Shown: positions 1 through 64,000 of the stretch, in pieces | How the letters are laid out: every line of letters starts with the position of its first letter | How positions within the stretch are numbered: position 1 is the first letter of the stretch | Assembly: GCF_019039035.1 (NCBI RefSeq) | Contig: NZ_JAHNZT010000003.1 | Location: 62,001 to 126,000, forward strand | DNA: 64,000 nucleotides | Direction of reading: 5' to 3' | Source: Citreicoccus inhibens | GTDB taxonomy: Bacteria > Myxococcota > Myxococcia > Myxococcales > Myxococcaceae | Position numbers and translations under genes: made by a program | Notes under the pieces: model-generated | Database searches by the model: none | Seen by the model: the letters and a program-made list of their open reading frames with translations, nothing else | What the model was told of the DNA's origin: nothing

Positions 1-809
1 AGAGTTGGCTTGCGCGCGGAGGATTCCCCTTGGGCCCGTGGCGCGAGGCGCACTCCGCCGCGGAGCTGGCGCAGGCCATCGAGGCCCTGGGCGGCCGGTG
101 CTTCGTGAAGTCCAGCGAGGGGGGCTACGACGGGCGAGGCCAGTACGAGGTCTCTCGCGCCGACGAGGCCGCCACCGCGTGGCGCGAGTTGGGTGAGCGC
201 TCGGTGGTGGTGGAGGCCGCGCTCGACCTGGAGTCCGAGCTCTCGGTCCTGGTGGCGCGCGGCCCGGACGGGCAGGCCGTCGTCTACCCGCCCGCGTTCA
301 ATCACCACGAGCAGCGCATCCTCGCGTGGTCGTTGCTGCCGGGACAGCTGCCGCCCGCCATCACCGCGCAGGCCACGGAAGTGGCGCGCGCCATCACCGA
401 CGCGCTCCAGGTCGAGGGCCTGCTCGTCGTGGAGATGTTCCTGCTGCGCGATGGCCGCCTGCTCGTCAACGAGCTGGCGCCGCGTCCGCACAACAGCTTC
501 CACTCCACCGAGGTGGCGTGCCTCACCAGCCAGTTCGAGCAGGCGGTGCGCGCGGTGTGCAACCTGCCGTTGGGCTCGGTGGAGGTCGTGCGCCCGGCGG
601 CCATCGTCAACCTGCTCGGCGACCTGTGGCTGCGCGAAGGCGGGCCTCGGTTCGCCCAGGCGCTGGCCATGCCCGGCGTGCGGCTGCATCTGTATGGCAA
701 GCGCGACGCTCGCAAGGGCCGGAAGATGGGCCACCTCTCGGCGGTGGGCTCCACCCCCGAGGAGGCCCTGGCTCGGGTCAAGGCAGCCGCCACCGCGCTG
801 GGGATGTGA
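1..809 (+). CDS. purK: 5-(carboxyamino)imidazole ribonucleotide synthase, 3' part
   Basis: This is the C-terminal ~268 residues of PurK, an ATP-grasp enzyme. It carboxylates aminoimidazole ribonucleotide with ATP and bicarbonate to give N5-CAIR in cytosolic purine synthesis. The frame is open from base 3, so the true start and roughly 110 N-terminal residues lie outside the window. Visible family signatures are GGYDGRGQ in the ATP-grasp lid region and the metal/ATP-binding NELAPRPHNS segment near the middle. The stop TGA at 807-809 lies 4 bp before the next start, so the downstream deacylase gene is probably co-transcribed. purE would be expected upstream but is not visible. Confidence 0.95.
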   Translation, partial: SWLARGGFPLGPWREAHSAAELAQAIEALGGRCFVKSSEGGYDGRGQYEVSRADEAATAWRELGERSVVVEAALDLESELSVLVARGPDGQAVVYPPAFNHHEQRILAWSLLPGQLPPAITAQATEVARAITDALQVEGLLVVEMFLLRDGRLLVNELAPRPHNSFHSTEVACLTSQFEQAVRAVCNLPLGSVEVVRPAAIVNLLGDLWLREGGPRFAQALAMPGVRLHLYGKRDARKGRKMGHLSAVGSTPEEALARVKAAATALGM

Positions 810-813
810 CGCC

Positions 814-1290
814 ATGAAGACGAATGCCGCCCGGCTGTTGGACTCGCTCGGCGTGCGCTACGAGCTGCGCGACTACGAGGTCGACCCGGACGACCTGTCC
901 GCGGAGACCGTCGCCGGCAAGGTGGGCATGCCCGCCGAGCAGGTGTTCAAGACGCTCGTGGCGCGCGGCGACCGGACCGGCGTGCTGATGGCGGTGGTGC
1001 CGGGCAACGCCGAGTTGGACCTCAAGGCGCTCGCCCGGCTCAGCGGAGACCGCAAGGTGGACACGGTGCCGCTCAAGGAGCTGCAGCCGCTGACCGGCTA
1101 CGTGCGCGGCGGCTGCACCGCGATTGGGGGCAAGAAGGACTACCCCGTCTTCGTCGATGAGACGCTGGAGCTGTTCGACACCATCGCGGTGTCCGCAGGC
1201 ATTCGCGGCACGCAGCTCGTGCTCGCGCCCGCGGACTACCTGCGCGTGACGAAGGGCCGCACCGGGCCCATCTCTCGCCCCAAGGCCTAG
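814..1290 (+). CDS. ybaK: YbaK/EbsC-type Cys-tRNA(Pro) deacylase
   Basis: The 158-residue protein matches the size and sequence pattern of the YbaK family, which hydrolyses mischarged Cys-tRNA(Pro) in the cytosol. Family landmarks are the QVFKTLVARGD segment with its catalytic-region lysine (~residues 42-52), AVVPGNAELDLK, and the GGCTAIGGKKDYPVFVDE and SAGIRGTQLVLAP blocks. The ATG at 814 is 4 bp after the purK stop. The open frame extends far upstream, but that extension is a shadow of purK and carries no family homology. Assignment rests on recognised sequence pattern; exact tRNA specificity is inferred from the family. Confidence 0.92.
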   Translation: MKTNAARLLDSLGVRYELRDYEVDPDDLSAETVAGKVGMPAEQVFKTLVARGDRTGVLMAVVPGNAELDLKALARLSGDRKVDTVPLKELQPLTGYVRGGCTAIGGKKDYPVFVDETLELFDTIAVSAGIRGTQLVLAPADYLRVTKGRTGPISRPKA

Positions 1291-1297
1291 GACCCGC

Positions 1298-2332
1298 TCA
1301 GGACTGCGCGCCACCGTCGAGGCTCGGCGCGAAGAGCACCTTGCCGCTCGTCATGTCCGAGGAGGCGATGCGCAGCGCTTCGCCCGCGGACTCCAGGGGC
1401 AGGCTCGCGCGGAGGGGCGTCTCCAAGGCCTTGCCCATCAGCGTCGCCGCGCCCACGAGCGCCCGGAGCTGCTCGCGTCCGAAGCGGCCACGCCCCCAAC
1501 GCGCCAGCCAGAAGCCGTCCACCTTCTTGTCGTGGAAGATGAAGTCTCCGGGGTCGATGCGGCACTCCTGCTCCGCCAGCGCGCCGTAGACCGTCACCGT
1601 TCCGCCGTCCGGCATCGCGCTCAAGAGGCGCCCCGTGAGGTGACCGCCCACCGCGTCGAACGCCAGCGTCACGCGCAGCTCGTGGAACAGGAGCCGCAGT
1701 CGCTCGTCGAACTCGGGCTCCGCGCTGCTCAGCACGTGCTCGGCGCCCAGCGCGCGCAGCACCTGCACCTGCTCGGGACGACGCACCACGTGCACCATGG
1801 GCAGTCCGCGACGCCGGGCCAGCGTGGCCAACATGCGCCCCAGCGCGCTCGCCGCCGCCGTCTGCGCCAGCGCGCCATGGCCCTCCTGCCGCGCTCTGTC
1901 CAACAGCGCCCACGCCGTCAGCGGATTGATGAAGAGCGTGGAGCCCTGCTCGTCGCTCATGCGCGCGCGCAAAGGCAGACACTGCGGCAGGGGCACCACC
2001 GCGTACTCCGCCCACAGCCCCTCGCCGTCCAGCGGCGCCAGACACGCGACGCGGCGTCCCACGAGCAGCCGCCCCGCGACACCTCCCGCCGCCACCACCG
2101 TCCCGCTGCCCTCGAAGCCCGGCACCACGGGCAGCGACTTGCGGACACCGTAGCGCCCTCGCACGAACATCAGGTCCGAGGGGTTGATGGGCGAGGCGGC
2201 CAGCCGCACCAGCACCTGTCCCGGTCCGGGCCTGGGAACCGGACGCGATTGGACCCGCAGCGACTCGGGGCGGCCGTCGTAGGCGGTCAACACCAGGGCG
2301 CGCATCGTCTGGGGGATGGGGGGAGCACTCAT
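1298..2332 (-). CDS. MDR-superfamily oxidoreductase, enoyl-CoA reductase/quinone reductase-like
   Basis: This 344-residue medium-chain dehydrogenase/reductase has an N-terminal GroES-like half (PGPGQVLVRLAASPINPSDL, then PGFEGSGTV) and a C-terminal Rossmann half (~150-280). The stretches NPLTAW, QTAAASALG and VVRRPEQ resemble mitochondrial-type trans-2-enoyl-CoA reductases more than zinc alcohol dehydrogenases. No catalytic zinc Cys/His set is evident, so NADPH-dependent reduction of an enoyl or quinone substrate is likely; the substrate is unknown. The start is ATG at 2330-2332 (MSAPPIPQ). The frame stays open to 2419 but that part lies in the divergent promoter region. It ends 7 bp from the convergent deacylase stop. 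Confidence 0.85.
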   Translation of the reverse strand: MSAPPIPQTMRALVLTAYDGRPESLRVQSRPVPRPGPGQVLVRLAASPINPSDLMFVRGRYGVRKSLPVVPGFEGSGTVVAAGGVAGRLLVGRRVACLAPLDGEGLWAEYAVVPLPQCLPLRARMSDEQGSTLFINPLTAWALLDRARQEGHGALAQTAAASALGRMLATLARRRGLPMVHVVRRPEQVQVLRALGAEHVLSSAEPEFDERLRLLFHELRVTLAFDAVGGHLTGRLLSAMPDGGTVTVYGALAEQECRIDPGDFIFHDKKVDGFWLARWGRGRFGREQLRALVGAATLMGKALETPLRASLPLESAGEALRIASSDMTSGKVLFAPSLDGGAQS

Positions 2333-2415
2333 CGGCAGACCTTTTAATTCGGTCACGCGTTCCAGGTGGAATTCCTGGCCTGACGCCACGCTGTTCCAGG
2401 GGCGACCGATGAGTG
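2322..2415. repeat. imperfect inverted repeat at two divergent gene starts
   Basis: The start regions of the two divergent genes mirror each other. Plus-strand GCACTCATCGG at 2325-2335 recurs in inverted form at 2406-2416 as CCGATGAGTGC. Both copies contain the ATG and the first codons of their genes. A GGAATTCC palindrome and flanking CCAGG/CCTGG arms lie between them. It could be an operator for both genes or a relic duplication. Confidence 0.6.
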
Positions 2416-3701
2416 CCACCGTGCTGCAGTTCCATCACCGAGAAGCTTTCGAGCGCACCGTGACGCGCGCCCTCGCGGCGGGCGCCGGCGCGGGCCTGCT
2501 CCAGTTCGCCACCGGCCGGGTGGGGCTCCCCCTGCCGCTGTCCTGGTGGGTCCCCGTCGCGGTGGTGCTCGCCTGTGCCCAGGGGGACAAGTGGGACCGG
2601 GCCCTCGTGGCGGGCCTGGGGGTCGTGCTCACCTCCCTGCCCTACGCGCTGGGCATGACGCCGGGGTGGACGCTGGCCATCAGCGCCGCCGCGGCGGGTG
2701 CCCTGCTGGTGCGCGCGCGACTCAACGAGCGGGGCGAAGAGGGGCAGGTGGCCGAGGCCCGCCCTACCCTGCTGCACTTCTCGCTCGGGGCGTTCCTCGC
2801 CGCGGGCCTCACCCTGGCGGGCACCGAGGTCGCGAACGTCTTCGCCTCGCGCCTCGCGGACGTGGCCACGCCCGCGCTGCTCAGCGCGAGCCTCACCGGT
2901 GGAATCCTCGGCCTGTTCGTGGGCCTGAGCGCCATCGCCGCGCACGTCGGGTTGTCCGCCGACCCTGTCGAGGCGCGCGCCGAGGAGCTGCTGCCCCAGC
3001 TCGCCGGAGACTTCCGGACGCTGGCCGAGCGCGCCCTCAGCCTCTATCGCCATTGCGGCGAGTCCCTCGCGAAGCTCCCGCGCGAGCCGGCCCGCGAGGA
3101 GCTGGCTCGCACGCTGGCGCGCATCACGCGCGGCGCGGTGGAGCTGGCCTCGGAGTGGGCGGGCGTGGAGGCGCAGCTCGAGGAGCGCGCCCAGGCGGAG
3201 CTCCAAGCGGAGCGAGACGGATTGGAGCGCAGCGCTCGCGCCAGCACGGATCCGGTGGCGCGTCGGCAGCTCGAGCTCGCGGCGCAGTCGCTCGGCGAAG
3301 AGGTGGAGCGGCTGGGTGAACTCAGGCAGCGCCGCGAGCGAATCCTCGCGAAGCTGCGCGCGGAGGTCGCCTTGTTGGAGCGCGCTCGCGTGGCGCTCCT
3401 GTCGCTGCGCAGCGGACATGCCCAACTCAAGGCCGCGGAGTTGGCCGCGCTGGCCCGACGCTTCCGCTCGCTCTCGTCCGCGCAGTGGGAGGAAGGGCAT
3501 GCGCTGGACACCGTGGCGGCCCAGGCCACGCTCGCCCAGGTGCCCGCGGCCCCGGTCATGGAGGCGCCCGGGGAGACATTGGCCGCCACGGCCGGGGGCT
3601 CACCGGTGGCCGTGCCCCCTCCGGCTGCGCCCGCCCCCGTGGAACCCATCTCCGACGCCGCCCCGAGCGGCGCGGAACAGCGCCCGTTGACCGAGCGATA
3701 G
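2409..3701 (+). CDS. membrane protein with C-terminal coiled coil, unknown function
   Basis: I do not recognise this 430-residue protein. It starts at ATG 2409, within the mirrored start region shared with the divergent oxidoreductase. The N-terminal ~170 residues hold about five hydrophobic segments, for example around LPLSWWVPVAVVLACA, ALVAGLGVVLTSLPYALG and LLSASLTGGILGLFVGLSAI. From about residue 180 to 350 the sequence is rich in Glu, Arg, Ala and Leu with heptad character, predicting a long cytoplasmic coiled coil. The last ~60 residues are Pro/Ala-rich and probably disordered. This fits an inner-membrane scaffold or sensor, but no enzymatic motif is visible. A hairpin follows the stop. 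Confidence 0.75.
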   Translation: MSATVLQFHHREAFERTVTRALAAGAGAGLLQFATGRVGLPLPLSWWVPVAVVLACAQGDKWDRALVAGLGVVLTSLPYALGMTPGWTLAISAAAAGALLVRARLNERGEEGQVAEARPTLLHFSLGAFLAAGLTLAGTEVANVFASRLADVATPALLSASLTGGILGLFVGLSAIAAHVGLSADPVEARAEELLPQLAGDFRTLAERALSLYRHCGESLAKLPREPAREELARTLARITRGAVELASEWAGVEAQLEERAQAELQAERDGLERSARASTDPVARRQLELAAQSLGEEVERLGELRQRRERILAKLRAEVALLERARVALLSLRSGHAQLKAAELAALARRFRSLSSAQWEEGHALDTVAAQATLAQVPAAPVMEAPGETLAATAGGSPVAVPPPAAPAPVEPISDAAPSGAEQRPLTER

Positions 3702-3721
3702 CGCGAGGTGGAGTAGTCCTC

Positions 3722-3746
3722 CGCGGTGGTTCAGGGAGCCACCGCG
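3722..3746 (+). terminator. GC-rich hairpin after the coiled-coil membrane gene
   Basis: A perfect 8-bp stem, CGCGGTGG at 3722-3729 and CCACCGCG at 3739-3746, encloses a 9-nt loop 20 bp after the stop at 3701. No T-tract follows, as is common in high-GC genomes. Confidence 0.55.
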
Positions 3747-3865
3747 CGCGCAGGCGCTGACCTGGTCGCCGTGATGCGGGCGTGACGCCAGCGCCATGCT
3801 CGCGTGGCTGCTCGTGACACGAGGGTCCCTGAAGCACGGAGGACTTTCGGCTACATCTTTCGGAC

Positions 3866-5062
3866 ATGAACCCACCCCGCTCCCCCCCGGTCGCCCCGGC
3901 GCAGTCCTGGCTGTGGCGCGGAGACGAGCCTCGGATCGCGTCCGTGTTCCAGCCCATCGTGGACCTGCGGACCGGCAACATCGTGGGCCATGAGGTGCTG
4001 TCCCGAGGCGAGGGCTCCTCGGAGTCCCCTCTCGACTTCTTCGCCCGCGCCCGCCACGAGGGACTCACCTTCGAGGTCGAGGACGCCTGCTGGCGCTCCG
4101 CGCTCCGCCGCATCGCCGCGCTTCCCGAATGCCACCGCCGCGCGCCGTTCTTCTTCAACGTCAGCCCCGAGGTCCTCGCCGACGCGCGCTTCGCCGACGC
4201 CACCCTCGAAGCCGTGGTCCAGCAACACGGACTGCACCCAAGACAGTTCGTGCTGGAGATCACCGAGAAGGGCGCCTTCGAAGACACCGCGCAGTTGAGG
4301 CGCCTCGCACGGGCGCTCGCGACGCGAGGCTTCGGCATCGCGTTGGATGACTTCGGCGCGGGGCACTCGGGGCTGGTGACGCTGGTGCACAGCGCGCCGG
4401 ACTTCATCAAGTTGGATCAAGCGCTGGTGCGCGACATCCACCACCATGCGTACCTTCAACATCTGGTGAAGTCCCTGGTCGCCTTCGCCGCCAACGTGGG
4501 CGCCACGCTCATCGCGGAGGGAGTGGAGTCCTGGGACGAGCTGGCGGTACTGCTGCGCTTGGGAATCCGACACGCGCAGGGCTTCCTGCTCGCGCGCCCC
4601 GCGCCCACGCCGCCACTCCCCGAGGAGGACTTCGAGCGGCGACGCCACGGCACCATGCGCGCGCTGCACCACCGCGCGTCCTCGGGCGATGACACCGTGG
4701 GCAGCCTCGCGGTCCGGTGCGCCAGCGCGCAGGCGCCCGCGACGGATTCGGCCCTCGCGGCCCTGTTCCACCAGACGCCAGGCCTGGAGCATGTCGTCCT
4801 GCTGAAGGACGACCAGCCGCACGGGTTGATCACCCGTCAGCGCTTCGAGGCCCGCGCGGACGCGCACCCCGCACCGTTGATCGCCGAAGAGGACATGTCG
4901 GTCTGCGCGCTCATGCCCCTGGCGCTGGCGCGGGCGATGCCAGCGACCCAGGACCCCATCGTCATCACGGACGCGGCCGGTGCGTTCCTGGGCACCGTGA
5001 CCATGCGGCAGCTCATCCTGCGCATCGCCGAGCTGGCCGCCCGCGCGCACGGGACTTCGTGA
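3866..5062 (+). CDS. EAL-domain c-di-GMP phosphodiesterase with C-terminal CBS-like region
   Basis: This 398-residue soluble protein begins almost directly with an EAL domain (~22-255), so no sensor precedes it. The key residues look intact: EVL at 43-45 in place of EAL, FFFNVSP, the ITE glutamate, DDFGAG from Asp161, IKLD, the AEGVE glutamate and QGF. Hydrolysis of cyclic di-GMP to pGpG is therefore plausible. The C-terminal ~120 residues resemble a CBS pair, ending in DPIVITDAAGAFLGTVTMRQ, which may bind a nucleotide regulator. The ATG at 3866 is preceded 8 nt upstream by TACATC (3852-3857), which could be a -10 element. The gene is alone, between a hairpin and a convergent gene. Confidence 0.9.
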   Translation: MNPPRSPPVAPAQSWLWRGDEPRIASVFQPIVDLRTGNIVGHEVLSRGEGSSESPLDFFARARHEGLTFEVEDACWRSALRRIAALPECHRRAPFFFNVSPEVLADARFADATLEAVVQQHGLHPRQFVLEITEKGAFEDTAQLRRLARALATRGFGIALDDFGAGHSGLVTLVHSAPDFIKLDQALVRDIHHHAYLQHLVKSLVAFAANVGATLIAEGVESWDELAVLLRLGIRHAQGFLLARPAPTPPLPEEDFERRRHGTMRALHHRASSGDDTVGSLAVRCASAQAPATDSALAALFHQTPGLEHVVLLKDDQPHGLITRQRFEARADAHPAPLIAEEDMSVCALMPLALARAMPATQDPIVITDAAGAFLGTVTMRQLILRIAELAARAHGTS

Positions 5063-5068
5063 CGACCC

Positions 5069-5099
5069 AAGCACCCCCTCCTGTCTGGGAAGGGGGGCT
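5069..5099. terminator. bidirectional terminator hairpin between convergent genes
   Basis: Between the convergent stops at 5062 and 5111, a strong hairpin forms from AGCACCCCCTCC and its partner GGGAAGGGGGGCT around a short TGTCT loop. There are one or two imperfect pairs. It could end transcription from both sides. Confidence 0.65.
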
Positions 5100-5110
5100 C
5101 GGTGAACGAC

Positions 5111-5389
5111 TCAGCAATGATAGACAGCCGTCCTGACGTACTGCGTGCGATAGCCTTCCAGCTTGTACGTGCCGTCACACTTCGTGAGGGCCCAGCCGAC
5201 CTGCACCGTGTACGTCGAATCCGAGTAATACACCTGGCTGACCTCGGAGCCGCCCACGATGATGGCGGACTCCTGCGTCGCCACCGGGGCCCCCTGCGCG
5301 TCTTCCGTCGCCGCCCCGCCACAAGCTCCCAGCATCAAGCCCGCTGCGCACGCCAGGACCGCCGCGACTCGCTTCACTCCAATGGACAT
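5111..5389 (-). CDS. small lipoprotein with YYSDxxYTxQVG repeat-type motif
   Basis: This 92-residue protein has a Lys/Arg-containing hydrophobic signal and a good lipobox, LGAC, near residue 20, so it should be a lipoprotein. The mature part carries VYYSDSTYTVQVGW, a second Cys, and a C-terminal HC. This resembles the small secreted DUF6289-type families common in myxobacteria, where the two Cys may form a disulfide. The start at 5389 (MSIGVKR) is chosen because the signal peptide begins there; the open frame to 5446 adds a poor N-terminus. Function is unknown. It ends convergently with the EAL gene. Confidence 0.75.
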   Translation of the reverse strand: MSIGVKRVAAVLACAAGLMLGACGGAATEDAQGAPVATQESAIIVGGSEVSQVYYSDSTYTVQVGWALTKCDGTYKLEGYRTQYVRTAVYHC

Positions 5390-5465
5390 ACCGTCTCCGG
5401 GTGTGTGGTGAAACACCCGGAGCGTATCAACGCGAAACGAGTTCAAGAAGATTTATCGGCTCATC

Positions 5466-6152
5466 TCAGTCACGATAATCGTTGATGTCCTTGCGAGCGA
5501 AAGCGCGAGTCGACTCCCAAGGTGCCGTCGCGGGGAGCGCTTCCAGTTGGACCTTGGCGCGATGCAGCGCAGTCCCATCCTTGCGACCGGACTCCATCTC
5601 CAGCGCGAGGGCGAGCGTGTCACTCCACAACACCCGGAGGTAGCGGTCCGCCGTGGTGGCCTCCAACCACCGTGCCCCCTCGGGGGCATCGGGGCGCGAC
5701 GAGGGCGTGAGCCTCGCGAGCACCGCGTTGGAGACTTGATGGGACAGCTCATCCCATGCGGGCGTGAAGCCCACGGAGTCGTACTCCGGGGGCTCCACCT
5801 CCACCACCTCGCGGGAGTCCGCGAGGACGAAGCGCAGGCGCACCCGCCCATCGGCCTCGCGTGACACCCAGCGCGGCACCACGCTCCAGTCATGCACGTC
5901 GCGCCGCGACTCGGGATGGGCTACCGCGGGCACGCGCCCATCCAGCACCCGCTCCGACCACAGCTGACCGTCCCGCCGCAGCACGCGCTCCTGATAGCGG
6001 AGCACCTGCGTCACCCCATCCGGTCGGACTCCCAGCTCCTCGTGCGAGATGAGCACCGCCACGGCGGGCTCGCTGCCCGGAGCCCGAGGAGGCTCCGCGC
6101 ACGCGGCCCACCCGAGGAGCCCCCCCACCAGCAGCAACGCGACGCGACGCAT
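5466..6152 (-). CDS. hypothetical lipoprotein/secreted protein in the phosphatase operon
   Basis: I do not recognise this 228-residue protein. It has a hydrophobic N-terminal signal ending in WAAC around residue 17, an approximate lipobox. It is therefore probably exported and perhaps lipidated. The mature part is hydrophilic with no catalytic motif that I can name. Its ATG (6150-6152) lies 2 bp after the stop of the downstream-named alkaline phosphatase. It is the last gene of a three-gene minus-strand unit (9069 to 5466), so a role together with the two phosphatases is inferred from context only. Confidence 0.8.
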   Translation of the reverse strand: MRRVALLLVGGLLGWAACAEPPRAPGSEPAVAVLISHEELGVRPDGVTQVLRYQERVLRRDGQLWSERVLDGRVPAVAHPESRRDVHDWSVVPRWVSREADGRVRLRFVLADSREVVEVEPPEYDSVGFTPAWDELSHQVSNAVLARLTPSSRPDAPEGARWLEATTADRYLRVLWSDTLALALEMESGRKDGTALHRAKVQLEALPATAPWESTRAFARKDINDYRD

Positions 6153-6154
6153 GA

Positions 6155-7531
6155 CTACAGCCCCGCCGCCGTCTTCAGGAGCTGGAACACGCGCGTGTTG
6201 TCGAGCGTGCCCTTGAACAGCTCCGCGTCCGCGCCGCCCGCCATCAACATCACATCGCCACCACCGTGCGTCTCGCTGGCGACGCGCACGGCCGACAGGT
6301 GCGTGAAGTTCTTGTCGAGCACGTTCACCGTGTCCGTACTGGAGCGCACGAGCGGCCGGTTGGGCCCATTGCCGAACACCAGCGTCGGATAGGGATAACC
6401 ATCCCCATCCACCAGCGGCGTGCCCGTGGCCGGGTCACGCACCACGTCCACCACGTGCGTCCCCTGCCCGCGCTGGCCATAGCCGTTCATCGCCAGGGTG
6501 TGGTCATGGTCCGCCGTCACGACGATGAGCGTGTTGCTCAGGTCCACGCTGTCCACCGCGGCCTTGATGGCGGCGTCGAACGCGGCCGCGTCTCCGAGCG
6601 CCTTCTGCACCTGCGTGCCGTGCAGCGCGTGGTCGATGCGCCCGCCCTCCACCATGAGGAAGAAGCCCTGGTCATCGTTGTCCGCCGCCGAGGCCTTCTT
6701 CAGGACCTGGATGGCGGCCACCGTCATCTCCGCGAGGCTCGGCTCCTTCGTCGCGTCTCGGTCCAGCTCGTAGTTCATGTGGCTGGTGGCGGAGAACAGG
6801 CCGAACAGCTTCGTGGTCGTCGACGGCAGCGTGCGCAGGCCCGTCGCATCCTTCACGTAGGTGTAGCCCTGGGCGCGCAGCTCCTCGGTGAGGTCGCGCC
6901 CATCCGGTCGGCCCTTCGGGTTGGTGGTGGCGTTGACGGGCGTCCAGTGGTTCGCGCCACCGCCCATCAGCACGTCCACGCCGGTGCCCAGCGAGGGGTT
7001 CGCGCCCGCCCCACCCGGCACCGCCTGCGCCGCGATGTCATACGCGAGGTCGCGATGGCAGATGTGCGAGTACGTGGCGGCGGGCGTCGCGTGCGTCAGC
7101 TCCGTCGTGGTGATGGAGCCCACCGCCTTGCCCGCGGCCTTGGCCAGCTCCAGGAAGGTGCGCACCGGCGCGCCGTTGCCCGTGGCGGCGCAGTGGCCGT
7201 CCGCCTCGACGCGCGCGACGGTCTCCGCGCTCATGGACAGCACTTCATTGCGCATCTTCACGCCCGTCATGTACGCGGACATGGACGGCGCGCTGTCGGT
7301 GGTCTGCGCATCCAGCGAGTACGTCTTGATGAGGGCCGTGCGCGGCAGCTTCTCCATGTTCAGCCTGCCCGCCTCGCCGTAGACGTAGATGCGCGTGGCG
7401 GTGACGGTGGTGGGGCCCATCCCGTCGCCGAGGAAGAAGATGACGTTCTTCGCCTTGCCCGCGGCGTGCGCGGGAGCGGCCACCAGGGCCAGGGCGGCGC
7501 CCCCGGCGAGCAGCGTGTTCTTGAGGTTCAT
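6155..7531 (-). CDS. phoA: secreted alkaline phosphatase (PhoA superfamily)
   Basis: The 458-residue protein is a periplasmic or secreted alkaline phosphatase. It has a type I signal ending near AHA-AG (residues 22-25), the metal-binding GDGMG (35-39) and the nucleophile Ser80 in TTDSAPSMS. Further metal ligands sit in VEGGRIDHA, TADHDH and ETHGGGDV. All key residues seem present, so a zinc-dependent phosphomonoesterase is expected. The start is set at ATG 7531, 23 bp after the upstream paralogue's stop; an in-frame start at 7558 would overlap that gene. It is paralogous to the gene before it and is followed after 2 bp by a lipoprotein gene. Confidence 0.93.
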   Translation of the reverse strand: MNLKNTLLAGGAALALVAAPAHAAGKAKNVIFFLGDGMGPTTVTATRIYVYGEAGRLNMEKLPRTALIKTYSLDAQTTDSAPSMSAYMTGVKMRNEVLSMSAETVARVEADGHCAATGNGAPVRTFLELAKAAGKAVGSITTTELTHATPAATYSHICHRDLAYDIAAQAVPGGAGANPSLGTGVDVLMGGGANHWTPVNATTNPKGRPDGRDLTEELRAQGYTYVKDATGLRTLPSTTTKLFGLFSATSHMNYELDRDATKEPSLAEMTVAAIQVLKKASAADNDDQGFFLMVEGGRIDHALHGTQVQKALGDAAAFDAAIKAAVDSVDLSNTLIVVTADHDHTLAMNGYGQRGQGTHVVDVVRDPATGTPLVDGDGYPYPTLVFGNGPNRPLVRSSTDTVNVLDKNFTHLSAVRVASETHGGGDVMLMAGGADAELFKGTLDNTRVFQLLKTAAGL

Positions 7532-7554
7532 GGCTGCGATTCCCTTTGTCCGCG

Positions 7555-9069
7555 TCACAGCTTGGAGGCGTTGCGAAGGAGGCCGAAGACCTCGGTGTTG
7601 GTCATGAAGCCGTGGAACTGCTCGGAGCCGAAGCCCACGGCGCGGATGGTGACGTCGGTGCCGCCGTGCGTCTCGGCGCCGGTGGGCATGTGGATGGCGG
7701 CCTCCTGGTGGTACTCGTCGCCCGCGGTCAGGTCCTCGGTGAGCGTGGGCGCGAAGGCGCGCGAGCCCATGACCCGGCGCTCGCCGTTGCCAAAGCCGAG
7801 GATGGTGTACGGCTGGCCGTCCGCATCCAGCGTGGGCGCGCCCTCCGCCGCGCCGGCGTAGTTGCGCACGAGGCCCAGCACGCCCGCGTTCGTCGCCGTG
7901 GTGGCGCCCGTGCGCTTCGCGTAGCCCAGGTGCACGAGCGTGTGGTCATGGTCCGAGGTGAGGACCACGAGCGTGTGCGCCAGGGTCGGATCCTTCTTCT
8001 TCACCTCGGCCAGCACCGCCGCGAGCGCCTCGTCGAAGGCCACCGTGTCCTTCAGCGCCTTCTTCGCCGTCGTCTCGTGCAGCGCGTGGTCGATGCGCCC
8101 GCCCTCCACCATGAGGAAGAAGCCCTTGGGGTTCTGGTCGAGGACCTGCACCGCCTTGACGGCCATCTGCGCGAGGCTCGGCTCCCTGGCCGGGTCGCGG
8201 TTCAGCTCGTAGGACATGTGGCTCTCGGTGAAGAGGCCGAGCACCTTCTGCTTCGGCTCGCCGGAGAGCGGCAGGTCCTGGAGCTGCGCGGCCTGCGTGA
8301 CGTAGCCGTAGCCCCGGGCCTTCAGCTCGGCCACCAGGTCACGCTTGTCCGCGCGCGTGGTGAACTGCTTGCTGCCACCGCCGAGGATGACCTCCAGGCC
8401 ATCTCCCAGGCTGGAGTTGGAGCCCGGCGCGCCCGGGACGAGCTGCTGCGCGATGGCCTCCTCCAGGTCGCGGTTGCTGATGTGCGAGTACGTGGCGGCG
8501 GGCGTCGCGTGCGTCACGCGCGTGGTGGTGACGACGCCGGTGGACCAGCCGGCGGCCTCGGCCCACTCGAGGAACGTGGGCACGGCGGAGCCCTTGCCGT
8601 TGAACGCGGTCTCCGGCGACATCGAGAGGACGTCGTTGTTCATCTTCACGCCCGTCATGTACGCGGACATGGACGGCGCGCTGTCCGTCACGCGCGAGTC
8701 GCGCGAGTACGTGCGCACGAAGCCCGTCTCGGGCAGCGTGTCCAGGGTCAGCTCGCCGTCCTCGCCCCGGGCGAAGATGCGCGCGGCGGTGACGACGGGG
8801 ATGCCCATGCCGTCGCCGAGGAAGAAGATGACGCGGTCGGCGTGTGGCGTGCCGGCCTGATGCGCGGCCACATGCGCCGAGGCGAGCGCGCCGGGGCCCG
8901 GGTCCGGGACGCCCGCGTCGGGAATGACGGCGGTGGGCCCCTGGGGCCCCTGGGGACCGGCGACGCCCGTATCTCCCTTCGGGCCCTTCTCTCCTTCGCA
9001 GCCCACCAGGGCCGTGGTGCTGCCCAGGAGCAGCGCCGCGGTGGCGAGCCCCACGAGACGTGAAGACAT
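7555..9069 (-). CDS. lipoprotein alkaline phosphatase with collagen-like N-terminal linker
   Basis: This 504-residue PhoA-superfamily phosphatase has a lipobox LVGC with Cys24. Seven uninterrupted Gly-X-Y triplets follow (residues 26-46: GEK, GPK, GDT, GVA, GPQ, GPQ, GPT), then a Pro/Ala linker. The catalytic part starts near residue 78 with GDGMG (metal ligand Asp86) and nucleophile Ser130 in VTDSAPSMS. VEGGRIDHA, TSDHDH and ETHGGTDV follow. It is about 46 residues longer than its tandem paralogue, mainly in the anchor and linker. The Shine-Dalgarno GGAGG lies ~10 nt before ATG 9069. It is the first gene of the operon. Confidence 0.93.
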   Translation of the reverse strand: MSSRLVGLATAALLLGSTTALVGCEGEKGPKGDTGVAGPQGPQGPTAVIPDAGVPDPGPGALASAHVAAHQAGTPHADRVIFFLGDGMGIPVVTAARIFARGEDGELTLDTLPETGFVRTYSRDSRVTDSAPSMSAYMTGVKMNNDVLSMSPETAFNGKGSAVPTFLEWAEAAGWSTGVVTTTRVTHATPAATYSHISNRDLEEAIAQQLVPGAPGSNSSLGDGLEVILGGGSKQFTTRADKRDLVAELKARGYGYVTQAAQLQDLPLSGEPKQKVLGLFTESHMSYELNRDPAREPSLAQMAVKAVQVLDQNPKGFFLMVEGGRIDHALHETTAKKALKDTVAFDEALAAVLAEVKKKDPTLAHTLVVLTSDHDHTLVHLGYAKRTGATTATNAGVLGLVRNYAGAAEGAPTLDADGQPYTILGFGNGERRVMGSRAFAPTLTEDLTAGDEYHQEAAIHMPTGAETHGGTDVTIRAVGFGSEQFHGFMTNTEVFGLLRNASKL

Positions 9070-9183
9070 GAACCGAAACCTCCAGAGGATGAGCGCCTCG
9101 CCGCGTGGCGTGACGCGGGGCGCATCCTGGGGAGGCCATGTGGCGAACGGTCGCTGCGGGCGGTGACTTGTTCATCACGGGGA

Positions 9184-9207
9184 CGCCGGGAAGGTGACAA
9201 CCCGGCG
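9184..9207 (-). terminator. hairpin after the DUF192 gene
   Basis: The perfect 7-bp stem CGCCGGG (9184-9190) / CCCGGCG (9201-9207), with a 10-nt loop, lies about 20 bp beyond the minus-strand stop at 9228. It separates the PilZ-DUF192 unit from the phosphatase operon. Confidence 0.5.
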
Positions 9208-9227
9208 ACCGCGCGTGACGTTCTCAC

Positions 9228-9772
<545 letters not shown>

Positions 9773-9776
<4 letters not shown>

Positions 9777-10174
9777 GGGTGCTGGGGGTGCAGGGGCTTG
9801 TTGAGCAGCTTCTCGGTCAGGTCCGAGCCCAGGCTGTCCGACATCAGCCGCTCGACGAGCGTCTCGAAGTCCACGCGCTGGGACTCGCTGCTGTAGATGA
9901 ACCGGATGCCCATGCCGGGCTCCTCGCCATCCGCCTTGGACCAGACGACCTCGCCGAGCAGCTCGAAGGGGGCCTCGCGCTGGGGCACCGTCAGCTTGAA
10001 GAGGAAGCGCGTGCCGATGGGCAGCGGCTTCTTCGTCTTGATGAACGTCCCCCCCTTGCTGATGTTCTTCGTGTAGTCGGCGAAGAAGGAGTTGAGTTTC
10101 TTGTAATCGACCTTGAGCTCGATTGGGGCGCGCCCGTGCTGGCGCAGGTCGGATCCGCTCTTCTGTTCGGACAT
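9773..10174 (-). CDS. PilZ-domain protein
   Basis: The 133-residue protein is almost only a PilZ domain, a c-di-GMP receptor family. It has Arg in RQHGRAPIEL near the N-terminus, then the D/NxSxxG-type NISKGGTF (~residues 38-45), and a GMGIRF strand. The usual RxxxR motif is weak here: Q-H-G-R-A in place of two well-spaced arginines. Ligand binding is therefore uncertain, and this is the degenerate type common in myxobacteria. The start ATG at 10174 is only 25 bp from the divergent metallopeptidase start at 10200. The C-terminus overlaps the DUF192 start. Confidence 0.88.
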
Positions 10175-10186
10175 GCTGGCGGGGAG

Positions 10187-10192
10187 TATAGG
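10187..10192 (+). promoter_or_regulatory. -10-like element for the membrane metallopeptidase gene
   Basis: TATAGG lies 7 nt before the ATG at 10200. A transcript from it would begin at or next to the start codon. The matching -35 region would fall inside the first codons of the divergent PilZ gene and is weak. Confidence 0.4.
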
Positions 10193-10199
10193 GGACGCC

Positions 10200-12557
10200 A
10201 TGCGGCAAGTCCTCCTTCGCGCCCGGGGCCTGCTGGCCCGCCCGGCCGTCCTGGCCATCGTCCTGCTGCTCGCCGGGGGTGGCTCGGCGCTCGTGCTCGC
10301 CCCGCTCTTCGAGGTGCCCGGCTTCGAGCTGGGGCTGGCCCTCTCCATCGCCGGGGGCCTGCTCGGAGGTGGCACGGGCATCGCCGCGGCGTTCCAGGAG
10401 CGCCGCGTCCTCCAGGCGACGGGACCCCGGCCCGCCGGGGTCGAACCCGCCACCTCCTCCGCCGTCACCGTGCTGCGCGTCTGGGGGGCCAGTGCCCTGC
10501 TCAACGTCGCGGTGCTGGTGCCCCCCTTCGTGTGCGCCACGCTCTTCGCGCGGCTGCGCACCGCGTGCGACCCCTTCGAGCTGGTGGGCTTCTATCCCCT
10601 GCTCACCCTGCCCACCGCCCTCCTGGCCGCGGCGGCTGGCGTCTTCTCGGGCCTCGCGGCGCGCCGCCCCAGGGGGGCGGTGGGCGTGTACACCCTGCTG
10701 GTGCTCGGCTCGGCGGTGGCCACGGCGTGGCCGCTGGTGGCCGGCCCCCAGGTGTTCGCCTTCAACCACTTCCTGGGACACCTGCCCGGGCCGCTGTACG
10801 ACGAGGCGCTCCACATCACGCCCGCGCTGGGCTGGTTCCGCCTGGAGACCCTGCTGTGGGCCGTGCTGCTCGCGAGCCTCGCCGCGGCGCTGCTGGACGC
10901 GAAGACGGGGCGGCTGGGACGCCCCCGGAGCGCGGGGGCCCTGGTGCTCGTCGCGCTGGCGGCGGCCAGCATCGGGGGGATGGAGCGCCACGGGCCGCAG
11001 CTGGGCCTGCGCATGACGGACGGCTATCTGGCGGAGCAGCTCGGCGGCGTGCGCGAGACGGACCACTTCGTGCTGCACTACCCACGAGGCAAGGCGCGCG
11101 AGGACATGGACCGGATGGCGCGCGACCTGGAGTTCCGCTACGCGCAGCTGTCGCGCTTCCTGGGCGTGGCGCCCGAGGGCCGCGTCACCGTGTGGCTCTA
11201 CCGCTCCGAGGACGAGAAGCAGCGGCTGGTGGGCGCGGGGCGCACGCAGTTCGCCAAGCCGTGGCGGCGCGAGCTGCACATCCAGGACCGGCCCTTCCCG
11301 CACAGCACGCTGCACCACGAGCTGGCGCACGTCATGGCGGGCCCCGCGGGCAGCGGCTTCTTCCACGTCACCACGCGGCTGGGCGTCTGGCCGCTGATGG
11401 GCGTCATCGAGGGGCTCGCGGTGGCCGCGGATGATCCCGTCCAGGGCGACCTGACGCTGCACCAGTGGGCCGCGGGCATGCGCAAGCAGAAGCTGGCGCC
11501 GGACATGCGCAAGCTGATGGGCCCCGAGGGCTTCTACCAATCCGCGCCCGCGCGCGCGTACACCGTGGCGGGCTCGTTCCTGCGCTACCTCGCGGACACC
11601 TACGGCGCGCCCAAGCTGCTCGCGGCCTATGCGCATGCGGACTTCGCGGGCGCCTACGGGCGGCCCCTGGACGAGCTGGTGTCCGAGTGGGAGCGCTACG
11701 TGGACGCGCTGCCTTTGGATGCCTCGGCGGTGGCGCGCGCCTTCGCTCGCTTCCGCACCGGCAGCCTCTTCTCCCGGGCCTGCGCGCGCGAGGTGGCCCG
11801 ACTGGCCGACACCGCCCGCGACGCGCTGGCGAGCGACCCCGAGGACGCGCTGCGACGCTACGCGCGCGCAGCGGAGCTTCAGCCCGAGGAGCCCACGTAC
11901 CGGCTGGGACAGGCGGTGGCCCTGGACGCGCTGGAGCGCTCGGACGAGGCGGCCTCGGTGCTGAGCGCGCTGGCGGAGCAGGTGAAGGACCGGCCCGCGC
12001 TCGCCGCCGACGTGGCCCTGGCCCGCGCCGACGTGGCCCTCCGCCAGGAGCAGCCCGACACCGCGCGCGGCTTCCTGCAGCGCGTGCTCACGCTGGACGC
12101 GGGCCCCGACCCCACTCGCACCGCGCAGGTGAAGCTGGCCGCGCTGGACACCCCCGGGCTGCGCGAACCCATCACCGCGTACTTCCGCGCGCCCCGCGAG
12201 GAGCTGCGCCTGCTGCTCCTGTCGCGCGCGCTCCAGGGGGCGCCTCAAGACGCGTACCTGCACTACCTGCTGGGGCGGAGGTTGGGACAAGCCGGCGCGC
12301 CCGCGCTGGCCGCCGAGCACCTGCAACGCGCCCTGGCGCTGGACGTACTGCCCGAGGCCCTGCGTCGCGAGGCGTGGCGGCTGAGCATCGAGACGGCGTA
12401 CCTGGCGGGAGATTGCGGCGCGGTGCGGCACGCGCTCGGTTCGGTTCCCGACTATGGGCCGGCGTTCCGTCTGGCGGCGTCCGAATGGCAGGCTCGGTGT
12501 GATTTCGAGGAAACCACCTTCCGCGGACCTCTGGTGCCGCGCCAGGCTTTCCGCTAG
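10200..12557 (+). CDS. polytopic membrane protein with HExxH metallopeptidase domain and TPR region
   Basis: This 785-residue protein combines three parts. Residues 1-270 hold about six transmembrane segments. A gluzincin-like zinc peptidase domain follows, with HELAH at 373-377 and a downstream GVIEGLA glutamate that could be the third zinc ligand. The C-terminal ~300 residues (from ~540) are TPR-like alpha helices built around repeats such as DPEDALRRYARAAELQPEEP. This matches 'peptidase MA family' proteins, whose substrates are unknown. The start at ATG 10200 follows a -10-like TATAGG; the open frame continuing upstream to 10113 overlaps PilZ and is rejected. Downstream is the DUF2505 gene. 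Confidence 0.85.
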   Translation: MRQVLLRARGLLARPAVLAIVLLLAGGGSALVLAPLFEVPGFELGLALSIAGGLLGGGTGIAAAFQERRVLQATGPRPAGVEPATSSAVTVLRVWGASALLNVAVLVPPFVCATLFARLRTACDPFELVGFYPLLTLPTALLAAAAGVFSGLAARRPRGAVGVYTLLVLGSAVATAWPLVAGPQVFAFNHFLGHLPGPLYDEALHITPALGWFRLETLLWAVLLASLAAALLDAKTGRLGRPRSAGALVLVALAAASIGGMERHGPQLGLRMTDGYLAEQLGGVRETDHFVLHYPRGKAREDMDRMARDLEFRYAQLSRFLGVAPEGRVTVWLYRSEDEKQRLVGAGRTQFAKPWRRELHIQDRPFPHSTLHHELAHVMAGPAGSGFFHVTTRLGVWPLMGVIEGLAVAADDPVQGDLTLHQWAAGMRKQKLAPDMRKLMGPEGFYQSAPARAYTVAGSFLRYLADTYGAPKLLAAYAHADFAGAYGRPLDELVSEWERYVDALPLDASAVARAFARFRTGSLFSRACAREVARLADTARDALASDPEDALRRYARAAELQPEEPTYRLGQAVALDALERSDEAASVLSALAEQVKDRPALAADVALARADVALRQEQPDTARGFLQRVLTLDAGPDPTRTAQVKLAALDTPGLREPITAYFRAPREELRLLLLSRALQGAPQDAYLHYLLGRRLGQAGAPALAAEHLQRALALDVLPEALRREAWRLSIETAYLAGDCGAVRHALGSVPDYGPAFRLAASEWQARCDFEETTFRGPLVPRQAFR

Positions 12558-12612
12558 ACGCTGGCGCCCGCGCCACGGGCGCGACATTGCCTACACCCGC
12601 AGGAGGCAGGGC

Positions 12613-13143
12613 ATGCGATTCGAGACGAGGCAGCGGATCCAGGGGTCGGTGACGGAGGTGGAGAACGCGCTGCTCGACGCGCGCTACTTCGACTTCCTCC
12701 TCAAGCACCACGGCGTGCTGCTGGAGCTGCAGCCCCTGGAGGTGAAGGACGAGGGCAACGTGGTGCGCCGCAAGGTGCGCTACCGCCCCAAGCCCGTCAT
12801 CTCGTCCATCGGGCCCAAGCAGGTCCCGCCCGAGTGGTTCGCCTTCATCGAGACGTCCGCCTACGACAAGCGCAAGAAGGAGCTGTCGTTCTCCAACGTG
12901 CCCACCTCCGGCACCATCTCCAAGATGCTGGTGAACACGGGCGTGCTGCGCTTCCGAGACCTGGGCAATGGGCAGACGGAGCGCTCGCTCGACGGCGAAA
13001 TCTCCCTCAAGCTGCCCTTCCTGATGAAGCCGCTGGCGCTCATCGGCGAGAAGATCATCCAGGCCGAGGGCCTGAAGATTCTCGACAACGAGATTCCCGT
13101 CCTCAACCGCTTCATCGCCGAGGTCATCCGCAAGGCCGCCTGA
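12613..13143 (+). CDS. DUF2505 family protein (SRPBCC-like fold)
   Basis: The 176-residue cytosolic protein resembles DUF2505, a START/SRPBCC-like lipid-binding fold. It opens with FETRQRIQGSVTEVENALLDARYFDFLL. Mixed strands follow, then an amphipathic C-terminal helix ending in NRFIAEVIRKAA. No catalytic residues are known for the family. A perfect AGGAGG lies 6 nt before ATG 12613 and settles the start against the upstream open frame. It follows the metallopeptidase gene by 55 bp and may be co-transcribed with it. Confidence 0.85.
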   Translation: MRFETRQRIQGSVTEVENALLDARYFDFLLKHHGVLLELQPLEVKDEGNVVRRKVRYRPKPVISSIGPKQVPPEWFAFIETSAYDKRKKELSFSNVPTSGTISKMLVNTGVLRFRDLGNGQTERSLDGEISLKLPFLMKPLALIGEKIIQAEGLKILDNEIPVLNRFIAEVIRKAA

Positions 13144-13181
13144 GGCGAGCGACGAGGCAGCCTGTGGGGCCAGGGAATGGG

Positions 13182-13210
13182 TTGACACCCGTGTGGTTCA
13201 CCCCATAAGG
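13182..13210 (+). promoter_or_regulatory. sigma-70-type promoter of the NTF2-like lipoprotein gene
   Basis: A perfect -35 TTGACA at 13182-13187 is followed after 16 bp by CATAAG (13204-13209). The ATG at 13218 lies only 8 nt further on, so the transcript would be leaderless or nearly so. Confidence 0.6.
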
Positions 13211-13217
13211 CCCCGTC

Positions 13218-13688
13218 ATGCACAAACGCTTCCTCGTCGTCTGCTGCCTGTCCCTGCTGGCCGCGTGCGCCCCGAAGCGCATCCCCGGCACCAACATCAG
13301 CGACACGTCCGAGACGCGCGCCATCCTTCAGGAGATGGAGCGCTACCGGGCCGCGCTCGAGGCGCTGGACGCCAAGGCCATCGTCGCGCTCGTGTCCCCG
13401 AAGTTCCACGATGACGCGGGCACCGAGGACCCCGAGGACGACCTCACCTACGCCAACCTCCAGCCGCACCTCCAGGCCCTGTTCCAGAAGATCAAGGACC
13501 CGAAGGTGGAGATGAACGTGCGCCGCGTGGAGTTCAACGACGCGGGCGACGTGGCCGCCGCCGTCTACTACTGGAAGGCGAGCTGGCGCCTGCCGGGCCT
13601 GACGCCGCGCGCGGATCAGGACTCGGAGCTCAAGCAGATGGTCTTCCAGCGCGTGGATGGCCAGTGGAAGATTGTCTCCGGCATCTAG
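13218..13688 (+). CDS. NTF2-like (SnoaL-type) lipoprotein
   Basis: The 156-residue protein has a textbook lipoprotein signal with LAAC at residues ~14-17. A cone-shaped NTF2-like domain follows: an N-terminal helix around AILQEMERYRAALEALDAKAIVALVS, then strands ending with QMVFQRVDGQWKIVSGI. This C-terminal FxxxDGxWKI pattern is typical of the fold. The domain family ranges from enzymes to simple ligand binders, so function is unassigned. It has its own consensus-like promoter and faces the convergent homoserine kinase-like gene 18 bp downstream. Confidence 0.85.
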   Translation: MHKRFLVVCCLSLLAACAPKRIPGTNISDTSETRAILQEMERYRAALEALDAKAIVALVSPKFHDDAGTEDPEDDLTYANLQPHLQALFQKIKDPKVEMNVRRVEFNDAGDVAAAVYYWKASWRLPGLTPRADQDSELKQMVFQRVDGQWKIVSGI

Positions 13689-13706
13689 TGCCGGAAGGCG
13701 CGCCCC

Positions 13707-14675
13707 TCAGGCCCCCACGAGGTCACGCAGTCCCTGGGGGCCGAGGGCCGCCAGCGTCCGCGCCCGGGACAAGTAGGTGCGGTAGTCCTTGGGCGTCAGC
13801 TTGTCCGGCGGCAGCGGGGACAGGTGGTAGTCCCGGATGCGGCTGGCCGTGAAGCGCACGGCGCCGAAGAGCGCGTGGCCGTAGAGGCTGGCGCGCTCGA
13901 CCTCGGCCAGCGGGCGCGCGTCCTGGTAGCCGCGCACCAGCGCCCGGCACAGCTCCGGCTGGTAGGCCCCGTCAAAGCACCAGGCGTTGAGCGTGATGGC
14001 CACGTCGAGCGTGTACGCCTCGCGGCAGGCCATCTCGAAGTCGAAGAACGCCCCCACCCGCTCCCCGAGCCACTTCACGTTGTCCAGGAAGAGGTCCGTG
14101 TGGATGACCCCCAGGGGCTCCAGGCCCTGGCGCTCGGACTCGGCGCGCGCGAGCAGCGCGGTCAGCTCTCGCGCCGCCTGCGCCAGTTCGGGCTCGGGCC
14201 GCTGGCGCAGCCCTTCCAGCCAGCCGCTCACCTGCGTGGGGCCGTAGGGGTTGTCCCGCGAGGCGCTGAAGGACTGGGTGGCGCGGTGCAGCTTGCCCAG
14301 CTCCAGGCCCAGGCGCTCCACATGCTCGGGGGTGAGCTGCTCGCGTCGCAGCTCCTCGCCCACCAGCCAGCGAAAGACGCTGATGCGCCCGCCCTCCAGG
14401 GGCAGGAAGTCCGCACCCTCGCGCGTGGACAGCAACACCGGTGACGGGAAGTGGAACTGGGACAGGTGCGCCAGGAGCGCGGCCTCGAAGCGCAGGTCCG
14501 CCTCGCTGCGCACCGTCGTGTGACGGACGAAGTAGCGACCACGCTCCGTGTCCAGGCGGTGGTTCGTGTTGATGGAGCCTTGCGGGATGGGAGTGACCGT
14601 CCGCACCGCCCCCAGCTCGAACGCCTCGGCCACCCGCGCGAACGCCTCGGCCGAGAGTGTCGTGTACACCGCCAT
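13707..14675 (-). CDS. thrB: homoserine kinase-like aminoglycoside-phosphotransferase-fold kinase
   Basis: The 322-residue protein is a protein-kinase-like phosphotransferase similar to type II homoserine kinase. That enzyme phosphorylates L-homoserine in threonine synthesis. Diagnostic stretches are the nucleotide-loop region IPQGSINTNHRL (~28-39), the catalytic HTDLFLDN with Asp base and Asn, and the metal-binding DFEMA. DVAITLNAWCF follows, as in bacterial ThrB. The start is ATG 14675 (MAVYTTLS); the open frame to 14780 lacks homology. No other threonine genes are nearby. Choline or other small-alcohol kinases of the same fold are the main alternative. Confidence 0.78.
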   Translation of the reverse strand: MAVYTTLSAEAFARVAEAFELGAVRTVTPIPQGSINTNHRLDTERGRYFVRHTTVRSEADLRFEAALLAHLSQFHFPSPVLLSTREGADFLPLEGGRISVFRWLVGEELRREQLTPEHVERLGLELGKLHRATQSFSASRDNPYGPTQVSGWLEGLRQRPEPELAQAARELTALLARAESERQGLEPLGVIHTDLFLDNVKWLGERVGAFFDFEMACREAYTLDVAITLNAWCFDGAYQPELCRALVRGYQDARPLAEVERASLYGHALFGAVRFTASRIRDYHLSPLPPDKLTPKDYRTYLSRARTLAALGPQGLRDLVGA

Positions 14676-14714
14676 CGCGCACCTCCCGAGCGGATGCCCC
14701 ACCGGCTCCCGGCG

Positions 14715-14743
14715 TTGACACCCACGGAAGCCAGACATATCAG
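14715..14743 (+). promoter_or_regulatory. sigma-70-type promoter of the TPR gene
   Basis: Consensus -35 TTGACA (14715-14720) is separated by 17 bp from TATCAG (14738-14743). A second -10-like TATAGT lies at ~14753-14758. Transcription would give a leader of about 50-60 nt before ATG 14810. Confidence 0.6.
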
Positions 14744-14809
14744 TGCATCTCGTATAGTCATCATAACCGTCCGAAACCATTCAATTTTCGCGCGGGAGAG
14801 GGGCGTCCC

Positions 14810-16399
14810 ATGGACACGGCAGGCGGCAAGGGGCGCAACGGGGGCCCGCGGCGCGAGAGCCTGGGAAGCGCGCTGGCCCAGATTGGCGTGGTGGCGGCGC
14901 TGCTGGCCGGCGGGGTGACTTACGGCGTCCATCGCGGCCAGGTGCGGCAGGAGACCGAAACACACCTGCGCATGGCGCGCGCGGCGGCGCAGCGGGACAA
15001 CCCGGCGGACCTCGCGGTGGCGATGCAGCAGTTGGACGCGCTCTTCGCCCTCAACGCCGACATGCGGGACGCCCAGGCGCTCGCCGCCGACGTGCAGGCG
15101 GAGCTGTGGCTGGAGCATCGGCAACCCGGAGCGGATGCGAGGGCTCGAGAGCACCTGGAGCGGGCGGAGGCGCTGGGCGCTCGCTCCGGCGAGCGCTACG
15201 GCGCGCGCGCGCAGCTCCTGCTCGCCGAGGGCAAGACGGCGGAAGCGGAGCGGCTGCTGGAGGAGCTTCGGACCCAAGGGGCGAACAGCCCTCGGCTGAC
15301 GCTGGCGCAGGCCCGGGTCCTCCAGCTCAAGGGGGACCTGGCGGGCGCGCGGCAGGCCTATGCCCGCGCGGCGGATGCGTCGTGGAAGGACCCTCGCTTC
15401 GCGACCGCGTACGGCGAGGCCCTCTTGGACGAAGGCCAGTACACCCAGGCCGTGGAGGCCTTCTCGCGCGCCACCACTGCGAACCCGGATCATCTCCTGT
15501 CGCGCGTGACGGCCGCGCTGGCGCGACTGTATGCAGGCCAGCCCCGGGAGAGCGCCGAGCCCACGCTCGCGGACGTGCGTGGACGCGGCCGAGAGCTGAC
15601 GCCCACGCTCCAGGCCCGGGCCGAGGCGCTCCAGGCGGAGCTGGCCCTGGCGAAGGGCGCGATGGAGGAGGCCCTGGGCGCGGCGGACCAGGCGATCCGG
15701 GCGCGCGCCGATGAGCGCTTCGCCCTCTTCACCCGGGCCCGCGTGCTCGCCGCCAGGAAGTCACCCGAGGCCCGAGCCGCCTTCGAGGCCGCGGTGGCCG
15801 CGCGACGCACCGCTCCCCTGCCCTATGTGGAGGGAGCCCGCGCGCTCCAGTCCGCGGGAGACGGCGCCGGCGCGCTGGCCCTGCTCGACGCCTACGCGAC
15901 GACGTTCAAGGACGTGAAGGTGACGCTGGCGGATGGCAAGCCCGTGGCCGCCCTGAGCCGGGATGATCGCTACTGGCTGGCGCGCGGCGGCGTGTTGGAG
16001 GCCGCGGGGAAACAGGACGACGCGCTCGCCGCCTACGAGCAGGCGCTCGCGGTGCGCGGCGTGGGCATGGCCCGAGCGCAGTACGCGAAGGGCGCGCTGC
16101 TGCTCGCGCGCAAGGACTACGCGGGAGCCAGACCGCTGCTGGCCGCGGTCGCACCGGAAACAGGCGCGGGCACGCTGCCAGCGGCCTACGCGGCGATGGG
16201 CGACCTGCTCTTCGCCCAGGGCGACTTCGCGGCGGGTTGCCAGCACCACTACTTCGGGCTGGTGCGAGCGCGGGCGCAGGGAACGCCCCGCGCCCAGCTC
16301 GCCTCGCGCATCGAGGCGGTGCGCCAGCGGCTGGAGGCCGCCGGGCAGGCCAACATGGCCAAGGCCTGGGTGACGCAGACGGCGGCGACGCTACAGTAG
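14810..16399 (+). CDS. single-pass membrane TPR-repeat protein
   Basis: The 529-residue protein has a short cytoplasmic N-terminus, one transmembrane helix (~23-42, around IGVVAALLAGGVTYGV), and then many tetratricopeptide repeats to the C-terminus. Alternating Ala/Leu/Arg helices such as LAGARQAYARAADASWKDPRF are typical. It is probably anchored in the inner membrane with a periplasmic protein-interaction solenoid. No enzymatic domain is visible. ATG 14810 follows GGGAGAGGGG; the upstream open frame contains the promoter and is not coding. Its stop overlaps the stop of the convergent gene by 9 bp. Confidence 0.85.
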   Translation: MDTAGGKGRNGGPRRESLGSALAQIGVVAALLAGGVTYGVHRGQVRQETETHLRMARAAAQRDNPADLAVAMQQLDALFALNADMRDAQALAADVQAELWLEHRQPGADARAREHLERAEALGARSGERYGARAQLLLAEGKTAEAERLLEELRTQGANSPRLTLAQARVLQLKGDLAGARQAYARAADASWKDPRFATAYGEALLDEGQYTQAVEAFSRATTANPDHLLSRVTAALARLYAGQPRESAEPTLADVRGRGRELTPTLQARAEALQAELALAKGAMEEALGAADQAIRARADERFALFTRARVLAARKSPEARAAFEAAVAARRTAPLPYVEGARALQSAGDGAGALALLDAYATTFKDVKVTLADGKPVAALSRDDRYWLARGGVLEAAGKQDDALAAYEQALAVRGVGMARAQYAKGALLLARKDYAGARPLLAAVAPETGAGTLPAAYAAMGDLLFAQGDFAAGCQHHYFGLVRARAQGTPRAQLASRIEAVRQRLEAAGQANMAKAWVTQTAATLQ

Positions 16400-16885
16400 C
16401 TCCGCCGGGTCCAACTGGCGGTGCTTCGCCTTCACCACGCGCCACGCTCCGTCGGCTTCCTTCTCGAACGTGCCCTCGATGGCGTAGGCGTTGAGGACGC
16501 TCTCTCGGGCCAGGTCCTCCAGCTTGTCCGCCTGCGAGCGGCCGAAGATGAAGCGCGCGCGGAAGTCGCCCTGCGTGGGTGACACCTCGTGCACGTCGAT
16601 GTCCGTGGTGAAGATGCGCACCCATTGGCCGCGGAGGACTTGCGCCGCCAGGATGCGGTGCACGTCCTGGCGGTTCCAGCCGTCCGTCGTCTTGAAGCGC
16701 TCGGAGACGCCCTCCATCACCGCGCCGACGTTCTTCTCCTCGGCGGCGCGGGTCATGTTGATGATTTGCCGGGTAATGGCGTCCTTCACCCCGGGCTCCT
16801 CGCGCGGCCAGAAGCACAGCACGAGGAAAGCCGCCACCAGCGCCAACCCACCCGCCACCACGCGCGAGCGCGTCACCGTCACCAT
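16391..16885 (-). CDS. single-pass membrane protein, NTF2-like periplasmic domain likely
   Basis: The 164-residue protein starts VTVTRSRVVAGGLALVAAFLVLCF, giving one transmembrane anchor at ~8-26. About 135 exported residues follow. The pattern of helix AITRQIINMTRAAEEKNVGAVMEGVSERF followed by strands and a final WRVVKAKHRQLDP suggests an NTF2-like fold, which is my inference. The start is chosen at 16885 (MVTVTRS), 1 bp after the upstream cyclic-nucleotide-binding gene stop at 16887. The longer frame overlaps that gene. It ends tail-to-tail with the TPR gene. Confidence 0.78.
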   Translation of the reverse strand: MVTVTRSRVVAGGLALVAAFLVLCFWPREEPGVKDAITRQIINMTRAAEEKNVGAVMEGVSERFKTTDGWNRQDVHRILAAQVLRGQWVRIFTTDIDVHEVSPTQGDFRARFIFGRSQADKLEDLARESVLNAYAIEGTFEKEADGAWRVVKAKHRQLDPAELL

Positions 16886-16886
16886 C

Positions 16887-18230
16887 TCACGCCACTCCCG
16901 CCTCGGTGTCCGGCTCCACCACCAGTTCGTCCGCGTCGATGATCTCCGCGGGCCGCAGCGCCTCGCCAATCTGCTTCAGCCGGCGATCCGAGAGCTGCTC
17001 CAGGTACGTGCGGATGTGCGGGAAGGCCTTCACCAGTTCGTGGAAGGCGCCGCGATCCAGCGAGGCCGCCGCCGTCTTGCGCGTGGCCACCACCGTGGCC
17101 GTGGCACGCAGGCCCGTGAGCAGGGAGATTTCTCCCGCTACGTCGCCCTCGCGCAGCACGCCCAGCGTCACCACGCCGCCAGCGGGGTCCTCCTTCTGCA
17201 CCACCAGCTCGCCGGCCAGCACCAGGAACAGGCCCGGTGAGTGCTCACCTTCCACGAGCACCTTCTCGCGCGCCTGGAGGGCTCGGAAGGTGAAGCGCTG
17301 GAGCATCGCGCCGCGCTCCGACTCCGGGAGCTGCTGGAACATGGGCGAGGTGGCCATCAGGTTGCGGGCCATGCGCTGCTGCGCGAAGTCCGCCAGCACC
17401 TGCGGCACGTCCGGGTGGCTCTTGGCCACCGCGTTGAGGTGCTCACGGCGGATCTCGAAGACCTCCGCGTCGGACACCGCGGTGACCGTGGCCGTGGGCG
17501 GCGCGCCGGTGAGCAGCGAGATTTCTCCGAAGATGGAGCCGCCGCCCAGGAAGCCCAGGGTGCGCGCCTCGCCCTCCACCCGGCGCGTCACCTCCGACTT
17601 GCCGGCGACGATGACATGCAGGTGGTCGTTCGGCTCACCCTCGTGGATGATGACCTCGTCCGGCTTGACGACGCGCCAGCCCATGCGGGCCACCAGGTCG
17701 ATGAACGCGTCGCGGCCCAGGTCCGCGAACAGCGGCAGCGGCGGACGGCCATGCGGATCCGCGACGCCCCCCGGATCCGGCGCGGCGAGCACCTCGATGG
17801 CGCGCGAGGACAGCTCCTCGCCCATCAAGCCCATGAGGTCCGTGTCCACCTTGCCGTCGTAGAGCACCTCGGGCGGCAGCGGTGGAGGCACGGCCGCGCG
17901 CCCCGGAGCACTGCGCGCGGCGCGCGAGTGGACGCGCACGAGCGTGTCCTTCAGCCGCCGCTCCGAGGGCGACAGCTCCAGCCCCAGCTTGCAGGCCGCG
18001 ATGGCGCTCAGCAGGTAGTCGCGGCGCAGGAGCCCTTCCGCGCACGCGTGGTACGCGGTGACGGCGCGCTCGCGCTCGCCCAGCTCAGCCAGGCACCGCG
18101 CCGCCAGCATGCGCGAGCGATGGTCCGCCGGAACACGGCGCACCGCCTCCGCGAACACCGCGAGGGCGCGCTCGAACTGGCGCTCCTCGATGAGGTCCAC
18201 CCCGAGTTCACGCAGCGACGACTCACTCAT
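16887..18230 (-). CDS. protein with N-terminal TPR-like helices and two cyclic-nucleotide-binding domains
   Basis: The 447-residue cytosolic protein has an N-terminal TPR-like region (~1-100). A Pro-rich linker follows, then two cNMP-binding domains (~160-285 and ~290-415). Each has the family's phosphate-binding cassette: GGGSIFGEISLLTG in the first and REGDVAGEISLLTGLRATATV in the second. The expected Arg-Ala that contacts the cyclic phosphate is replaced by PPTATV in the first, while the second keeps RATATV. Only the second site therefore looks fully canonical. There is no DNA-binding output domain, so it probably acts as an adaptor. It is co-directional with the FHA gene upstream (52 bp) and the membrane protein downstream. 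Confidence 0.88.
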   Translation of the reverse strand: MSESSLRELGVDLIEERQFERALAVFAEAVRRVPADHRSRMLAARCLAELGERERAVTAYHACAEGLLRRDYLLSAIAACKLGLELSPSERRLKDTLVRVHSRAARSAPGRAAVPPPLPPEVLYDGKVDTDLMGLMGEELSSRAIEVLAAPDPGGVADPHGRPPLPLFADLGRDAFIDLVARMGWRVVKPDEVIIHEGEPNDHLHVIVAGKSEVTRRVEGEARTLGFLGGGSIFGEISLLTGAPPTATVTAVSDAEVFEIRREHLNAVAKSHPDVPQVLADFAQQRMARNLMATSPMFQQLPESERGAMLQRFTFRALQAREKVLVEGEHSPGLFLVLAGELVVQKEDPAGGVVTLGVLREGDVAGEISLLTGLRATATVVATRKTAAASLDRGAFHELVKAFPHIRTYLEQLSDRRLKQIGEALRPAEIIDADELVVEPDTEAGVA

Positions 18231-18282
18231 CCCGAACCTCTCGCCCTGTCTGCATCATCCCAGCCTGCGCACCGCGCACGTG

Positions 18283-20397
18283 TCACTCTCCCGACTTCGG
18301 CTGCATCTCGCCCAGGTACATCTCGGCCTTGCGCTTGACGTCCGCGTCCTCCGCGGACGCCTCGATGACGATCTTGAACTTCTCCGTGGCGGCCTGCGGA
18401 TCCCTGTCCCGCTGGATGTACGCCTGGAGGAACAGCTCCTCCACCCGCTTCTGGAGCGTGCTGAGCCCGTCCCGCGCGCGCGAGTCGCCCGGGTTGAGGC
18501 GCAGCGCCTCGCGGAAGTGGGTGGACGCCGCGCCCAGGTCTCCGCGCTTCAACGCGGCCTGCCCCGCGGACACGGACGCCGAGGCCAGCTGCTCGTCGAT
18601 GGAGTTCACCAGCGAGCCGCTGAAGCCAATCTGCCGGTACAGCTCGGCGGCGCGGCGCAGCGGCTTCACCGCGGCCTCCAACGCACCGGACTGGTACTTG
18701 CGCTGACCGTCCTCGAACGCCGTCTTGAACAGCGGGATGAGGCGCTTGAGGTCGCGCGCCCGGTCGCGGATGTCCTTGTCCGCCTTGTTCTTGTCCACCA
18801 CGCGGTCGCACTCCAACACCGCGCGCTGGAAGTCTCCGCCGTTGAAGCGCCGCTCCACGTCGATGAAGGCCTCGGCGACCTGCTCCTCGCGCCGCCGCTT
18901 GGCCGAGTCCGCCGCGCTCGCGTTGCGGATGCGCGTCTGCCGGGCCGCGTCCGTCGCCTCCTTCGCCAGCTCCGCCTCCAGGTCCGTCAGCTTCTGCTGG
19001 TAGATGGGCCGGGCGTTCTCGGGGAGCTTCGCGAGGAGCGGGCGCACCGCCTCCGGGTCCCTCGACGCGAGCGCCGCGTCCGTCTGCGACACGAAGAACT
19101 GGCCCTCCTTCTCCTGGAGCTCGGTCTCCAGATGGGTCTTCTCCTCGTCGCTCTTCGCCGTGCCCTGGGGCGCCGCGGCCAGCTTCGCCCGCGCCTCCTC
19201 GAACTTGTTCTCGCCGATGAGCGCGCGCGCCTGCTCCAGCGCCTCGGCCACCGCCTGCTGCTTGCGAGCGGCCTTGCCCAGCCCGTCCACGTCCACGCCG
19301 GGGTTGAGCTTCTCCGCCTCATCCACGAAGCGCACCGCGTCCGCGAACTCACCGCTGCGAACCGACTCGCGGGCCCGCTGCATGAGCTGGGTGGACTTGG
19401 CGATCTTCGGGTCCGGAGGCGGCGGAGGTGGCGGGTCCTGCTTCGCGAACACGAGGCCCATCACCAGCAGCAGCACGACCACGCCGCCGCCGATGGCGAA
19501 GAGCTTCATCTTCGGGTCCATCCCCTGCGGCGTCCGACTGACGGAGCGCGCCGGCGGTCGCGACTTGCTCGCCCCACCCGCGGCCCTGTCCTGCGACTGC
19601 GCGCCTGGCCGCATCAGGTCCGAGAGCTTGTAGTTGGCGTTGGTCGCCTCGTTGAAGCGCGGATCATTCGGATCCACGTCCGAGCCGCGCGCCGCGCCCG
19701 AGGCCCGTCCCCCCTCCTTGGCCGGAGCGGGCTTCTCCTTGGGCGGCGCATCCTTCTCGCTGTCCGCCTTGGCGCGCAGCTCCTTGATCTGCTCGGCCTC
19801 GTCCACGAAGCGCAGGCGCGTCTTGCCCACGGCGATCTCGTCGCCGTGCTTCAGCAGGCATTCGTCCACGCGCTGATCATTGACCTTGGTGCCGCTGACG
19901 CTGCCCAGGTCGCGCATGACGACGCCCTTCTCGCCGTACACGAACTCCAGGTGACGCCGGGACACCGACTGGTCCGTGAGGACGAAGTCGCAGTCCTTGC
20001 CGCGCCCCACCACCAGCCGCACGCCCTGGAAGCGCTTCTTGCGGCCCTTGTCCGGCCCCTCCAGGGACTCCACCAAGACAGGAGGCCCCGCGCGCGTGGC
20101 GTCGGAGTTGTCGTCCTCGTCCTCCGGGCCCTCGGACGCCTCCTCGCGCAGCACCTCCACGGAGGCCACCCGCGTCTCGCCGGTGAGCGAACGCTGGGAG
20201 TCGTCCTCGCCGTACAGCTCCGGTCGGGCCTCGTCCGAGCCCCCATCCTCCGACTCGGGCGCGGACCAGTCCTCCTCCTCCGGCGCCGGACGGGAGGCAC
20301 GGCCCGAGGCCGCGGGCTTGGGTCTGCGTTCCGCCGGCGCGCCATCCGGACGGCCGGTGCCCGCGCGAGACGAAGGTGGGGGACGACGAGGAGGCAT
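18283..20397 (-). CDS. FHA-domain membrane protein with TPR-rich C-terminus
   Basis: The 704-residue protein has a long acidic, disordered N-terminus (1-104). An FHA phosphopeptide-binding domain follows (~105-200) with canonical GRG (131-133), SVSRRH (144-149) and a GT-KVN turn. Next come a charged linker, a transmembrane helix (~299-318), seven consecutive prolines just after it, and ~375 residues of coiled/TPR-like helices. FHA binds phosphothreonine, so a Ser/Thr kinase partner is implied but none is in the window. ATG 20397 (MPPRRPPP) has GAGG-like bases upstream; the longer frame runs into the divergent tldD promoter. Confidence 0.87.
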   Translation of the reverse strand: MPPRRPPPSSRAGTGRPDGAPAERRPKPAASGRASRPAPEEEDWSAPESEDGGSDEARPELYGEDDSQRSLTGETRVASVEVLREEASEGPEDEDDNSDATRAGPPVLVESLEGPDKGRKKRFQGVRLVVGRGKDCDFVLTDQSVSRRHLEFVYGEKGVVMRDLGSVSGTKVNDQRVDECLLKHGDEIAVGKTRLRFVDEAEQIKELRAKADSEKDAPPKEKPAPAKEGGRASGAARGSDVDPNDPRFNEATNANYKLSDLMRPGAQSQDRAAGGASKSRPPARSVSRTPQGMDPKMKLFAIGGGVVVLLLVMGLVFAKQDPPPPPPPDPKIAKSTQLMQRARESVRSGEFADAVRFVDEAEKLNPGVDVDGLGKAARKQQAVAEALEQARALIGENKFEEARAKLAAAPQGTAKSDEEKTHLETELQEKEGQFFVSQTDAALASRDPEAVRPLLAKLPENARPIYQQKLTDLEAELAKEATDAARQTRIRNASAADSAKRRREEQVAEAFIDVERRFNGGDFQRAVLECDRVVDKNKADKDIRDRARDLKRLIPLFKTAFEDGQRKYQSGALEAAVKPLRRAAELYRQIGFSGSLVNSIDEQLASASVSAGQAALKRGDLGAASTHFREALRLNPGDSRARDGLSTLQKRVEELFLQAYIQRDRDPQAATEKFKIVIEASAEDADVKRKAEMYLGEMQPKSGE

Positions 20398-20499
20398 GTG
20401 CAGGTTCCAGGTTGAAGCGGCGGGCATCTTAGATTGCCGCCCCCACGGTGGGAATGCGGACAGGCCCGTCCCTCCAGGAAGACTGGCCCCCCTTGTCCG

Positions 20500-20528
20500 T
20501 TGAACCGGGGCGCCGTGCCTCCTATGTA
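20500..20528 (+). promoter_or_regulatory. sigma-70-type promoter of tldD
   Basis: TTGAAC (20500-20505) and TATGTA (20523-20528) are spaced 17 bp apart, giving a leader of ~35 nt before ATG 20570. It lies in the 172-bp divergent region between the FHA gene and tldD. Confidence 0.5.
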
Positions 20529-20569
20529 GGTACTTCGCACCCCACCCTTCACCCTGGGAGAGTCCGATC

Positions 20570-22051
20570 ATGCCCCGAGCATCAGCCCCGCCACGGCGCG
20601 CCCGCCCCTCGCAGCTCGCCCCGCTGGCGACGCGGCAACCCGCGCCCGCCCCGCTGCTGCCCTCGGGGTTGCTCGAGCGCCTCCTGGCCGAGGCCATGGC
20701 GCGCGGAGGGGACTTCGCCGAGGTCTACGTCGAGCGGACCTCCACCACGGCGGTGGTCCTGGAGGAGTCGCGCATCCGGAGCGCCCAGGTGGGCCTGGTG
20801 CAGGGCGTGGGCGTCCGAGTCATCGCCGGGGCCAAGGTGGGCTACGCCTACTCGGACGACTGGGACGAGCCCGCCCTGGTGCGCGCGGCCCGGACCGCCG
20901 CGATGATTGCCCAGGGGGGCGGCGCCGAGCGCGCGTTCCCGGTGCACCGCGCGCCAGTGCCCAGCCACTACCGGGTGGCCACGCCGCTGGAGGACGTGGC
21001 GGTGGCGCTCAAGACGAAGCTGCTGACCCGCGCGGACCGGGCGGCGCGCGGCTTCGACTCGCGCATCCAGCAGGTGAACGCCACCTACGTGGACCAGACG
21101 CGGCGCATCGCCGTGGCGAACACGAACGGCCACTACTGCGAGGACACCCAGGACCTGTGCCGGCTGGCGGTGCACGTGGTGGCGCTGGGCAAGGGCAACG
21201 AGCGGCGCACGGGCATGTACGGCGGCGGCGGCCGGGTGCCCTTCACGCACTGGGACCTGCACCCGCCCGAGGAGGTCGCCCGCGAGGCGGCCCGGCAGGC
21301 CGTCGCCACGTTGGGCGCGGTGGACTGCGCGGCGGGTCCGCAGACGGTGGTGCTCGCGCCGGGCTGGAGCGGCATCCTCCTGCATGAGGCGGTGGGCCAC
21401 GGCCTGGAGGCGGACTTCATCCGCAAGGGCACGTCCCTCTTCGCTGGGAAGCTGGGCGAGAAGGTCGCCTCGGAGCTCGTGACGGTCATCGACGACGGCA
21501 CGGTGGCGAGCGCCCGCGGCTCCATCAACGTCGACGACGAGGGCACGCCCGCCGAGCGCAAGGTCCTCATCGAGAAGGGCGTCCTGAAGGGCTACCTCTA
21601 TGACTCGCTCAACGCGAAGTTGATGGGCCAGCGATCCACGGGCAGCGGACGCCGCGAGACGTTCAAGAGCATGCCCCTGCCCCGCATGACGAACACGTTC
21701 CTGGCCCCCGGAGACCACGCGCCCGAGGACATCCTCGGCGAGGTGAAGCGCGGGCTGTACTGCGCCACCTTCGGCGGCGGACAGGTGGACATCAGCAACG
21801 GCAACTTCGTCTTCGAGGTGAGCGAGGCCTATCAAATCGAGGACGGCAAGCTGGGCCGCCCGGTGAAGAACGCCATCCTCGTGGGCGTGGGACCCGAGGC
21901 GCTGAAGAACGTCACGCGCGTGGGGTGCGATCCGCGCCCGGATCCGGGCATGGGCGTCTGTGTGAAGGACGGGCAGATGCTGCCGGTGGGCGTGGGGCTG
22001 CCCACGGTGCGAATCGACAACGTGACGGTGGGCGGCACGCGGGTCGGCTGA
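20570..22051 (+). CDS. tldD: TldD family zinc metalloprotease subunit
   Basis: The 493-residue protein is TldD, the catalytic half of the TldD/TldE heterodimer. That complex degrades unfolded peptides and processes some modified peptides. The metal-binding HEAVGH lies at 272-277, with the later Cys-containing GLYCATFGGGQVDISNGNF segment expected to complete the site. The C-terminal block with VGVGPEAL and TVRIDNVTVGG is family-typical. It starts at ATG 20570 with an N-terminal Arg/Pro-rich extension of ~30 residues before the conserved LLPSGLLERLL. The partner gene follows after 27 bp. Confidence 0.95.
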   Translation: MPRASAPPRRARPSQLAPLATRQPAPAPLLPSGLLERLLAEAMARGGDFAEVYVERTSTTAVVLEESRIRSAQVGLVQGVGVRVIAGAKVGYAYSDDWDEPALVRAARTAAMIAQGGGAERAFPVHRAPVPSHYRVATPLEDVAVALKTKLLTRADRAARGFDSRIQQVNATYVDQTRRIAVANTNGHYCEDTQDLCRLAVHVVALGKGNERRTGMYGGGGRVPFTHWDLHPPEEVAREAARQAVATLGAVDCAAGPQTVVLAPGWSGILLHEAVGHGLEADFIRKGTSLFAGKLGEKVASELVTVIDDGTVASARGSINVDDEGTPAERKVLIEKGVLKGYLYDSLNAKLMGQRSTGSGRRETFKSMPLPRMTNTFLAPGDHAPEDILGEVKRGLYCATFGGGQVDISNGNFVFEVSEAYQIEDGKLGRPVKNAILVGVGPEALKNVTRVGCDPRPDPGMGVCVKDGQMLPVGVGLPTVRIDNVTVGGTRVG

Positions 22052-22078
22052 GGCCGGACGGAAAGGGAGACGTCGACC

Positions 22079-23428
22079 ATGAGCAACTACGAGCAGCTCG
22101 CGAAGAAGGTCGTCCAGCGCGCGAAGAAGAAGGGCGCCCAGCAGGCCGAGGCGTTCCTCGAGGTGGGCCGCCAGAGCAGCGTCCGCGTGCGCGAGGGCCA
22201 GGTGGAGGACCTCACCGAGGCCACCAGCAAGGGCGTGGGCGTCCGCGTCATCGTCAAGGACCGGCTGGGCTTCGCCTTCACGTCCGACTTCACGCCCTCC
22301 GGCTTGGACCGCGTCGCGGACCTCGCCGTGCAGTTGGCCGAGGCCGCCGCCCCCAACAAGCTCAACGGACTGCCCACGCGCAACGAGCTGGGCAAGTCCG
22401 TGGATCCAGGCCCCCTCTTCGACCCGAAGGTGGCGGGGCTCGCCGGCGATTGGAAGATTCGCGCCGCCCTCGAGGCCGAGAAGGCCGGGCGCGACGAGGA
22501 CGCTCGCGTGGCCACGTTCGACTCGGTGTCCGCCGGTGACTTCGTGACGGAGGTCTACCTGGCCTCCAGCGAGGGCATGACCGGGAGCCACAGCGGCACC
22601 TACGTGTACATCGTCGCGGTGCCAGTGGCCTCGGAGGCGGGCCAGCTCCAGACGGGCTACTGGCTGGACTACAAGCGCTTCCTCGACGACCTGGAGTCGC
22701 CCGAGTCCATCGGCCGCGAGGCCGCGCGCCGGGCGGTCCGGATGCTGGGCGCCCGACAGGTGAAGACACAGCAGGTGCCAGTGCTGTTTGATCCGCTGGT
22801 GGCCGCTTCCTTCGTGGGCAACCTCGCCACCGCCGCGGACGGCAATGCCGTGCACCAGAAGGCCAGCGTGCTGGCGTCGCTCAAGGGCAAGCGGCTGGCG
22901 GGCTCGCATGTGACGCTGGTGGATGACGGCCTGCTCGCGCGCGGCCTCGCCACCACGCCGTTCGACGGCGAAGGCGTGCCCACGCGGCGCACGCCCATCC
23001 TGGATCAGGGCGTGCTCACCCACTTCCTCTACGACGCGTTCACGGCTCGCAAGGCCAAGGCGCGCACCACGGGCAACGCGGCGCGTGGCTACAACGCGCT
23101 GCCGGGCATCGGCACCACCAACCTCTACCTGGAGCCGGGCCAGCGCGCGCCCGAGGAGCTGATCCGCGAGGTGGATCAGGGCCTCTACGTGACGGCGCTC
23201 CTGGGGCACGGCGCGGATCCGGTGTCCGGAGACCTGTCCGCCGGGGCCACCGGCCTGTGGATCCACAAGGGCGAGCTGACGCATCCCGTGCAGGAGGTCA
23301 CCGTGGCGGGCAACCTGCTCCAGATGCTGACCGACCTGGACGCGGTGGCCAGCGACCTCCAGTTCCGCGGCGGCCCCGTGGGCGCGCCCACTGTCCGCTT
23401 CCGGCAGCTCACCGTCTCGGGCGCGTAG
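22079..23428 (+). CDS. pmbA: PmbA/TldE metalloprotease partner subunit
   Basis: The 449-residue protein is the non-catalytic TldE/PmbA partner of the adjacent TldD. It shares the fold but has PLVAASFVGNL where TldD has HExxH, as expected. Conserved segments include GVGVRVIVKDRLGFAFTSDF near the N-terminus and the C-terminal GDLSAGATGLWI, a family end-block. AAGGGAGACG before ATG 22079 serves as ribosome site, 27 bp after tldD, so the two are one operon. In other bacteria the pair matures peptide antibiotics or toxins; no such precursor gene is visible beside it here. Confidence 0.95.
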   Translation: MSNYEQLAKKVVQRAKKKGAQQAEAFLEVGRQSSVRVREGQVEDLTEATSKGVGVRVIVKDRLGFAFTSDFTPSGLDRVADLAVQLAEAAAPNKLNGLPTRNELGKSVDPGPLFDPKVAGLAGDWKIRAALEAEKAGRDEDARVATFDSVSAGDFVTEVYLASSEGMTGSHSGTYVYIVAVPVASEAGQLQTGYWLDYKRFLDDLESPESIGREAARRAVRMLGARQVKTQQVPVLFDPLVAASFVGNLATAADGNAVHQKASVLASLKGKRLAGSHVTLVDDGLLARGLATTPFDGEGVPTRRTPILDQGVLTHFLYDAFTARKAKARTTGNAARGYNALPGIGTTNLYLEPGQRAPEELIREVDQGLYVTALLGHGADPVSGDLSAGATGLWIHKGELTHPVQEVTVAGNLLQMLTDLDAVASDLQFRGGPVGAPTVRFRQLTVSGA

Positions 23429-23471
23429 TCCGCCCCGACACGTCGCCCTACGCTCCAGCGCGGCTGAGCCT

Positions 23472-23489
23472 TCTCGCTCTGGGGCGAGA
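23472..23489 (+). terminator. hairpin after pmbA
   Basis: TCTCGC (23472-23477) pairs with GCGAGA (23484-23489) across a 6-nt loop, 43 bp beyond the pmbA stop. It is a modest GC stem without a T-tract. Confidence 0.4.
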
Positions 23490-23559
23490 GGATGTCAGGG
23501 GTCTCTTGTATCCACACACCCGGCGCGCCATCGCGGCGCGCTCAGGGAGGGGCAAGCAC

Positions 23560-24558
23560 ATGGCAGCGAAGTCCGCACGCAAGGCCGCCGCCAAGACGAC
23601 GACGCGCAAGCCGCGCCGCAAGAAGGCCGAGCCGGAGTCCCGAGGACTCACCGTGGCGGAGGTCGCCAGCGACGCCGCCGCGTACCCCGTCGAGTTGCTG
23701 GAGGCGGTCCGCGCCGACGGCGGCGAGGTGCTCAGCGTCTATCGGGATCCGCTGGGCGCGCACCCGGTGGTGCTCGCCGCGCTGCCCATCGACAAGGTGG
23801 AGCCCACGCCCTACCAGCGCGACCTGTCCGAGCCCCACGTGAAGCGGCTCGCCACCGCGATGGAGCGGTTGGATCGCTTCCTCGACCCCGTCATCGCGGT
23901 GCGCAAGGACGGCCGGTACTGGACGCCCAACGGCAACCACCGGCTGCACGCCAGCAAGCTGCTGGGCGCCAAGGCCATCGTCGCGCTGCTCCTGCCCGAG
24001 GAGGACGTGGCCTATCAAATCCTCGCCCTCAACACGGAGAAGGCCCACAACCTCAAGGAGCGCTCCTTGGAGGTCATCCGCATGTACCGCGGACTGGTGG
24101 GCGCCGGGCGCGCGGGCCCCGAGACGAACTTCGCGCCCCTCTTCGACGAGCCCTCGTTCATCACCCTGGGCGCGGCCTATGAGCTGCGCCCCCGCTTCTC
24201 CGCGGGCGCCTACCACCCCTTCGTCAAACTGGTGGAGTCCTTCCAGGCCCGGCCACTCGCCGAGATGCTCCCCCTGCGCGAGGCCCGCGCCGCGCGCCTC
24301 CTGGAGCTGGACGACGCGGTCGTCGCCGTCGTCAACGCGCTCAAGGAGCGGGGCATGCAGAGCCCCTACCTCAAGAACTTCGTCGTCGCGCGCATCAACT
24401 TCCTGCGCTTCCGCAAGGACGGCGCGCCGCCGGACTTCGACGCCACCCTGGACCGGATGCTCGCGAGCGCCCGCAAGTTCAAGGTGGACTCGGTGCGCAA
24501 GGAAGACATCGGGCGCATGGGCGGCGGGCCCCTGGAGCCGGATGAGGACGCCAGCTAG
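23560..24558 (+). CDS. ParB/sulfiredoxin-fold nuclease-like domain protein
   Basis: The 332-residue protein begins with a Lys/Arg/Ala-rich tail (residues 1-25, histone-like), then a ParB N-terminal-like domain (~60-170). The LPIDKVEPTPYQRDLSEPHVKRL segment corresponds to ParB box I. GNHRLHASKLLG stands where ParB has its GERRxRA nucleotide-binding box. No ParB-type helix-turn-helix or dimer domain follows; instead ~160 residues are helical and unassigned. It is not the chromosomal segregation ParB, since there is no ParA and the box differs. A regulatory or CTP/ATP-binding role is possible. GGGAGGGGC precedes ATG 23560. Confidence 0.8.
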   Translation: MAAKSARKAAAKTTTRKPRRKKAEPESRGLTVAEVASDAAAYPVELLEAVRADGGEVLSVYRDPLGAHPVVLAALPIDKVEPTPYQRDLSEPHVKRLATAMERLDRFLDPVIAVRKDGRYWTPNGNHRLHASKLLGAKAIVALLLPEEDVAYQILALNTEKAHNLKERSLEVIRMYRGLVGAGRAGPETNFAPLFDEPSFITLGAAYELRPRFSAGAYHPFVKLVESFQARPLAEMLPLREARAARLLELDDAVVAVVNALKERGMQSPYLKNFVVARINFLRFRKDGAPPDFDATLDRMLASARKFKVDSVRKEDIGRMGGGPLEPDEDAS

Positions 24559-24606
24559 GGAACAAGCCTTGCAAGTCCGAGGTCCGCGAAAGGCACACGC
24601 ACACCC

Positions 24607-26001
<1,395 letters not shown>

Positions 26002-26032
26002 CAGGGCGTCACACCAGCCCCCGCTCGCTTTT

Positions 26033-26043
26033 GACAATTTGTC
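26033..26043. promoter_or_regulatory. small dyad upstream of the secretion operon
   Basis: GACAATTTGTC has inverted arms GACA/TGTC around ATT, 32 bp after the regulator stop and about 140 bp before the predicted transcription start. It could be an activator site. Confidence 0.35.
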
Positions 26044-26087
26044 CGCACGGCGGCACGGGCCTGCTCGCCCCCTCGGGCGCGTCCGCT

Positions 26088-26105
26088 ATTCCGAAATAAT
26101 TCCGA
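26088..26105. promoter_or_regulatory. tandem ATTCCGA repeats, possible activator site
   Basis: ATTCCGA occurs at 26088-26094 and 26099-26105. The copies are 11 bp apart, about one helical turn, at roughly -87 to -70 relative to the predicted sigma-54 start. The local base composition is AT-rich for this genome. Confidence 0.4.
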
Positions 26106-26148
26106 GCACTTGGCCGTAAGGCTCCAGTTCCCCGCCCGCCTCTGCCGG

Positions 26149-26164
26149 TGGCACTTGGCTTGCT
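26149..26164 (+). promoter_or_regulatory. sigma-54 (-24/-12) promoter of the type II secretion operon
   Basis: TGGCAC (26149-26154) and TTGCT (26160-26164) form a near-consensus RpoN promoter. Exactly 10 bp separate the invariant GG (26150-26151) and GC (26162-26163). The start would be near 26175, about 22 nt before the gspC ATG. Confidence 0.8.
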
Positions 26165-26196
26165 GAATCCGGGGCTGGCTTTCTCTTGGAAGCGTG

Positions 26197-27123
26197 ATGG
26201 AACTCTTCTTTCGCAAATACTTCTGGACGGTGAGCTTGCTGTTCATCCTGTTCGTCGCCTTGCTGGCGGCGCGCACGGTGAACCTGTTCGTCGAGTCCGC
26301 CATCGCGCCGGCCCCCTCTTCGGGGCAGTCCGCGCGCGCGCCGCACCACGCCCGTGCGGCGGAAACCAGCATGGCCTCGCTCGACATCGAGCGGCTGTCC
26401 AAGCTCACCGGCATCAAGATTCCCGAGCCCGAGGTGGCGGTGAAGGAGCCCGAGGGGCCGCCTCAGATGGACCCCAACGCGCCCCCCGCCAAGAGCGGCA
26501 TGCGCGTGAAGCTCCTGGGCACGCTCGTGGCGGCCAACCCGGAGTGGTCCTTCGCGTCCATCCAGGACATGGTGACCCAGCGCTCGCAGACATACATGGT
26601 CGGCAACACGCTGCAGGGCGCCATGATCATGGAGATCGAGCGCGAGCGCGTCATCATCAACAACGGGGGCCGCCGCGAGTTCATCGATGGGCAGCCCGGT
26701 GACGGCGCCGTCGCGGCCTACACGCCGCCGCCCACCACCGCGCCCGCCAACACCGCGCCGCCCGCCAGCAACGGCCTGGGCAACGGCATCAAGGCGCTCA
26801 GCGAGAACGAGTACGAGGTGCCCAAGGCGGAGATTGACCGCACCCTGGGCAACCTCAACGACGTGGCCATGCAGGCGCGCATCGTTCCGGCCTTCAAGGA
26901 TGGGCAGGCCGTGGGCTTCAAGCTCTTCTCCATCCGCCCGGATTCCATCTATTCGAAGATTGGCGTCCAGAACGGTGACGTCATCCGACGCATCAACGGC
27001 TTCGACATGAACAGTCCAGAGAAGGCTCTGGAGGTCTACTCGAAGCTGAAGGACTCCTCTCGTATCGAGATCGAGATCGAGCGCAACGGAGCGCCGATCC
27101 GCAAATCGTACAACGTCCGTTAA
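26197..27123 (+). CDS. gspC: type II secretion inner-membrane protein GspC
   Basis: The 308-residue protein has a short cytoplasmic tail and one transmembrane helix (~10-30). A homology region with VKLLGTLVAANPEWSFASIQD (~100-120) follows, then a Pro/Ala linker and a C-terminal PDZ-like domain (~205-305, with KIGVQNGDVIRRINGF). GspC links the inner-membrane platform to the secretin. Adjacent GTG (26194) and ATG (26197) codons could both start; ATG is better spaced from GGAAG. It is the first gene after the sigma-54 promoter. Confidence 0.92.
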   Translation: MELFFRKYFWTVSLLFILFVALLAARTVNLFVESAIAPAPSSGQSARAPHHARAAETSMASLDIERLSKLTGIKIPEPEVAVKEPEGPPQMDPNAPPAKSGMRVKLLGTLVAANPEWSFASIQDMVTQRSQTYMVGNTLQGAMIMEIERERVIINNGGRREFIDGQPGDGAVAAYTPPPTTAPANTAPPASNGLGNGIKALSENEYEVPKAEIDRTLGNLNDVAMQARIVPAFKDGQAVGFKLFSIRPDSIYSKIGVQNGDVIRRINGFDMNSPEKALEVYSKLKDSSRIEIEIERNGAPIRKSYNVR

Positions 27124-27149
27124 ACACCCCCAGCAGCGCCCGCTCCTCC

Positions 27150-29747
27150 ATGAAGACGCTCCTGTCCTGGATGCTCTGTCTGTGCCTCGCGCTCGCCGCT
27201 CCCGCGTGGGCGCAACGCCGTCCTTCGCTGCCCGATAACGCTCCTCCGGGAACGCGGACGATCTCCCCGCAGGCGCCCACCGCGCCCGCCACGAACCCGG
27301 GCTCCGGCAACGAGTCCCAGGGCTCGCGCACCACGCCCACCTGTGAGGACGCCCGGCGCCACGCGCGCTACGGCATCTACTTCGACAAGGTGGAGATCGA
27401 GAAGCTGGTGCAGACCGTCTCGGACGCGACCTGCAAGACGTTCATCCTCCCGGAGAACGTGCGCGGGAAGATCTCCATCATCGGACCGGAGAACGGCCGC
27501 GTGGAAGTGGACGCGGACCAGTTCTACTCCGCGTTCCTCGCCGCGCTCGACGCCAACGGGCTCGCCGTCTACCCCTACGGGCGCTTCCTGAAGATTGTCG
27601 ACAAGCGCTCCGCCAAGCAGAACCCCATCCCCACCATCACGGATCCGGATCAGCCGTACACCACCAATGAGCAGATGGTGACGAAGCTGTTCAAGATCAA
27701 GAACGTGGAAGTGGAGCCCCTGCGTGGCGTGCTCCAGCAACTCGTGTCCAAGGACGGCGACACCATCCCGTTCCCGCCGGACACCATCATCGTCAACGAC
27801 GTGGGCTCCAACATCCACCGCTTGGAGCGGTTGATTGATCAGCTCGACAGCCGCGCCGCCAGCGACGAGATGCGCGTCATCCAGGTGCAGTACGCCACCG
27901 CGCAGGACGTGGCCACCACGGTGCAGCGCCTCTTCGAGTCCAAGACGACGCGCCCGGGTCAGCGCCCCGGCTCGTTCACGCCGCCCGTCAACCCGGGGGG
28001 CCCTCCCGGCGAGGGCTCCGTGGCCGCGGGTGGCCAGGAGGCCAGCGGTGGCCCGGTGACGCTCACGCAGATCCTCCCGGACGAGCGCACCAACAAGCTC
28101 ATCATCGTCGCCAGCCCCGCGGCGTTCGCGCGCATCCAGGACATCGTCCGGGAGATCGACATCCCGGCGGGCGGCGGCGGCCGCATCAACATCTACGCGC
28201 TGGAGAACGCCAACGCGGAGGAGCTGGCCAGCACGCTCCAGTCGCTGGCGCAGGGCACGGCCAATCGTCCGCGCAACCTCCCCGCGCCCCAGCCTCCCGG
28301 TGGCATGCAGCAGCGCCCGGCGGGCACGCAGGCGGCGGAGCTGTTCAGCGGCGAGGTGAAGATCTCCGCGGACAAGGGCACCAACTCGCTCGTCATCATC
28401 GCGAGCCAGTCGGACTACAAGAACCTGGTCCAGGTCATCCAGCAGTTGGATCAGCCGCGCCGGCAGGTGTTCGTCGAGGCCGTCATTATGGAGGTGAACC
28501 TCGACCGCAACAGCGAGTTCGGCATCAACGTCCACCAGGGCTTCAGCCTGAAGGCGGGAGACAACGACGCCGCGGGCATCGTGGGCACGAAGTACACCTC
28601 GTCCGGCGCGCCCCCCTCGTTCAGCCTCGCCAACCTGGCCAGCTTCGGCGGCTTCCTCGCCGGCATCCAGGGCCCGGTCATCCCCGCCCTGAAGAACCTG
28701 GGCATCGACATCCCCGCCTTCGGCGTGGTCCTGCACGCGCTCCAGCAGTCCTCGGACGTGAACGTGCTGTCCACCCCGCACATCCTCACCAGCGACAACG
28801 AGGAGGCGGAGATCACCGTGGGCCAGAACGTCCCGTTCCAGTCCGGCTTCTCGCCCTCCAGCCTGAGCGGCGCCGCGGGCGGCACCGGCACCGCTGGCGG
28901 CCTCAACCCATCGCTGCTCGCGTCGCTGGGCGGCCTGGGCTCGCTCTACGCGCCCATCACCCGCCAGAACGTGGAGCTGAAGCTCACCGTCAAGCCGCAG
29001 ATCAACGAGAGCGACTACATCCGGCTGGTCATCACCGAGCAGACCGAGGAGATCGCCTCGACGGATCCGGTGCTCGGCCCCACCACCAGCAAGCGCAGCG
29101 CGAAGACGACGGTCATCGCCAAGGACCAGGAGACCGTGGTCATCGGCGGCATCATGCAGGACCGCACCATTGAGTCCGTGGCCAAGGTGCCAGTGCTCGG
29201 CGACATCCCGCTCATCGGTCACCTGTTCCGCCAGACGACGAACAAGAAGACCAAGACGAACCTGCTGCTCTTCCTCACGCCCTACATCATCCGGGGCCAG
29301 GAGGACTTCCGCCGCATCTTCGAGCGCAAGATGAAGGAGCGGCAGCAGTTCGTGGAGCAGTTCTACGGCCAGGTGGCGGGCTACGACGTGGCGGTGGACT
29401 TCAGCCGCAAGCCCGGTCCGCTCATGCGCATGAACCAGGCCGTCATGAAGGAGGAGCAGCGGGTGGAGAATGGTGGCCCGGGCTCAGCGGGCGAGCGCGT
29501 CATCCGGCCAACCGCCCCCCAGGCTCCCCAGGCAGCCCCCCGCGCGAACCCGCAGTCCCCCGCCCCCTCGCCCGCTCCGGGCGCGGGCCCCGAGGTCCAA
29601 GCGCCGGCCAACGGCCGGGACTTCGCAGCGCCCGCCACGGGTTCCGACAAATCAGCGCCCGCTCCGAGCGCGCAGCCCGCGGCCCCCGCGTCCCGTCCGG
29701 ACGCGTCGCCCGAGCGCCTGCGCATCCAGCCGGGCCAGGGGGAATGA
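27150..29747 (+). CDS. gspD: type II secretion outer-membrane secretin GspD
   Basis: The 865-residue protein carries a signal peptide ending AWA-Q (~22). Four N-domains follow: N0 ~60-150, and N1-N3 ~165-440, with Gly/Pro insertions between. The secretin domain (~450-715) contains VPVLGDIPLIGHLFR and ends with NLLLFLTPYII. A ~110-residue Pro/Ala-rich tail (~755-865) after the secretin is longer than usual and of unknown role. The protein forms the multimeric exit channel in the outer membrane. No pilotin gene is visible in the cluster. It begins 26 bp after gspC. Confidence 0.95.
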   Translation: MKTLLSWMLCLCLALAAPAWAQRRPSLPDNAPPGTRTISPQAPTAPATNPGSGNESQGSRTTPTCEDARRHARYGIYFDKVEIEKLVQTVSDATCKTFILPENVRGKISIIGPENGRVEVDADQFYSAFLAALDANGLAVYPYGRFLKIVDKRSAKQNPIPTITDPDQPYTTNEQMVTKLFKIKNVEVEPLRGVLQQLVSKDGDTIPFPPDTIIVNDVGSNIHRLERLIDQLDSRAASDEMRVIQVQYATAQDVATTVQRLFESKTTRPGQRPGSFTPPVNPGGPPGEGSVAAGGQEASGGPVTLTQILPDERTNKLIIVASPAAFARIQDIVREIDIPAGGGGRINIYALENANAEELASTLQSLAQGTANRPRNLPAPQPPGGMQQRPAGTQAAELFSGEVKISADKGTNSLVIIASQSDYKNLVQVIQQLDQPRRQVFVEAVIMEVNLDRNSEFGINVHQGFSLKAGDNDAAGIVGTKYTSSGAPPSFSLANLASFGGFLAGIQGPVIPALKNLGIDIPAFGVVLHALQQSSDVNVLSTPHILTSDNEEAEITVGQNVPFQSGFSPSSLSGAAGGTGTAGGLNPSLLASLGGLGSLYAPITRQNVELKLTVKPQINESDYIRLVITEQTEEIASTDPVLGPTTSKRSAKTTVIAKDQETVVIGGIMQDRTIESVAKVPVLGDIPLIGHLFRQTTNKKTKTNLLLFLTPYIIRGQEDFRRIFERKMKERQQFVEQFYGQVAGYDVAVDFSRKPGPLMRMNQAVMKEEQRVENGGPGSAGERVIRPTAPQAPQAAPRANPQSPAPSPAPGAGPEVQAPANGRDFAAPATGSDKSAPAPSAQPAAPASRPDASPERLRIQPGQGE

Positions 29748-29751
29748 GTCC

Positions 29752-31569
29752 ATGAACGTGACCGCGGATCCCACCACTCAAGGCGCCGCCCCGACCGGCG
29801 CGTCGCCACGCAACGACGCCACCCAGGTCGTCGCCCATGGTCAGGCCTATCTGTGCGGCCGTCCGCTGGGGGAGATCCTCCGCGCGCTCGTTCCGGCGCT
29901 GACCGAGGAGAAGATCCAGGAGGCGCTCGCCACGCAGGCCGAGAAGGGTGGCCGTCTGGGCGAGGTGCTGGTCGGGATGAAGGCGGTCACCGAGGAGGAC
30001 GTGGCGCGCGCACTCGGCCACCAGCTCGACCTGCCCTATCTCCAGCGCATCTTCACCGAAGAGGTGGATGTCGAGCTGGTCAAGCGCATCCCCATCAACT
30101 TCGCGCGCCAGACGCACATCCTGCCGCTCGCCGTGGAGGGAGACGCCGTCGTCCTCGCCGCGGCGGATCCGCTGGACACCACCGCGTTGGACCACGCGCG
30201 GCTGCTGCTCGGGCAGAACATCAGCCCGCGCATCGCGCTGGCGTCCACCATCGTCGACACCATCAACGCCGTGTACGACCGCTCGGTCAACGAGGCCGAG
30301 CAGCTCGTCGACGAGATGGAGACGACCGAGGACCTGGACTCCCTCGCCCATGAGCTGGAGGAGCCCAAGGACCTGCTCGACGCGGACGACGAGGCTCCGG
30401 TCATCCGACTGGTGAACTCGGTGCTCTTCCGCGCCGCCAAGGAGCGCGCGAGCGACATCCACATCGAGCCCATGGAGCGCGAGCTGCTCGTGCGCTTCCG
30501 CGTGGACGGCGTGCTCCAGGAAGTCATCAAGCCGCCCAAGCGTTACCAGAACTCCATCGTCGCTCGCGTCAAGGTGATGGGGCAGCTGAACATCGCGGAG
30601 AAGCGCCTGCCGCAAGACGGCCGCATCCGCATCAAGCTGGCCGGACGCGACATCGACATCCGCTTGTCCACCATCCCCACCTCGTTCGGCGAGCGCATCG
30701 TCATGCGTCTGCTGGACAAGTCGGCCACGCTGCTGGACCTGGCGGAGATTGGCATGAGCCAGCAGGTGCTGGGCTCCATGTCGGCGGTCATCAAGCGCTC
30801 GCACGGAATCGTCCTGGTGACGGGCCCCACGGGCTCCGGCAAGACGACCACGCTCTACGGCGCCCTGTCGAAGATCAACACGCCGGACCTCAACATCCTC
30901 ACCGTCGAGGACCCCGTCGAGTACCAGCTCAAGGGCATCAGCCAGATGGCGATCGCCCCGAAGATTGGCCTCACCTTCGCCCAGGGCCTGCGCTCCTTCC
31001 TGCGCCAGGACCCGGACGTCATCATGGTCGGTGAGATCCGCGACAAGGAGACGGCGGAAATCGCCATCCAGGCCTCGCTCACCGGCCACCTCGTGCTCTC
31101 CACGGTGCACACCAACGACGCGGCCGGCGCCGTCACCCGTCTGGTCGACATGGGCGTGGAGCCGTTCCTCGTGGCGTCGTCGCTCACCGGCATCCTCGCC
31201 CAGCGCCTCGTGCGCCGGGTGTGCCCGGACTGCCGGCAGCCGTACACGCCCACGGACATCGAGCTGCGGGAGCTGGGACACACCCTGGCGTCCTTCAAGG
31301 CCCGCTATGGCGTGGACCGCATCTACAAGGCGCTGGGCTGCCCGGCGTGCAACCGCAACGGCTACCGCGGCCGCACCGGCATCTACGAGTTCCTGACCGT
31401 GGACGATGACGTGCGTCAGCTCGTCCTCAAGAACGTGGACGCGGGCACCATCAAGAAATCCGCGCTGTCCAAGGGGATGTTGACCCTCTTGGAGGACGGT
31501 GCACGCAAGGTGGCGCTGGGCGAGACGACCATCGCCGAGGTGCTGAGCATCACGCAGGAGGACATCTAA
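29752..31569 (+). CDS. gspE: type II secretion ATPase GspE
   Basis: This 605-residue cytosolic ATPase powers pseudopilus assembly. It has an N-terminal MshEN/N1E region (~35-190), an N2E domain, then the RecA-like core. Core motifs are Walker A GPTGSGKT (358-365), the Asp/Glu box NILTVEDPVEYQL, Walker B DVIMVGEIRD and the His box STVHTND. A zinc module CPDC...CPAC (two CX2C pairs) sits near the C-terminus. ATG 29752 follows CAGGGGGA and lies 4 bp after the gspD stop. The open frame continuing upstream overlaps gspD's Pro-rich tail and is spurious. Confidence 0.96.
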   Translation: MNVTADPTTQGAAPTGASPRNDATQVVAHGQAYLCGRPLGEILRALVPALTEEKIQEALATQAEKGGRLGEVLVGMKAVTEEDVARALGHQLDLPYLQRIFTEEVDVELVKRIPINFARQTHILPLAVEGDAVVLAAADPLDTTALDHARLLLGQNISPRIALASTIVDTINAVYDRSVNEAEQLVDEMETTEDLDSLAHELEEPKDLLDADDEAPVIRLVNSVLFRAAKERASDIHIEPMERELLVRFRVDGVLQEVIKPPKRYQNSIVARVKVMGQLNIAEKRLPQDGRIRIKLAGRDIDIRLSTIPTSFGERIVMRLLDKSATLLDLAEIGMSQQVLGSMSAVIKRSHGIVLVTGPTGSGKTTTLYGALSKINTPDLNILTVEDPVEYQLKGISQMAIAPKIGLTFAQGLRSFLRQDPDVIMVGEIRDKETAEIAIQASLTGHLVLSTVHTNDAAGAVTRLVDMGVEPFLVASSLTGILAQRLVRRVCPDCRQPYTPTDIELRELGHTLASFKARYGVDRIYKALGCPACNRNGYRGRTGIYEFLTVDDDVRQLVLKNVDAGTIKKSALSKGMLTLLEDGARKVALGETTIAEVLSITQEDI

Positions 31570-31613
31570 CCCCGCGCTCCCCTCGCAGGAGCGCCGGGGG
31601 GTGAGCCATTCCC

Positions 31614-32870
31614 ATGCCGGTCTTCGAATACAGAGCACTCAACAGCGCGGGTAAGCAGATCAAGGGTCTGCTGGAGGCGGACTCGCCCAAGACGCTGCGC
31701 ACCAAGCTGCGCGCGGATGGCCTCTTTCTCACGGACGTCCTCGGCCAGGCCGAGGGCAGCCGCGGCGCCGTGGCCCAGGGGGGCAATGCCTCCCTGGTGG
31801 CGCGCGACATCAACCTGCGCAAACTGGCGGGCGGGCGCGTCAGCACCGAGGACGTCGCCATCCTCACCCGCCAGCTCGCCACGCTGCTGGGCGCGGGCGT
31901 CACCGTGGTGGACTCGCTCAACGCCCTGGTGGACCAGGCGGAGAAGGAGCGCCTCAAGCGCGCCCTCTCGGACATCAAGCAGCGCGTCAACGAGGGCTCG
32001 TCCCTGGGTGACGCGTTCGGAGCCCACCCGAAAATCTTCCCCAGCATCTACGTCAACATGGTGCGCGCGGGAGAGGCCTCGGGCGCGCTGGAGACGGTGC
32101 TGCTGCGTCTGGCGGACTTCACGGAGAACCAGGCCAAGCTGCAGCAGAAGATCATCGGGACCATGCTCTACCCCGCCATCATGATGGTGGTGGGCGGCGG
32201 CATCCTGGTGCTGCTGATGGTGTTCGTCGTTCCGAAGGTGACGAAGATCTTCGAGACGATGAAGGCCACGCTGCCCATCCAGACGCGCATCCTCATCGCC
32301 ACGAGCAACTTCCTGCAGGGGTGGTGGTTCGTCATCTTCCCGGCCATGGTGGCCGGGGCGATCTTCTTCGCCCGCTGGACGAAGAGCCCCAAGGGCAAGC
32401 CCAAGTGGGATCGCTTCACGCTCAAGGCGCCCATCTTCGGCAGCCTCGTGCGCCTGCTGGCCATCTCGCGCTTCGCCCGGACGCTGTCCACGCTGCTCAA
32501 GAGCGGCGTGCCCATGTTGGCCGCGCTCGACATCGTCAAGGCCATCATGACCAACTCGGTGCTGGCCGAGGCCGTGGAGAACGCCCGCGAGTCCATCCGC
32601 GAGGGCGAGAGCATCGCCAACCCGCTCAAGCGCTCGGGACAGTTCCCGCCGCTCGTCTACCACATGGTCGCCATCGGCGAGCGCTCGGGCCAGCTCGAGG
32701 ACATGCTCATGTCCGTGGCGGACAGCTACGAGACGCAGGTGAACGTGCGCATCGGCGCCCTCACCTCGCTGCTGGAGCCCATCCTCATCGTGATGATGGG
32801 CGCGGTGATTGCATTCGTCGCGTTCTCCATCCTGATGCCAATCCTTCAGGTGAACACGGCCATCCACTAG
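31614..32870 (+). CDS. gspF: type II secretion inner-membrane platform protein GspF
   Basis: The 418-residue protein has two homologous GspF domains (~80-200 and ~280-405). Three transmembrane segments are visible, e.g. MMVVGGGILVLLMVFVVPKV and the C-terminal IVMMGAVIAFVAFSILMPI. The N-terminus MPVFEYRAL is canonical. It is the polytopic platform that couples GspE to pseudopilin polymerisation. It begins 44 bp after gspE and is followed by a small membrane gene. Confidence 0.95.
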   Translation: MPVFEYRALNSAGKQIKGLLEADSPKTLRTKLRADGLFLTDVLGQAEGSRGAVAQGGNASLVARDINLRKLAGGRVSTEDVAILTRQLATLLGAGVTVVDSLNALVDQAEKERLKRALSDIKQRVNEGSSLGDAFGAHPKIFPSIYVNMVRAGEASGALETVLLRLADFTENQAKLQQKIIGTMLYPAIMMVVGGGILVLLMVFVVPKVTKIFETMKATLPIQTRILIATSNFLQGWWFVIFPAMVAGAIFFARWTKSPKGKPKWDRFTLKAPIFGSLVRLLAISRFARTLSTLLKSGVPMLAALDIVKAIMTNSVLAEAVENARESIREGESIANPLKRSGQFPPLVYHMVAIGERSGQLEDMLMSVADSYETQVNVRIGALTSLLEPILIVMMGAVIAFVAFSILMPILQVNTAIH

Positions 32871-32885
32871 GGAGCCCAGGACCCG

Positions 32886-33029
32886 ATGAACCACACGCTC
32901 GACCGGTGGATCCAACGCGCGACGCTGGCGGGGCTTCTCGCTCTGGCGGCGGCCCTGGTGACAGTGGGAGCGCGGCTGTACGCGGAGCCGACCTCCCGCG
33001 CCCAGCCAGGACTCAGCGCCTCGCCCTGA
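32886..33029 (+). CDS. 47-residue single-pass membrane protein between gspF and gspG
   Basis: A short in-frame gene lies in the gspF-gspG gap, with GGAGCCCAGGA as ribosome site. It encodes MNHTLDRWIQRATLAGLLAL and continues with one hydrophobic helix (residues ~12-30), followed by a polar, Pro/Ala/Ser-rich tail of ~17 residues. Length, codon bias (mostly G/C third bases) and gene order suggest a real protein inserted in the inner membrane, N-terminus inside. I know no named family for it. It could be a small platform subunit. Confidence 0.6.
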   Translation: MNHTLDRWIQRATLAGLLALAAALVTVGARLYAEPTSRAQPGLSASP

Positions 33030-33096
33030 GTCTGACACGACGACACAACGACATCCCGGTGGCTTGCCAGAAAGTCACCCGAAGAGGAGTGCAGAG

Positions 33097-33504
33097 ATGA
33101 CGACGATGAACACGAAGTCGCAGCGCCGCCGCAGCCGTCGAGGCATGACCCTCATCGAGATCATGGTGGTCATCACCATCCTCGGCCTCATCGCGGCCGC
33201 GGTGGGCGTGGCCGTGATTCCGAAGCTGGAGGAGGCGAAGCAGGACACGGCTCGCCTGGACATCAAGAACATCCAGAGCGCCCTGAAGCTCTACTACACG
33301 AAGAAGGGCAGCTACCCCGACACGGGCACGGGCCTGAAGGCGCTGGTGGACACGCAGAACCTGGAGAAGGTGCCCACCGACCCCTGGGGTCACGAGTACG
33401 TGTACATGAACGAGGGCGGCAAGCCGGTCATCATCTCGTACGGCGCGGATGGCAACGCGGGCGGCGAGGGCTCGGACGCCGACATCTCCTCCAAGGACAA
33501 GTAG
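33097..33504 (+). CDS. gspG: major pseudopilin GspG
   Basis: The 135-residue protein is the main pseudopilin. A basic leader (~17 residues) ends at Gly followed by MTLIEIMVVITILGLIAA, the prepilin-peptidase site. It has the +5 Glu and Met rather than Phe at +1. The soluble part has PTDPWGHEYVYMNEG and the calcium-loop region with repeated Asp (SYGADGNAGGEGSDADI). ATG 33097 is preceded by GAGGAG; an in-frame start 33 bp upstream is less well placed. A GspO peptidase must be supplied from elsewhere, as none is in this window. Confidence 0.96.
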   Translation: MTTMNTKSQRRRSRRGMTLIEIMVVITILGLIAAAVGVAVIPKLEEAKQDTARLDIKNIQSALKLYYTKKGSYPDTGTGLKALVDTQNLEKVPTDPWGHEYVYMNEGGKPVIISYGADGNAGGEGSDADISSKDK

Positions 33505-33564
33505 GCGCGGCGCTCGAACGCGAAGCCGACGCGCCTCTCACGTGTTGTCGTAGGAATGGCCCCG

Positions 33565-33999
33565 ATGACCGAGCTTTCTTCCTCTCCGACTCCTCCCGCG
33601 CAGGCGCGTCCTCCCCGGACCGGGAAGGTCCTGCTCGGCGTCGTCTTCACCGCGGCGACGCTGCTGGCCTTCGGTCTGGTGTGGGCCACCAACGACGCCA
33701 CGCTCAGCCCTCCACAGCGCCAGGCGCGCGACCAGATTCGCCGCTTGGAGGGCATCTTCAAGTCCTACAACCGGCTGATGGGGCGCTTCCCCACGCAGGA
33801 GGAGGGCTTCCAGCCGCTCCTGGACTCGAAGGTGCTCGGCCAGATTCCGATGGACCCCTGGGGCCACCCGTACGTGTACCGGATGGAGGGCCGCACGGGC
33901 GCCGTGCTCTCGCTCGGCTCGGACGGCCAGCCGGGGGGCACGGGAGACGCAACGGATGTCTTCAGCGGTGGGCTCGTGGCGCAGGGAGGTCAACCTTGA
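33565..33999 (+). CDS. GspG-like protein lacking the prepilin leader
   Basis: The 144-residue protein resembles the C-terminal half of GspG: RLEGIFKSYNRLMGRFPTQ, IPMDPWGHPYVYRMEG and LGSDGQPGGTGDATDVF with its calcium-loop aspartates. The N-terminus differs: a Pro-rich tail and an ordinary transmembrane helix (KVLLGVVFTAATLLAFGLVWA, ~22-42), with no Gly-Phe/Met cleavage site or +5 Glu. It should therefore be a fixed membrane protein rather than a polymerising pseudopilin. ATG 33565 has TAGGA 9 nt upstream; the ATG at 33556 is too close to it. Gene order between gspG and gspH suggests a dedicated role, not a decayed copy. Confidence 0.85.
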   Translation: MTELSSSPTPPAQARPPRTGKVLLGVVFTAATLLAFGLVWATNDATLSPPQRQARDQIRRLEGIFKSYNRLMGRFPTQEEGFQPLLDSKVLGQIPMDPWGHPYVYRMEGRTGAVLSLGSDGQPGGTGDATDVFSGGLVAQGGQP

Positions 34000-34727
34000 G
34001 GTTCTCGCCCTTCTCGGCCGCGTGGCGTCAGCGCTCGCGCCGCGGGCTGACCCTCATTGAAATCTCCATCGCGCTCGCCATCGCCGCGGTGTTGTTCGGC
34101 GCCGTGGCCATTGGCATCGGGGCGCTGACCGGGGCCAAGGCGAAGAGTTCCGCGGTGGAGATGGCGGGCGTCATCCGCTCGCTCTACGACTCGGCGGCGC
34201 TGAGCGGCAAGACGTGCCGGCTCGTCTTCGAGATCCCCGACCCCAAGAGCGAGGAGGCCACGCGCTACCACGCGGAATGCGCGGGCAGCGGCGTCACCAC
34301 CTCGCGCGACCGGGACTCCGCGCTGAAAGACGACGCGAAGGCGCGCACGGAGCGCGCACGGGCCCACGGCAGCGGGCGCGACGAGCGGCGCAACTACACG
34401 CGCTCGGACAACAGCACCCCGTCCGCGCAGGAGCTGATGGCCCAGGAGAAGGAGCGCGTCGAGGAGACGACGAAGTTCTCCTCCTTCACCGCCGAGGAGG
34501 TGGGCCCTCGCGAGTTGCCCGCCGGCGTGTCCGTGTCCGTGTGGACACGCCAACAGCACGCCGCGGTGGAAAGCGGCGTGGCGTACCTCTACTTCTTCCC
34601 CCAGGGCTACACGGAGAAGGCGCTCGTGTACCTGCGCCAAGGCGAGAACGTGTGGACGCTGGATGTGTCACCCCTCACGGGCAAGGTGAACATCGTCGCC
34701 GAGGCCCTGGAGGTGCCCCGCTCATGA
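33996..34727 (+). CDS. gspH: minor pseudopilin GspH (TTG start)
   Basis: The 243-residue protein has a basic leader, then RRG followed by LTLIEISIALAIAAVLFG, a type IV prepilin N-terminus with Glu at +5. Start TTG 33996 is supported by an ideal GGGAGGT seven nt upstream and by the overlap with the preceding TGA (TTGA). No ATG would keep the leader. The soluble part is longer than classic GspH (~170) because of a charged, Asp/Arg-rich middle insertion (~100-165). It sits in the pseudopilus tip complex with GspI, J and K. Confidence 0.88.
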   Translation: MRFSPFSAAWRQRSRRGLTLIEISIALAIAAVLFGAVAIGIGALTGAKAKSSAVEMAGVIRSLYDSAALSGKTCRLVFEIPDPKSEEATRYHAECAGSGVTTSRDRDSALKDDAKARTERARAHGSGRDERRNYTRSDNSTPSAQELMAQEKERVEETTKFSSFTAEEVGPRELPAGVSVSVWTRQQHAAVESGVAYLYFFPQGYTEKALVYLRQGENVWTLDVSPLTGKVNIVAEALEVPRS

Positions 34728-35653
34728 GACGCACGCGCGGCTTCACCCTGCTGGAGGTGGTGGTGGCCATGGCCATCCTCTCGCTGGCGCTCATGGCCAT
34801 CTTCGACCTCAACTCGGGGGCCGTGGCCAACCACGCCTACACCAAGCGGCTCACGGTGGCGGCGCTCCTGGCCCGCTCGAAGATGACGGACCTGGAGCAG
34901 AAGCTCTACGACGAGGGTTTCCAGAACGACGACGACGAGGACTCCGGCGACTTCTCCGAAGAGGGCTGGCCCCAGTTCAAGTGGCGCGCGCGCATCATCG
35001 CGCCCCGAACGCAGGGCGTGTCACCGGATCAGCTCATCGGCGCCATCTTCAACCTGCCCATGGGGGGCGGCGGAGACGGCGACGGACTGGGTGGTCTCGC
35101 GGCGATGTTCGGCGGCGGCGCGGGAGACAAGAAGGGCGGAGACAGCGCCGCGGGCATGACGCAGGGAATGAGCGGCCTGCAGGGCTCGGCCATGAGCATG
35201 GCGCAGCCCATGTTCACGCAGATGGTGGACCAGCTCACCAAGTCCGTCCGCGAGGTGCACCTCACGGTGTACTGGAAGGACGGCAAGCAGGTGGAGAGCA
35301 TGGACGTGGTGACCCACGTCGTGTCGCTGGGGCCGGGTGGCGACCGCAATGGCTCCACGCCCTTCACGCCCAATCCGGGGAGCCAGCCGCAGAACTTGAG
35401 CGGCCAGTGGGTGGATCCGACCACGGGGATGATCGTCCAGAATCCCGTGCCGGGTCCGGACGGTCGCACCATGCTCGACCCGATCTCGCGCAAGCCCCTG
35501 CAGAACCGCACCGAGTGGCTGCAGCAGCAGAACGGCGGCTCGCAGCGCCCGGGCACGGGCATGGGCACGGGCGGCATCGTCCCGAATGCACCGAACAATC
35601 CGTTGGGCCGGTTCAACATGCCGAACTTCGGTGCGGGAAGGAACTTCCAATGA
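34724..35653 (+). CDS. gspI: minor pseudopilin GspI with long glycine/proline-rich C-terminal extension
   Basis: It starts MRRTRGFTLLEVVVAMAIL, a perfect prepilin cleavage site with +1 Phe and +5 Glu. The first ~110 residues look like GspI. From ~residue 108 the chain continues for ~200 residues that are Gly/Asp/Met-rich then Pro/Asn/Gln-rich, so the protein is 309 residues where GspI is usually ~125. No frameshift is needed to explain it; the frame and codon use are consistent to the stop. ATG overlaps the gspH stop (ATGA). Confidence 0.87.
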   Translation: MRRTRGFTLLEVVVAMAILSLALMAIFDLNSGAVANHAYTKRLTVAALLARSKMTDLEQKLYDEGFQNDDDEDSGDFSEEGWPQFKWRARIIAPRTQGVSPDQLIGAIFNLPMGGGGDGDGLGGLAAMFGGGAGDKKGGDSAAGMTQGMSGLQGSAMSMAQPMFTQMVDQLTKSVREVHLTVYWKDGKQVESMDVVTHVVSLGPGGDRNGSTPFTPNPGSQPQNLSGQWVDPTTGMIVQNPVPGPDGRTMLDPISRKPLQNRTEWLQQQNGGSQRPGTGMGTGGIVPNAPNNPLGRFNMPNFGAGRNFQ

Positions 35654-36336
35654 GCTCTCGCATGAAGCGCCTCGGGCGCAGAGGGTTCACGCTGATGGAG
35701 GTGATGGTCGCCGTGGCCATCACCGCGCTCATGGGCACCGTGGTGGCCATGGCCTTCCAGACGGGCTTCAGCGCCAAGGAGACCGTGGAGGGCGAGGCCG
35801 AGCACTACCGGATGGTGCGCGTGGCGCTCAACCGCATGGCCCGCGAGATTGGCTCGGCCTACGTGAGCGACCGGTATGACCTGAAGCGCTTCCGCGACCA
35901 GAACGACCGGCCCACCAACTTCGTGGGCGAGCGCGACAAGCTGCTCTTCACCACGTTCGCCAACCAGCGCCTGTACACCGACGTGAAGGAGTCCGATCAG
36001 GCGGTGGTGGAATACTTCGTGGAGGCCTCCAACGACCGCGGCGCACGCGGGCGACTGGACCTCAAGCGGCGGGTCAACCCCAACGTGGGTGACCGCATGG
36101 ATCGCGGCGGAACCACGGACGTCCTGTTCGAGGGCGTCAAGACCTTGGAGTTCGCCTACTGGAACTCGGAGAAGAAGGAGTGGGATGACGAGTGGGACAC
36201 GCGCCGCAATGAGCAGCGCTCCATCCTCCCGACTCGCGTTCGAATCACCGTCACCGCGCTCGACGAGAATGGAAAGGAAGCGCGCTACACCACGCAGACG
36301 CGCGTGATGCTCAACACGGAGCTGCCGAGGTTCTGA
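35650..36336 (+). CDS. gspJ: minor pseudopilin GspJ
   Basis: The 228-residue protein has a basic leader and a RRGFTLMEVMVAVAITALMG prepilin site (+5 Glu). The soluble domain contains NRMAREIGSAYVSDRYDLK, typical of GspJ's long helix and beta sheet. It forms the tip subcomplex with I and K. The start ATG 35650 overlaps the gspI stop (ATGA), implying translational coupling. The stop TGA at 36334-36336 overlaps the gspK start (TGATG). Confidence 0.92.
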   Translation: MSSRMKRLGRRGFTLMEVMVAVAITALMGTVVAMAFQTGFSAKETVEGEAEHYRMVRVALNRMAREIGSAYVSDRYDLKRFRDQNDRPTNFVGERDKLLFTTFANQRLYTDVKESDQAVVEYFVEASNDRGARGRLDLKRRVNPNVGDRMDRGGTTDVLFEGVKTLEFAYWNSEKKEWDDEWDTRRNEQRSILPTRVRITVTALDENGKEARYTTQTRVMLNTELPRF

Positions 36337-37739
36337 TGCCCCTGCCCTTCTTCCAGCAGGCGCCCCGACGGAGGCGCCCCGCCAGCGCCGCCGCGCAGCC
36401 GCCTCGGGGACCGGCGGTCCGCGAGGGCCGTCGCTCGCGCGGCGTGGCGCTCATCATCGCGGTGGTGTCCATCGCGCTGCTCACGGTGGTGGCCACCGAG
36501 TTCGCGTACAACACGCGCGTGGACCTCCAGCTCGCCGCCAACCAGCGTGACGAGGTCCGCGCCTACTACATGGCGCGCTCGGGCATCGCGATGGGCCGGC
36601 TGCTCATGCGGTTCCAGAAGCAGGTGGACCAGACGCCCATCCCGAACATCGGCGACCTGCTCAAGCAGTTCATGCCCGGCGCCCAACAGGGAGGCCAGCA
36701 GCAGGCCCAGCCGCAGTCGCTCAACATCCAGCTCTGGAAGCTGGCGCGAGTGGACTGTCACATGCTCAAGGGGCTGGTGAAGAGCGACGCCGCGACGGAC
36801 GAAGAGGGCCGCTCGGAGACCGCGCCCGTGAAGGCGGACTCCAAGTTCCAGATGGAAAACGAGGACGAGGAGCAGGGCGGCTCATCCGAGGTCGCCTCGC
36901 AGATGCACAAGCGCTCCTTTGGCGGATTCGAGGGCTGCTTCCTGGCCACCATCAGCGACGAAGAGGAGAAGCTCAACGTCGTGCGGCTCAACTCGGGCGC
37001 GGGCGATGCATTGCCCACCGCGTCTCGACTCTTGGACATGATGTCCGACAAGCGCTTCGAGTTCCTCTGGGACCACGAGGACGCCAACAAGGTCCGCACC
37101 ACGCCCCAGGATGTCCTGCTCGCGATGAAGGACTGGGCTGACGACGACACCACCCAGTCCTCCCTCAACTTGAAGGACCCCACCAACCCGCTGGTGAATG
37201 GCTTCTCGGACGAGGGTTCGCCCTACAGCCGCTATGAGCCGCGCTACGAGCCGAAGAACGCCCGCTTCGACAGCCTGGACGAGCTGTACCGAGTGCACGG
37301 CGTGAACGACGCCTTCATGGCGGCCTTCCGGGACCGGCTCACGGTGTATCCGGACCCCAACTCCAAGCCCAACATCAACACGGATGATCCGGTGATGCTC
37401 GGCTTGGCCATCATGTCCGCGGCGGACCCGAGCCGGCCGGATCCCCGGCTGTCGGATCCGGTGTTCCTCAACGAGCTCATCTCGCGCATCCGCGCCGCGC
37501 GCATGTTCAGCTTCTTCGGGATGTCCGTGCAGGACTTCCTCGCCGTGATGGAGGCGGCGGGGGTCGCGACCAACCCGAGCATCAAGAGCAACGTCGCCAA
37601 CAATCGCTACCTGGGCGACAAGAGCACGACGTTCACCATCAAATCCGTGGGAGAAGCGGGCAGCGTCCAGAAGACGCTCACCGCGGTCATCCGGCTCGAC
37701 GACGGGCTGGGCAAGCTCCTGTACTGGAGAGAGGAATAG
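36336..37739 (+). CDS. gspK: minor pseudopilin GspK
   Basis: The 467-residue protein is the large minor pseudopilin at the pseudopilus tip. After a ~35-residue Arg-rich leader, SRGVALIIAVVSIALLTVVA is the membrane segment. Val or Ala stand where other pseudopilins have Phe, and no Glu is seen at +5, as known for GspK. The Asn/Asp-rich SNPNINTDDP-like PNSKPNINTDDPV region and final VGEAGSVQKTLTAVIRL block are family-typical. The protein is larger than many GspK (~320), owing to acidic insertions around 140-190. Confidence 0.92.
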   Translation: MPLPFFQQAPRRRRPASAAAQPPRGPAVREGRRSRGVALIIAVVSIALLTVVATEFAYNTRVDLQLAANQRDEVRAYYMARSGIAMGRLLMRFQKQVDQTPIPNIGDLLKQFMPGAQQGGQQQAQPQSLNIQLWKLARVDCHMLKGLVKSDAATDEEGRSETAPVKADSKFQMENEDEEQGGSSEVASQMHKRSFGGFEGCFLATISDEEEKLNVVRLNSGAGDALPTASRLLDMMSDKRFEFLWDHEDANKVRTTPQDVLLAMKDWADDDTTQSSLNLKDPTNPLVNGFSDEGSPYSRYEPRYEPKNARFDSLDELYRVHGVNDAFMAAFRDRLTVYPDPNSKPNINTDDPVMLGLAIMSAADPSRPDPRLSDPVFLNELISRIRAARMFSFFGMSVQDFLAVMEAAGVATNPSIKSNVANNRYLGDKSTTFTIKSVGEAGSVQKTLTAVIRLDDGLGKLLYWREE

Positions 37740-37740
37740 C

Positions 37741-39351
37741 ATGGCCCGCATCCTTGGCCTGGACCTCGGCAGCCAATCCGTGAAGGCGGTGGTGCTGGAG
37801 TCCAAACAGAAGGGACACACCCCCAAGGCCTACGCCGAGGTGCGCCGCGCGCCCGAGGGGGACAAGGCGGAGACGCTGCGCGCCGCGCTTCGGGAGCTGA
37901 TGGCGGCGATCCCCCCCGGGCATCTGGATCAGGTCGTCATCGCCCTGCCCGGTCCGGGGCTCACCACGCACGCGCTCCAGCTGCCCTTCTCCGACGCTCG
38001 CCGCGTGGAGGCCGCGCTGCCCTTCGAGATTGGCAGCCAGCTCCCCTTCGACGTCTCCGAGTCCGTCTACGACTACCAGGTCGTGGGGCTGAAGGACGCG
38101 GGGAACGCCAAGGACAAGGCCGCGGACCTGCTCGTGGGCGTGGTGCGCCAGGAGGAGCTGAAGGGCCTGCTCGAGATGCTCGGGGAGCTGAAGCTCGATC
38201 CGCGCGTCGTCACGCACCCGGGGCTCGCCTACCAGAACCTGCTCCAGCAGGCGCCGGGCCTCTTCCAGGGCCTGGGCGAGGGCGGCACCGTGGCGGTGGT
38301 GGACATCGGGCACGAGCGCACGTCCGTGGCCATTGGCCGACCGGGCCAGGGCGTGGAGCTGGTGCGCACGTTCGCCGGCGGCGGCCGGGACCTGAGCCGC
38401 GCGCTGTCCACCGAGTTCCAGACGTCCTACCCCGAGGCGCACCAGTGGAAGGAGCAGCACGGGGCCATGGCGGGCGCGGCGCAGGGGCCGGACGCCGAGC
38501 GCGCCTCGGCGGCCTTCGTGCGCGGCCTGCAGCCCGTGCTGCGCGAGCTGCGGCCCACGTTCAAGGCCTTCACCGCCCGCACGCGCCGGCAGGTGGACGC
38601 GATCGTCCTGTGCGGTGGCACGGCGAGGATGCCCGGGCTGGCGGACCAGCTCAGCCAGGACCTGCGGGTGCCCGTGCGGGTGCTCGCGCTGCCCGCGGAC
38701 TCGGTGGAGGTCATCCCCGCCGCGCAGCAGTCCACGGCCGCGCAGGCGTACGCGCTGGCCATGCGGGGCAATGCCTCGGGCGCGCGCGCGCCGCGCTTCA
38801 ACCTGCGCCGGGGCCCGTTCGCGTTCAAGGGCGACTTCGACTACGTGAAGGACAAGCTGGGGCTGCTGGCGTCGTTCGGCGTCACGCTCCTGCTCCTGCT
38901 CGTGGCGTTCGGCGTGGTGCGCAACACGGTGCTGTCGCGGCGCGAGGCGCAGGTGGATGCCGTGCTCTGTGACACCACGCAGCGCATCCTCGGCACCTGC
39001 GAGAAGAACTACGACCGCGCGCTCAACATGCTCAAGGGCGTGGAGAGCCCGGCGGCGGCGCTGCCGCAGATGTCCGCCGTCAACCTGCTGTCGGAGGTGA
39101 CGCAGCGGATCCCCCCGGAGATTCCGGTGAAGTTCGACCGCATCCAGATCGACCTGGACCGCATCATCCTCCAGGGCGAGACGGACAGCTCGAAGCAGAT
39201 CGACGCGCTCTCCACGGCCTTGAAGAACCATCGCTGCTTCAAGGAAGTGAAGGAGGGCAAGGTGGAGAAGACGCGCGACGGGCAGAAGCTCTCCTTCCGC
39301 CTGGACGTGCAGGTGCAGTGCCCCGGCGAGCAGCAGGGCGGGGAGAGCTAG
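37741..39351 (+). CDS. gspL: GspL with full actin-like (PilM-type) cytoplasmic domain
   Basis: The 536-residue protein has a cytoplasmic actin-like fold (1-~340), with nucleotide-loop motifs GLDLGSQSVKAVVL (5-18), VVDIGHERTSVAIG and LCGGTARMPGL. One transmembrane helix (~378-397) and a periplasmic domain (~400-530) follow. It matches GspL topology but its ATPase-fold motifs are better preserved than in the classic family and resemble PilM. Whether it binds ATP is untested. It recruits GspE to the membrane. It starts 1 bp after the gspK stop. Confidence 0.92.
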   Translation: MARILGLDLGSQSVKAVVLESKQKGHTPKAYAEVRRAPEGDKAETLRAALRELMAAIPPGHLDQVVIALPGPGLTTHALQLPFSDARRVEAALPFEIGSQLPFDVSESVYDYQVVGLKDAGNAKDKAADLLVGVVRQEELKGLLEMLGELKLDPRVVTHPGLAYQNLLQQAPGLFQGLGEGGTVAVVDIGHERTSVAIGRPGQGVELVRTFAGGGRDLSRALSTEFQTSYPEAHQWKEQHGAMAGAAQGPDAERASAAFVRGLQPVLRELRPTFKAFTARTRRQVDAIVLCGGTARMPGLADQLSQDLRVPVRVLALPADSVEVIPAAQQSTAAQAYALAMRGNASGARAPRFNLRRGPFAFKGDFDYVKDKLGLLASFGVTLLLLLVAFGVVRNTVLSRREAQVDAVLCDTTQRILGTCEKNYDRALNMLKGVESPAAALPQMSAVNLLSEVTQRIPPEIPVKFDRIQIDLDRIILQGETDSSKQIDALSTALKNHRCFKEVKEGKVEKTRDGQKLSFRLDVQVQCPGEQQGGES

Positions 39352-39354
39352 GCC

Positions 39355-39912
39355 ATGGGAAAACTTCGGGAACTCTTCGGTCCCCTCCAGACGTGGTTCG
39401 AGCGGCTGAGCGATCGCGAGCGCAAGCTCGTGGCGCTGGCGGGCTCGGCCGTGGTGGCGTTCACCGTGTTCGCCATCCTCTTCAGCTTCGCCAACAGCGC
39501 GCAGGGCTACCGCCGGCGCACGCAGGACAAGCAGGCGAAGCTCCAGGACGTTCAGGCGCTGGCCGCCAGCTACCGCGAGGCCCAGTCCGAGCGGCAGGCG
39601 GTGGAGCAGCAGCTGACGCGCAGCAACGTGCGGCTCATCAGCTACATCGAGGACAAGGCCACGGCGGCCGGCCTCACCGTGCCCAACATGACGCCCAAGG
39701 GAGACGTGGGGATCGGGGACGGGAAGATCATCGAGAGCTCCGTGGAGCTGACCTTCACGGACGTGGACCTGCGCAAGCTGACCGACTTCCTGCGCACGGT
39801 GGAGAGCGGCCCGGGCGTGGTGAAGGTGAAGTACCTCCGCGTAGAGCCGCGGCCCGCCACCGACACGCTGGCGGTGTGGACCACCGTCGCCACCTACCGG
39901 ATGAAGCAATAA
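39355..39912 (+). CDS. gspM: type II secretion platform protein GspM
   Basis: The 185-residue bitopic protein has a cytoplasmic N-terminus, a transmembrane helix (~24-42) and a predicted coiled coil (~50-85), then a ferredoxin-like periplasmic domain. It pairs with GspL. The size and order fit GspM exactly, even though the sequence itself is weakly conserved. It starts 3 bp after gspL and ends 3 bp before gspN. Confidence 0.9.
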   Translation: MGKLRELFGPLQTWFERLSDRERKLVALAGSAVVAFTVFAILFSFANSAQGYRRRTQDKQAKLQDVQALAASYREAQSERQAVEQQLTRSNVRLISYIEDKATAAGLTVPNMTPKGDVGIGDGKIIESSVELTFTDVDLRKLTDFLRTVESGPGVVKVKYLRVEPRPATDTLAVWTTVATYRMKQ

Positions 39913-39915
39913 GCC

Positions 39916-40899
39916 ATGAGCCCTGACTCCAAGCCCGCCCGCTGGAAGGTCGTCCTCGGCTACGCCGCGTTCGCGGTGGTTGCCTTCATCCTCTGCCTGC
40001 TGTTCACCTTCCCGTACGACGCGGTGCGCTCGCGCGTCGTCACCGAGGCCGCCGGGCAGGGACTTGCCGTGCGCATCGGCAGCCTGCGTCCGGGGCTGTA
40101 TGGCATCACCGCCCACGACGTGCGCCTGAGCAAGCCGCCCGCGCCGCTGAGCCCGGACACGGTCGCGTCGCTCGCGCGCGGCGAGAGCACGGTGTTGGGC
40201 GCCGCGGAGTTGGGCGAGGCGCTCGTCTTCGACAGCGTGGCGATGCGCCCCACCCTCTTCCCTCCCGGTCTGGCGGTGAACGCCAGCGCCATGGGGGGCT
40301 CGCTCTTCCTCAGCGTGGGCGGGCTCTCCGACCTGGCCGTCCGGCTGGAGGCGCGGGGCCTGAAGGCCAACGGCGGCAACCTGCCGGCCTACACGGGCTT
40401 GGACATGGAGGGCAACGTGAGCGGGAACCTCGCGCTGAACATGCCGGGCTCGGTGTTCAAGATTGCCTCCGCGGACTGGTCCGCCGCGACGGGGACGCTC
40501 ACGCTCGACACCAAGGGGCTGCTCATCAAGAGCGGCAAGGTGGCCATCCCCATCTCGCCTGGAAGCCCCGCCATGCCCATGGACGCCCCGCGCATCGAGC
40601 TGGGCGAGCTCAACGGGGACATCCAGTTCGACAAGGGCCTGGGCACGGTGAAGACGCTGACGCTCAAGAGCGATGACCTGGATGGCTCGGGCACCGGCAC
40701 GGTGAAGCTGGGCAAGCGTCCGGAGTACAGCGAGCTGGCGCTGGACGTGCGCCTCAAGTTCGACCCGGACTTCCAGAAGCGGCTGGGGCCCCTGAGCATC
40801 GCGCTCAACTTCTTGCCGACGGACCGCGAGAACCCTCAGTACCGCGGCGGCAAGCTGACGGGCATGCTGAGCAGCGTGCGCTTCCAGCCCAAGCGCTAG
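39916..40899 (+). CDS. gspN: type II secretion protein GspN
   Basis: The 327-residue protein has an N-terminal transmembrane helix (~14-33). A long region of beta strands follows, consistent with GspN, an accessory inner-membrane-anchored periplasmic subunit found in some operons. The pattern of repeated amphipathic strands (LALNMPGSVFKIASADW, GTGTVKLGKRPEYSELAL) suggests an AsmA-like lipid-groove fold, which is known for this family. It is the last gene of the operon and ends at a strong terminator. Confidence 0.85.
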   Translation: MSPDSKPARWKVVLGYAAFAVVAFILCLLFTFPYDAVRSRVVTEAAGQGLAVRIGSLRPGLYGITAHDVRLSKPPAPLSPDTVASLARGESTVLGAAELGEALVFDSVAMRPTLFPPGLAVNASAMGGSLFLSVGGLSDLAVRLEARGLKANGGNLPAYTGLDMEGNVSGNLALNMPGSVFKIASADWSAATGTLTLDTKGLLIKSGKVAIPISPGSPAMPMDAPRIELGELNGDIQFDKGLGTVKTLTLKSDDLDGSGTGTVKLGKRPEYSELALDVRLKFDPDFQKRLGPLSIALNFLPTDRENPQYRGGKLTGMLSSVRFQPKR

Positions 40900-40936
40900 G
40901 CCCGCGCGGGCCCCCGCGCCCGCTCCGGGCGTGGGG
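40899..40936 (+). terminator. terminator of the type II secretion operon
   Basis: The 14-bp palindrome GGCCCGCGCGGGCC (40899-40912) overlaps the stop. It is followed by an 11-bp stem, CCCCGCGCCCG with CGGGCGTGGGG (40912-40936), with a 3-nt loop and one G-U pair. This is among the strongest hairpins I found. Confidence 0.75.
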
Positions 40937-40999
40937 TTGAAAGCCGGCCAGCGCGCCATGTAAAGGCATCCCCGGACTGACCTTCTGGGAGTGGCTGGG

Positions 41000-42637
<1,638 letters not shown>

Positions 42638-42638
42638 G

Positions 42639-42654
42639 CCCGCGCGAGCGCGGG
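42639..42654 (+). terminator. hairpin after the FHA activator gene
   Basis: CCCGCG (42639-42644) and CGCGGG (42649-42654) with a 4-nt CGAG loop lie just past the TAG stop at 42635-42637. Confidence 0.5.
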
Positions 42655-42708
42655 GCGGCCTTCCAGGCAGGCCCTGTGCTCGCCCCGTGCTGCCGCGTCC
42701 GTCCACCA

Positions 42709-42725
42709 GTGCTCACCGTGAGCAC
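42709..42725. promoter_or_regulatory. perfect 17-bp palindrome upstream of gnd-zwf
   Basis: GTGCTCAC, one central C, then GTGAGCAC form a perfect dyad with 8-bp arms, 38 bp before the gnd start. Symmetry and position suggest an operator for a dimeric regulator. No regulator gene is adjacent that fits. Confidence 0.55.
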
Positions 42726-42763
42726 CGCCCCGTGGCGCAGACTCCCGGGGCGGGGAGGCGCGC

Positions 42764-43786
42764 ATGGACGTGGGCATGGTGGGGTTGGGGCGGATGGGCG
42801 CGAACATGGCGCTCCGGTTGCTCCAGGCGGGACACCGCTGCGTCGTCACCGACATCCGCCCAGCGGCCGTGGATGCGCTCCGTCAGGAGGGCGCGACGGG
42901 CGCGGACTCGATCGAAGCGCTGGTCCGCCAGCTTGCCCCACCGCGCGCCGTCTGGTTGATGTTGCCCGCGGGGCTGGTGGACCTGACGCTCCAGGCCCTG
43001 ATTCCACTGCTGGAGCCCGGCGACACCGTCATCGACGGCGGCAACTCGTACTACCTCGATGACCTGCGCCGCGCGGCCGAACTTCGGGAGCGGCACCTGC
43101 ACGCCGTGGACGTGGGGGTGAGCGGCGGGGTGTGGGGTCGCCAGCGCGGCTACTGCCTGATGGTTGGGGGCGAAGCCGACGTGGTGACGCGGCTCGCGCC
43201 GCTGTTCGCCTCGCTCGCGCCCGGGGTGGCGAGCGCGGAGCGGCTGTCCGGCGACGCCTCGCCTCCCCTGCCCGCCGAGGAGGGCTGGCTGCACTGCGGG
43301 CCTCACGGCGCGGGCCACTTCGTGAAGATGGTGCACAACGGCATCGAGTACGGGCTGATGGCCGCCTACGCCGAGGGCTTCAACATCCTGCACAAGGCCA
43401 ACGCGGGGAAGCATCCCCGCCCGGTGGACGCGGAGACCGCGCCGCTGCGCCACCCCGAGCACTACCTCTACGACTTCGACCTCGGGGCCATCGCCGAGGT
43501 GTGGCGGCGCGGCAGCGTCATCTCCTCGTGGTTGTTGGACCTGTCCGCGCGCGCGCTCCGGTTGGATCCCACGCTGCAGAACTTCTCCGGCCGCGTGGCG
43601 GACTCAGGCGAGGGCCGGTGGACACTGGAGGCCGCGGACCATGAGGGCGTGCCGGTGCCGGTGCTCGCCGCGGCGCTGTTCGCGCGCTTCAGCGCCCAGG
43701 GCGCGAGCACCTTCGCCAACCAACTGCTGTCCGCCATGCGCTTCCAGTTCGGCGGACACCTCGAGCGGCCCACCCCGGGAGCCTGA
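42764..43786 (+). CDS. gnd: 6-phosphogluconate dehydrogenase, decarboxylating (short GndA/YqeC type)
   Basis: The 340-residue enzyme oxidises and decarboxylates 6-phosphogluconate to ribulose 5-phosphate with NAD(P)+. Motifs are the Rossmann loop GLGRMGANM (7-15), the substrate loop DGGNSYY, and the catalytic GPHGAGHFVKMVHNGIEYG with Lys and Asn. Its size is that of the ~300-residue shorter family, which often uses NAD, versus ~470 for the E. coli enzyme. Compared with that short family it has a ~20-residue insertion around ASPPLPAEEG. zwf follows after 3 bp. Confidence 0.94.
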   Translation: MDVGMVGLGRMGANMALRLLQAGHRCVVTDIRPAAVDALRQEGATGADSIEALVRQLAPPRAVWLMLPAGLVDLTLQALIPLLEPGDTVIDGGNSYYLDDLRRAAELRERHLHAVDVGVSGGVWGRQRGYCLMVGGEADVVTRLAPLFASLAPGVASAERLSGDASPPLPAEEGWLHCGPHGAGHFVKMVHNGIEYGLMAAYAEGFNILHKANAGKHPRPVDAETAPLRHPEHYLYDFDLGAIAEVWRRGSVISSWLLDLSARALRLDPTLQNFSGRVADSGEGRWTLEAADHEGVPVPVLAAALFARFSAQGASTFANQLLSAMRFQFGGHLERPTPGA

Positions 43787-43789
43787 GCC

Positions 43790-45259
43790 ATGGCTGAACT
43801 CCTGTCCGATGCCCTCGTCTTCTTCGGCGCCACGGGCGACCTGGCGTACAAGAAAATCTTCCCCGCCCTCCAGGCCCTGGTGCGCGCGGGGCGGCTCTCC
43901 TGTCCCGTCATCGGCGTGGCCAAGTCCGGCTGGACGTTGGAGCACCTGCGCCAGCGCGCCCGCGACAGCGTCATGGCGCACGGCGGAGTGGACCCCGTGG
44001 CCTTCCCCAAGCTGTGCGCGCTCTTGCGCTACGTGGACGGGGACTACCGCGCTCCGGACACCTACGCGCGGGTGAAGGCCGCCATGGGCGAGGCGACCTG
44101 TCCGCTGCACTACTTCGCCATCCCGCCGGTGCTCTTCGGCCGAGTGGTGGAGGGGCTCGCGCACGCGGGCGCGCTCGCCAATGGGCGCGTGGTGGTGGAG
44201 AAGCCGTTCGGACGGGATTTGACCTCGGCGCGCGCGCTCAACCAGGAGCTCCATCGCTTCCTGCCCGAGGAGTCCATCTTCCGCATCGACCACTTCCTCG
44301 GGAAGGAGCCGGTGCTGAACCTGCTGTTCTTCCGCTTCGCCAACTCGTTCCTGGAGCCGGTGTGGAACCGCCAGTACGTCAGCAGCGTGCAAATCACCCT
44401 GGCGGAGAGCATCGGCGTGCAGGGGCGCGGCTCGTTCTACGAGCAGGTGGGCGCGATGCGCGACGTGGTGCAGAACCACCTGCTCCAGGTGGTGGCGCTG
44501 TTGGCCATGGAGCCTCCCGCGGGCCCGTCCCCCGAGGACATCCGAGACGAGCGCAGCCGCGTCTTCCGTCACATGGTCGCGCTGGGGCCCGATGACGTGG
44601 TGCGCGGCCAGTTCACCGACTACCGCCGTGAGCCGGGCGTGGCTCCCACCTCCAACGTGGAGACGTTCGCCGCGGTGCGGCTGCACATCGACTCGTGGCG
44701 CTGGGCCGGGGTGCCCTTCTACCTGCGCGCGGGCAAGTGTCTGCCGGTGACGGCCACGGAGGTGCGCGTGGAGTTCAAGCGCCCGCCCTACCCCATCTTC
44801 GACAATGGCCACCCCGGCACGCCGGACTTCGTGCGCTTCCGGCTGGGGCCCGACGTGCTCATCTCCATCGGCGCGAGGACCAAGCGCCCGGGTGAGGCCA
44901 TGGTGGGCGAGGACGTGGAGCTCATCGCCCTGCGCAACCGCGGCGCGCAGAAGGAGCCCTATGAGCGGCTGCTCGGGGACGCGATGCGCGGTGACTCGTC
45001 CCTCTTCGCGCGGCAGGACGCGGTGGAGCAGGCCTGGCGCGTGGTGGACTCCGTCCTCGGAGACGTCACGCCGTTGCATCTGTACTCACCTGGCACCTGG
45101 GGCCCCTCGGAGGCGGACGCGCTCATCGCGCCGGATACGCGGTGGCACGACATGCGCCAGCCCGACCTGTCCAGCTACGCCGCGCAGGCGCGCATGAGCG
45201 AACCCCACGAGGTGCGCTCGCGCGAGGCCACGCACGAGCACGCCCCGCAGACGGTGTAG
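43790..45259 (+). CDS. zwf: glucose-6-phosphate dehydrogenase
   Basis: The 489-residue enzyme converts glucose 6-phosphate to 6-phosphogluconolactone, producing NADPH. It has the nucleotide-binding [10 protein letters not shown] (~14-23), the substrate/catalytic signature [11 protein letters not shown] and the conserved AGKCLP near the dimer region. It is co-transcribed with gnd (3-bp gap). A 6-phosphogluconolactonase gene is not present nearby. It converges on the transporter gene 9 bp away. Confidence 0.96.
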
Positions 45260-45268
45260 CGCGGGCCC

Positions 45269-47281
45269 TCAGTGGGAAGGGGCCTCGTCGCCCGGGGATG
45301 CGCTCCACCAGGCGGAGTGAGGCTCGGGGCGCTCGGCGCTGGGCAGGTACCAGGGAACGCTGGTCACCACGAGCCGCCGCTCGTCGCTCATGAGGAGGGC
45401 GCTGCGGAGCACCTCGGAGCGGTGCCCATAGAGCGCGGCGCGCAGCCAGCGGCGCTCCAGCAGCTCGGGCAGCACCACCACCACGGTGCGAAGGGGCGCG
45501 GCCTCCAGCAGCGAGTCCACGTGGTCCAGCAGCGGCCACACCACGCCGCGGTACGGAGACGGGACATGAACGAGGCGCGGGGGTTCACGCCCCGCCGCGA
45601 CCAGCGGCGCCTCCACGTAGCGGCGCCACGCGACATTCAGCTCCGCCTCCGAGTCCTCGCCCGTGCACACGTGCACCGCGTGGACGTCCTGGCTGAGTTC
45701 CAGCGCGAAGCACACCGCGGCCTCGGAGGCGTGGGACCAGCGGTCCACCGGCACGACGACGATGAAGGGCGGAGTGTCAGCCAGACGGATGGGACGCCGC
45801 AGTTCGGTGGCGCGGGCCATGCGCGCGTAGGCCGCGTGGACGCGCGAGAAGAGCAGGACCCCCATGGGAATGAGCAGGAGCGCGGCCCAGCCCCCCTCGG
45901 CGAACTTGGACACGCCGACGATGAGCAGCGTCAGCGCCGTCAGCACGCCGCCCACGCCATTGACCGCGCGCCGCCACTGCCAACCCACCTGCGCCCGGTG
46001 GCGGTTCCAGTGCACCACCATGCCGAGCTGCGACAAGGTGAAGGCCAGCAGCGCGCCCATGGCGAACAGCGGGATGAGGCGATCCGTGATGCCTCGGCAG
46101 ACGATGAGGAGCAAGGCCGCCAGCAGCGCGAGCGTGAGGATGCCGTAGGAGAACACGAGCCGCCGGCCGCGATGCGCGAACGACACCGGGAGGTTGCGGT
46201 CCTGGGCCAGCAGTCGGCACACGCGCGGGAAGTCCGCGAAGCTGGTGTTGGCGGACAGCGAGAGGACCGCGAGGATGGTCGCCATGGCGCCGTAATAGAA
46301 GACGCCGCGCCCCATCACCGCGCCGATGAGCTGGGACAGCACGCTCTGGTAGCTCGAGGAGCCCGGCACGGTGGCGCCCACGGCATAGGCGCGGCACAGC
46401 ACCGCCACGCCCGCCAACAGCGCCACGAGGGTGCCGACGATGAGCGCGAGCGTGGTGCGCGCGCGTCGGATGGAGGGGTCGCGAAACAGCGGGACGCCGT
46501 TGCTGATGGCCTCCACGCCCGTCATCGCCGTGCAGCCACTGGCGAACGCGCGCATCACCAGCCACACCGTGGCCGCGCCCGTGGGCGAGGGCAGCGGTGG
46601 CGGCGGAACCTCCGCGATGGGATGTCCCCCGTGGGACACCATCTGGAACGCACCCACGCCCAGCGTCGTCACCAGCGCGGCGATGAACAACCAGGTGGGG
46701 AGCACGAACACGGCGCCAGCCTCTCGGACTCCGCGCAGGTTGATGAGCGTGAGCAACGCGAGCAGACCCAGCGTGAGCGGGAGCGTGTACGTGTGCAGCG
46801 CGGGGAAGACCGACACGAGCGCGCCCACGCCCGCGGAGATGCCCACCGCCACGTTGAGCACGTAGTCGAGCATGAGCGCGGAGGCGGCCAGGCGTCCCGC
46901 GCGCGGCCCCAGGTTCTCGCGCGCCACGGTGTACGCGCCGCCGCCGTGCGGATAGGCCGCGATGGTCTGCATGTACGAGTTGGCGACCATCAGCAGCAGA
47001 CCGATGATGCACGCCATCAGCGGCAGCAACAGCCACACGCCTTGGGTCCCCAGCGGGCGCAGCATGGTGAGCGCGGCCTCGGGGCCGTAGGCCGCGGACG
47101 ACAGCGCGTCCAGGCCCAGCAGCGCCACGCCGGCCACGATGCCAATGCGCTCGTGCAGCGCCTGGGCCGTGGAGAGCGGTCTCCCCAGGAGGAAGTCGAG
47201 GACGCCCGAGCTCGCCCCCCGTCGAGTCCGTCGTCCCGGGGCTCGGTGCGCCCCTCGCTCCGGATCGGCCGCGCGCTCCAT
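45269..47281 (-). CDS. APC-superfamily transporter, KimA/YdaO-like potassium uptake type
   Basis: The 670-residue protein has a ~40-residue cytosolic tail, then 12 predicted transmembrane helices (~60-490), and a ~180-residue C-terminal cytoplasmic domain resembling a universal-stress/NAD-fold. LDALSSAAYGPEAALTM near the first helix and SANTSFADFPRVCRLLAQDR mid-protein match KimA-type transporters, which in Bacillus import K+ and are inhibited by c-di-AMP. Others in the family are annotated amino acid permeases, so the substrate is not certain. ATG 47281 (MERAADPE) is the chosen start. Confidence 0.83.
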   Translation of the reverse strand: MERAADPERGAHRAPGRRTRRGASSGVLDFLLGRPLSTAQALHERIGIVAGVALLGLDALSSAAYGPEAALTMLRPLGTQGVWLLLPLMACIIGLLLMVANSYMQTIAAYPHGGGAYTVARENLGPRAGRLAASALMLDYVLNVAVGISAGVGALVSVFPALHTYTLPLTLGLLALLTLINLRGVREAGAVFVLPTWLFIAALVTTLGVGAFQMVSHGGHPIAEVPPPPLPSPTGAATVWLVMRAFASGCTAMTGVEAISNGVPLFRDPSIRRARTTLALIVGTLVALLAGVAVLCRAYAVGATVPGSSSYQSVLSQLIGAVMGRGVFYYGAMATILAVLSLSANTSFADFPRVCRLLAQDRNLPVSFAHRGRRLVFSYGILTLALLAALLLIVCRGITDRLIPLFAMGALLAFTLSQLGMVVHWNRHRAQVGWQWRRAVNGVGGVLTALTLLIVGVSKFAEGGWAALLLIPMGVLLFSRVHAAYARMARATELRRPIRLADTPPFIVVVPVDRWSHASEAAVCFALELSQDVHAVHVCTGEDSEAELNVAWRRYVEAPLVAAGREPPRLVHVPSPYRGVVWPLLDHVDSLLEAAPLRTVVVVLPELLERRWLRAALYGHRSEVLRSALLMSDERRLVVTSVPWYLPSAERPEPHSAWWSASPGDEAPSH

Positions 47282-47592
47282 CCGTCCCTCCCTCGCCCGC
47301 ACGCCACACGGCGCGCCCAGGACAAGCTGGGGCCCTCCCTGGCGCGCGCCCGCTGACGGGCGGCCCCATCGCCCGCCTCCTCGTCCGGCGCGCGACCCGG
47401 CATCCAGGGAGCCTCCTGCCATGTCCCCCCACCCCGCGGGACGAGCCCCACGTCGCGGACAGGCCCGTGCGCGGCCCTCACGGCCATGCCGGAGGAAATC
47501 GCCGGGTCCGGCCGGGCGGATTAGACCCTTCCAGGCGCTCGTGCGTTCCAGCCTCCAAGCCCTCTTCGGGGGAGCAGAGGAGACCCCCACGC
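47282..47592. other. 311-bp divergent intergenic region, no gene seen
   Basis: This gap separates the transporter and the sigma-factor gene. Minus-strand reading is open through it but shows no start signals or protein character. An ATTAGAC motif near 47519-47525 on the plus strand may be part of a promoter for the sigma factor. I see no convincing riboswitch or repeat. Confidence 0.5.
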
Positions 47593-48105
47593 ATGATGCA
47601 AGCCGCCCTCATCCCGCTGCCCGCCCTCTCCGAGCTGTATGCCGAGCACCGTCCCCGCGCGCTGGCGATCGCCCGGCGCATCGTGGGGGACATCGACGAC
47701 GCGGAGGACGTGGTGCAGGACGTCTTCTCCCGTCTGGCGCGCCGGAGCCCCGGGTTCGGCGGACGCGCGGCGTGGACCACGTGGCTGCATCGGGTGATGG
47801 TGAACAGCAGCATCAACTGGCTGCGCGCGCGCCGCCGTCGTGAGCGCCTCGGCCATGAGCCGCAGGAGCTCGCGTCCCCCGAGGCCCAGGCCGTGGGCGC
47901 GCAGATGCAGCGGCACTTCCACGAAGCGCTGGAGGAGGTCAACGCGCAGCAGCGTCAGGTGCTCTACCTGCGCGAGGAGCGCGGCCTGAGCTACCCGGAG
48001 ATTGCGCGGCTGCTCCAGATTCCGGAGGGCACGGTGAAGAGCGCCCTGCACCGGGGACGGATCCGCGCCCTCGCGGTGATGGAGGAGCGCGGACAGCAAC
48101 CGTGA
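47593..48105 (+). CDS. ECF-type RNA polymerase sigma factor
   Basis: The 170-residue protein has sigma region 2 (~15-85, with DAEDVVQDVFSRLAR core-binding helix and W-rich WTTWLHRVMVNSSINWLRAR) and region 4 (~105-165, LSYPEIARLLQIPEGTVKSALHRGR helix-turn-helix). Regions 1 and 3 are absent, as in group 4 sigma factors. It starts with tandem ATGs; the first (47593) is 12 nt after AGAGGAG. No anti-sigma gene lies downstream, since the next gene is on the other strand 13 bp away. Confidence 0.93.
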   Translation: MMQAALIPLPALSELYAEHRPRALAIARRIVGDIDDAEDVVQDVFSRLARRSPGFGGRAAWTTWLHRVMVNSSINWLRARRRRERLGHEPQELASPEAQAVGAQMQRHFHEALEEVNAQQRQVLYLREERGLSYPEIARLLQIPEGTVKSALHRGRIRALAVMEERGQQP

Positions 48106-48118
48106 CGACGCCGCGGCG

Positions 48119-48778
48119 CTACTCGTCGCCCTTGCTGCCGACGAACTGGTCGCCCTTCTCCTTGAACAGGATGTTGAAGCTGGTGAGCGAGCCGTACACG
48201 CGCGTGACGTAGCTCTGCATCTCCACCTTCTCCGCGTCCGACAACTTCGGGTGCGCGTTGAGCTTCTGCTCCAGCACGCGCAACCGGTCGCGAATCATCA
48301 CGACCTTGTGGAACAAGTTGTCGATGGGAAGGTCCTTGGCCTGCAGCTCCGGGTTGCCCGGGACGAGGCGCACCGTGCCGCCCTCCCACTTGTTGGCCAG
48401 CGGCGGCGCATCGGCCAGGCCCGCGGCCTCCCGGAAGATGTCCATCAGCTCTTCACGCGTCATGCTCAACCCTTCCAGGTCCACCAGTTCGTTCGGGTCC
48501 ACGCGGCGCCGGATGATGACGGGGGCCACGGTCCGGGCCGTGCGCTCACGCCCGGCTCCGGGCTGCGCCGTCGGGGCCACCGCGGTGCCCCGAGGCGCGT
48601 ACTTGTCGCAAATGGGAGCCGACGGAGGGTACAGCCCACGCTGGGGTTGGAGCCGACACGGCCCCACCCACCCTCGGTGGTCCACCGAGTGCGGGCTCCA
48701 CAGCTTGCAGTTGCCGCAGACCTGCTCCTCGGGTCGGAACGTCGGCAGCGTGGGCAGTCCATCCGTCGCATCCGCCAT
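48119..48778 (-). CDS. small Cys-cluster protein coupled to the S46 peptidase
   Basis: The 219-residue protein opens with a probable metal-binding cluster, VCGNCKLW (C-x2-C), followed by PCRLQPQRG and PICDKY. This gives four Cys that could bind zinc or Fe-S (~21-60). The remaining ~150 residues are helical and unassigned, with the positively charged VIIRRRVDPNELVDLEG segment. No signal peptide is seen, so it is probably cytosolic. Its ATG overlaps the peptidase stop by one base (TGATG, 48776-48780), so its expression is coupled to the peptidase, although the function is unknown. Confidence 0.75.
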   Translation of the reverse strand: MADATDGLPTLPTFRPEEQVCGNCKLWSPHSVDHRGWVGPCRLQPQRGLYPPSAPICDKYAPRGTAVAPTAQPGAGRERTARTVAPVIIRRRVDPNELVDLEGLSMTREELMDIFREAAGLADAPPLANKWEGGTVRLVPGNPELQAKDLPIDNLFHKVVMIRDRLRVLEQKLNAHPKLSDAEKVEMQSYVTRVYGSLTSFNILFKEKGDQFVGSKGDE

Positions 48779-50955
48779 CAGCGCGTCTCCTTCGCCACCG
48801 GCGCCCCCTTGCGCACGCCCAGCTCGCGCAGCAGTCCGTCGGCGTCCTCCACCTGATCCAACATCCACAGCACGTAGCGCACGTCCACGCTCACGTTGCG
48901 CGCCACGTCCGGGTTGTAGCCGAAATCGTTGGCCACGTTCTCCCAGACGCGGTCGAAGTTGACGCCCACGAGCTGCCCCTTGCCGTTGACGGTGGGGCTG
49001 CCCGAGTTGCCGCCCGTGGTATCCGCGTCCGCGAGGAAGTCCACCGGCACGTCCTTGAGGCGGGGATCCGCCCAGGCCCCGAAGCGCTTCGCCTCGGCCA
49101 CCGCGCGCACCTTCTCCGGCGCGTTGAAGGGCTCCTGGCCCGTGTGCTTCTCCAGCATGCCGGTCAGCGTGGTCTGCGGCGTGTAGATGACGCCGTCGCG
49201 CGGCGCGTAGCCCTGCACCTTGGCGAAGGTGACGCGCAGGGTGCTGTTGGCGTCCGGCGCCACCGGCTTGCCCGCGTGCGCCATCACGGCCTTGCGCCAC
49301 GCCGGCCGCAGCCGGGACATGGCGCCCTGGCGACGGTCCTTCAGGTCATCCAGCGCGGACTGCTCCTTGGCCAGGTCCAGACCGAAGGCGAGCAGCGGAT
49401 CCTTGCGCGCCTCCAACTGCGCCACGGACTCCCCCACCATCTTCAGGCGCTCCTCCAGCGTGAGCACCTTCGTCTGCGCGTAGAGGGCATCGATGCGCGC
49501 GGTCAGCTCCGCGTCGGTCGAGGCCTTGCCGAAGTGGGTGTCGATCGAGGCGATGCGCTCGTCGGGCCCCAGCGCCTGCGCGCGCTTGACGAAGGCGAAC
49601 AGCACCTTCTTGTCCGCGGTGAGGAAGAGGTTCTTCTGCTCGCGCTCCAGCCGGTCCTTGATGCGCGGCAGCTCGCGGTCCATGTACTCGGGGCGCCGCT
49701 CCATGTCCGGCTTGGCGCGCTCCTGGGCCAGCCGCGCCACCGTCGTGGCCAGCGCCGTGCTGCGCGCCAGACGTCCCGACATGGCCAGGAGGAACTCGCG
49801 GTCATAGGTCGCCGCGGCGGCGCGTCCTTCCGCGAGCAGCGCCTCGCGCGCCTGGAGGGACTCGGCCCACTTCGCGCCGCCCTTCTCGGCCCACGACACC
49901 ACGGCCGCCTCGGCCGCGTGCTGCTTCTGCACGATGTGGCCGCGCTTGAGGCCCGCGAGCTGCCCGCCCGAGTTCTTGTAGAAGTTGTTGAGGCCCTTCA
50001 CCAGCGAGGCCACGGCGATCTTCCCCGCTGGGTCCTTCTCGCCCTCGGCCTCCATGATGCGGATGGCCTCGCCCACGACGTCGCGCACCTTCGGATAGAA
50101 GCGCGACTCGCGCTCGGCCATCTCGTCCGCCAGCAGCGTGCGGAACGTGGTGCCCGGGTAGCCCAGCACCATGACGAAGTCGCCCGGCTTCACGCCTTGG
50201 GTGGCCAGCGGGAAGAAGAACTCCGCCTTGTAGGGCACGTTCTTGTCGCTGAACGGCGCGGAGCTGCCGTCCGGCGCGGTGTACGCGCGGATGATGGCGA
50301 AGTCACCGGTGTGGCGCGGCCACATCCAGTTGTCCTCCTCGCCGCCGTACTCGCCCACCTCGCGCGGCGGCGCGTAGACGAGCCGCACGTCCTGCAGCTC
50401 CACCGCGTCCACCAGCGTGTAGTTGACGCCGCCGTCGAACGTGGCGACCTGGCAGCGCGTGGCCGGGCGCTTCTCGCACTCAGCGACCAGCTCCTTCTGC
50501 TTGCGGTCAATGGCCTTGTAGCGCGTGAGATCATCCGCGCCCGTGGGCACCGCGGCGAGCACCTCCGCCGTCACGTCCTTGAACGCCCGCGGCACTTGCA
50601 CGCGCGAGCCCTTGCCGGGCAGCTCCTCCGAGCGCTCCTTGGCGAGGAAGCCCTGGGTGATGAGGTCCTTCTGCGGGCTGCTGTGCTCCTGGACGATGGA
50701 GAAGGCGCAGTGGTGGTTGGTGATGATGAGGCCGGTGCCGGAGATGAAGGAGCCGGAGCACCCACCCGTGTTCACCGTGCCGGCCAGGAGGCCCGTGCCA
50801 CGCTGCGGATCCCACAACTTCTTGGGAGGGAGCTGAAGGCCCTGGGCCTTGAGCCACGCAGGGTCCAGTTCCAGGACCTGCTGCGGGGTCCACTTCCCTT
50901 CCCCAGCGAACGCTGGGGCAGCCACGAGCGAGAGGAGAAGGAGCGTCTTCTTCAT
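48778..50955 (-). CDS. S46-family dipeptidyl-peptidase (DPP7/DPP11-like)
   Basis: The 725-residue protein has a signal peptide (~1-18) and the chymotrypsin-like fold of S46 exopeptidases, which release N-terminal dipeptides in the periplasm or outer membrane. The His pair in TNHHCAF (H81-H82), the acidic EDNWMWPRHTGDFA segment and the nucleophile Ser651 in GGNSGSP match the family, so an active enzyme is expected. The specificity residue near the end (NFDRVWENV) I cannot assign. GGGAGGGAGG precedes ATG 50955. The downstream Cys-cluster gene overlaps its stop. Confidence 0.93.
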   Translation of the reverse strand: MKKTLLLLSLVAAPAFAGEGKWTPQQVLELDPAWLKAQGLQLPPKKLWDPQRGTGLLAGTVNTGGCSGSFISGTGLIITNHHCAFSIVQEHSSPQKDLITQGFLAKERSEELPGKGSRVQVPRAFKDVTAEVLAAVPTGADDLTRYKAIDRKQKELVAECEKRPATRCQVATFDGGVNYTLVDAVELQDVRLVYAPPREVGEYGGEEDNWMWPRHTGDFAIIRAYTAPDGSSAPFSDKNVPYKAEFFFPLATQGVKPGDFVMVLGYPGTTFRTLLADEMAERESRFYPKVRDVVGEAIRIMEAEGEKDPAGKIAVASLVKGLNNFYKNSGGQLAGLKRGHIVQKQHAAEAAVVSWAEKGGAKWAESLQAREALLAEGRAAAATYDREFLLAMSGRLARSTALATTVARLAQERAKPDMERRPEYMDRELPRIKDRLEREQKNLFLTADKKVLFAFVKRAQALGPDERIASIDTHFGKASTDAELTARIDALYAQTKVLTLEERLKMVGESVAQLEARKDPLLAFGLDLAKEQSALDDLKDRRQGAMSRLRPAWRKAVMAHAGKPVAPDANSTLRVTFAKVQGYAPRDGVIYTPQTTLTGMLEKHTGQEPFNAPEKVRAVAEAKRFGAWADPRLKDVPVDFLADADTTGGNSGSPTVNGKGQLVGVNFDRVWENVANDFGYNPDVARNVSVDVRYVLWMLDQVEDADGLLRELGVRKGAPVAKETR

Positions 50956-51076
50956 GGTCCTCCCTCCCTACCCCGTCCGCCGCCCGCACGCGACTCCTCC
51001 AGTACGCAGCGAGCCGTTTTCGCGGAAGATGGACCAGACTTAGGAGTTCCCGTGTCCAGGGGAGGGAGCAACCGAT

Positions 51077-51814
51077 ATGCGAACCGCGAGCGGAGCCACG
51101 CTGGACCTGGGACGGATGACCCTCCTGCTCTTGCTGCTGGGAGTGTCCTGGTATTTCTGGGACTCGCCCGTGTTGTGGCCCCTGAAGCTGCTGGTGGTGA
51201 TGATGCATGAGAGCGGACACGCGCTCGCCACGCTGCTCGTGGGGGGCTCGGTGGATCGCATCCATCTGGCGGCCAACGAGTCCGGCGCCTGCCTGTCCCG
51301 TCTGCCGCCCGGCGTGTTCAACCAGGTGGTGGTGTACTCCGCGGGGTATGTGGGCAGCGCGGTGGCGGGCTCGCTGCTGATGCTGGCCACGTTCCGGTTC
51401 CACGCGCGTCGGTGGGTGCTGGGCGCGGCGGGCGTGTGGCTGGCGGTGATGGGGTTCTTCTACGCGGGCGACGGCTTCACGCTGATGTTCTGCCTGGGCA
51501 CGGCGGTGGTGATGGCGCTGGGCGCGCGGTTCCTGCCGGATGGACTGGTGGACGCGGTGAACCTGTTCCTCGCGGCGTTCACGGCGCTCTACGTGCTGTT
51601 CGACCTGCGCGATGACCTGTGGAACAGCGCGGTGCGCGCGCACAGCGACGCGGCGCTGCTGGCCGAGCTCACCTGGGTGCCGTCCATCATCTGGGCCGCG
51701 GTGTGGTCACTGCTGTCCGTGGCGCTGCTGGGACTGTTCGCCTACTGGTCCCTGCACGCCCGGCCGCGCAGCGGAGTGCAGATGCCGCCCGTGCCCCGAG
51801 CCCGGCGGGCCTGA
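51077..51814 (+). CDS. M50-like membrane metallopeptidase
   Basis: The 245-residue protein is polytopic, with about six transmembrane segments. The zinc motif HESGH lies at 44-48 inside a hydrophobic helix, followed by conserved small residues GHALATLLVGG. This resembles M50B-like peptidases, and a later Asp (AGDGFTLMF region) could be the third zinc ligand. No PDZ domain is seen, so site-2-protease activity is likely but unproven. It is divergent from the S46 gene by 121 bp. Its last 73 bp overlap a minus-strand reading frame. Confidence 0.85.
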   Translation: MRTASGATLDLGRMTLLLLLLGVSWYFWDSPVLWPLKLLVVMMHESGHALATLLVGGSVDRIHLAANESGACLSRLPPGVFNQVVVYSAGYVGSAVAGSLLMLATFRFHARRWVLGAAGVWLAVMGFFYAGDGFTLMFCLGTAVVMALGARFLPDGLVDAVNLFLAAFTALYVLFDLRDDLWNSAVRAHSDAALLAELTWVPSIIWAAVWSLLSVALLGLFAYWSLHARPRSGVQMPPVPRARRA

Positions 51815-52062
51815 CCCCGGGCCTCCTGAGCGAAGTCCTCGGTCCTGTCGCGGCCGGAAGCACACTGCTGGCGCGCCGGCACCGACATGGCCGCGATGCC
51901 CCCGCCCAGAATCACCGTCCCCGGGTCGCGGTGAGGCCCGCGGAAGAAATCCTCGAGAGAAAGCCCCCCGCCCAACAGGAAGATGAACGCGAAGACGCCC
52001 ACCTGCATCCAGAGCTGGGGGCACGCCGCGGGGGCGAAATACGCTTGCCACCACCCGAGCAT
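51742..52062 (-). CDS. possible 106-residue membrane protein, overlapping the M50 gene
   Basis: A frame with good G/C third-position bias starts 10 bp after the MBL gene stop. It encodes LGWWQAYFAPAACPQLWMQV, then a hydrophobic segment (~22-36) and an SLEDFFRGPHRDPG tail. The last ~35 residues are Arg-rich and look non-coding in style. It overlaps the M50 gene tail-to-tail by 73 bp. No homologue is known to me; it could be a real small membrane protein or a frame artefact. Confidence 0.4.
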   Translation of the reverse strand: MLGWWQAYFAPAACPQLWMQVGVFAFIFLLGGGLSLEDFFRGPHRDPGTVILGGGIAAMSVPARQQCASGRDRTEDFAQEARGQARRARGTGGICTPLRGRACRDQ

Positions 52063-52071
52063 CCTCGGACC

Positions 52072-52731
52072 TCACTTCCTCGGGCGCATGCGGAACGCGA
52101 CGAACGAGGCCACGTCCGGGAACGCGAAGTAGGGGTTCGTCTTGCGCACCAGGTCCATGCCGGCCACGGGCACGTCCGCGTAGTCATGTCCCGGGAACAG
52201 CCGCGCGGTGTCCGGCACCTTGCCGAGCACCTGCGACAGCGAGCGATACATGTCCTCCGGATTTCCCCCTTTCATGTCGCACCGGCCGCACCCACTGATG
52301 AACAGCGTGTCCCCGGACACGAGCGCGTCCTGAGCCAGCAGGCAGTGTGAGCCCGGGGTATGACCCGGCGTGTGCAACGCCTGGAACGCGCGTGCACCCA
52401 CGAGCACGGAGTCCCCCGCGCCGAGCCGGCGCAACGCATCACCGCCCACGTCGCGCAGCTCCGGTGAGAAGTCCACCTCCGCGCCCTGCGCGTAGACGGG
52501 CACGTCGTGGCGGGAGAGCAGCTCGCCCAGCCCATTCATGTGGTCGAAGTGGCTGTGAGAGATGAACGCGCCCGCCACCCGCTTGCCGTCGGCCGCGACC
52601 GCCGCCTCGATGGCGGGCACGTCCCACGCGGGGTCCACCACCACGACCTCGGAGCCGTCCGCCGGCCCCACGAGGTAGACGAAGTTGTCCATCGGCCCGA
52701 GCTTCAGTTGGCGCACGTACGGCGTCGGCAT
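52072..52731 (-). CDS. MBL-fold metallo-hydrolase, glyoxalase II-like
   Basis: The 219-residue hydrolase has the dinuclear-metal motif HSHFDH (H59, H61, D63, H64), then downstream ligands in HTPGHTPGS and SGDTLF, and PGHDY near the C-terminus. It resembles glyoxalase II, although it lacks that enzyme's C-terminal helical domain. It may act on thioesters or persulfides; the substrate is unknown. The start ATG 52731 (MPTPYVRQ) is preferred over the upstream in-frame start at 52752. A ~100-bp gap separates it from the divergent secreted protein. Confidence 0.88.
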   Translation of the reverse strand: MPTPYVRQLKLGPMDNFVYLVGPADGSEVVVVDPAWDVPAIEAAVAADGKRVAGAFISHSHFDHMNGLGELLSRHDVPVYAQGAEVDFSPELRDVGGDALRRLGAGDSVLVGARAFQALHTPGHTPGSHCLLAQDALVSGDTLFISGCGRCDMKGGNPEDMYRSLSQVLGKVPDTARLFPGHDYADVPVAGMDLVRKTNPYFAFPDVASFVAFRMRPRK

Positions 52732-52832
52732 GGTCGCCTCCAATCGGCCCACTCTACGCGGAAGGCTTGAAGGCGAGGGCCGCTCCCACTTGAATGCGTC
52801 CCCTGCCCCGCTCCCGCCAGGAGGTCTCTCCC

Positions 52833-53534
52833 GTGATTCGTCTGCCCGCGCTGCTCGCCTGTACCCTGCTCCTTGGAGGGAGCGCCGCCGCCGCGGGGAA
52901 GACCAACGTCACCTTCCGCTACAAGCCGCCCATGGACGAGGAGCGTCCCGTCATCACCGACGCCACCGTGGGCCCGCAGGGCAGCGACTTCGCCATGCGC
53001 CTGCGCTTCGACAAGCTGCCCTGGGGCGACGACTGCAAGAACCGCTGCGCCAACGCCACCCTCTTCCTCGACACCGACGCGAACCCCCACACCGGCCTGC
53101 GCCTGGGCAACGGCGCCCCGGAGAACGGCGCGGACCTGGCCGTCATCATCCAGGGCGCTCGCGACTACAAAGAAGGCGGCACCTCGTCCGCCTTCCTGCG
53201 CGTGAAGGTGCGGCAGCTCGGAGACGAGGCCAAGAGCGCGGATGACGGCGAGCTGCTCGCCGAGCTCAACCACCGCCAGGACCCCGAGCGCGTCCAGTCG
53301 GACGGCACCACCGTCTACGTGCTCGTGGACGCCACCACCGCCACCCTGCCCTCCGGCCGCAAGGTCCGCGTCATCTACCACCCGCCCGGAGCCAAGCCCG
53401 TGCAGGGCACCGTCTCCGGCATGCTCGGCAGCGGGGCGGGCAGCAGCGTGCAGATCTTCAAGGGCACCAACAACGGCAAGACGAGCGGCAAGGCGGGCAA
53501 CTGGAGCCGCGCCCCCGCTGCGGGCACCAAGTAG
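52833..53534 (+). CDS. secreted hypothetical protein
   Basis: The 233-residue protein has a signal peptide (~1-22, VIRLPALLACTLLLGGSAAAA) and starts with GTG at 52833. AGGAGG lies 8 nt upstream, which outweighs the upstream ATG at 52794. The mature part is a beta-rich domain with a conserved-looking FLDTDANPHTGLRLG turn and two Cys in WGDDCKNRCANATLF, which could form a disulfide. The Asp-rich TDANPHTG segment resembles calcium-binding loops. I do not recognise a family; it is predicted periplasmic or secreted. Confidence 0.78.
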   Translation: MIRLPALLACTLLLGGSAAAAGKTNVTFRYKPPMDEERPVITDATVGPQGSDFAMRLRFDKLPWGDDCKNRCANATLFLDTDANPHTGLRLGNGAPENGADLAVIIQGARDYKEGGTSSAFLRVKVRQLGDEAKSADDGELLAELNHRQDPERVQSDGTTVYVLVDATTATLPSGRKVRVIYHPPGAKPVQGTVSGMLGSGAGSSVQIFKGTNNGKTSGKAGNWSRAPAAGTK

Positions 53535-53623
53535 CCCCTCGGTCCTCCGCCTCCCTTCCGCCCCCCCAGCGACGGCCCTCCAGGCCGGTCGCCGGGCACC
53601 CTGTTCCCCACGATTCCCAGGGG

Positions 53624-53652
53624 TTGCGCGAGAGCCCGGGCCGCGGATAGAA
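53624..53652 (+). promoter_or_regulatory. possible promoter of parC-parE
   Basis: TTGCGC (53624-53629) and ATAGAA (53647-53652) are spaced 17 bp apart. The downstream palindrome begins at 53653, so it would overlap the transcription start, which fits a repressor site. Confidence 0.35.
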
Positions 53653-53668
53653 CTGAACAAAAGTTCAG
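53653..53668. promoter_or_regulatory. perfect palindrome CTGAAC-N4-GTTCAG, LexA-like operator
   Basis: CTGAAC, AAAA, GTTCAG is a perfect inverted repeat 156 bp before the parC start. The arms resemble the LexA box described for Myxococcus (with GTTCAG on the right). The site overlaps the predicted promoter start. Confidence 0.6.
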
Positions 53669-53823
53669 ATAAAGCTGCGCGGAGATGACGCAACCTCCCG
53701 AATTCGTTCTCAATGTCGGGGGGGCGTGGTAGTTCCGCCGCCCTCATAGAGTTGTGCCACCCAGCCCGCGGAGTGCGGAAGGCGCCCACCGCGTTGGGTA
53801 CGGAACGGACCCATCTGGATTCC

Positions 53824-56202
53824 ATGACCATGCTCGCAGACGCCGAAACGAAGACGCGAAAGAAGCAGGGGGCCTCGGGCAGCGGCGGAGGCGGCTCCTC
53901 CGCGTCCGGCGGCGGCGGTGACGGCAACGGGGTGCCCGCGTCCCTGGGCGAGGAAGCGCGCCGGCGCTACCTCAACTACGCGCTCTCCGTCATCACCTCG
54001 CGCGCCCTTCCGGACGTGCGCGATGGCCTGAAGCCGGTGCAGCGCCGCATCCTCTACGGAATGTGGAACGACCTGAACCTGTCGTTCGACACGAAGTACC
54101 AGAAGTGCGCGCAGGTCGTCGGCGCCATCATGGGTCGCTACCACCCGCACGGCGACGCCTCCATCTACGACGCGCTCGTGCGCATGGCGCAGGACTTCTC
54201 CCTGCGCTACCCGCTGGTGGACGGGCACGGAAACTTCGGCTCGCTCGACGGCGACTTCGCCGCCGCCTACCGCTACACCGAGTGCCGCCTGGAGAAGCTG
54301 GCCACGGAGCTCTTGCGCGAGCTGGAGAGCAAGACGGTCGACTTCCGGCCCAGCTACGACGGCACCCGCAACGAGCCCATCGTCATCCCCGCGCGCGTGC
54401 CGCAGCTGTTGATGAACGGCACCACGGGCATCGCCGTCGGCATGGCCACCAACATCCCGCCCCACCACCTGGGCGAGCTGCTGGACGCGTTGATGGCCCT
54501 CATCGACGCGCCCACCCTGGCCACCAAGGACCTGCTCAAGTTCATCAAGGGCCCGGACTTCCCCACCGGTGGGCAGATCCTCAACAGCAAGCCCGAGCTG
54601 CGGGAAATCTACGAGACGGGCCAGGGCAGCGTCCGCATCCGCGGTGAGTGGAAGACCGAGGAGCTCAAGCGCGGCGGCCTGCAGATCATCGTCACCTCCA
54701 TCCCCTACACGGTGAACAAGTCCACCCTGGTCGCGAAGATTGGCGACCTGGTGCGCGAGCGGAAGCTGCCGCTCATCGTCGACGTGCGCGACGAGTCCAC
54801 CAAGGAGGTGCGCATCGTCCTGGAGCTGAAGAAGGACGCCAATCCCGAGCTGGTGATGGCGTACCTCTACAAGCACACCCCGCTCCAGACGAACTTCGCG
54901 GTCAACCTCACGTGCCTCGTGCCCTCGGAGAACCCCGAGGTCGGCACGCCCAAGCGGTTGGACCTCAAGACCATCCTCCAGTACTTCCTGGACTTCCGCT
55001 TCGACATCGTGACGCGGCGGCTCCAGCACGAGCTGGCGGAGCTGAAGAAGCGCGTCCACATCCTCGAGGGCTTCGAGAAGGCCTACGACGCGCTGGATGA
55101 GATCATCCGCATCATCCGCCAGTCCGAGGGCAAGCAGGACGCGGCGCAGAAGTTGATGGCGCGCTTCAAGATGGACGAGCTTCAGGTGGACGCCATCCTG
55201 GAGATGAAGCTCTACAAGCTGGCCCGCCTGGAGATCCTCGTCGTCCAGAAGGAACTCAAGGAGAAGCGCGCGGAGATCAAGCGCATCGAGGGCGTGCTCA
55301 AGGACAAGAAGAAGCTGTGGGGCACCGTCAAGGACGAGTTGGGCGAGATTCGTCCCTACGCGGACAAGCGGCGCACTCGCGTCGGGGGCGCCGGGGCCGA
55401 GGAGATGGAGTTCTCCGCGGACGCGTTCATCGCGGACGAGGACGCCCACGTGGTGCTCACCCGGGACGGGTGGATCAAGCGCGTGCGCGAGGTGAAGGAC
55501 CCGTCCACGACTCGCTTGCGCGAGGGCGACGCGGTGATGACGGTGCTCGCCGGCAGCCTCAAGGCGAACCTGGTGCTGCTCAGCAACTTCGGCACGGCCT
55601 ACGTCACGCGCTTCAACGACGTGCCCGCATCCACGGGCTACGGTGACCCGGTGCAGAAGTTGTTCAAGTTCGACGACGGCGAGCGCGTGGTGGGCGCCCT
55701 CTCGCTGGACCCGCGGCTGCATCAGCCGGAGAAGCTGGTGGCGGTGACCAAGCAGGGCCTGGGGCTCCGCTTCCTGCTCGCGCCGCACACGGAGGTCTCC
55801 ACGCGCGCCGGACGGCGCTACGCCAAGACGGGCGAGGGCGATGAGATCATCGGCACGCAGCCGGTGGGCGAGCGCGACCTGTTGGGCGTGCTGACGGAGA
55901 AGACGCACGCGCTCGTGTGCAAGGTGGCGGAGGTCAACGAGCTGGCCGGCCCGGGCAAGGGGGTCACCGTCATCAAGGTGGAGGACGGCGACCGGGTGGT
56001 GGACTTCCTGGCCGTGGCCCCGAACCAGAAGGACGCGATGCTCGAGTTCGAGACCCAGAAGGGCCGCAAGCTGCACCTGACGCCCGCGAAGAGCGAAGTG
56101 ACGGGCCGAGGCGGCAAGGGCCACGAGATGTCTCGGCGCGACGCGGTGAAGGACGTGCTCCGGCCCGTCACCTTCGTGCCGCTCCCCGAGAAGAAGGAAT
56201 AG
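53824..56202 (+). CDS. parC: topoisomerase IV subunit A / GyrA-like
   Basis: The 792-residue protein cleaves and rejoins DNA in a type IIA topoisomerase. After a Gly/Ser-rich N-terminal tail (~15-35) the core begins with [20 protein letters not shown]. The active-site Tyr151 lies in [10 protein letters not shown]. The C-terminal ~300 residues form the expected beta-pinwheel, ending with [10 protein letters not shown], which is close to the GyrA box. The assignment as ParC rests on the adjacent parE; both could instead be GyrA-like. ATG 53824 and ATG 53830 are both possible starts. It precedes parE by 12 bp. Confidence 0.9.
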
Positions 56203-56214
56203 TCGGAGGACCCC

Positions 56215-58143
56215 ATGGCGAAGAAGGAAAGCTACACAGGCGCGGACATCCAGGTCCTCGAGGGCCTGGAGCCGGTGCGCAAGCGGCCGGCCATGTACAT
56301 CGGGGGCACCGACAGCACGGGCTATCACCACCTGCTGTGGGAGATCCTCGACAACTCGGTGGACGAGGTCATCAACAGCTACGCCACCACGGTGGAAGTC
56401 ACCCTCCACAAGGACGGGCGCACCATCACCGTCGTGGACAACGGGCGCGGCATCCCCGTGGACATCATGCCGCGCTTCAAGAAGCCGGCCCTCGAGGTCA
56501 TCCTCACCACGCTGCACTCGGGCGGCAAGTTCGAGCAGGGCAACTACATCCACTCCGGCGGTCTGCATGGCGTGGGCAGCTCGGTGGTGAACGCGCTGTC
56601 GCGCAAGATGCAGGTGGAGATCAAGAAGGACGGGAAGAAGCACGTCCAGACGTACGCGCGCGGCAAGGCGACCTCCACGCTGAAGGTGGATGGCGCGGCG
56701 CGCGGCACCGGCACGTCCATCACCTTCGAGCCGGACCCCGAGATTTTCGGCGAGAAGCTCAAGTTCGACGCGGAGCTGGTGCGCGAGCGGCTCGAGGCCA
56801 AGAGCTACCTGCACAAGGGCATGACGGTCGTCTGGAAGGACGAGACGGCCAGCCCCGTGGTCAACGCCACGTACAAGCACGACGGCGGCATCGCCGAGTA
56901 CCTCACCAAGGTGGTGACGGAGCGCAAGAAGCCGATGGTGCCGGAAAGCAGCACGGCCTTCTACCACTCGCGCGACAACGGGGTGCGGCTGGAGGCCGCG
57001 CTGGCGTGGACGGAGGCCACCGACGAGCACATCCGCAGCTACGTCAACGGCATCCCCACCGGCATGGGCGGCACGCACGAGGCGGGCCTGCGCAGCGCCG
57101 TGGTGAAGGCGGTGCGCAACTACATCGAGACGCACGACCTGACGCCCAAGGGCGTGACGCTCACCGCGGAGGACATCCGCGAGGGCATCACCGCCATCCT
57201 GTCCGTCTACGTGGTGGAGCCACAGTTCCAGGGTCAGACGAAGGGCCGCCTCAACAACCCGGAGGTGGCGGGTCAGGTGGACGGCGTCATCCGGCCGGCG
57301 CTGGAGAAGTGGCTCAACGACAACAAGTCCATCGCCGAGACGGTGCTCGCGCGCATCATCATCGCGGCCCGGGCCCGCGAGGCGAGCCGCGCGGCCTCCG
57401 CGGCGGTGACGCGCAAGACGGCGGTGAGCCACCGGCTCAATCTGCCGGGCAAGCTGGCGGACTGTTCGTCCACGGATCCGAGCGTCAGCGAGCTGTTCAT
57501 CGTGGAGGGTGACTCCGCAGGCGGCTCGGCCAAGCAGGGGCGCGACCGGCGCACCCAGGCCATCCTTCCGCTGCGCGGCAAGGTGCTCAACGCGGAGCAG
57601 GCCTCCACGGACAAGGTCGCCACCAACCGCGAGTTGCAGGACATCGTCAGCGCGCTGGGCTGCGGAATCGGCGCGGAGTTCGACAAGTCCAAGCTGCGCT
57701 ACGGCCGGGTCTTCCTCCTGATGGACGCCGACAGCGACGGGCACCACATCGCCACGCTGCTGTTGACGTTCTTCTACCGGCACCTGCGCCCGCTCATCGA
57801 CAGCGGCGCGGTGCACATCGCGCAGCCGCCTCTCTACCGCGTGGACATCGGCAAGGAGACATACTGGGCGCTGGATGAGCCGGACCGCGACCGCATCATC
57901 CGCGAGAAGGGCCGCTCCAACTCCAAGCCCAACATCATGCGGTTCAAGGGACTCGGCGAGATGACCGCCGACGAGTTGAAGGAGACGACGCTCGACCCGA
58001 AGAACCGCATCACGCTGCGGGTCACCATTGACGATCCGCTGGAGACGGATCGCATCATCAACGACCTGATGGGCAAGGACGTCAGCGCTCGGTACAAGTT
58101 CATCACCGAGCGCGCCGGAGAGGTCCAGGATCTGGACGTCTAG
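56215..58143 (+). CDS. parE: topoisomerase IV subunit B / GyrB-like
   Basis: The 642-residue protein is the ATPase subunit. The GHKL ATP site has the DNSVDE motif at ~46-51 and VVDNGRGIP. Transducer segments follow, then the TOPRIM domain with EGDSAGG (from 431) and DADSDGHH (504-511), which bind magnesium. The C-terminal [10 protein letters not shown] is typical. It ends just before the PEGA gene and is probably co-transcribed with parC, 12 bp upstream. Confidence 0.93.
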
Positions 58144-58198
58144 GCAACGCGGCCGGGGGGCGGTCGGAGGCCCATGGTCTTCCGCCCCCCGTGTCGGT

Positions 58199-58204
58199 TA
58201 GCAT
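58199..58204 (+). promoter_or_regulatory. -10-like element of the first PEGA gene
   Basis: TAGCAT lies 8 nt before the likely GTG start at 58213, consistent with a leaderless transcript. A clear -35 is not seen. Confidence 0.35.
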
Positions 58205-58212
58205 CGCCGGCC

Positions 58213-59712
58213 GTGCCCTTCGCTCGCCTTGTAATGTTCCTCGCGCTCGCGATCTCGCTGAGCGCTCCTTCCGCCGATGCCGCTTCCCGGACGCGCCGGT
58301 CGAAGGCGGCCAAGACGTCCAAGTCCACCAAGAAGCCCTCCGCGACCAAGTCGTCGGCCGCTGACTCCTCCGAGGCCTTCGAGCCGCCGGAGAGCGTGAC
58401 GCCCTCCGAGCCGCTCGCCGAGCCCGCCCCCACGACGGCGAAGACTCCCGCGACCTCGACGAAGACGGGCCCGGCCGTGGCCACGCCCGTGAAGACGGCG
58501 CCGGAGCCCGCCGCGCCGCGCGTGAAGGAAGCGCCCGCGCCCGCGGTGGCCTCTCGCCAGGTGGCGGTGTTCGCCACCGCGCGCCAGCCCCAGGCCGCGG
58601 AGGCCGCGGCCAAGCTCGAGGGCGAGCTGATGCGGATGCTGCGCTCGCGCAACGACGTGGAGTTCGTGAGCCTGGCCTCGGCCTTCCCTCCCGCGCCCGC
58701 GATGCCGACGCCGAAGGCCGACGCGCTCTTCGATGAGGGCCGCTCCGCGTACGACAACCTGGACCCCGAGGCCGCCGCCGCCAAGTTCAAGGCCGCCGCG
58801 ACCGCGTACACCCAACAGCCGGCGGACATGCGCGCCGAGAAGCTGGGCGAGACGTACCTGATGCTCGGCGCGTCGCTGCTGCTCAACGGCGACATGCCCG
58901 GCGCCCGCGCCGCCTTCACCCACGCGCTGGTGGCCGAGCCGACGACGCGGCCCGACACGGCCCTCTTCGGCCAGGACGTGCAGAAGGCGTTCTCCGAGGC
59001 GCAGGCCGAGCTGGCCAAGCAGGCGCCGGGCACGCTCACGGTGGAGTCCGTCCCCGAGGGCGCCACGGTGCTCGTGCGCGGTCGCGAGGTGGGCACCACG
59101 CCGCTCAAGGGCGTGACGCTGCCTCCGGGCGGCTATCCGGTGGTGGTGCAGCTCGCGGGCTACACCGCGTACGCCACGTACACCGAGGTGAAGGCCTCGG
59201 GCGCGGCGGACGTGAAGTCCAAGCTGGAGCCGTCGCCGGCACACTCCGCGCTGCGCGAGGCCGCCGGCCGCGCGTCCACCGCGCAGGCCTTCGACGCGAA
59301 GGAGGCGGCGCCCGAGGTGGGCGCGCTCGCCGAGCGGCTGGGCGCGCGCTACGTGGTGCTCGCCGCGGTGAGCCAGGACAAGAAGGGCCGCTTCCAGTCC
59401 GAGTTGCAGGCGTGGGACCTGCGCACGAAGAACCGCCTGCGGGGCCTGGAGGTGGAGCTGGCCGCGCGCGATGGCAAGCACAGCCTCACGTACGCGGCGG
59501 ACCAGGTTCACACCTTCCTCACCGGTCCGGTCGTCCCGGTGGACAGCGGCTCGACGCCCACCGCGTCCTCGGCGGTGTGGCGCAAGCCGTGGTTCTGGGC
59601 GGCTGTGGGTGGCACTGCGGCGGTCGCCGCTGGAGTCGTCTTCGTGGCGACGCAGGACAAGGGCCGTGGCTTCAACCCCATCAGCGGCATGCCGGGCGGC
59701 GTGACGTTCTGA
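58213..59712 (+). CDS. PEGA-domain envelope protein
   Basis: The 499-residue protein has a signal peptide (~5-25), a long Lys/Thr/Pro/Ala-rich linker (~30-120), and a helical/TPR-like region (~165-260). A PEGA domain follows (~275-340, TLTVESVPEGATVLVRGREV). A hydrophobic helix near 455-475 (FWAAVGGTAAVAAGVVFVA) may be a membrane anchor. PEGA domains are surface or periplasmic beta modules of unknown ligand. GTG 58213 is favoured because it directly precedes the signal; ATG 58174 would add 13 residues. The second PEGA gene follows after 25 bp. Confidence 0.82.
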   Translation: MPFARLVMFLALAISLSAPSADAASRTRRSKAAKTSKSTKKPSATKSSAADSSEAFEPPESVTPSEPLAEPAPTTAKTPATSTKTGPAVATPVKTAPEPAAPRVKEAPAPAVASRQVAVFATARQPQAAEAAAKLEGELMRMLRSRNDVEFVSLASAFPPAPAMPTPKADALFDEGRSAYDNLDPEAAAAKFKAAATAYTQQPADMRAEKLGETYLMLGASLLLNGDMPGARAAFTHALVAEPTTRPDTALFGQDVQKAFSEAQAELAKQAPGTLTVESVPEGATVLVRGREVGTTPLKGVTLPPGGYPVVVQLAGYTAYATYTEVKASGAADVKSKLEPSPAHSALREAAGRASTAQAFDAKEAAPEVGALAERLGARYVVLAAVSQDKKGRFQSELQAWDLRTKNRLRGLEVELAARDGKHSLTYAADQVHTFLTGPVVPVDSGSTPTASSAVWRKPWFWAAVGGTAAVAAGVVFVATQDKGRGFNPISGMPGGVTF

Positions 59713-59737
59713 CAGCAGCCTGCCAGGATTCCCAGCC

Positions 59738-60949
59738 ATGAAAGTCCTCGCGCTCGCCCTCCTCCCGGCCCTCGCGCTCGCCGCCGCCCCCGCCGCGCCC
59801 AAGCGCACCGCGGCGCTCCTCATCCCGATGGATCCGCCCTCCGAGTCGGCCAGCGTGCAGATGGAGGGCTACATGAGCGACGCGCTCGGGCAGTTCGCCA
59901 ACTTCTCGGTGCGCAAGTCGTCAGACCTGTTCGGCCTGCCGGATGACGAGGCCGCCCAGGCCTCCCTCCAGCGCGCGAAGAAGGGCTACGAGGAGAGCGT
60001 CAAGTCCTTCGACGCCAAGGACTACGAGGACGCGGAGCACAAGGTCCGGGCGACGATGAAGGAGCTGCAGACGGCCACGGCGGCCATGCGCTCCTGCTCG
60101 CCCCTGTGCGACTCGCTCGCGCTCTATGGCGCCATCCTCCAGCTCCGCGGCGACGTGGAAGAGGCGAAGCTGGCCATCATCGACCTCATCGCCCTGGCGC
60201 CGACCTTCGAGCTGAATCCCAAGCGCTTCAGCCGCGACTTCATCACCTTGCGCGTGCAGGTGGCGACGAGCCGCACCTCGCAGCTTCGTGGCAGCGCGAA
60301 CATCAAGTCGCGCCCGGCCGGCGCCCGCGTGTACGTGGACGGCGAGCCCCAGGGTTACACACCGCTGACCATCTCCGCGATGACGGTGGGCAAGCATCTG
60401 GTGCGAATCGAGCGCCCGGGCTTCCGCCAGCACGGCGAGGTCATGGAGGTCACCCCGGACGACGTGGAGGTCAACGCGAACCTCTCCCCCACCCCGGCGT
60501 ACAAGGCCTATGACGCACAGCTCGACCGGGTGGCGGGGGACGTAGGCCGCACGAACGTCCCGAGCTCCGCCGCGGTGATGAACCTGGGCAAGTCGCTGAA
60601 GTTGGACCGCGCGCTGCTCGGCACGGTGCGCGCGGTGGGTGACGGTACGTCCGAGCTGACGGTGTCGCTCTTCGACACCACCTCCGGCAAGCGCCTGGGC
60701 TCGCGGCGCATGGTGCTCCAGGGCGACGAGTTCGGGCAGCTCAAGTCGGAGATGGAGCGCGTGGTGAACCAGATGGTCAACACGGTGGAGGGCGGCGAGA
60801 AGGTCGTTCGCAGCTCGGATCCGCTGGACGGCCGCGCGGGCACCGAGGACTGGGGCGCCGAGGACCGCGGTGGTCGCACGCGACAGTCCGAGAAGAAGCG
60901 TTCCGGCAAGGACCCGTTGGACGGGGTGTCGGGAACCGAGGAATGGTGA
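59738..60949 (+). CDS. PEGA-domain secreted protein with repeated C-terminal motif
   Basis: The 403-residue protein has a signal peptide (~1-17), a helical region with a CSPLC pair of cysteines (~117-121), and a PEGA domain (~187-250, NIKSRPAGARVYVDGEPQG). Near the C-terminus the motif DPLDG-xx-GTE-x-W occurs twice (DPLDGRAGTEDW, then DPLDGVSGTEEW, which ends the protein). The terminal copy suggests a recognition tag or binding site. It is downstream of another PEGA gene and 48 bp upstream of the SppA fusion. Confidence 0.83.
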   Translation: MKVLALALLPALALAAAPAAPKRTAALLIPMDPPSESASVQMEGYMSDALGQFANFSVRKSSDLFGLPDDEAAQASLQRAKKGYEESVKSFDAKDYEDAEHKVRATMKELQTATAAMRSCSPLCDSLALYGAILQLRGDVEEAKLAIIDLIALAPTFELNPKRFSRDFITLRVQVATSRTSQLRGSANIKSRPAGARVYVDGEPQGYTPLTISAMTVGKHLVRIERPGFRQHGEVMEVTPDDVEVNANLSPTPAYKAYDAQLDRVAGDVGRTNVPSSAAVMNLGKSLKLDRALLGTVRAVGDGTSELTVSLFDTTSGKRLGSRRMVLQGDEFGQLKSEMERVVNQMVNTVEGGEKVVRSSDPLDGRAGTEDWGAEDRGGRTRQSEKKRSGKDPLDGVSGTEEW

Positions 60950-60959
60950 GGCGCGGCGC

Positions 60960-60987
60960 TTGTCCCCGGGGCCTCGCGGCCTAGAGT
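60960..60987 (+). promoter_or_regulatory. promoter of the barrel-SppA gene
   Basis: TTGTCC (60960-60965) and TAGAGT (60982-60987) with 16-bp spacing place transcription start within ~4 nt of ATG 60998, consistent with a (nearly) leaderless mRNA. Confidence 0.5.
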
Positions 60988-60997
60988 CCCGGGGCGT

Positions 60998-63481
60998 ATG
61001 CGCCTCCTCCCCCTGCTGTCGCTGCTGCCGTCGCTCGCGCTGGCTCAGACGAGCGACATCGTCCAGGACGCCGTTCCACCGCGCGGGGTGACGCTGCCCC
61101 CCACGGGCATCGCGCTGTCGGACGAGGCTCCGTCCTTGACGCTCAACCCGGCGGGCCTGGGCTTCATGGACGCCGCGCAGCTCTTCTACCTGCACGAGCG
61201 CGACGTGGACCGGGACGCGCTGGGCGATGGCGTCTACCTGGGCGCGCGGCTGCTGGGCCTGGGCGCGGGCTTCTCGCTCGAGTGGATCCGCGGCCACGGC
61301 GAGCCGAACTACCGCAAGACCTCCTTCGGTCTGTCGCTGGGGCCGCGCACGCTGAAGCTCGGCTTCGCGTACCACGACTTCAGCTCGGACACGCGGAGCA
61401 TTGACCGGCTGTCCACCTGGGACCTGGGCCTCACGGCGCGCCCCAGCCGCGCGCTGTCCCTGGGAGCCGTGGTCCAGGAAATCAACGCGCCGGACGAAGA
61501 CGGCCTGAAGCTGCGGCGTCGCTACGGGTTCGGCGTGGGCCTGCGCCCCCTCGATGAGCGCTACACGCTGGGCATCGACTGGCGCTTCACGGAAGGCGCG
61601 TTCCGCCGAGGACAGGCCACGTACACGCTCCAGGCGGAGATGACGCCGGGGCTGCGCGTGGGCGCGGGGGTCTCCCACGGCTTCGAGCACGGCGTGCCCC
61701 TGGCGCTCCAGGTGTCCGCCACCCTGGACCTGGGACATGCGGGCCTCACGTATGCGCTCGGCGGCTCCGATGGCGGGCTGGACCACGTGATTGCCGTGCG
61801 CCTGTCCAGCGAGCGCTACCGCGGCCTTCGCTCGCCCGGTGGGGTCGTCACGCTGTTGGATCTCAACGATGCGCTGTCCAGCAACGTAAGCCCGGCGCTC
61901 GCGCTGTTGGGCGTCAGCGAGACGGACCCGTACCTGCGGCTGATGCGCTTCCTAGATCTGGCCGCGCGCGACGAGCGGCTGCGCGGCGTGGTGGTCAAGA
62001 TGGAGGGCCTGCCCGGCGTGGGCTGGGGCACGGCGGAGGAGCTGCGGCAGGCGTTCCTCCGGCTGCGCGCCGCGGGGAAGAAGGTCGTGGCGGTGTTGCT
62101 GTCCGCGGACGACAAGGCGTACCTGGCCGCGTCCTCGGCGGATGGGGTGTACGCGCTGACCGAGGCGTCGCTGCCCATCAACGGGCTGGCCGTGTCCATG
62201 ATTTCGCTGGGCGGCACGATGGAGAAGCTGGGCGTCACCTGGGACGTGGCGCGCGTGGGCGAGTTCAAGACCGCGCCCGAGCAGTTCACCCGCACGGACC
62301 TGAGCCCCGCGCAGCGAGAGACCATCAACGGCTACCTGGACACGCAGGTGGCGCACTACGAGCAAGCCGTGGAGGCCGGGCGCAAGCTGTCCCCCGAGCG
62401 TCAGCGCGCCGCGTGGGCCCAAGGGCTGCTGTCACCTCGGCGCGCGTTGGCCGCGGGCCTGCTGGACGGCGTCATCTCCGCCACGGAGCTGGACGCGCGC
62501 GTGGCCGAGTGGGTCCCCGGCGCGAGTTTCGATCCGACCTACTCCCCGCGCGACGAGCGAGAGAACCGCTGGGGCCACCGCCGCCGCATCGCCATCGTCC
62601 CGGTGATGGGCGACATCACGGGGGGCAGCAGCCGCGAGGATCCGTTCGGACTGGCGCGCATCGCGGGCGCGGAGACGGTGCTGCGCGGGCTGCAGGACGC
62701 GCAGGATGACCCGTCCGTCGTCGCCATCGTCGTGCGCGTGGACTCGCCGGGCGGTGACGTGCTCGCCTCGGACCTCATCTACCGCGCGGTGCTCGAGGCC
62801 CGGAAGCACAAGCCCGTCATCGCCTCCATGGGCGACGTGGCCGGCTCGGGCGGCTACTACGCCGCGGTGGGCGCCGACGAAATCCTCGCCGAGCCCACCA
62901 CGCTCACCGGCAGCATCGGCGTCTACTACATCAAGCCCGCGCTCCAGGGGCTGGGCGCCAAGCTGGGCGTGAACGAGGAGACCGTGGTGCGCGGCCCCAT
63001 GGCGGACCTGCTCGGCACGTGGCGGCCGTGGACTCCCGACGAGCAGGCCGCGGTGCAACGGTGGGTGGAGGACTCCTACGACGTGTTCATCACCGAGGTC
63101 GCGGCCCGTCGGAAGCTGGACAAGGCGCGGGTGGACGCGGTCGCGCGCGGGCGCGTCTGGAGCGGCCAGGACGCGTTGGCCCGAGGACTCGTGGATGGCA
63201 TGGGCGGCCTCTTCGATGCCGAGGCCGCGGCGCGCAAGCGGGCGGGCGTGAAGGAGTCAGAGGAGTTGGACGTGGTGGTGATGGGCGGCGCCAAGGGGCT
63301 CCTGTCCCGATTGGACGGAGAGCCGGGCGTGCACATGCTGGCGGGCCTGCTGCTCCCCCGCCCGCCCCCGGGTCCCCCGGAGGCCTTGTCCGCGCTCGCC
63401 CGCGAGCTGGGGTTGGACTCTCCCGAGGTGCTGCGCGGGGGCCTCAAGGCCATGGTCCCCTTCACGCTCACCTTGCACTGA
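60998..63481 (+). CDS. sppA: signal peptide peptidase SppA fused to an outer-membrane beta-barrel-like domain
   Basis: The 827-residue protein has a signal peptide (~1-16) and a ~270-residue N-terminal part with many alternating strands. TLNPAGLGFMDAAQLFYLH and GLSLGPRTLKLGFAYHD resemble PorV/FadL-type barrels. Two S49 peptidase repeats follow (~285-520 and ~545-760). The catalytic Lys424 in GEFKTAPEQF and Ser617 in GSGGYY are both present, giving the usual SppA dyad. SppA normally has a single membrane anchor, so the barrel fusion is unusual and could place the enzyme in the outer membrane. It begins after its own promoter. Confidence 0.88.
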   Translation: MRLLPLLSLLPSLALAQTSDIVQDAVPPRGVTLPPTGIALSDEAPSLTLNPAGLGFMDAAQLFYLHERDVDRDALGDGVYLGARLLGLGAGFSLEWIRGHGEPNYRKTSFGLSLGPRTLKLGFAYHDFSSDTRSIDRLSTWDLGLTARPSRALSLGAVVQEINAPDEDGLKLRRRYGFGVGLRPLDERYTLGIDWRFTEGAFRRGQATYTLQAEMTPGLRVGAGVSHGFEHGVPLALQVSATLDLGHAGLTYALGGSDGGLDHVIAVRLSSERYRGLRSPGGVVTLLDLNDALSSNVSPALALLGVSETDPYLRLMRFLDLAARDERLRGVVVKMEGLPGVGWGTAEELRQAFLRLRAAGKKVVAVLLSADDKAYLAASSADGVYALTEASLPINGLAVSMISLGGTMEKLGVTWDVARVGEFKTAPEQFTRTDLSPAQRETINGYLDTQVAHYEQAVEAGRKLSPERQRAAWAQGLLSPRRALAAGLLDGVISATELDARVAEWVPGASFDPTYSPRDERENRWGHRRRIAIVPVMGDITGGSSREDPFGLARIAGAETVLRGLQDAQDDPSVVAIVVRVDSPGGDVLASDLIYRAVLEARKHKPVIASMGDVAGSGGYYAAVGADEILAEPTTLTGSIGVYYIKPALQGLGAKLGVNEETVVRGPMADLLGTWRPWTPDEQAAVQRWVEDSYDVFITEVAARRKLDKARVDAVARGRVWSGQDALARGLVDGMGGLFDAEAAARKRAGVKESEELDVVVMGGAKGLLSRLDGEPGVHMLAGLLLPRPPPGPPEALSALARELGLDSPEVLRGGLKAMVPFTLTLH

Positions 63482-63560
63482 AGAGGTCCGACGGCGAACA
63501 CGCACGCCGGGAACGCGAAATTCTGGGAGCCCCCGGCCCCGGCCTCTGTTAGGGTTGCGA

Positions 63561-63721
63561 ATGCCTCCCGGCCGGCTCTCGGGCCGCCGGGGTGCTCCAG
63601 GGACGGGCGGTTCGGCCTCCTCGAAGGCCCCGCGTCCGTCACCCTGTCCCACCAACCTGCATCCTGGCGTCCCCGGCCTCCCTACGGGAGCGCCCACGCA
63701 AGACGCGCAGCGTGGAGCCTC

Positions 63722-63725
<4 letters not shown>
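63561..63725 (+). CDS. possible 54-residue upstream ORF
   Basis: A short frame starts at ATG 63561 and ends exactly at TGA 63723-63725, overlapping the next gene's ATG (ATGA). The predicted peptide is Pro/Gly/Arg-rich with no known family. TAGGGT lies 5 nt upstream and may be a -10. Coupling geometry suggests a leader peptide, but it could be a chance frame in high-GC sequence. Confidence 0.25.

Positions 63726-64000
<275 letters not shown>

Follow-up and report, generated by a model that had tools for sequence, protein, structure and literature searches.

Which promoter drives the type II secretion (T2SS) genes in this window (the whole stretch of DNA analysed, 64,000 nucleotides), and which regulator acts on it, is the question raised by a sigma-54-type element lying immediately before gspC. 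The reading that we regard as very probable from comparison of sequences is that gspC-gspN would be a sigma-54 operon with a dedicated activator encoded upstream and a regulon of two operons.

The secretion cluster and the element before gspC

The genes run from gspC to gspN, and the type II secretion operon proposed in the first-pass annotation is borne out by six families (C, D, E, F, G and N) that score over their NCBIfam cut-offs, with K, L and M as weak matches. The cluster and its flanks comprise the following features.

26149-26164, + strand: sigma-54 -24/-12 element TGGCACTTGGCTTGCT, an exact match, conserved across the order
26197-27123, + strand: gspC, the ORF opening at GTG 26194 (NF041515 GspC_delta, 315.9 bits, cut-off 150)
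27150-29747, + strand: gspD, the secretin (TIGR02517, above cut-off)
29752-31569, + strand: gspE, the ATPase, with an MshEN-type c-di-GMP-binding N-terminus (TIGR02533 and NF053729, above cut-off; start read from the sequence)
31614-32870, + strand: gspF (TIGR02120, above cut-off)
32798-32813, + strand: sigma-54-type site internal to gspF, GGGCGCG-N4-TTGCA, its bases identical to the listed M. xanthus MXAN2511 promoter
33097-33999, + strand: gspG and a second gspG-like gene (TIGR01710, 100 bits, above cut-off, and 46.3 bits, below cut-off)
33681-36336, + strand: putative gspH, gspI and gspJ, overlapping ORFs with prepilin-like stretches recognised by eye
36336-40899, + strand: gspK, gspL (PilM-like), gspM and gspN (N above cut-off; K, L and M below)
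40991-42637, + strand: a further sigma-54 activator, containing two FHA stretches and encoded downstream of gspN

The element TGGCACTTGGCTTGCT matches TGGCAC-N5-TTGCW exactly and contains the GG-N10-GC core, with GG at 26150-26151 and GC at 26162-26163 separated by exactly 10 bp, as had been claimed for a TGGCAC and TTGCT pair at this position. Taking -12 at 26163, transcription is predicted to start at 26175, which agrees with the start near 26175 put forward earlier. The distance of about 45 bp to gspC is likewise confirmed: the -24 element begins 45 bp 5' of GTG 26194 and 48 bp 5' of ATG 26197, and 29 bp separate the end of the element from the GTG. The ATG at 26197 is the likelier gspC start, because in sequence comparison the matches in more distant relatives begin at the second codon.

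That TGGCACTTGGCTTGCT is a chance match within GC-rich intergenic DNA is a reading to which we give almost no credence. One-mismatch sigma-54 sites in the window are no commoner than expected (3 found against 4.73), so the case for a promoter depends on the exact match and on its conservation. The window contains a single exact TGGCACN5TTGC, where only 0.11 are expected (11 of 100 shuffles contain one); across the 9.05 Mb genome there are 14, compared with 3 occurrences of the reversed pattern. The site is moreover kept across the order at the same place and in the same orientation before gspC, which rules chance out as its explanation. Elsewhere in this genome another exact sigma-54 site (L013:1501-1515) lies ~58 bp before an ORF that looks heat-shock-sigma-like by eye.

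Among 145 genomes of the order that were searched, 138 have a gspC match and 125 gspC upstream regions were used, the match in the 13 omitted genomes (G017, G029 and G037 among them) being partial, a paralogue or unlisted. The site is exact in 101 of the 125, has one mismatch in 17 and two or three mismatches in 7. Position and sequence are thus conserved together in 118 of 125 genomes with at most one mismatch, all of these sites lying 5-80 bp before the gene match, while 2500 shuffles gave 0.04% exact and 0.4% one-mismatch sites (0.44% with at most one mismatch). The 98 distinct promoter windows, chosen beforehand for having at most one mismatch, share an invariant GGCA and TTGC around a variable spacer. 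At 44 named loci, which overlap the order set and are not independent of it (45 were found, and L117, whose match starts within the gene, was omitted), the site is exact in 35, carries one mismatch in 6 and two or three in 3; loci with sites include those of Corallococcus, Myxococcus, Pyxidicoccus, Archangium and Hyalangium. Elsewhere in the phylum, a search of 49 genomes gave a GspC match in 46, and the best 30 by E-value were used, 29 of them outside the class; in these better-conserved genomes (16 lower-scoring ones were left out) the top sigma-54 site has 0, 1, 2 or 3 mismatches in 6, 12, 9 and 3 cases, respectively. The conservation among relatives, in counts that are not independent since the genomes compared are related, strongly supports the sigma-54 dependence predicted for the gsp promoter in the first-pass annotation. 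At loci L091-L110, several of them from MAGs, the predicted start point falls ~0-6 nt before the start of the gspC match, and a start so near gspC would give an almost leaderless mRNA.

The upstream activator and its putative sites

The gene directly upstream does encode an NtrC-type regulator, as first annotated, and between it and the promoter lies a putative activator site that had been overlooked, consisting of tandem TGACA-N3-TGTCA palindromes.

24607-26001, + strand: NtrC-family activator with a receiver, a sigma-54 AAA+ domain bearing GAFTGA and a Fis HTH (Pfam)
25999-26011, + strand: distal putative activator site TGACAGGGCGTCA, which opens with the TGA stop codon of the activator gene
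26032-26044, + strand: proximal putative activator site TGACAATTTGTCC, centred 125 bp before -12
26087-26118, + strand: conserved AT-rich block TATTCCGAAATAATTCCGAGCACTTGGCCGTA, from a 19-sequence alignment, between the activator sites and the promoter

NtrC-family activators combine a receiver-AAA+-Fis architecture with a phospho-acceptor Asp, a GAFTGA loop, distant tandem sites and a -24/-12 target. The protein encoded here carries a receiver (PF00072) with its phospho-acceptor Asp intact, a sigma-54-interacting AAA+ domain (PF00158, 240.2 bits) with the GA[FY]TGA loop, and a Fis-type HTH (PF02954). Across the order D54 is present in all 118 aligned orthologues that cover the position, and the aligned orthologues have the GA[FY]TGA loop (with one N). 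The recognition helix RTIYRK is near-invariant in the 118 order orthologues covering it (one has R for the last K) and takes the form RT[IV][YH]R[KR] in 25 of 25 covering non-order orthologues; it differs in 13 covering paralogues from the same genome and in three more distant non-order paralogues.

The regulator had also been called an orphan, a description that stands as far as the 10 window proteins scanned by profile search; no cognate histidine kinase is among those 10. In a motif scan reaching up to 1.5 kb on each side, a kinase-like ORF lies beside 1 of 27 non-order activator orthologues. At L001:2380-3000 (- strand), upstream of a second, gspC-like operon and with one ORF between, is a C-terminus that looks histidine-kinase-like by eye, and this protein is a candidate partner of the orphan activator. 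The stretch upstream of the activator gene encodes two TldD/PmbA-like metallopeptidases (20570-23428).

The centres of the distal and proximal palindromes are 33 bp apart, and TGACAWWTTGTC, from the proximal site, has its sole occurrence in the 9.05 Mb genome here. With TG[AC]CA-N3-TG[TG]CA as the form and up to one mismatch allowed, every one of the 118 promoter-bearing order genomes has a palindrome within 220 bp, compared with 8 of 688 control blocks; when the limit is 450 bp from gspC, the figures are 124 of 125 order genomes and 1 of 298 control blocks. The same 450-bp search finds it in all 30 non-order genomes (the best 30 of 46), perfect in 22, against 2 of 51 control blocks. Proximal centres vary by genome and fall mostly near -124, -113, -104, -83, -72 or -63, with off-phase centres at -117/-118 in four genomes and at -95, -86, -134 and -152 in one each. 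The best period for palindrome position in the order genomes, whose kinship limits the statistics, is near 10-10.5 bp, and the tandem palindromes in these non-independent genomes are spaced 31-33 or 40-42 bp apart with two exceptions. Such helical phasing and spacing are what an activator looping from one face of the DNA would need, within the same limit of relatedness. Between these sites and the promoter, the AT-rich block at 26087-26118 contains a TTCCGGAA-like inverted repeat in relatives and is perhaps, as a guess, a site for a bending protein or a second regulator.

The activator gene need not be adjacent for the palindrome to be kept. In 25 order genomes checked for relocation, most of them picked for a non-adjacent activator, the gene is elsewhere in 23 and the palindrome still precedes gspC. 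An orthologue was not found for 6 of the 125 order genomes in the sequence used (G071, G057, G060, G085, G053 and G055). One of them, G053, is 100% complete and keeps the palindrome; its contig starts 8.6 kb upstream of gspC, and in two relatives in its genus the activator gene precedes gspC by ~5.6 and 9.2 kb, so the missing orthologue could, but need not, reflect a contig break. Outside the order (the best 30 of 46 genomes) the upstream stretches contain no close activator match, and 27 of the 30 have one somewhere in the genome at E 1e-118 or better. The three without an orthologue all belong to family f18, are 59-85% complete and keep their palindromes; two of them have sigma-54 sites with three mismatches only. 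Site and helix are therefore conserved jointly whether the genes lie together or apart, which supports binding of the palindrome by the activator and is the best non-experimental evidence that it would do so. The elements themselves, how conserved they are, how they pair with the recognition helix and how rarely they occur in the genome are all observed directly.

The same genomes bear on the possibility that gsp expression comes mainly from a housekeeping promoter or from read-through of the activator gene, with the sigma-54 site as an auxiliary. The activator gene and gspC are on the same strand 192 bp apart, a search of that strand for terminator-like sites gave none in the interval, and a machine required during growth might need constant expression. 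However, a simple scan of 24400-26300, a weak test for GC-rich genomes, did not find a sigma-70-like site, and in the 30 non-order genomes, where the upstream stretches contain no close activator match, the sigma-54 site has one mismatch or none in 18. Conservation so broad also ill suits a minor promoter, and we consider such an arrangement unlikely.

Predicted targets elsewhere and the proposed circuit

The composite pattern GACAN3TGTC-N83-113-TGGCN7TTGC, which joins palindrome and promoter, occurs at two places in the 9.05 Mb genome and at none in the reversed control; it was drawn with both places in view, so that the informative part is the lack of a third. On contig C28, the second place lies upstream of two consecutive gspC-like genes; its TGGCACTTCGATTGCT is exact, and its palindrome, centred 130 bp before -12, carries one mismatch. 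The ORF that follows this pair is ABC-F-like by eye and runs in the opposite direction.

Within the family the composite pattern is present in 74 of 96 genomes, with 127 hits against 16 in the reversed control. Of these, 68 are at the main gspC (G123:C39 being counted there by similarity to G122) and 59 elsewhere, the latter comprising 21 that were inspected (20 regions), 18 that were placed by coordinates and 20 remaining. A gspC-like match lies within 0.9 kb on the same strand at 16 of the 21 inspected hits, several of these matches covering the C-terminal part only, and the 18 placed by coordinates are ~0.9 kb or less upstream of gspC-like matches. Chance was rejected as the origin of most inspected hits on the strength of these 16; the other five have no gspC-like gene. 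From the positions of the hits, the regulon appears to consist of the T2SS and extra GspC paralogues, plus some chance hits.

GspC is thought to recruit cargo, and exchange of cargo through GspC paralogues would therefore be a natural idea. The title of PMC12369372 agrees with cargo recruitment by GspC. Co-regulated GspC paralogues suggest a testable route to retuning cargo choice.

In the proposed circuit, sigma-54 RNA polymerase would transcribe gspC-gspN from 26149-26164. The upstream-encoded activator would bind both palindromes, centred ~125 and ~158 bp before -12 and so about three helical turns apart; phosphorylation of its receiver at D54 would lead it to assemble as an AAA+ ring, and looping of the DNA would allow its GAFTGA loops to remodel the closed complex. 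Its regulon here would be two operons, that of the T2SS and the one on contig C28 with the two gspC-like genes. We infer four steps: binding of the sites, phosphorylation of the receiver, looping of the DNA and transcription. Similar wiring of promoter and site in many relatives suggests that one dedicated activator switches on the T2SS, and the likeliest reading is of a dedicated, phosphorylation-competent activator with a regulon of type II secretion and spare GspC subunits.

Relation to known systems

The proposed mechanism, an NtrC-family activator working with sigma-54, belongs to a known kind; its use here is unusual and widely conserved. With NtrC and Nla28 the activator shares its order of domains, a phospho-acceptor Asp and a GAFTGA loop, along with putative distant tandem sites and a -24/-12 target promoter. 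Unlike them, it has TGACA-N3-TGTCA as its putative site, its predicted regulon is mostly T2SS and gspC-like genes, and a kinase gene was not found alongside. Both type VI secretion and type III secretion are known to come under sigma-54 control (Bernard 2011 and HrpRS, as mentioned in the accessible part of PMC3162934). These systems likewise place a secretion machine under sigma-54 and activators, but here the target is the main T2SS operon, and the arrangement is conserved in the order and much of the phylum.

The closest precedent concerns the T2SS genes of M. xanthus. According to the accessible part of PMC9765219, Nla28 binds a sigma-54-type promoter at MXAN2511, internal to those genes; the table row for MXAN2511 reads 10, type II protein secretion systems, which we take as a ten-gene unit. 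MXAN2511 resembles the present case in belonging to the same gene cluster, as judged from gene numbers, and in pairing a sigma-54-type promoter with an NtrC-family activator. Unlike TGGCACTTGGCTTGCT, the MXAN2511 element is internal and weaker (GGGCGCG-N4-TTGCA), and Nla28 is another activator with another half-site; the accessible text of the paper contains no mention found of the gspC promoter. MXAN2514 is GspD in the part of PMC3222651 available, so that gspC would be MXAN_2515 and the activator MXAN_2516 in M. xanthus, a gene of which a literature search found no mention.

These observations bear on whether the sigma-54 promoter is real and its main driver another activator, Nla28-type or the downstream FHA-type, with the adjacent regulator acting elsewhere. 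The DNA-binding domain of Nla28 binds MXAN2511, listed as T2SS (PMC9765219, accessible part), and the sequence of that site recurs in gspF at 32798-32813. The gspF copy has three mismatches to the strict sigma-54 consensus, and its conservation may come from coding constraint. The FHA activator is present in 18 of 20 relatives searched; in 15 of these it shares the strand of gspC and lies 13-20 kb further downstream, and the conserved block at 26087-26118 is a further place where another regulator might act. However, the palindrome is unlike the Nla28 half-site CT[C/G]CG[C/G]AG (as given in the accessible part of PMC9765219), it tracks the recognition helix of the upstream activator in order and phylum, and palindrome and promoter occur together at only two places in the genome. 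We accordingly hold a different main driver to be quite improbable, and retain the dedicated upstream activator as the preferred reading.

For the wider group we take COG3031 to be GspC. In the part of PMC12316311 (2025) available, the predicted sigma-54 targets are enriched in T2SS COGs, with COG3031 on the list, and predominantly so in Myxococcia. These regulons agree with ours in placing the T2SS under predicted sigma-54 control in Myxococcia; unlike the present analysis, the accessible text gives aggregate statistics, and no activator, binding site or gspC-paralogue regulon was found there. The first-pass annotation had thought RpoN-dependent secretion noteworthy. The use is indeed unusual and widely conserved, but the surprise is lessened by PMC12316311 and PMC9765219, as far as their accessible parts go. 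The literature searched (supplements and most subscription papers being outside it) yielded no account of the gspC promoter together with its activator and binding site, nor of any T2SS operon under a single, dedicated sigma-54 activator. New here are a site and a regulon that appear dedicated, the gspC paralogues, and a possible link to sigma-54 being vital in Myxococcus; promoter, site and activator seem to have been kept throughout the order and in much of the phylum, a group of predatory and social bacteria.

The M. xanthus T2SS carries surface proteins, TraA for example (PMC11980579, PMC12288465), and sigma-54 deletion is lethal in M. xanthus only (PMC12316311), according to the accessible parts of these papers. 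With these two points, the circuit opens a direct test of why Myxococcus cannot do without sigma-54. A broader proposal, possible but doubtful, is that an ancient dedicated sigma-54 activator runs the T2SS across Myxococcota, that its regulon is the operon plus lineage-specific GspC paralogues swapped in to change cargo, and that T2SS transcription is one reason why sigma-54 is, unusually, indispensable in Myxococcus xanthus. Work by Sah in 2020 reportedly may bear on whether the T2SS is essential in M. xanthus. No statement on that essentiality was found in the literature searched, including the accessible parts of PMC11980579, PMC10433427 and PMC8460266.

A further input is suggested by GspE, whose MshEN-type N-terminus scores 45.2 bits against a cut-off of 38 (NF053729): with an N-terminus of the c-di-GMP-binding type, secretion may also answer to c-di-GMP. 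An EAL-domain protein is encoded in the window at 3866-5062.
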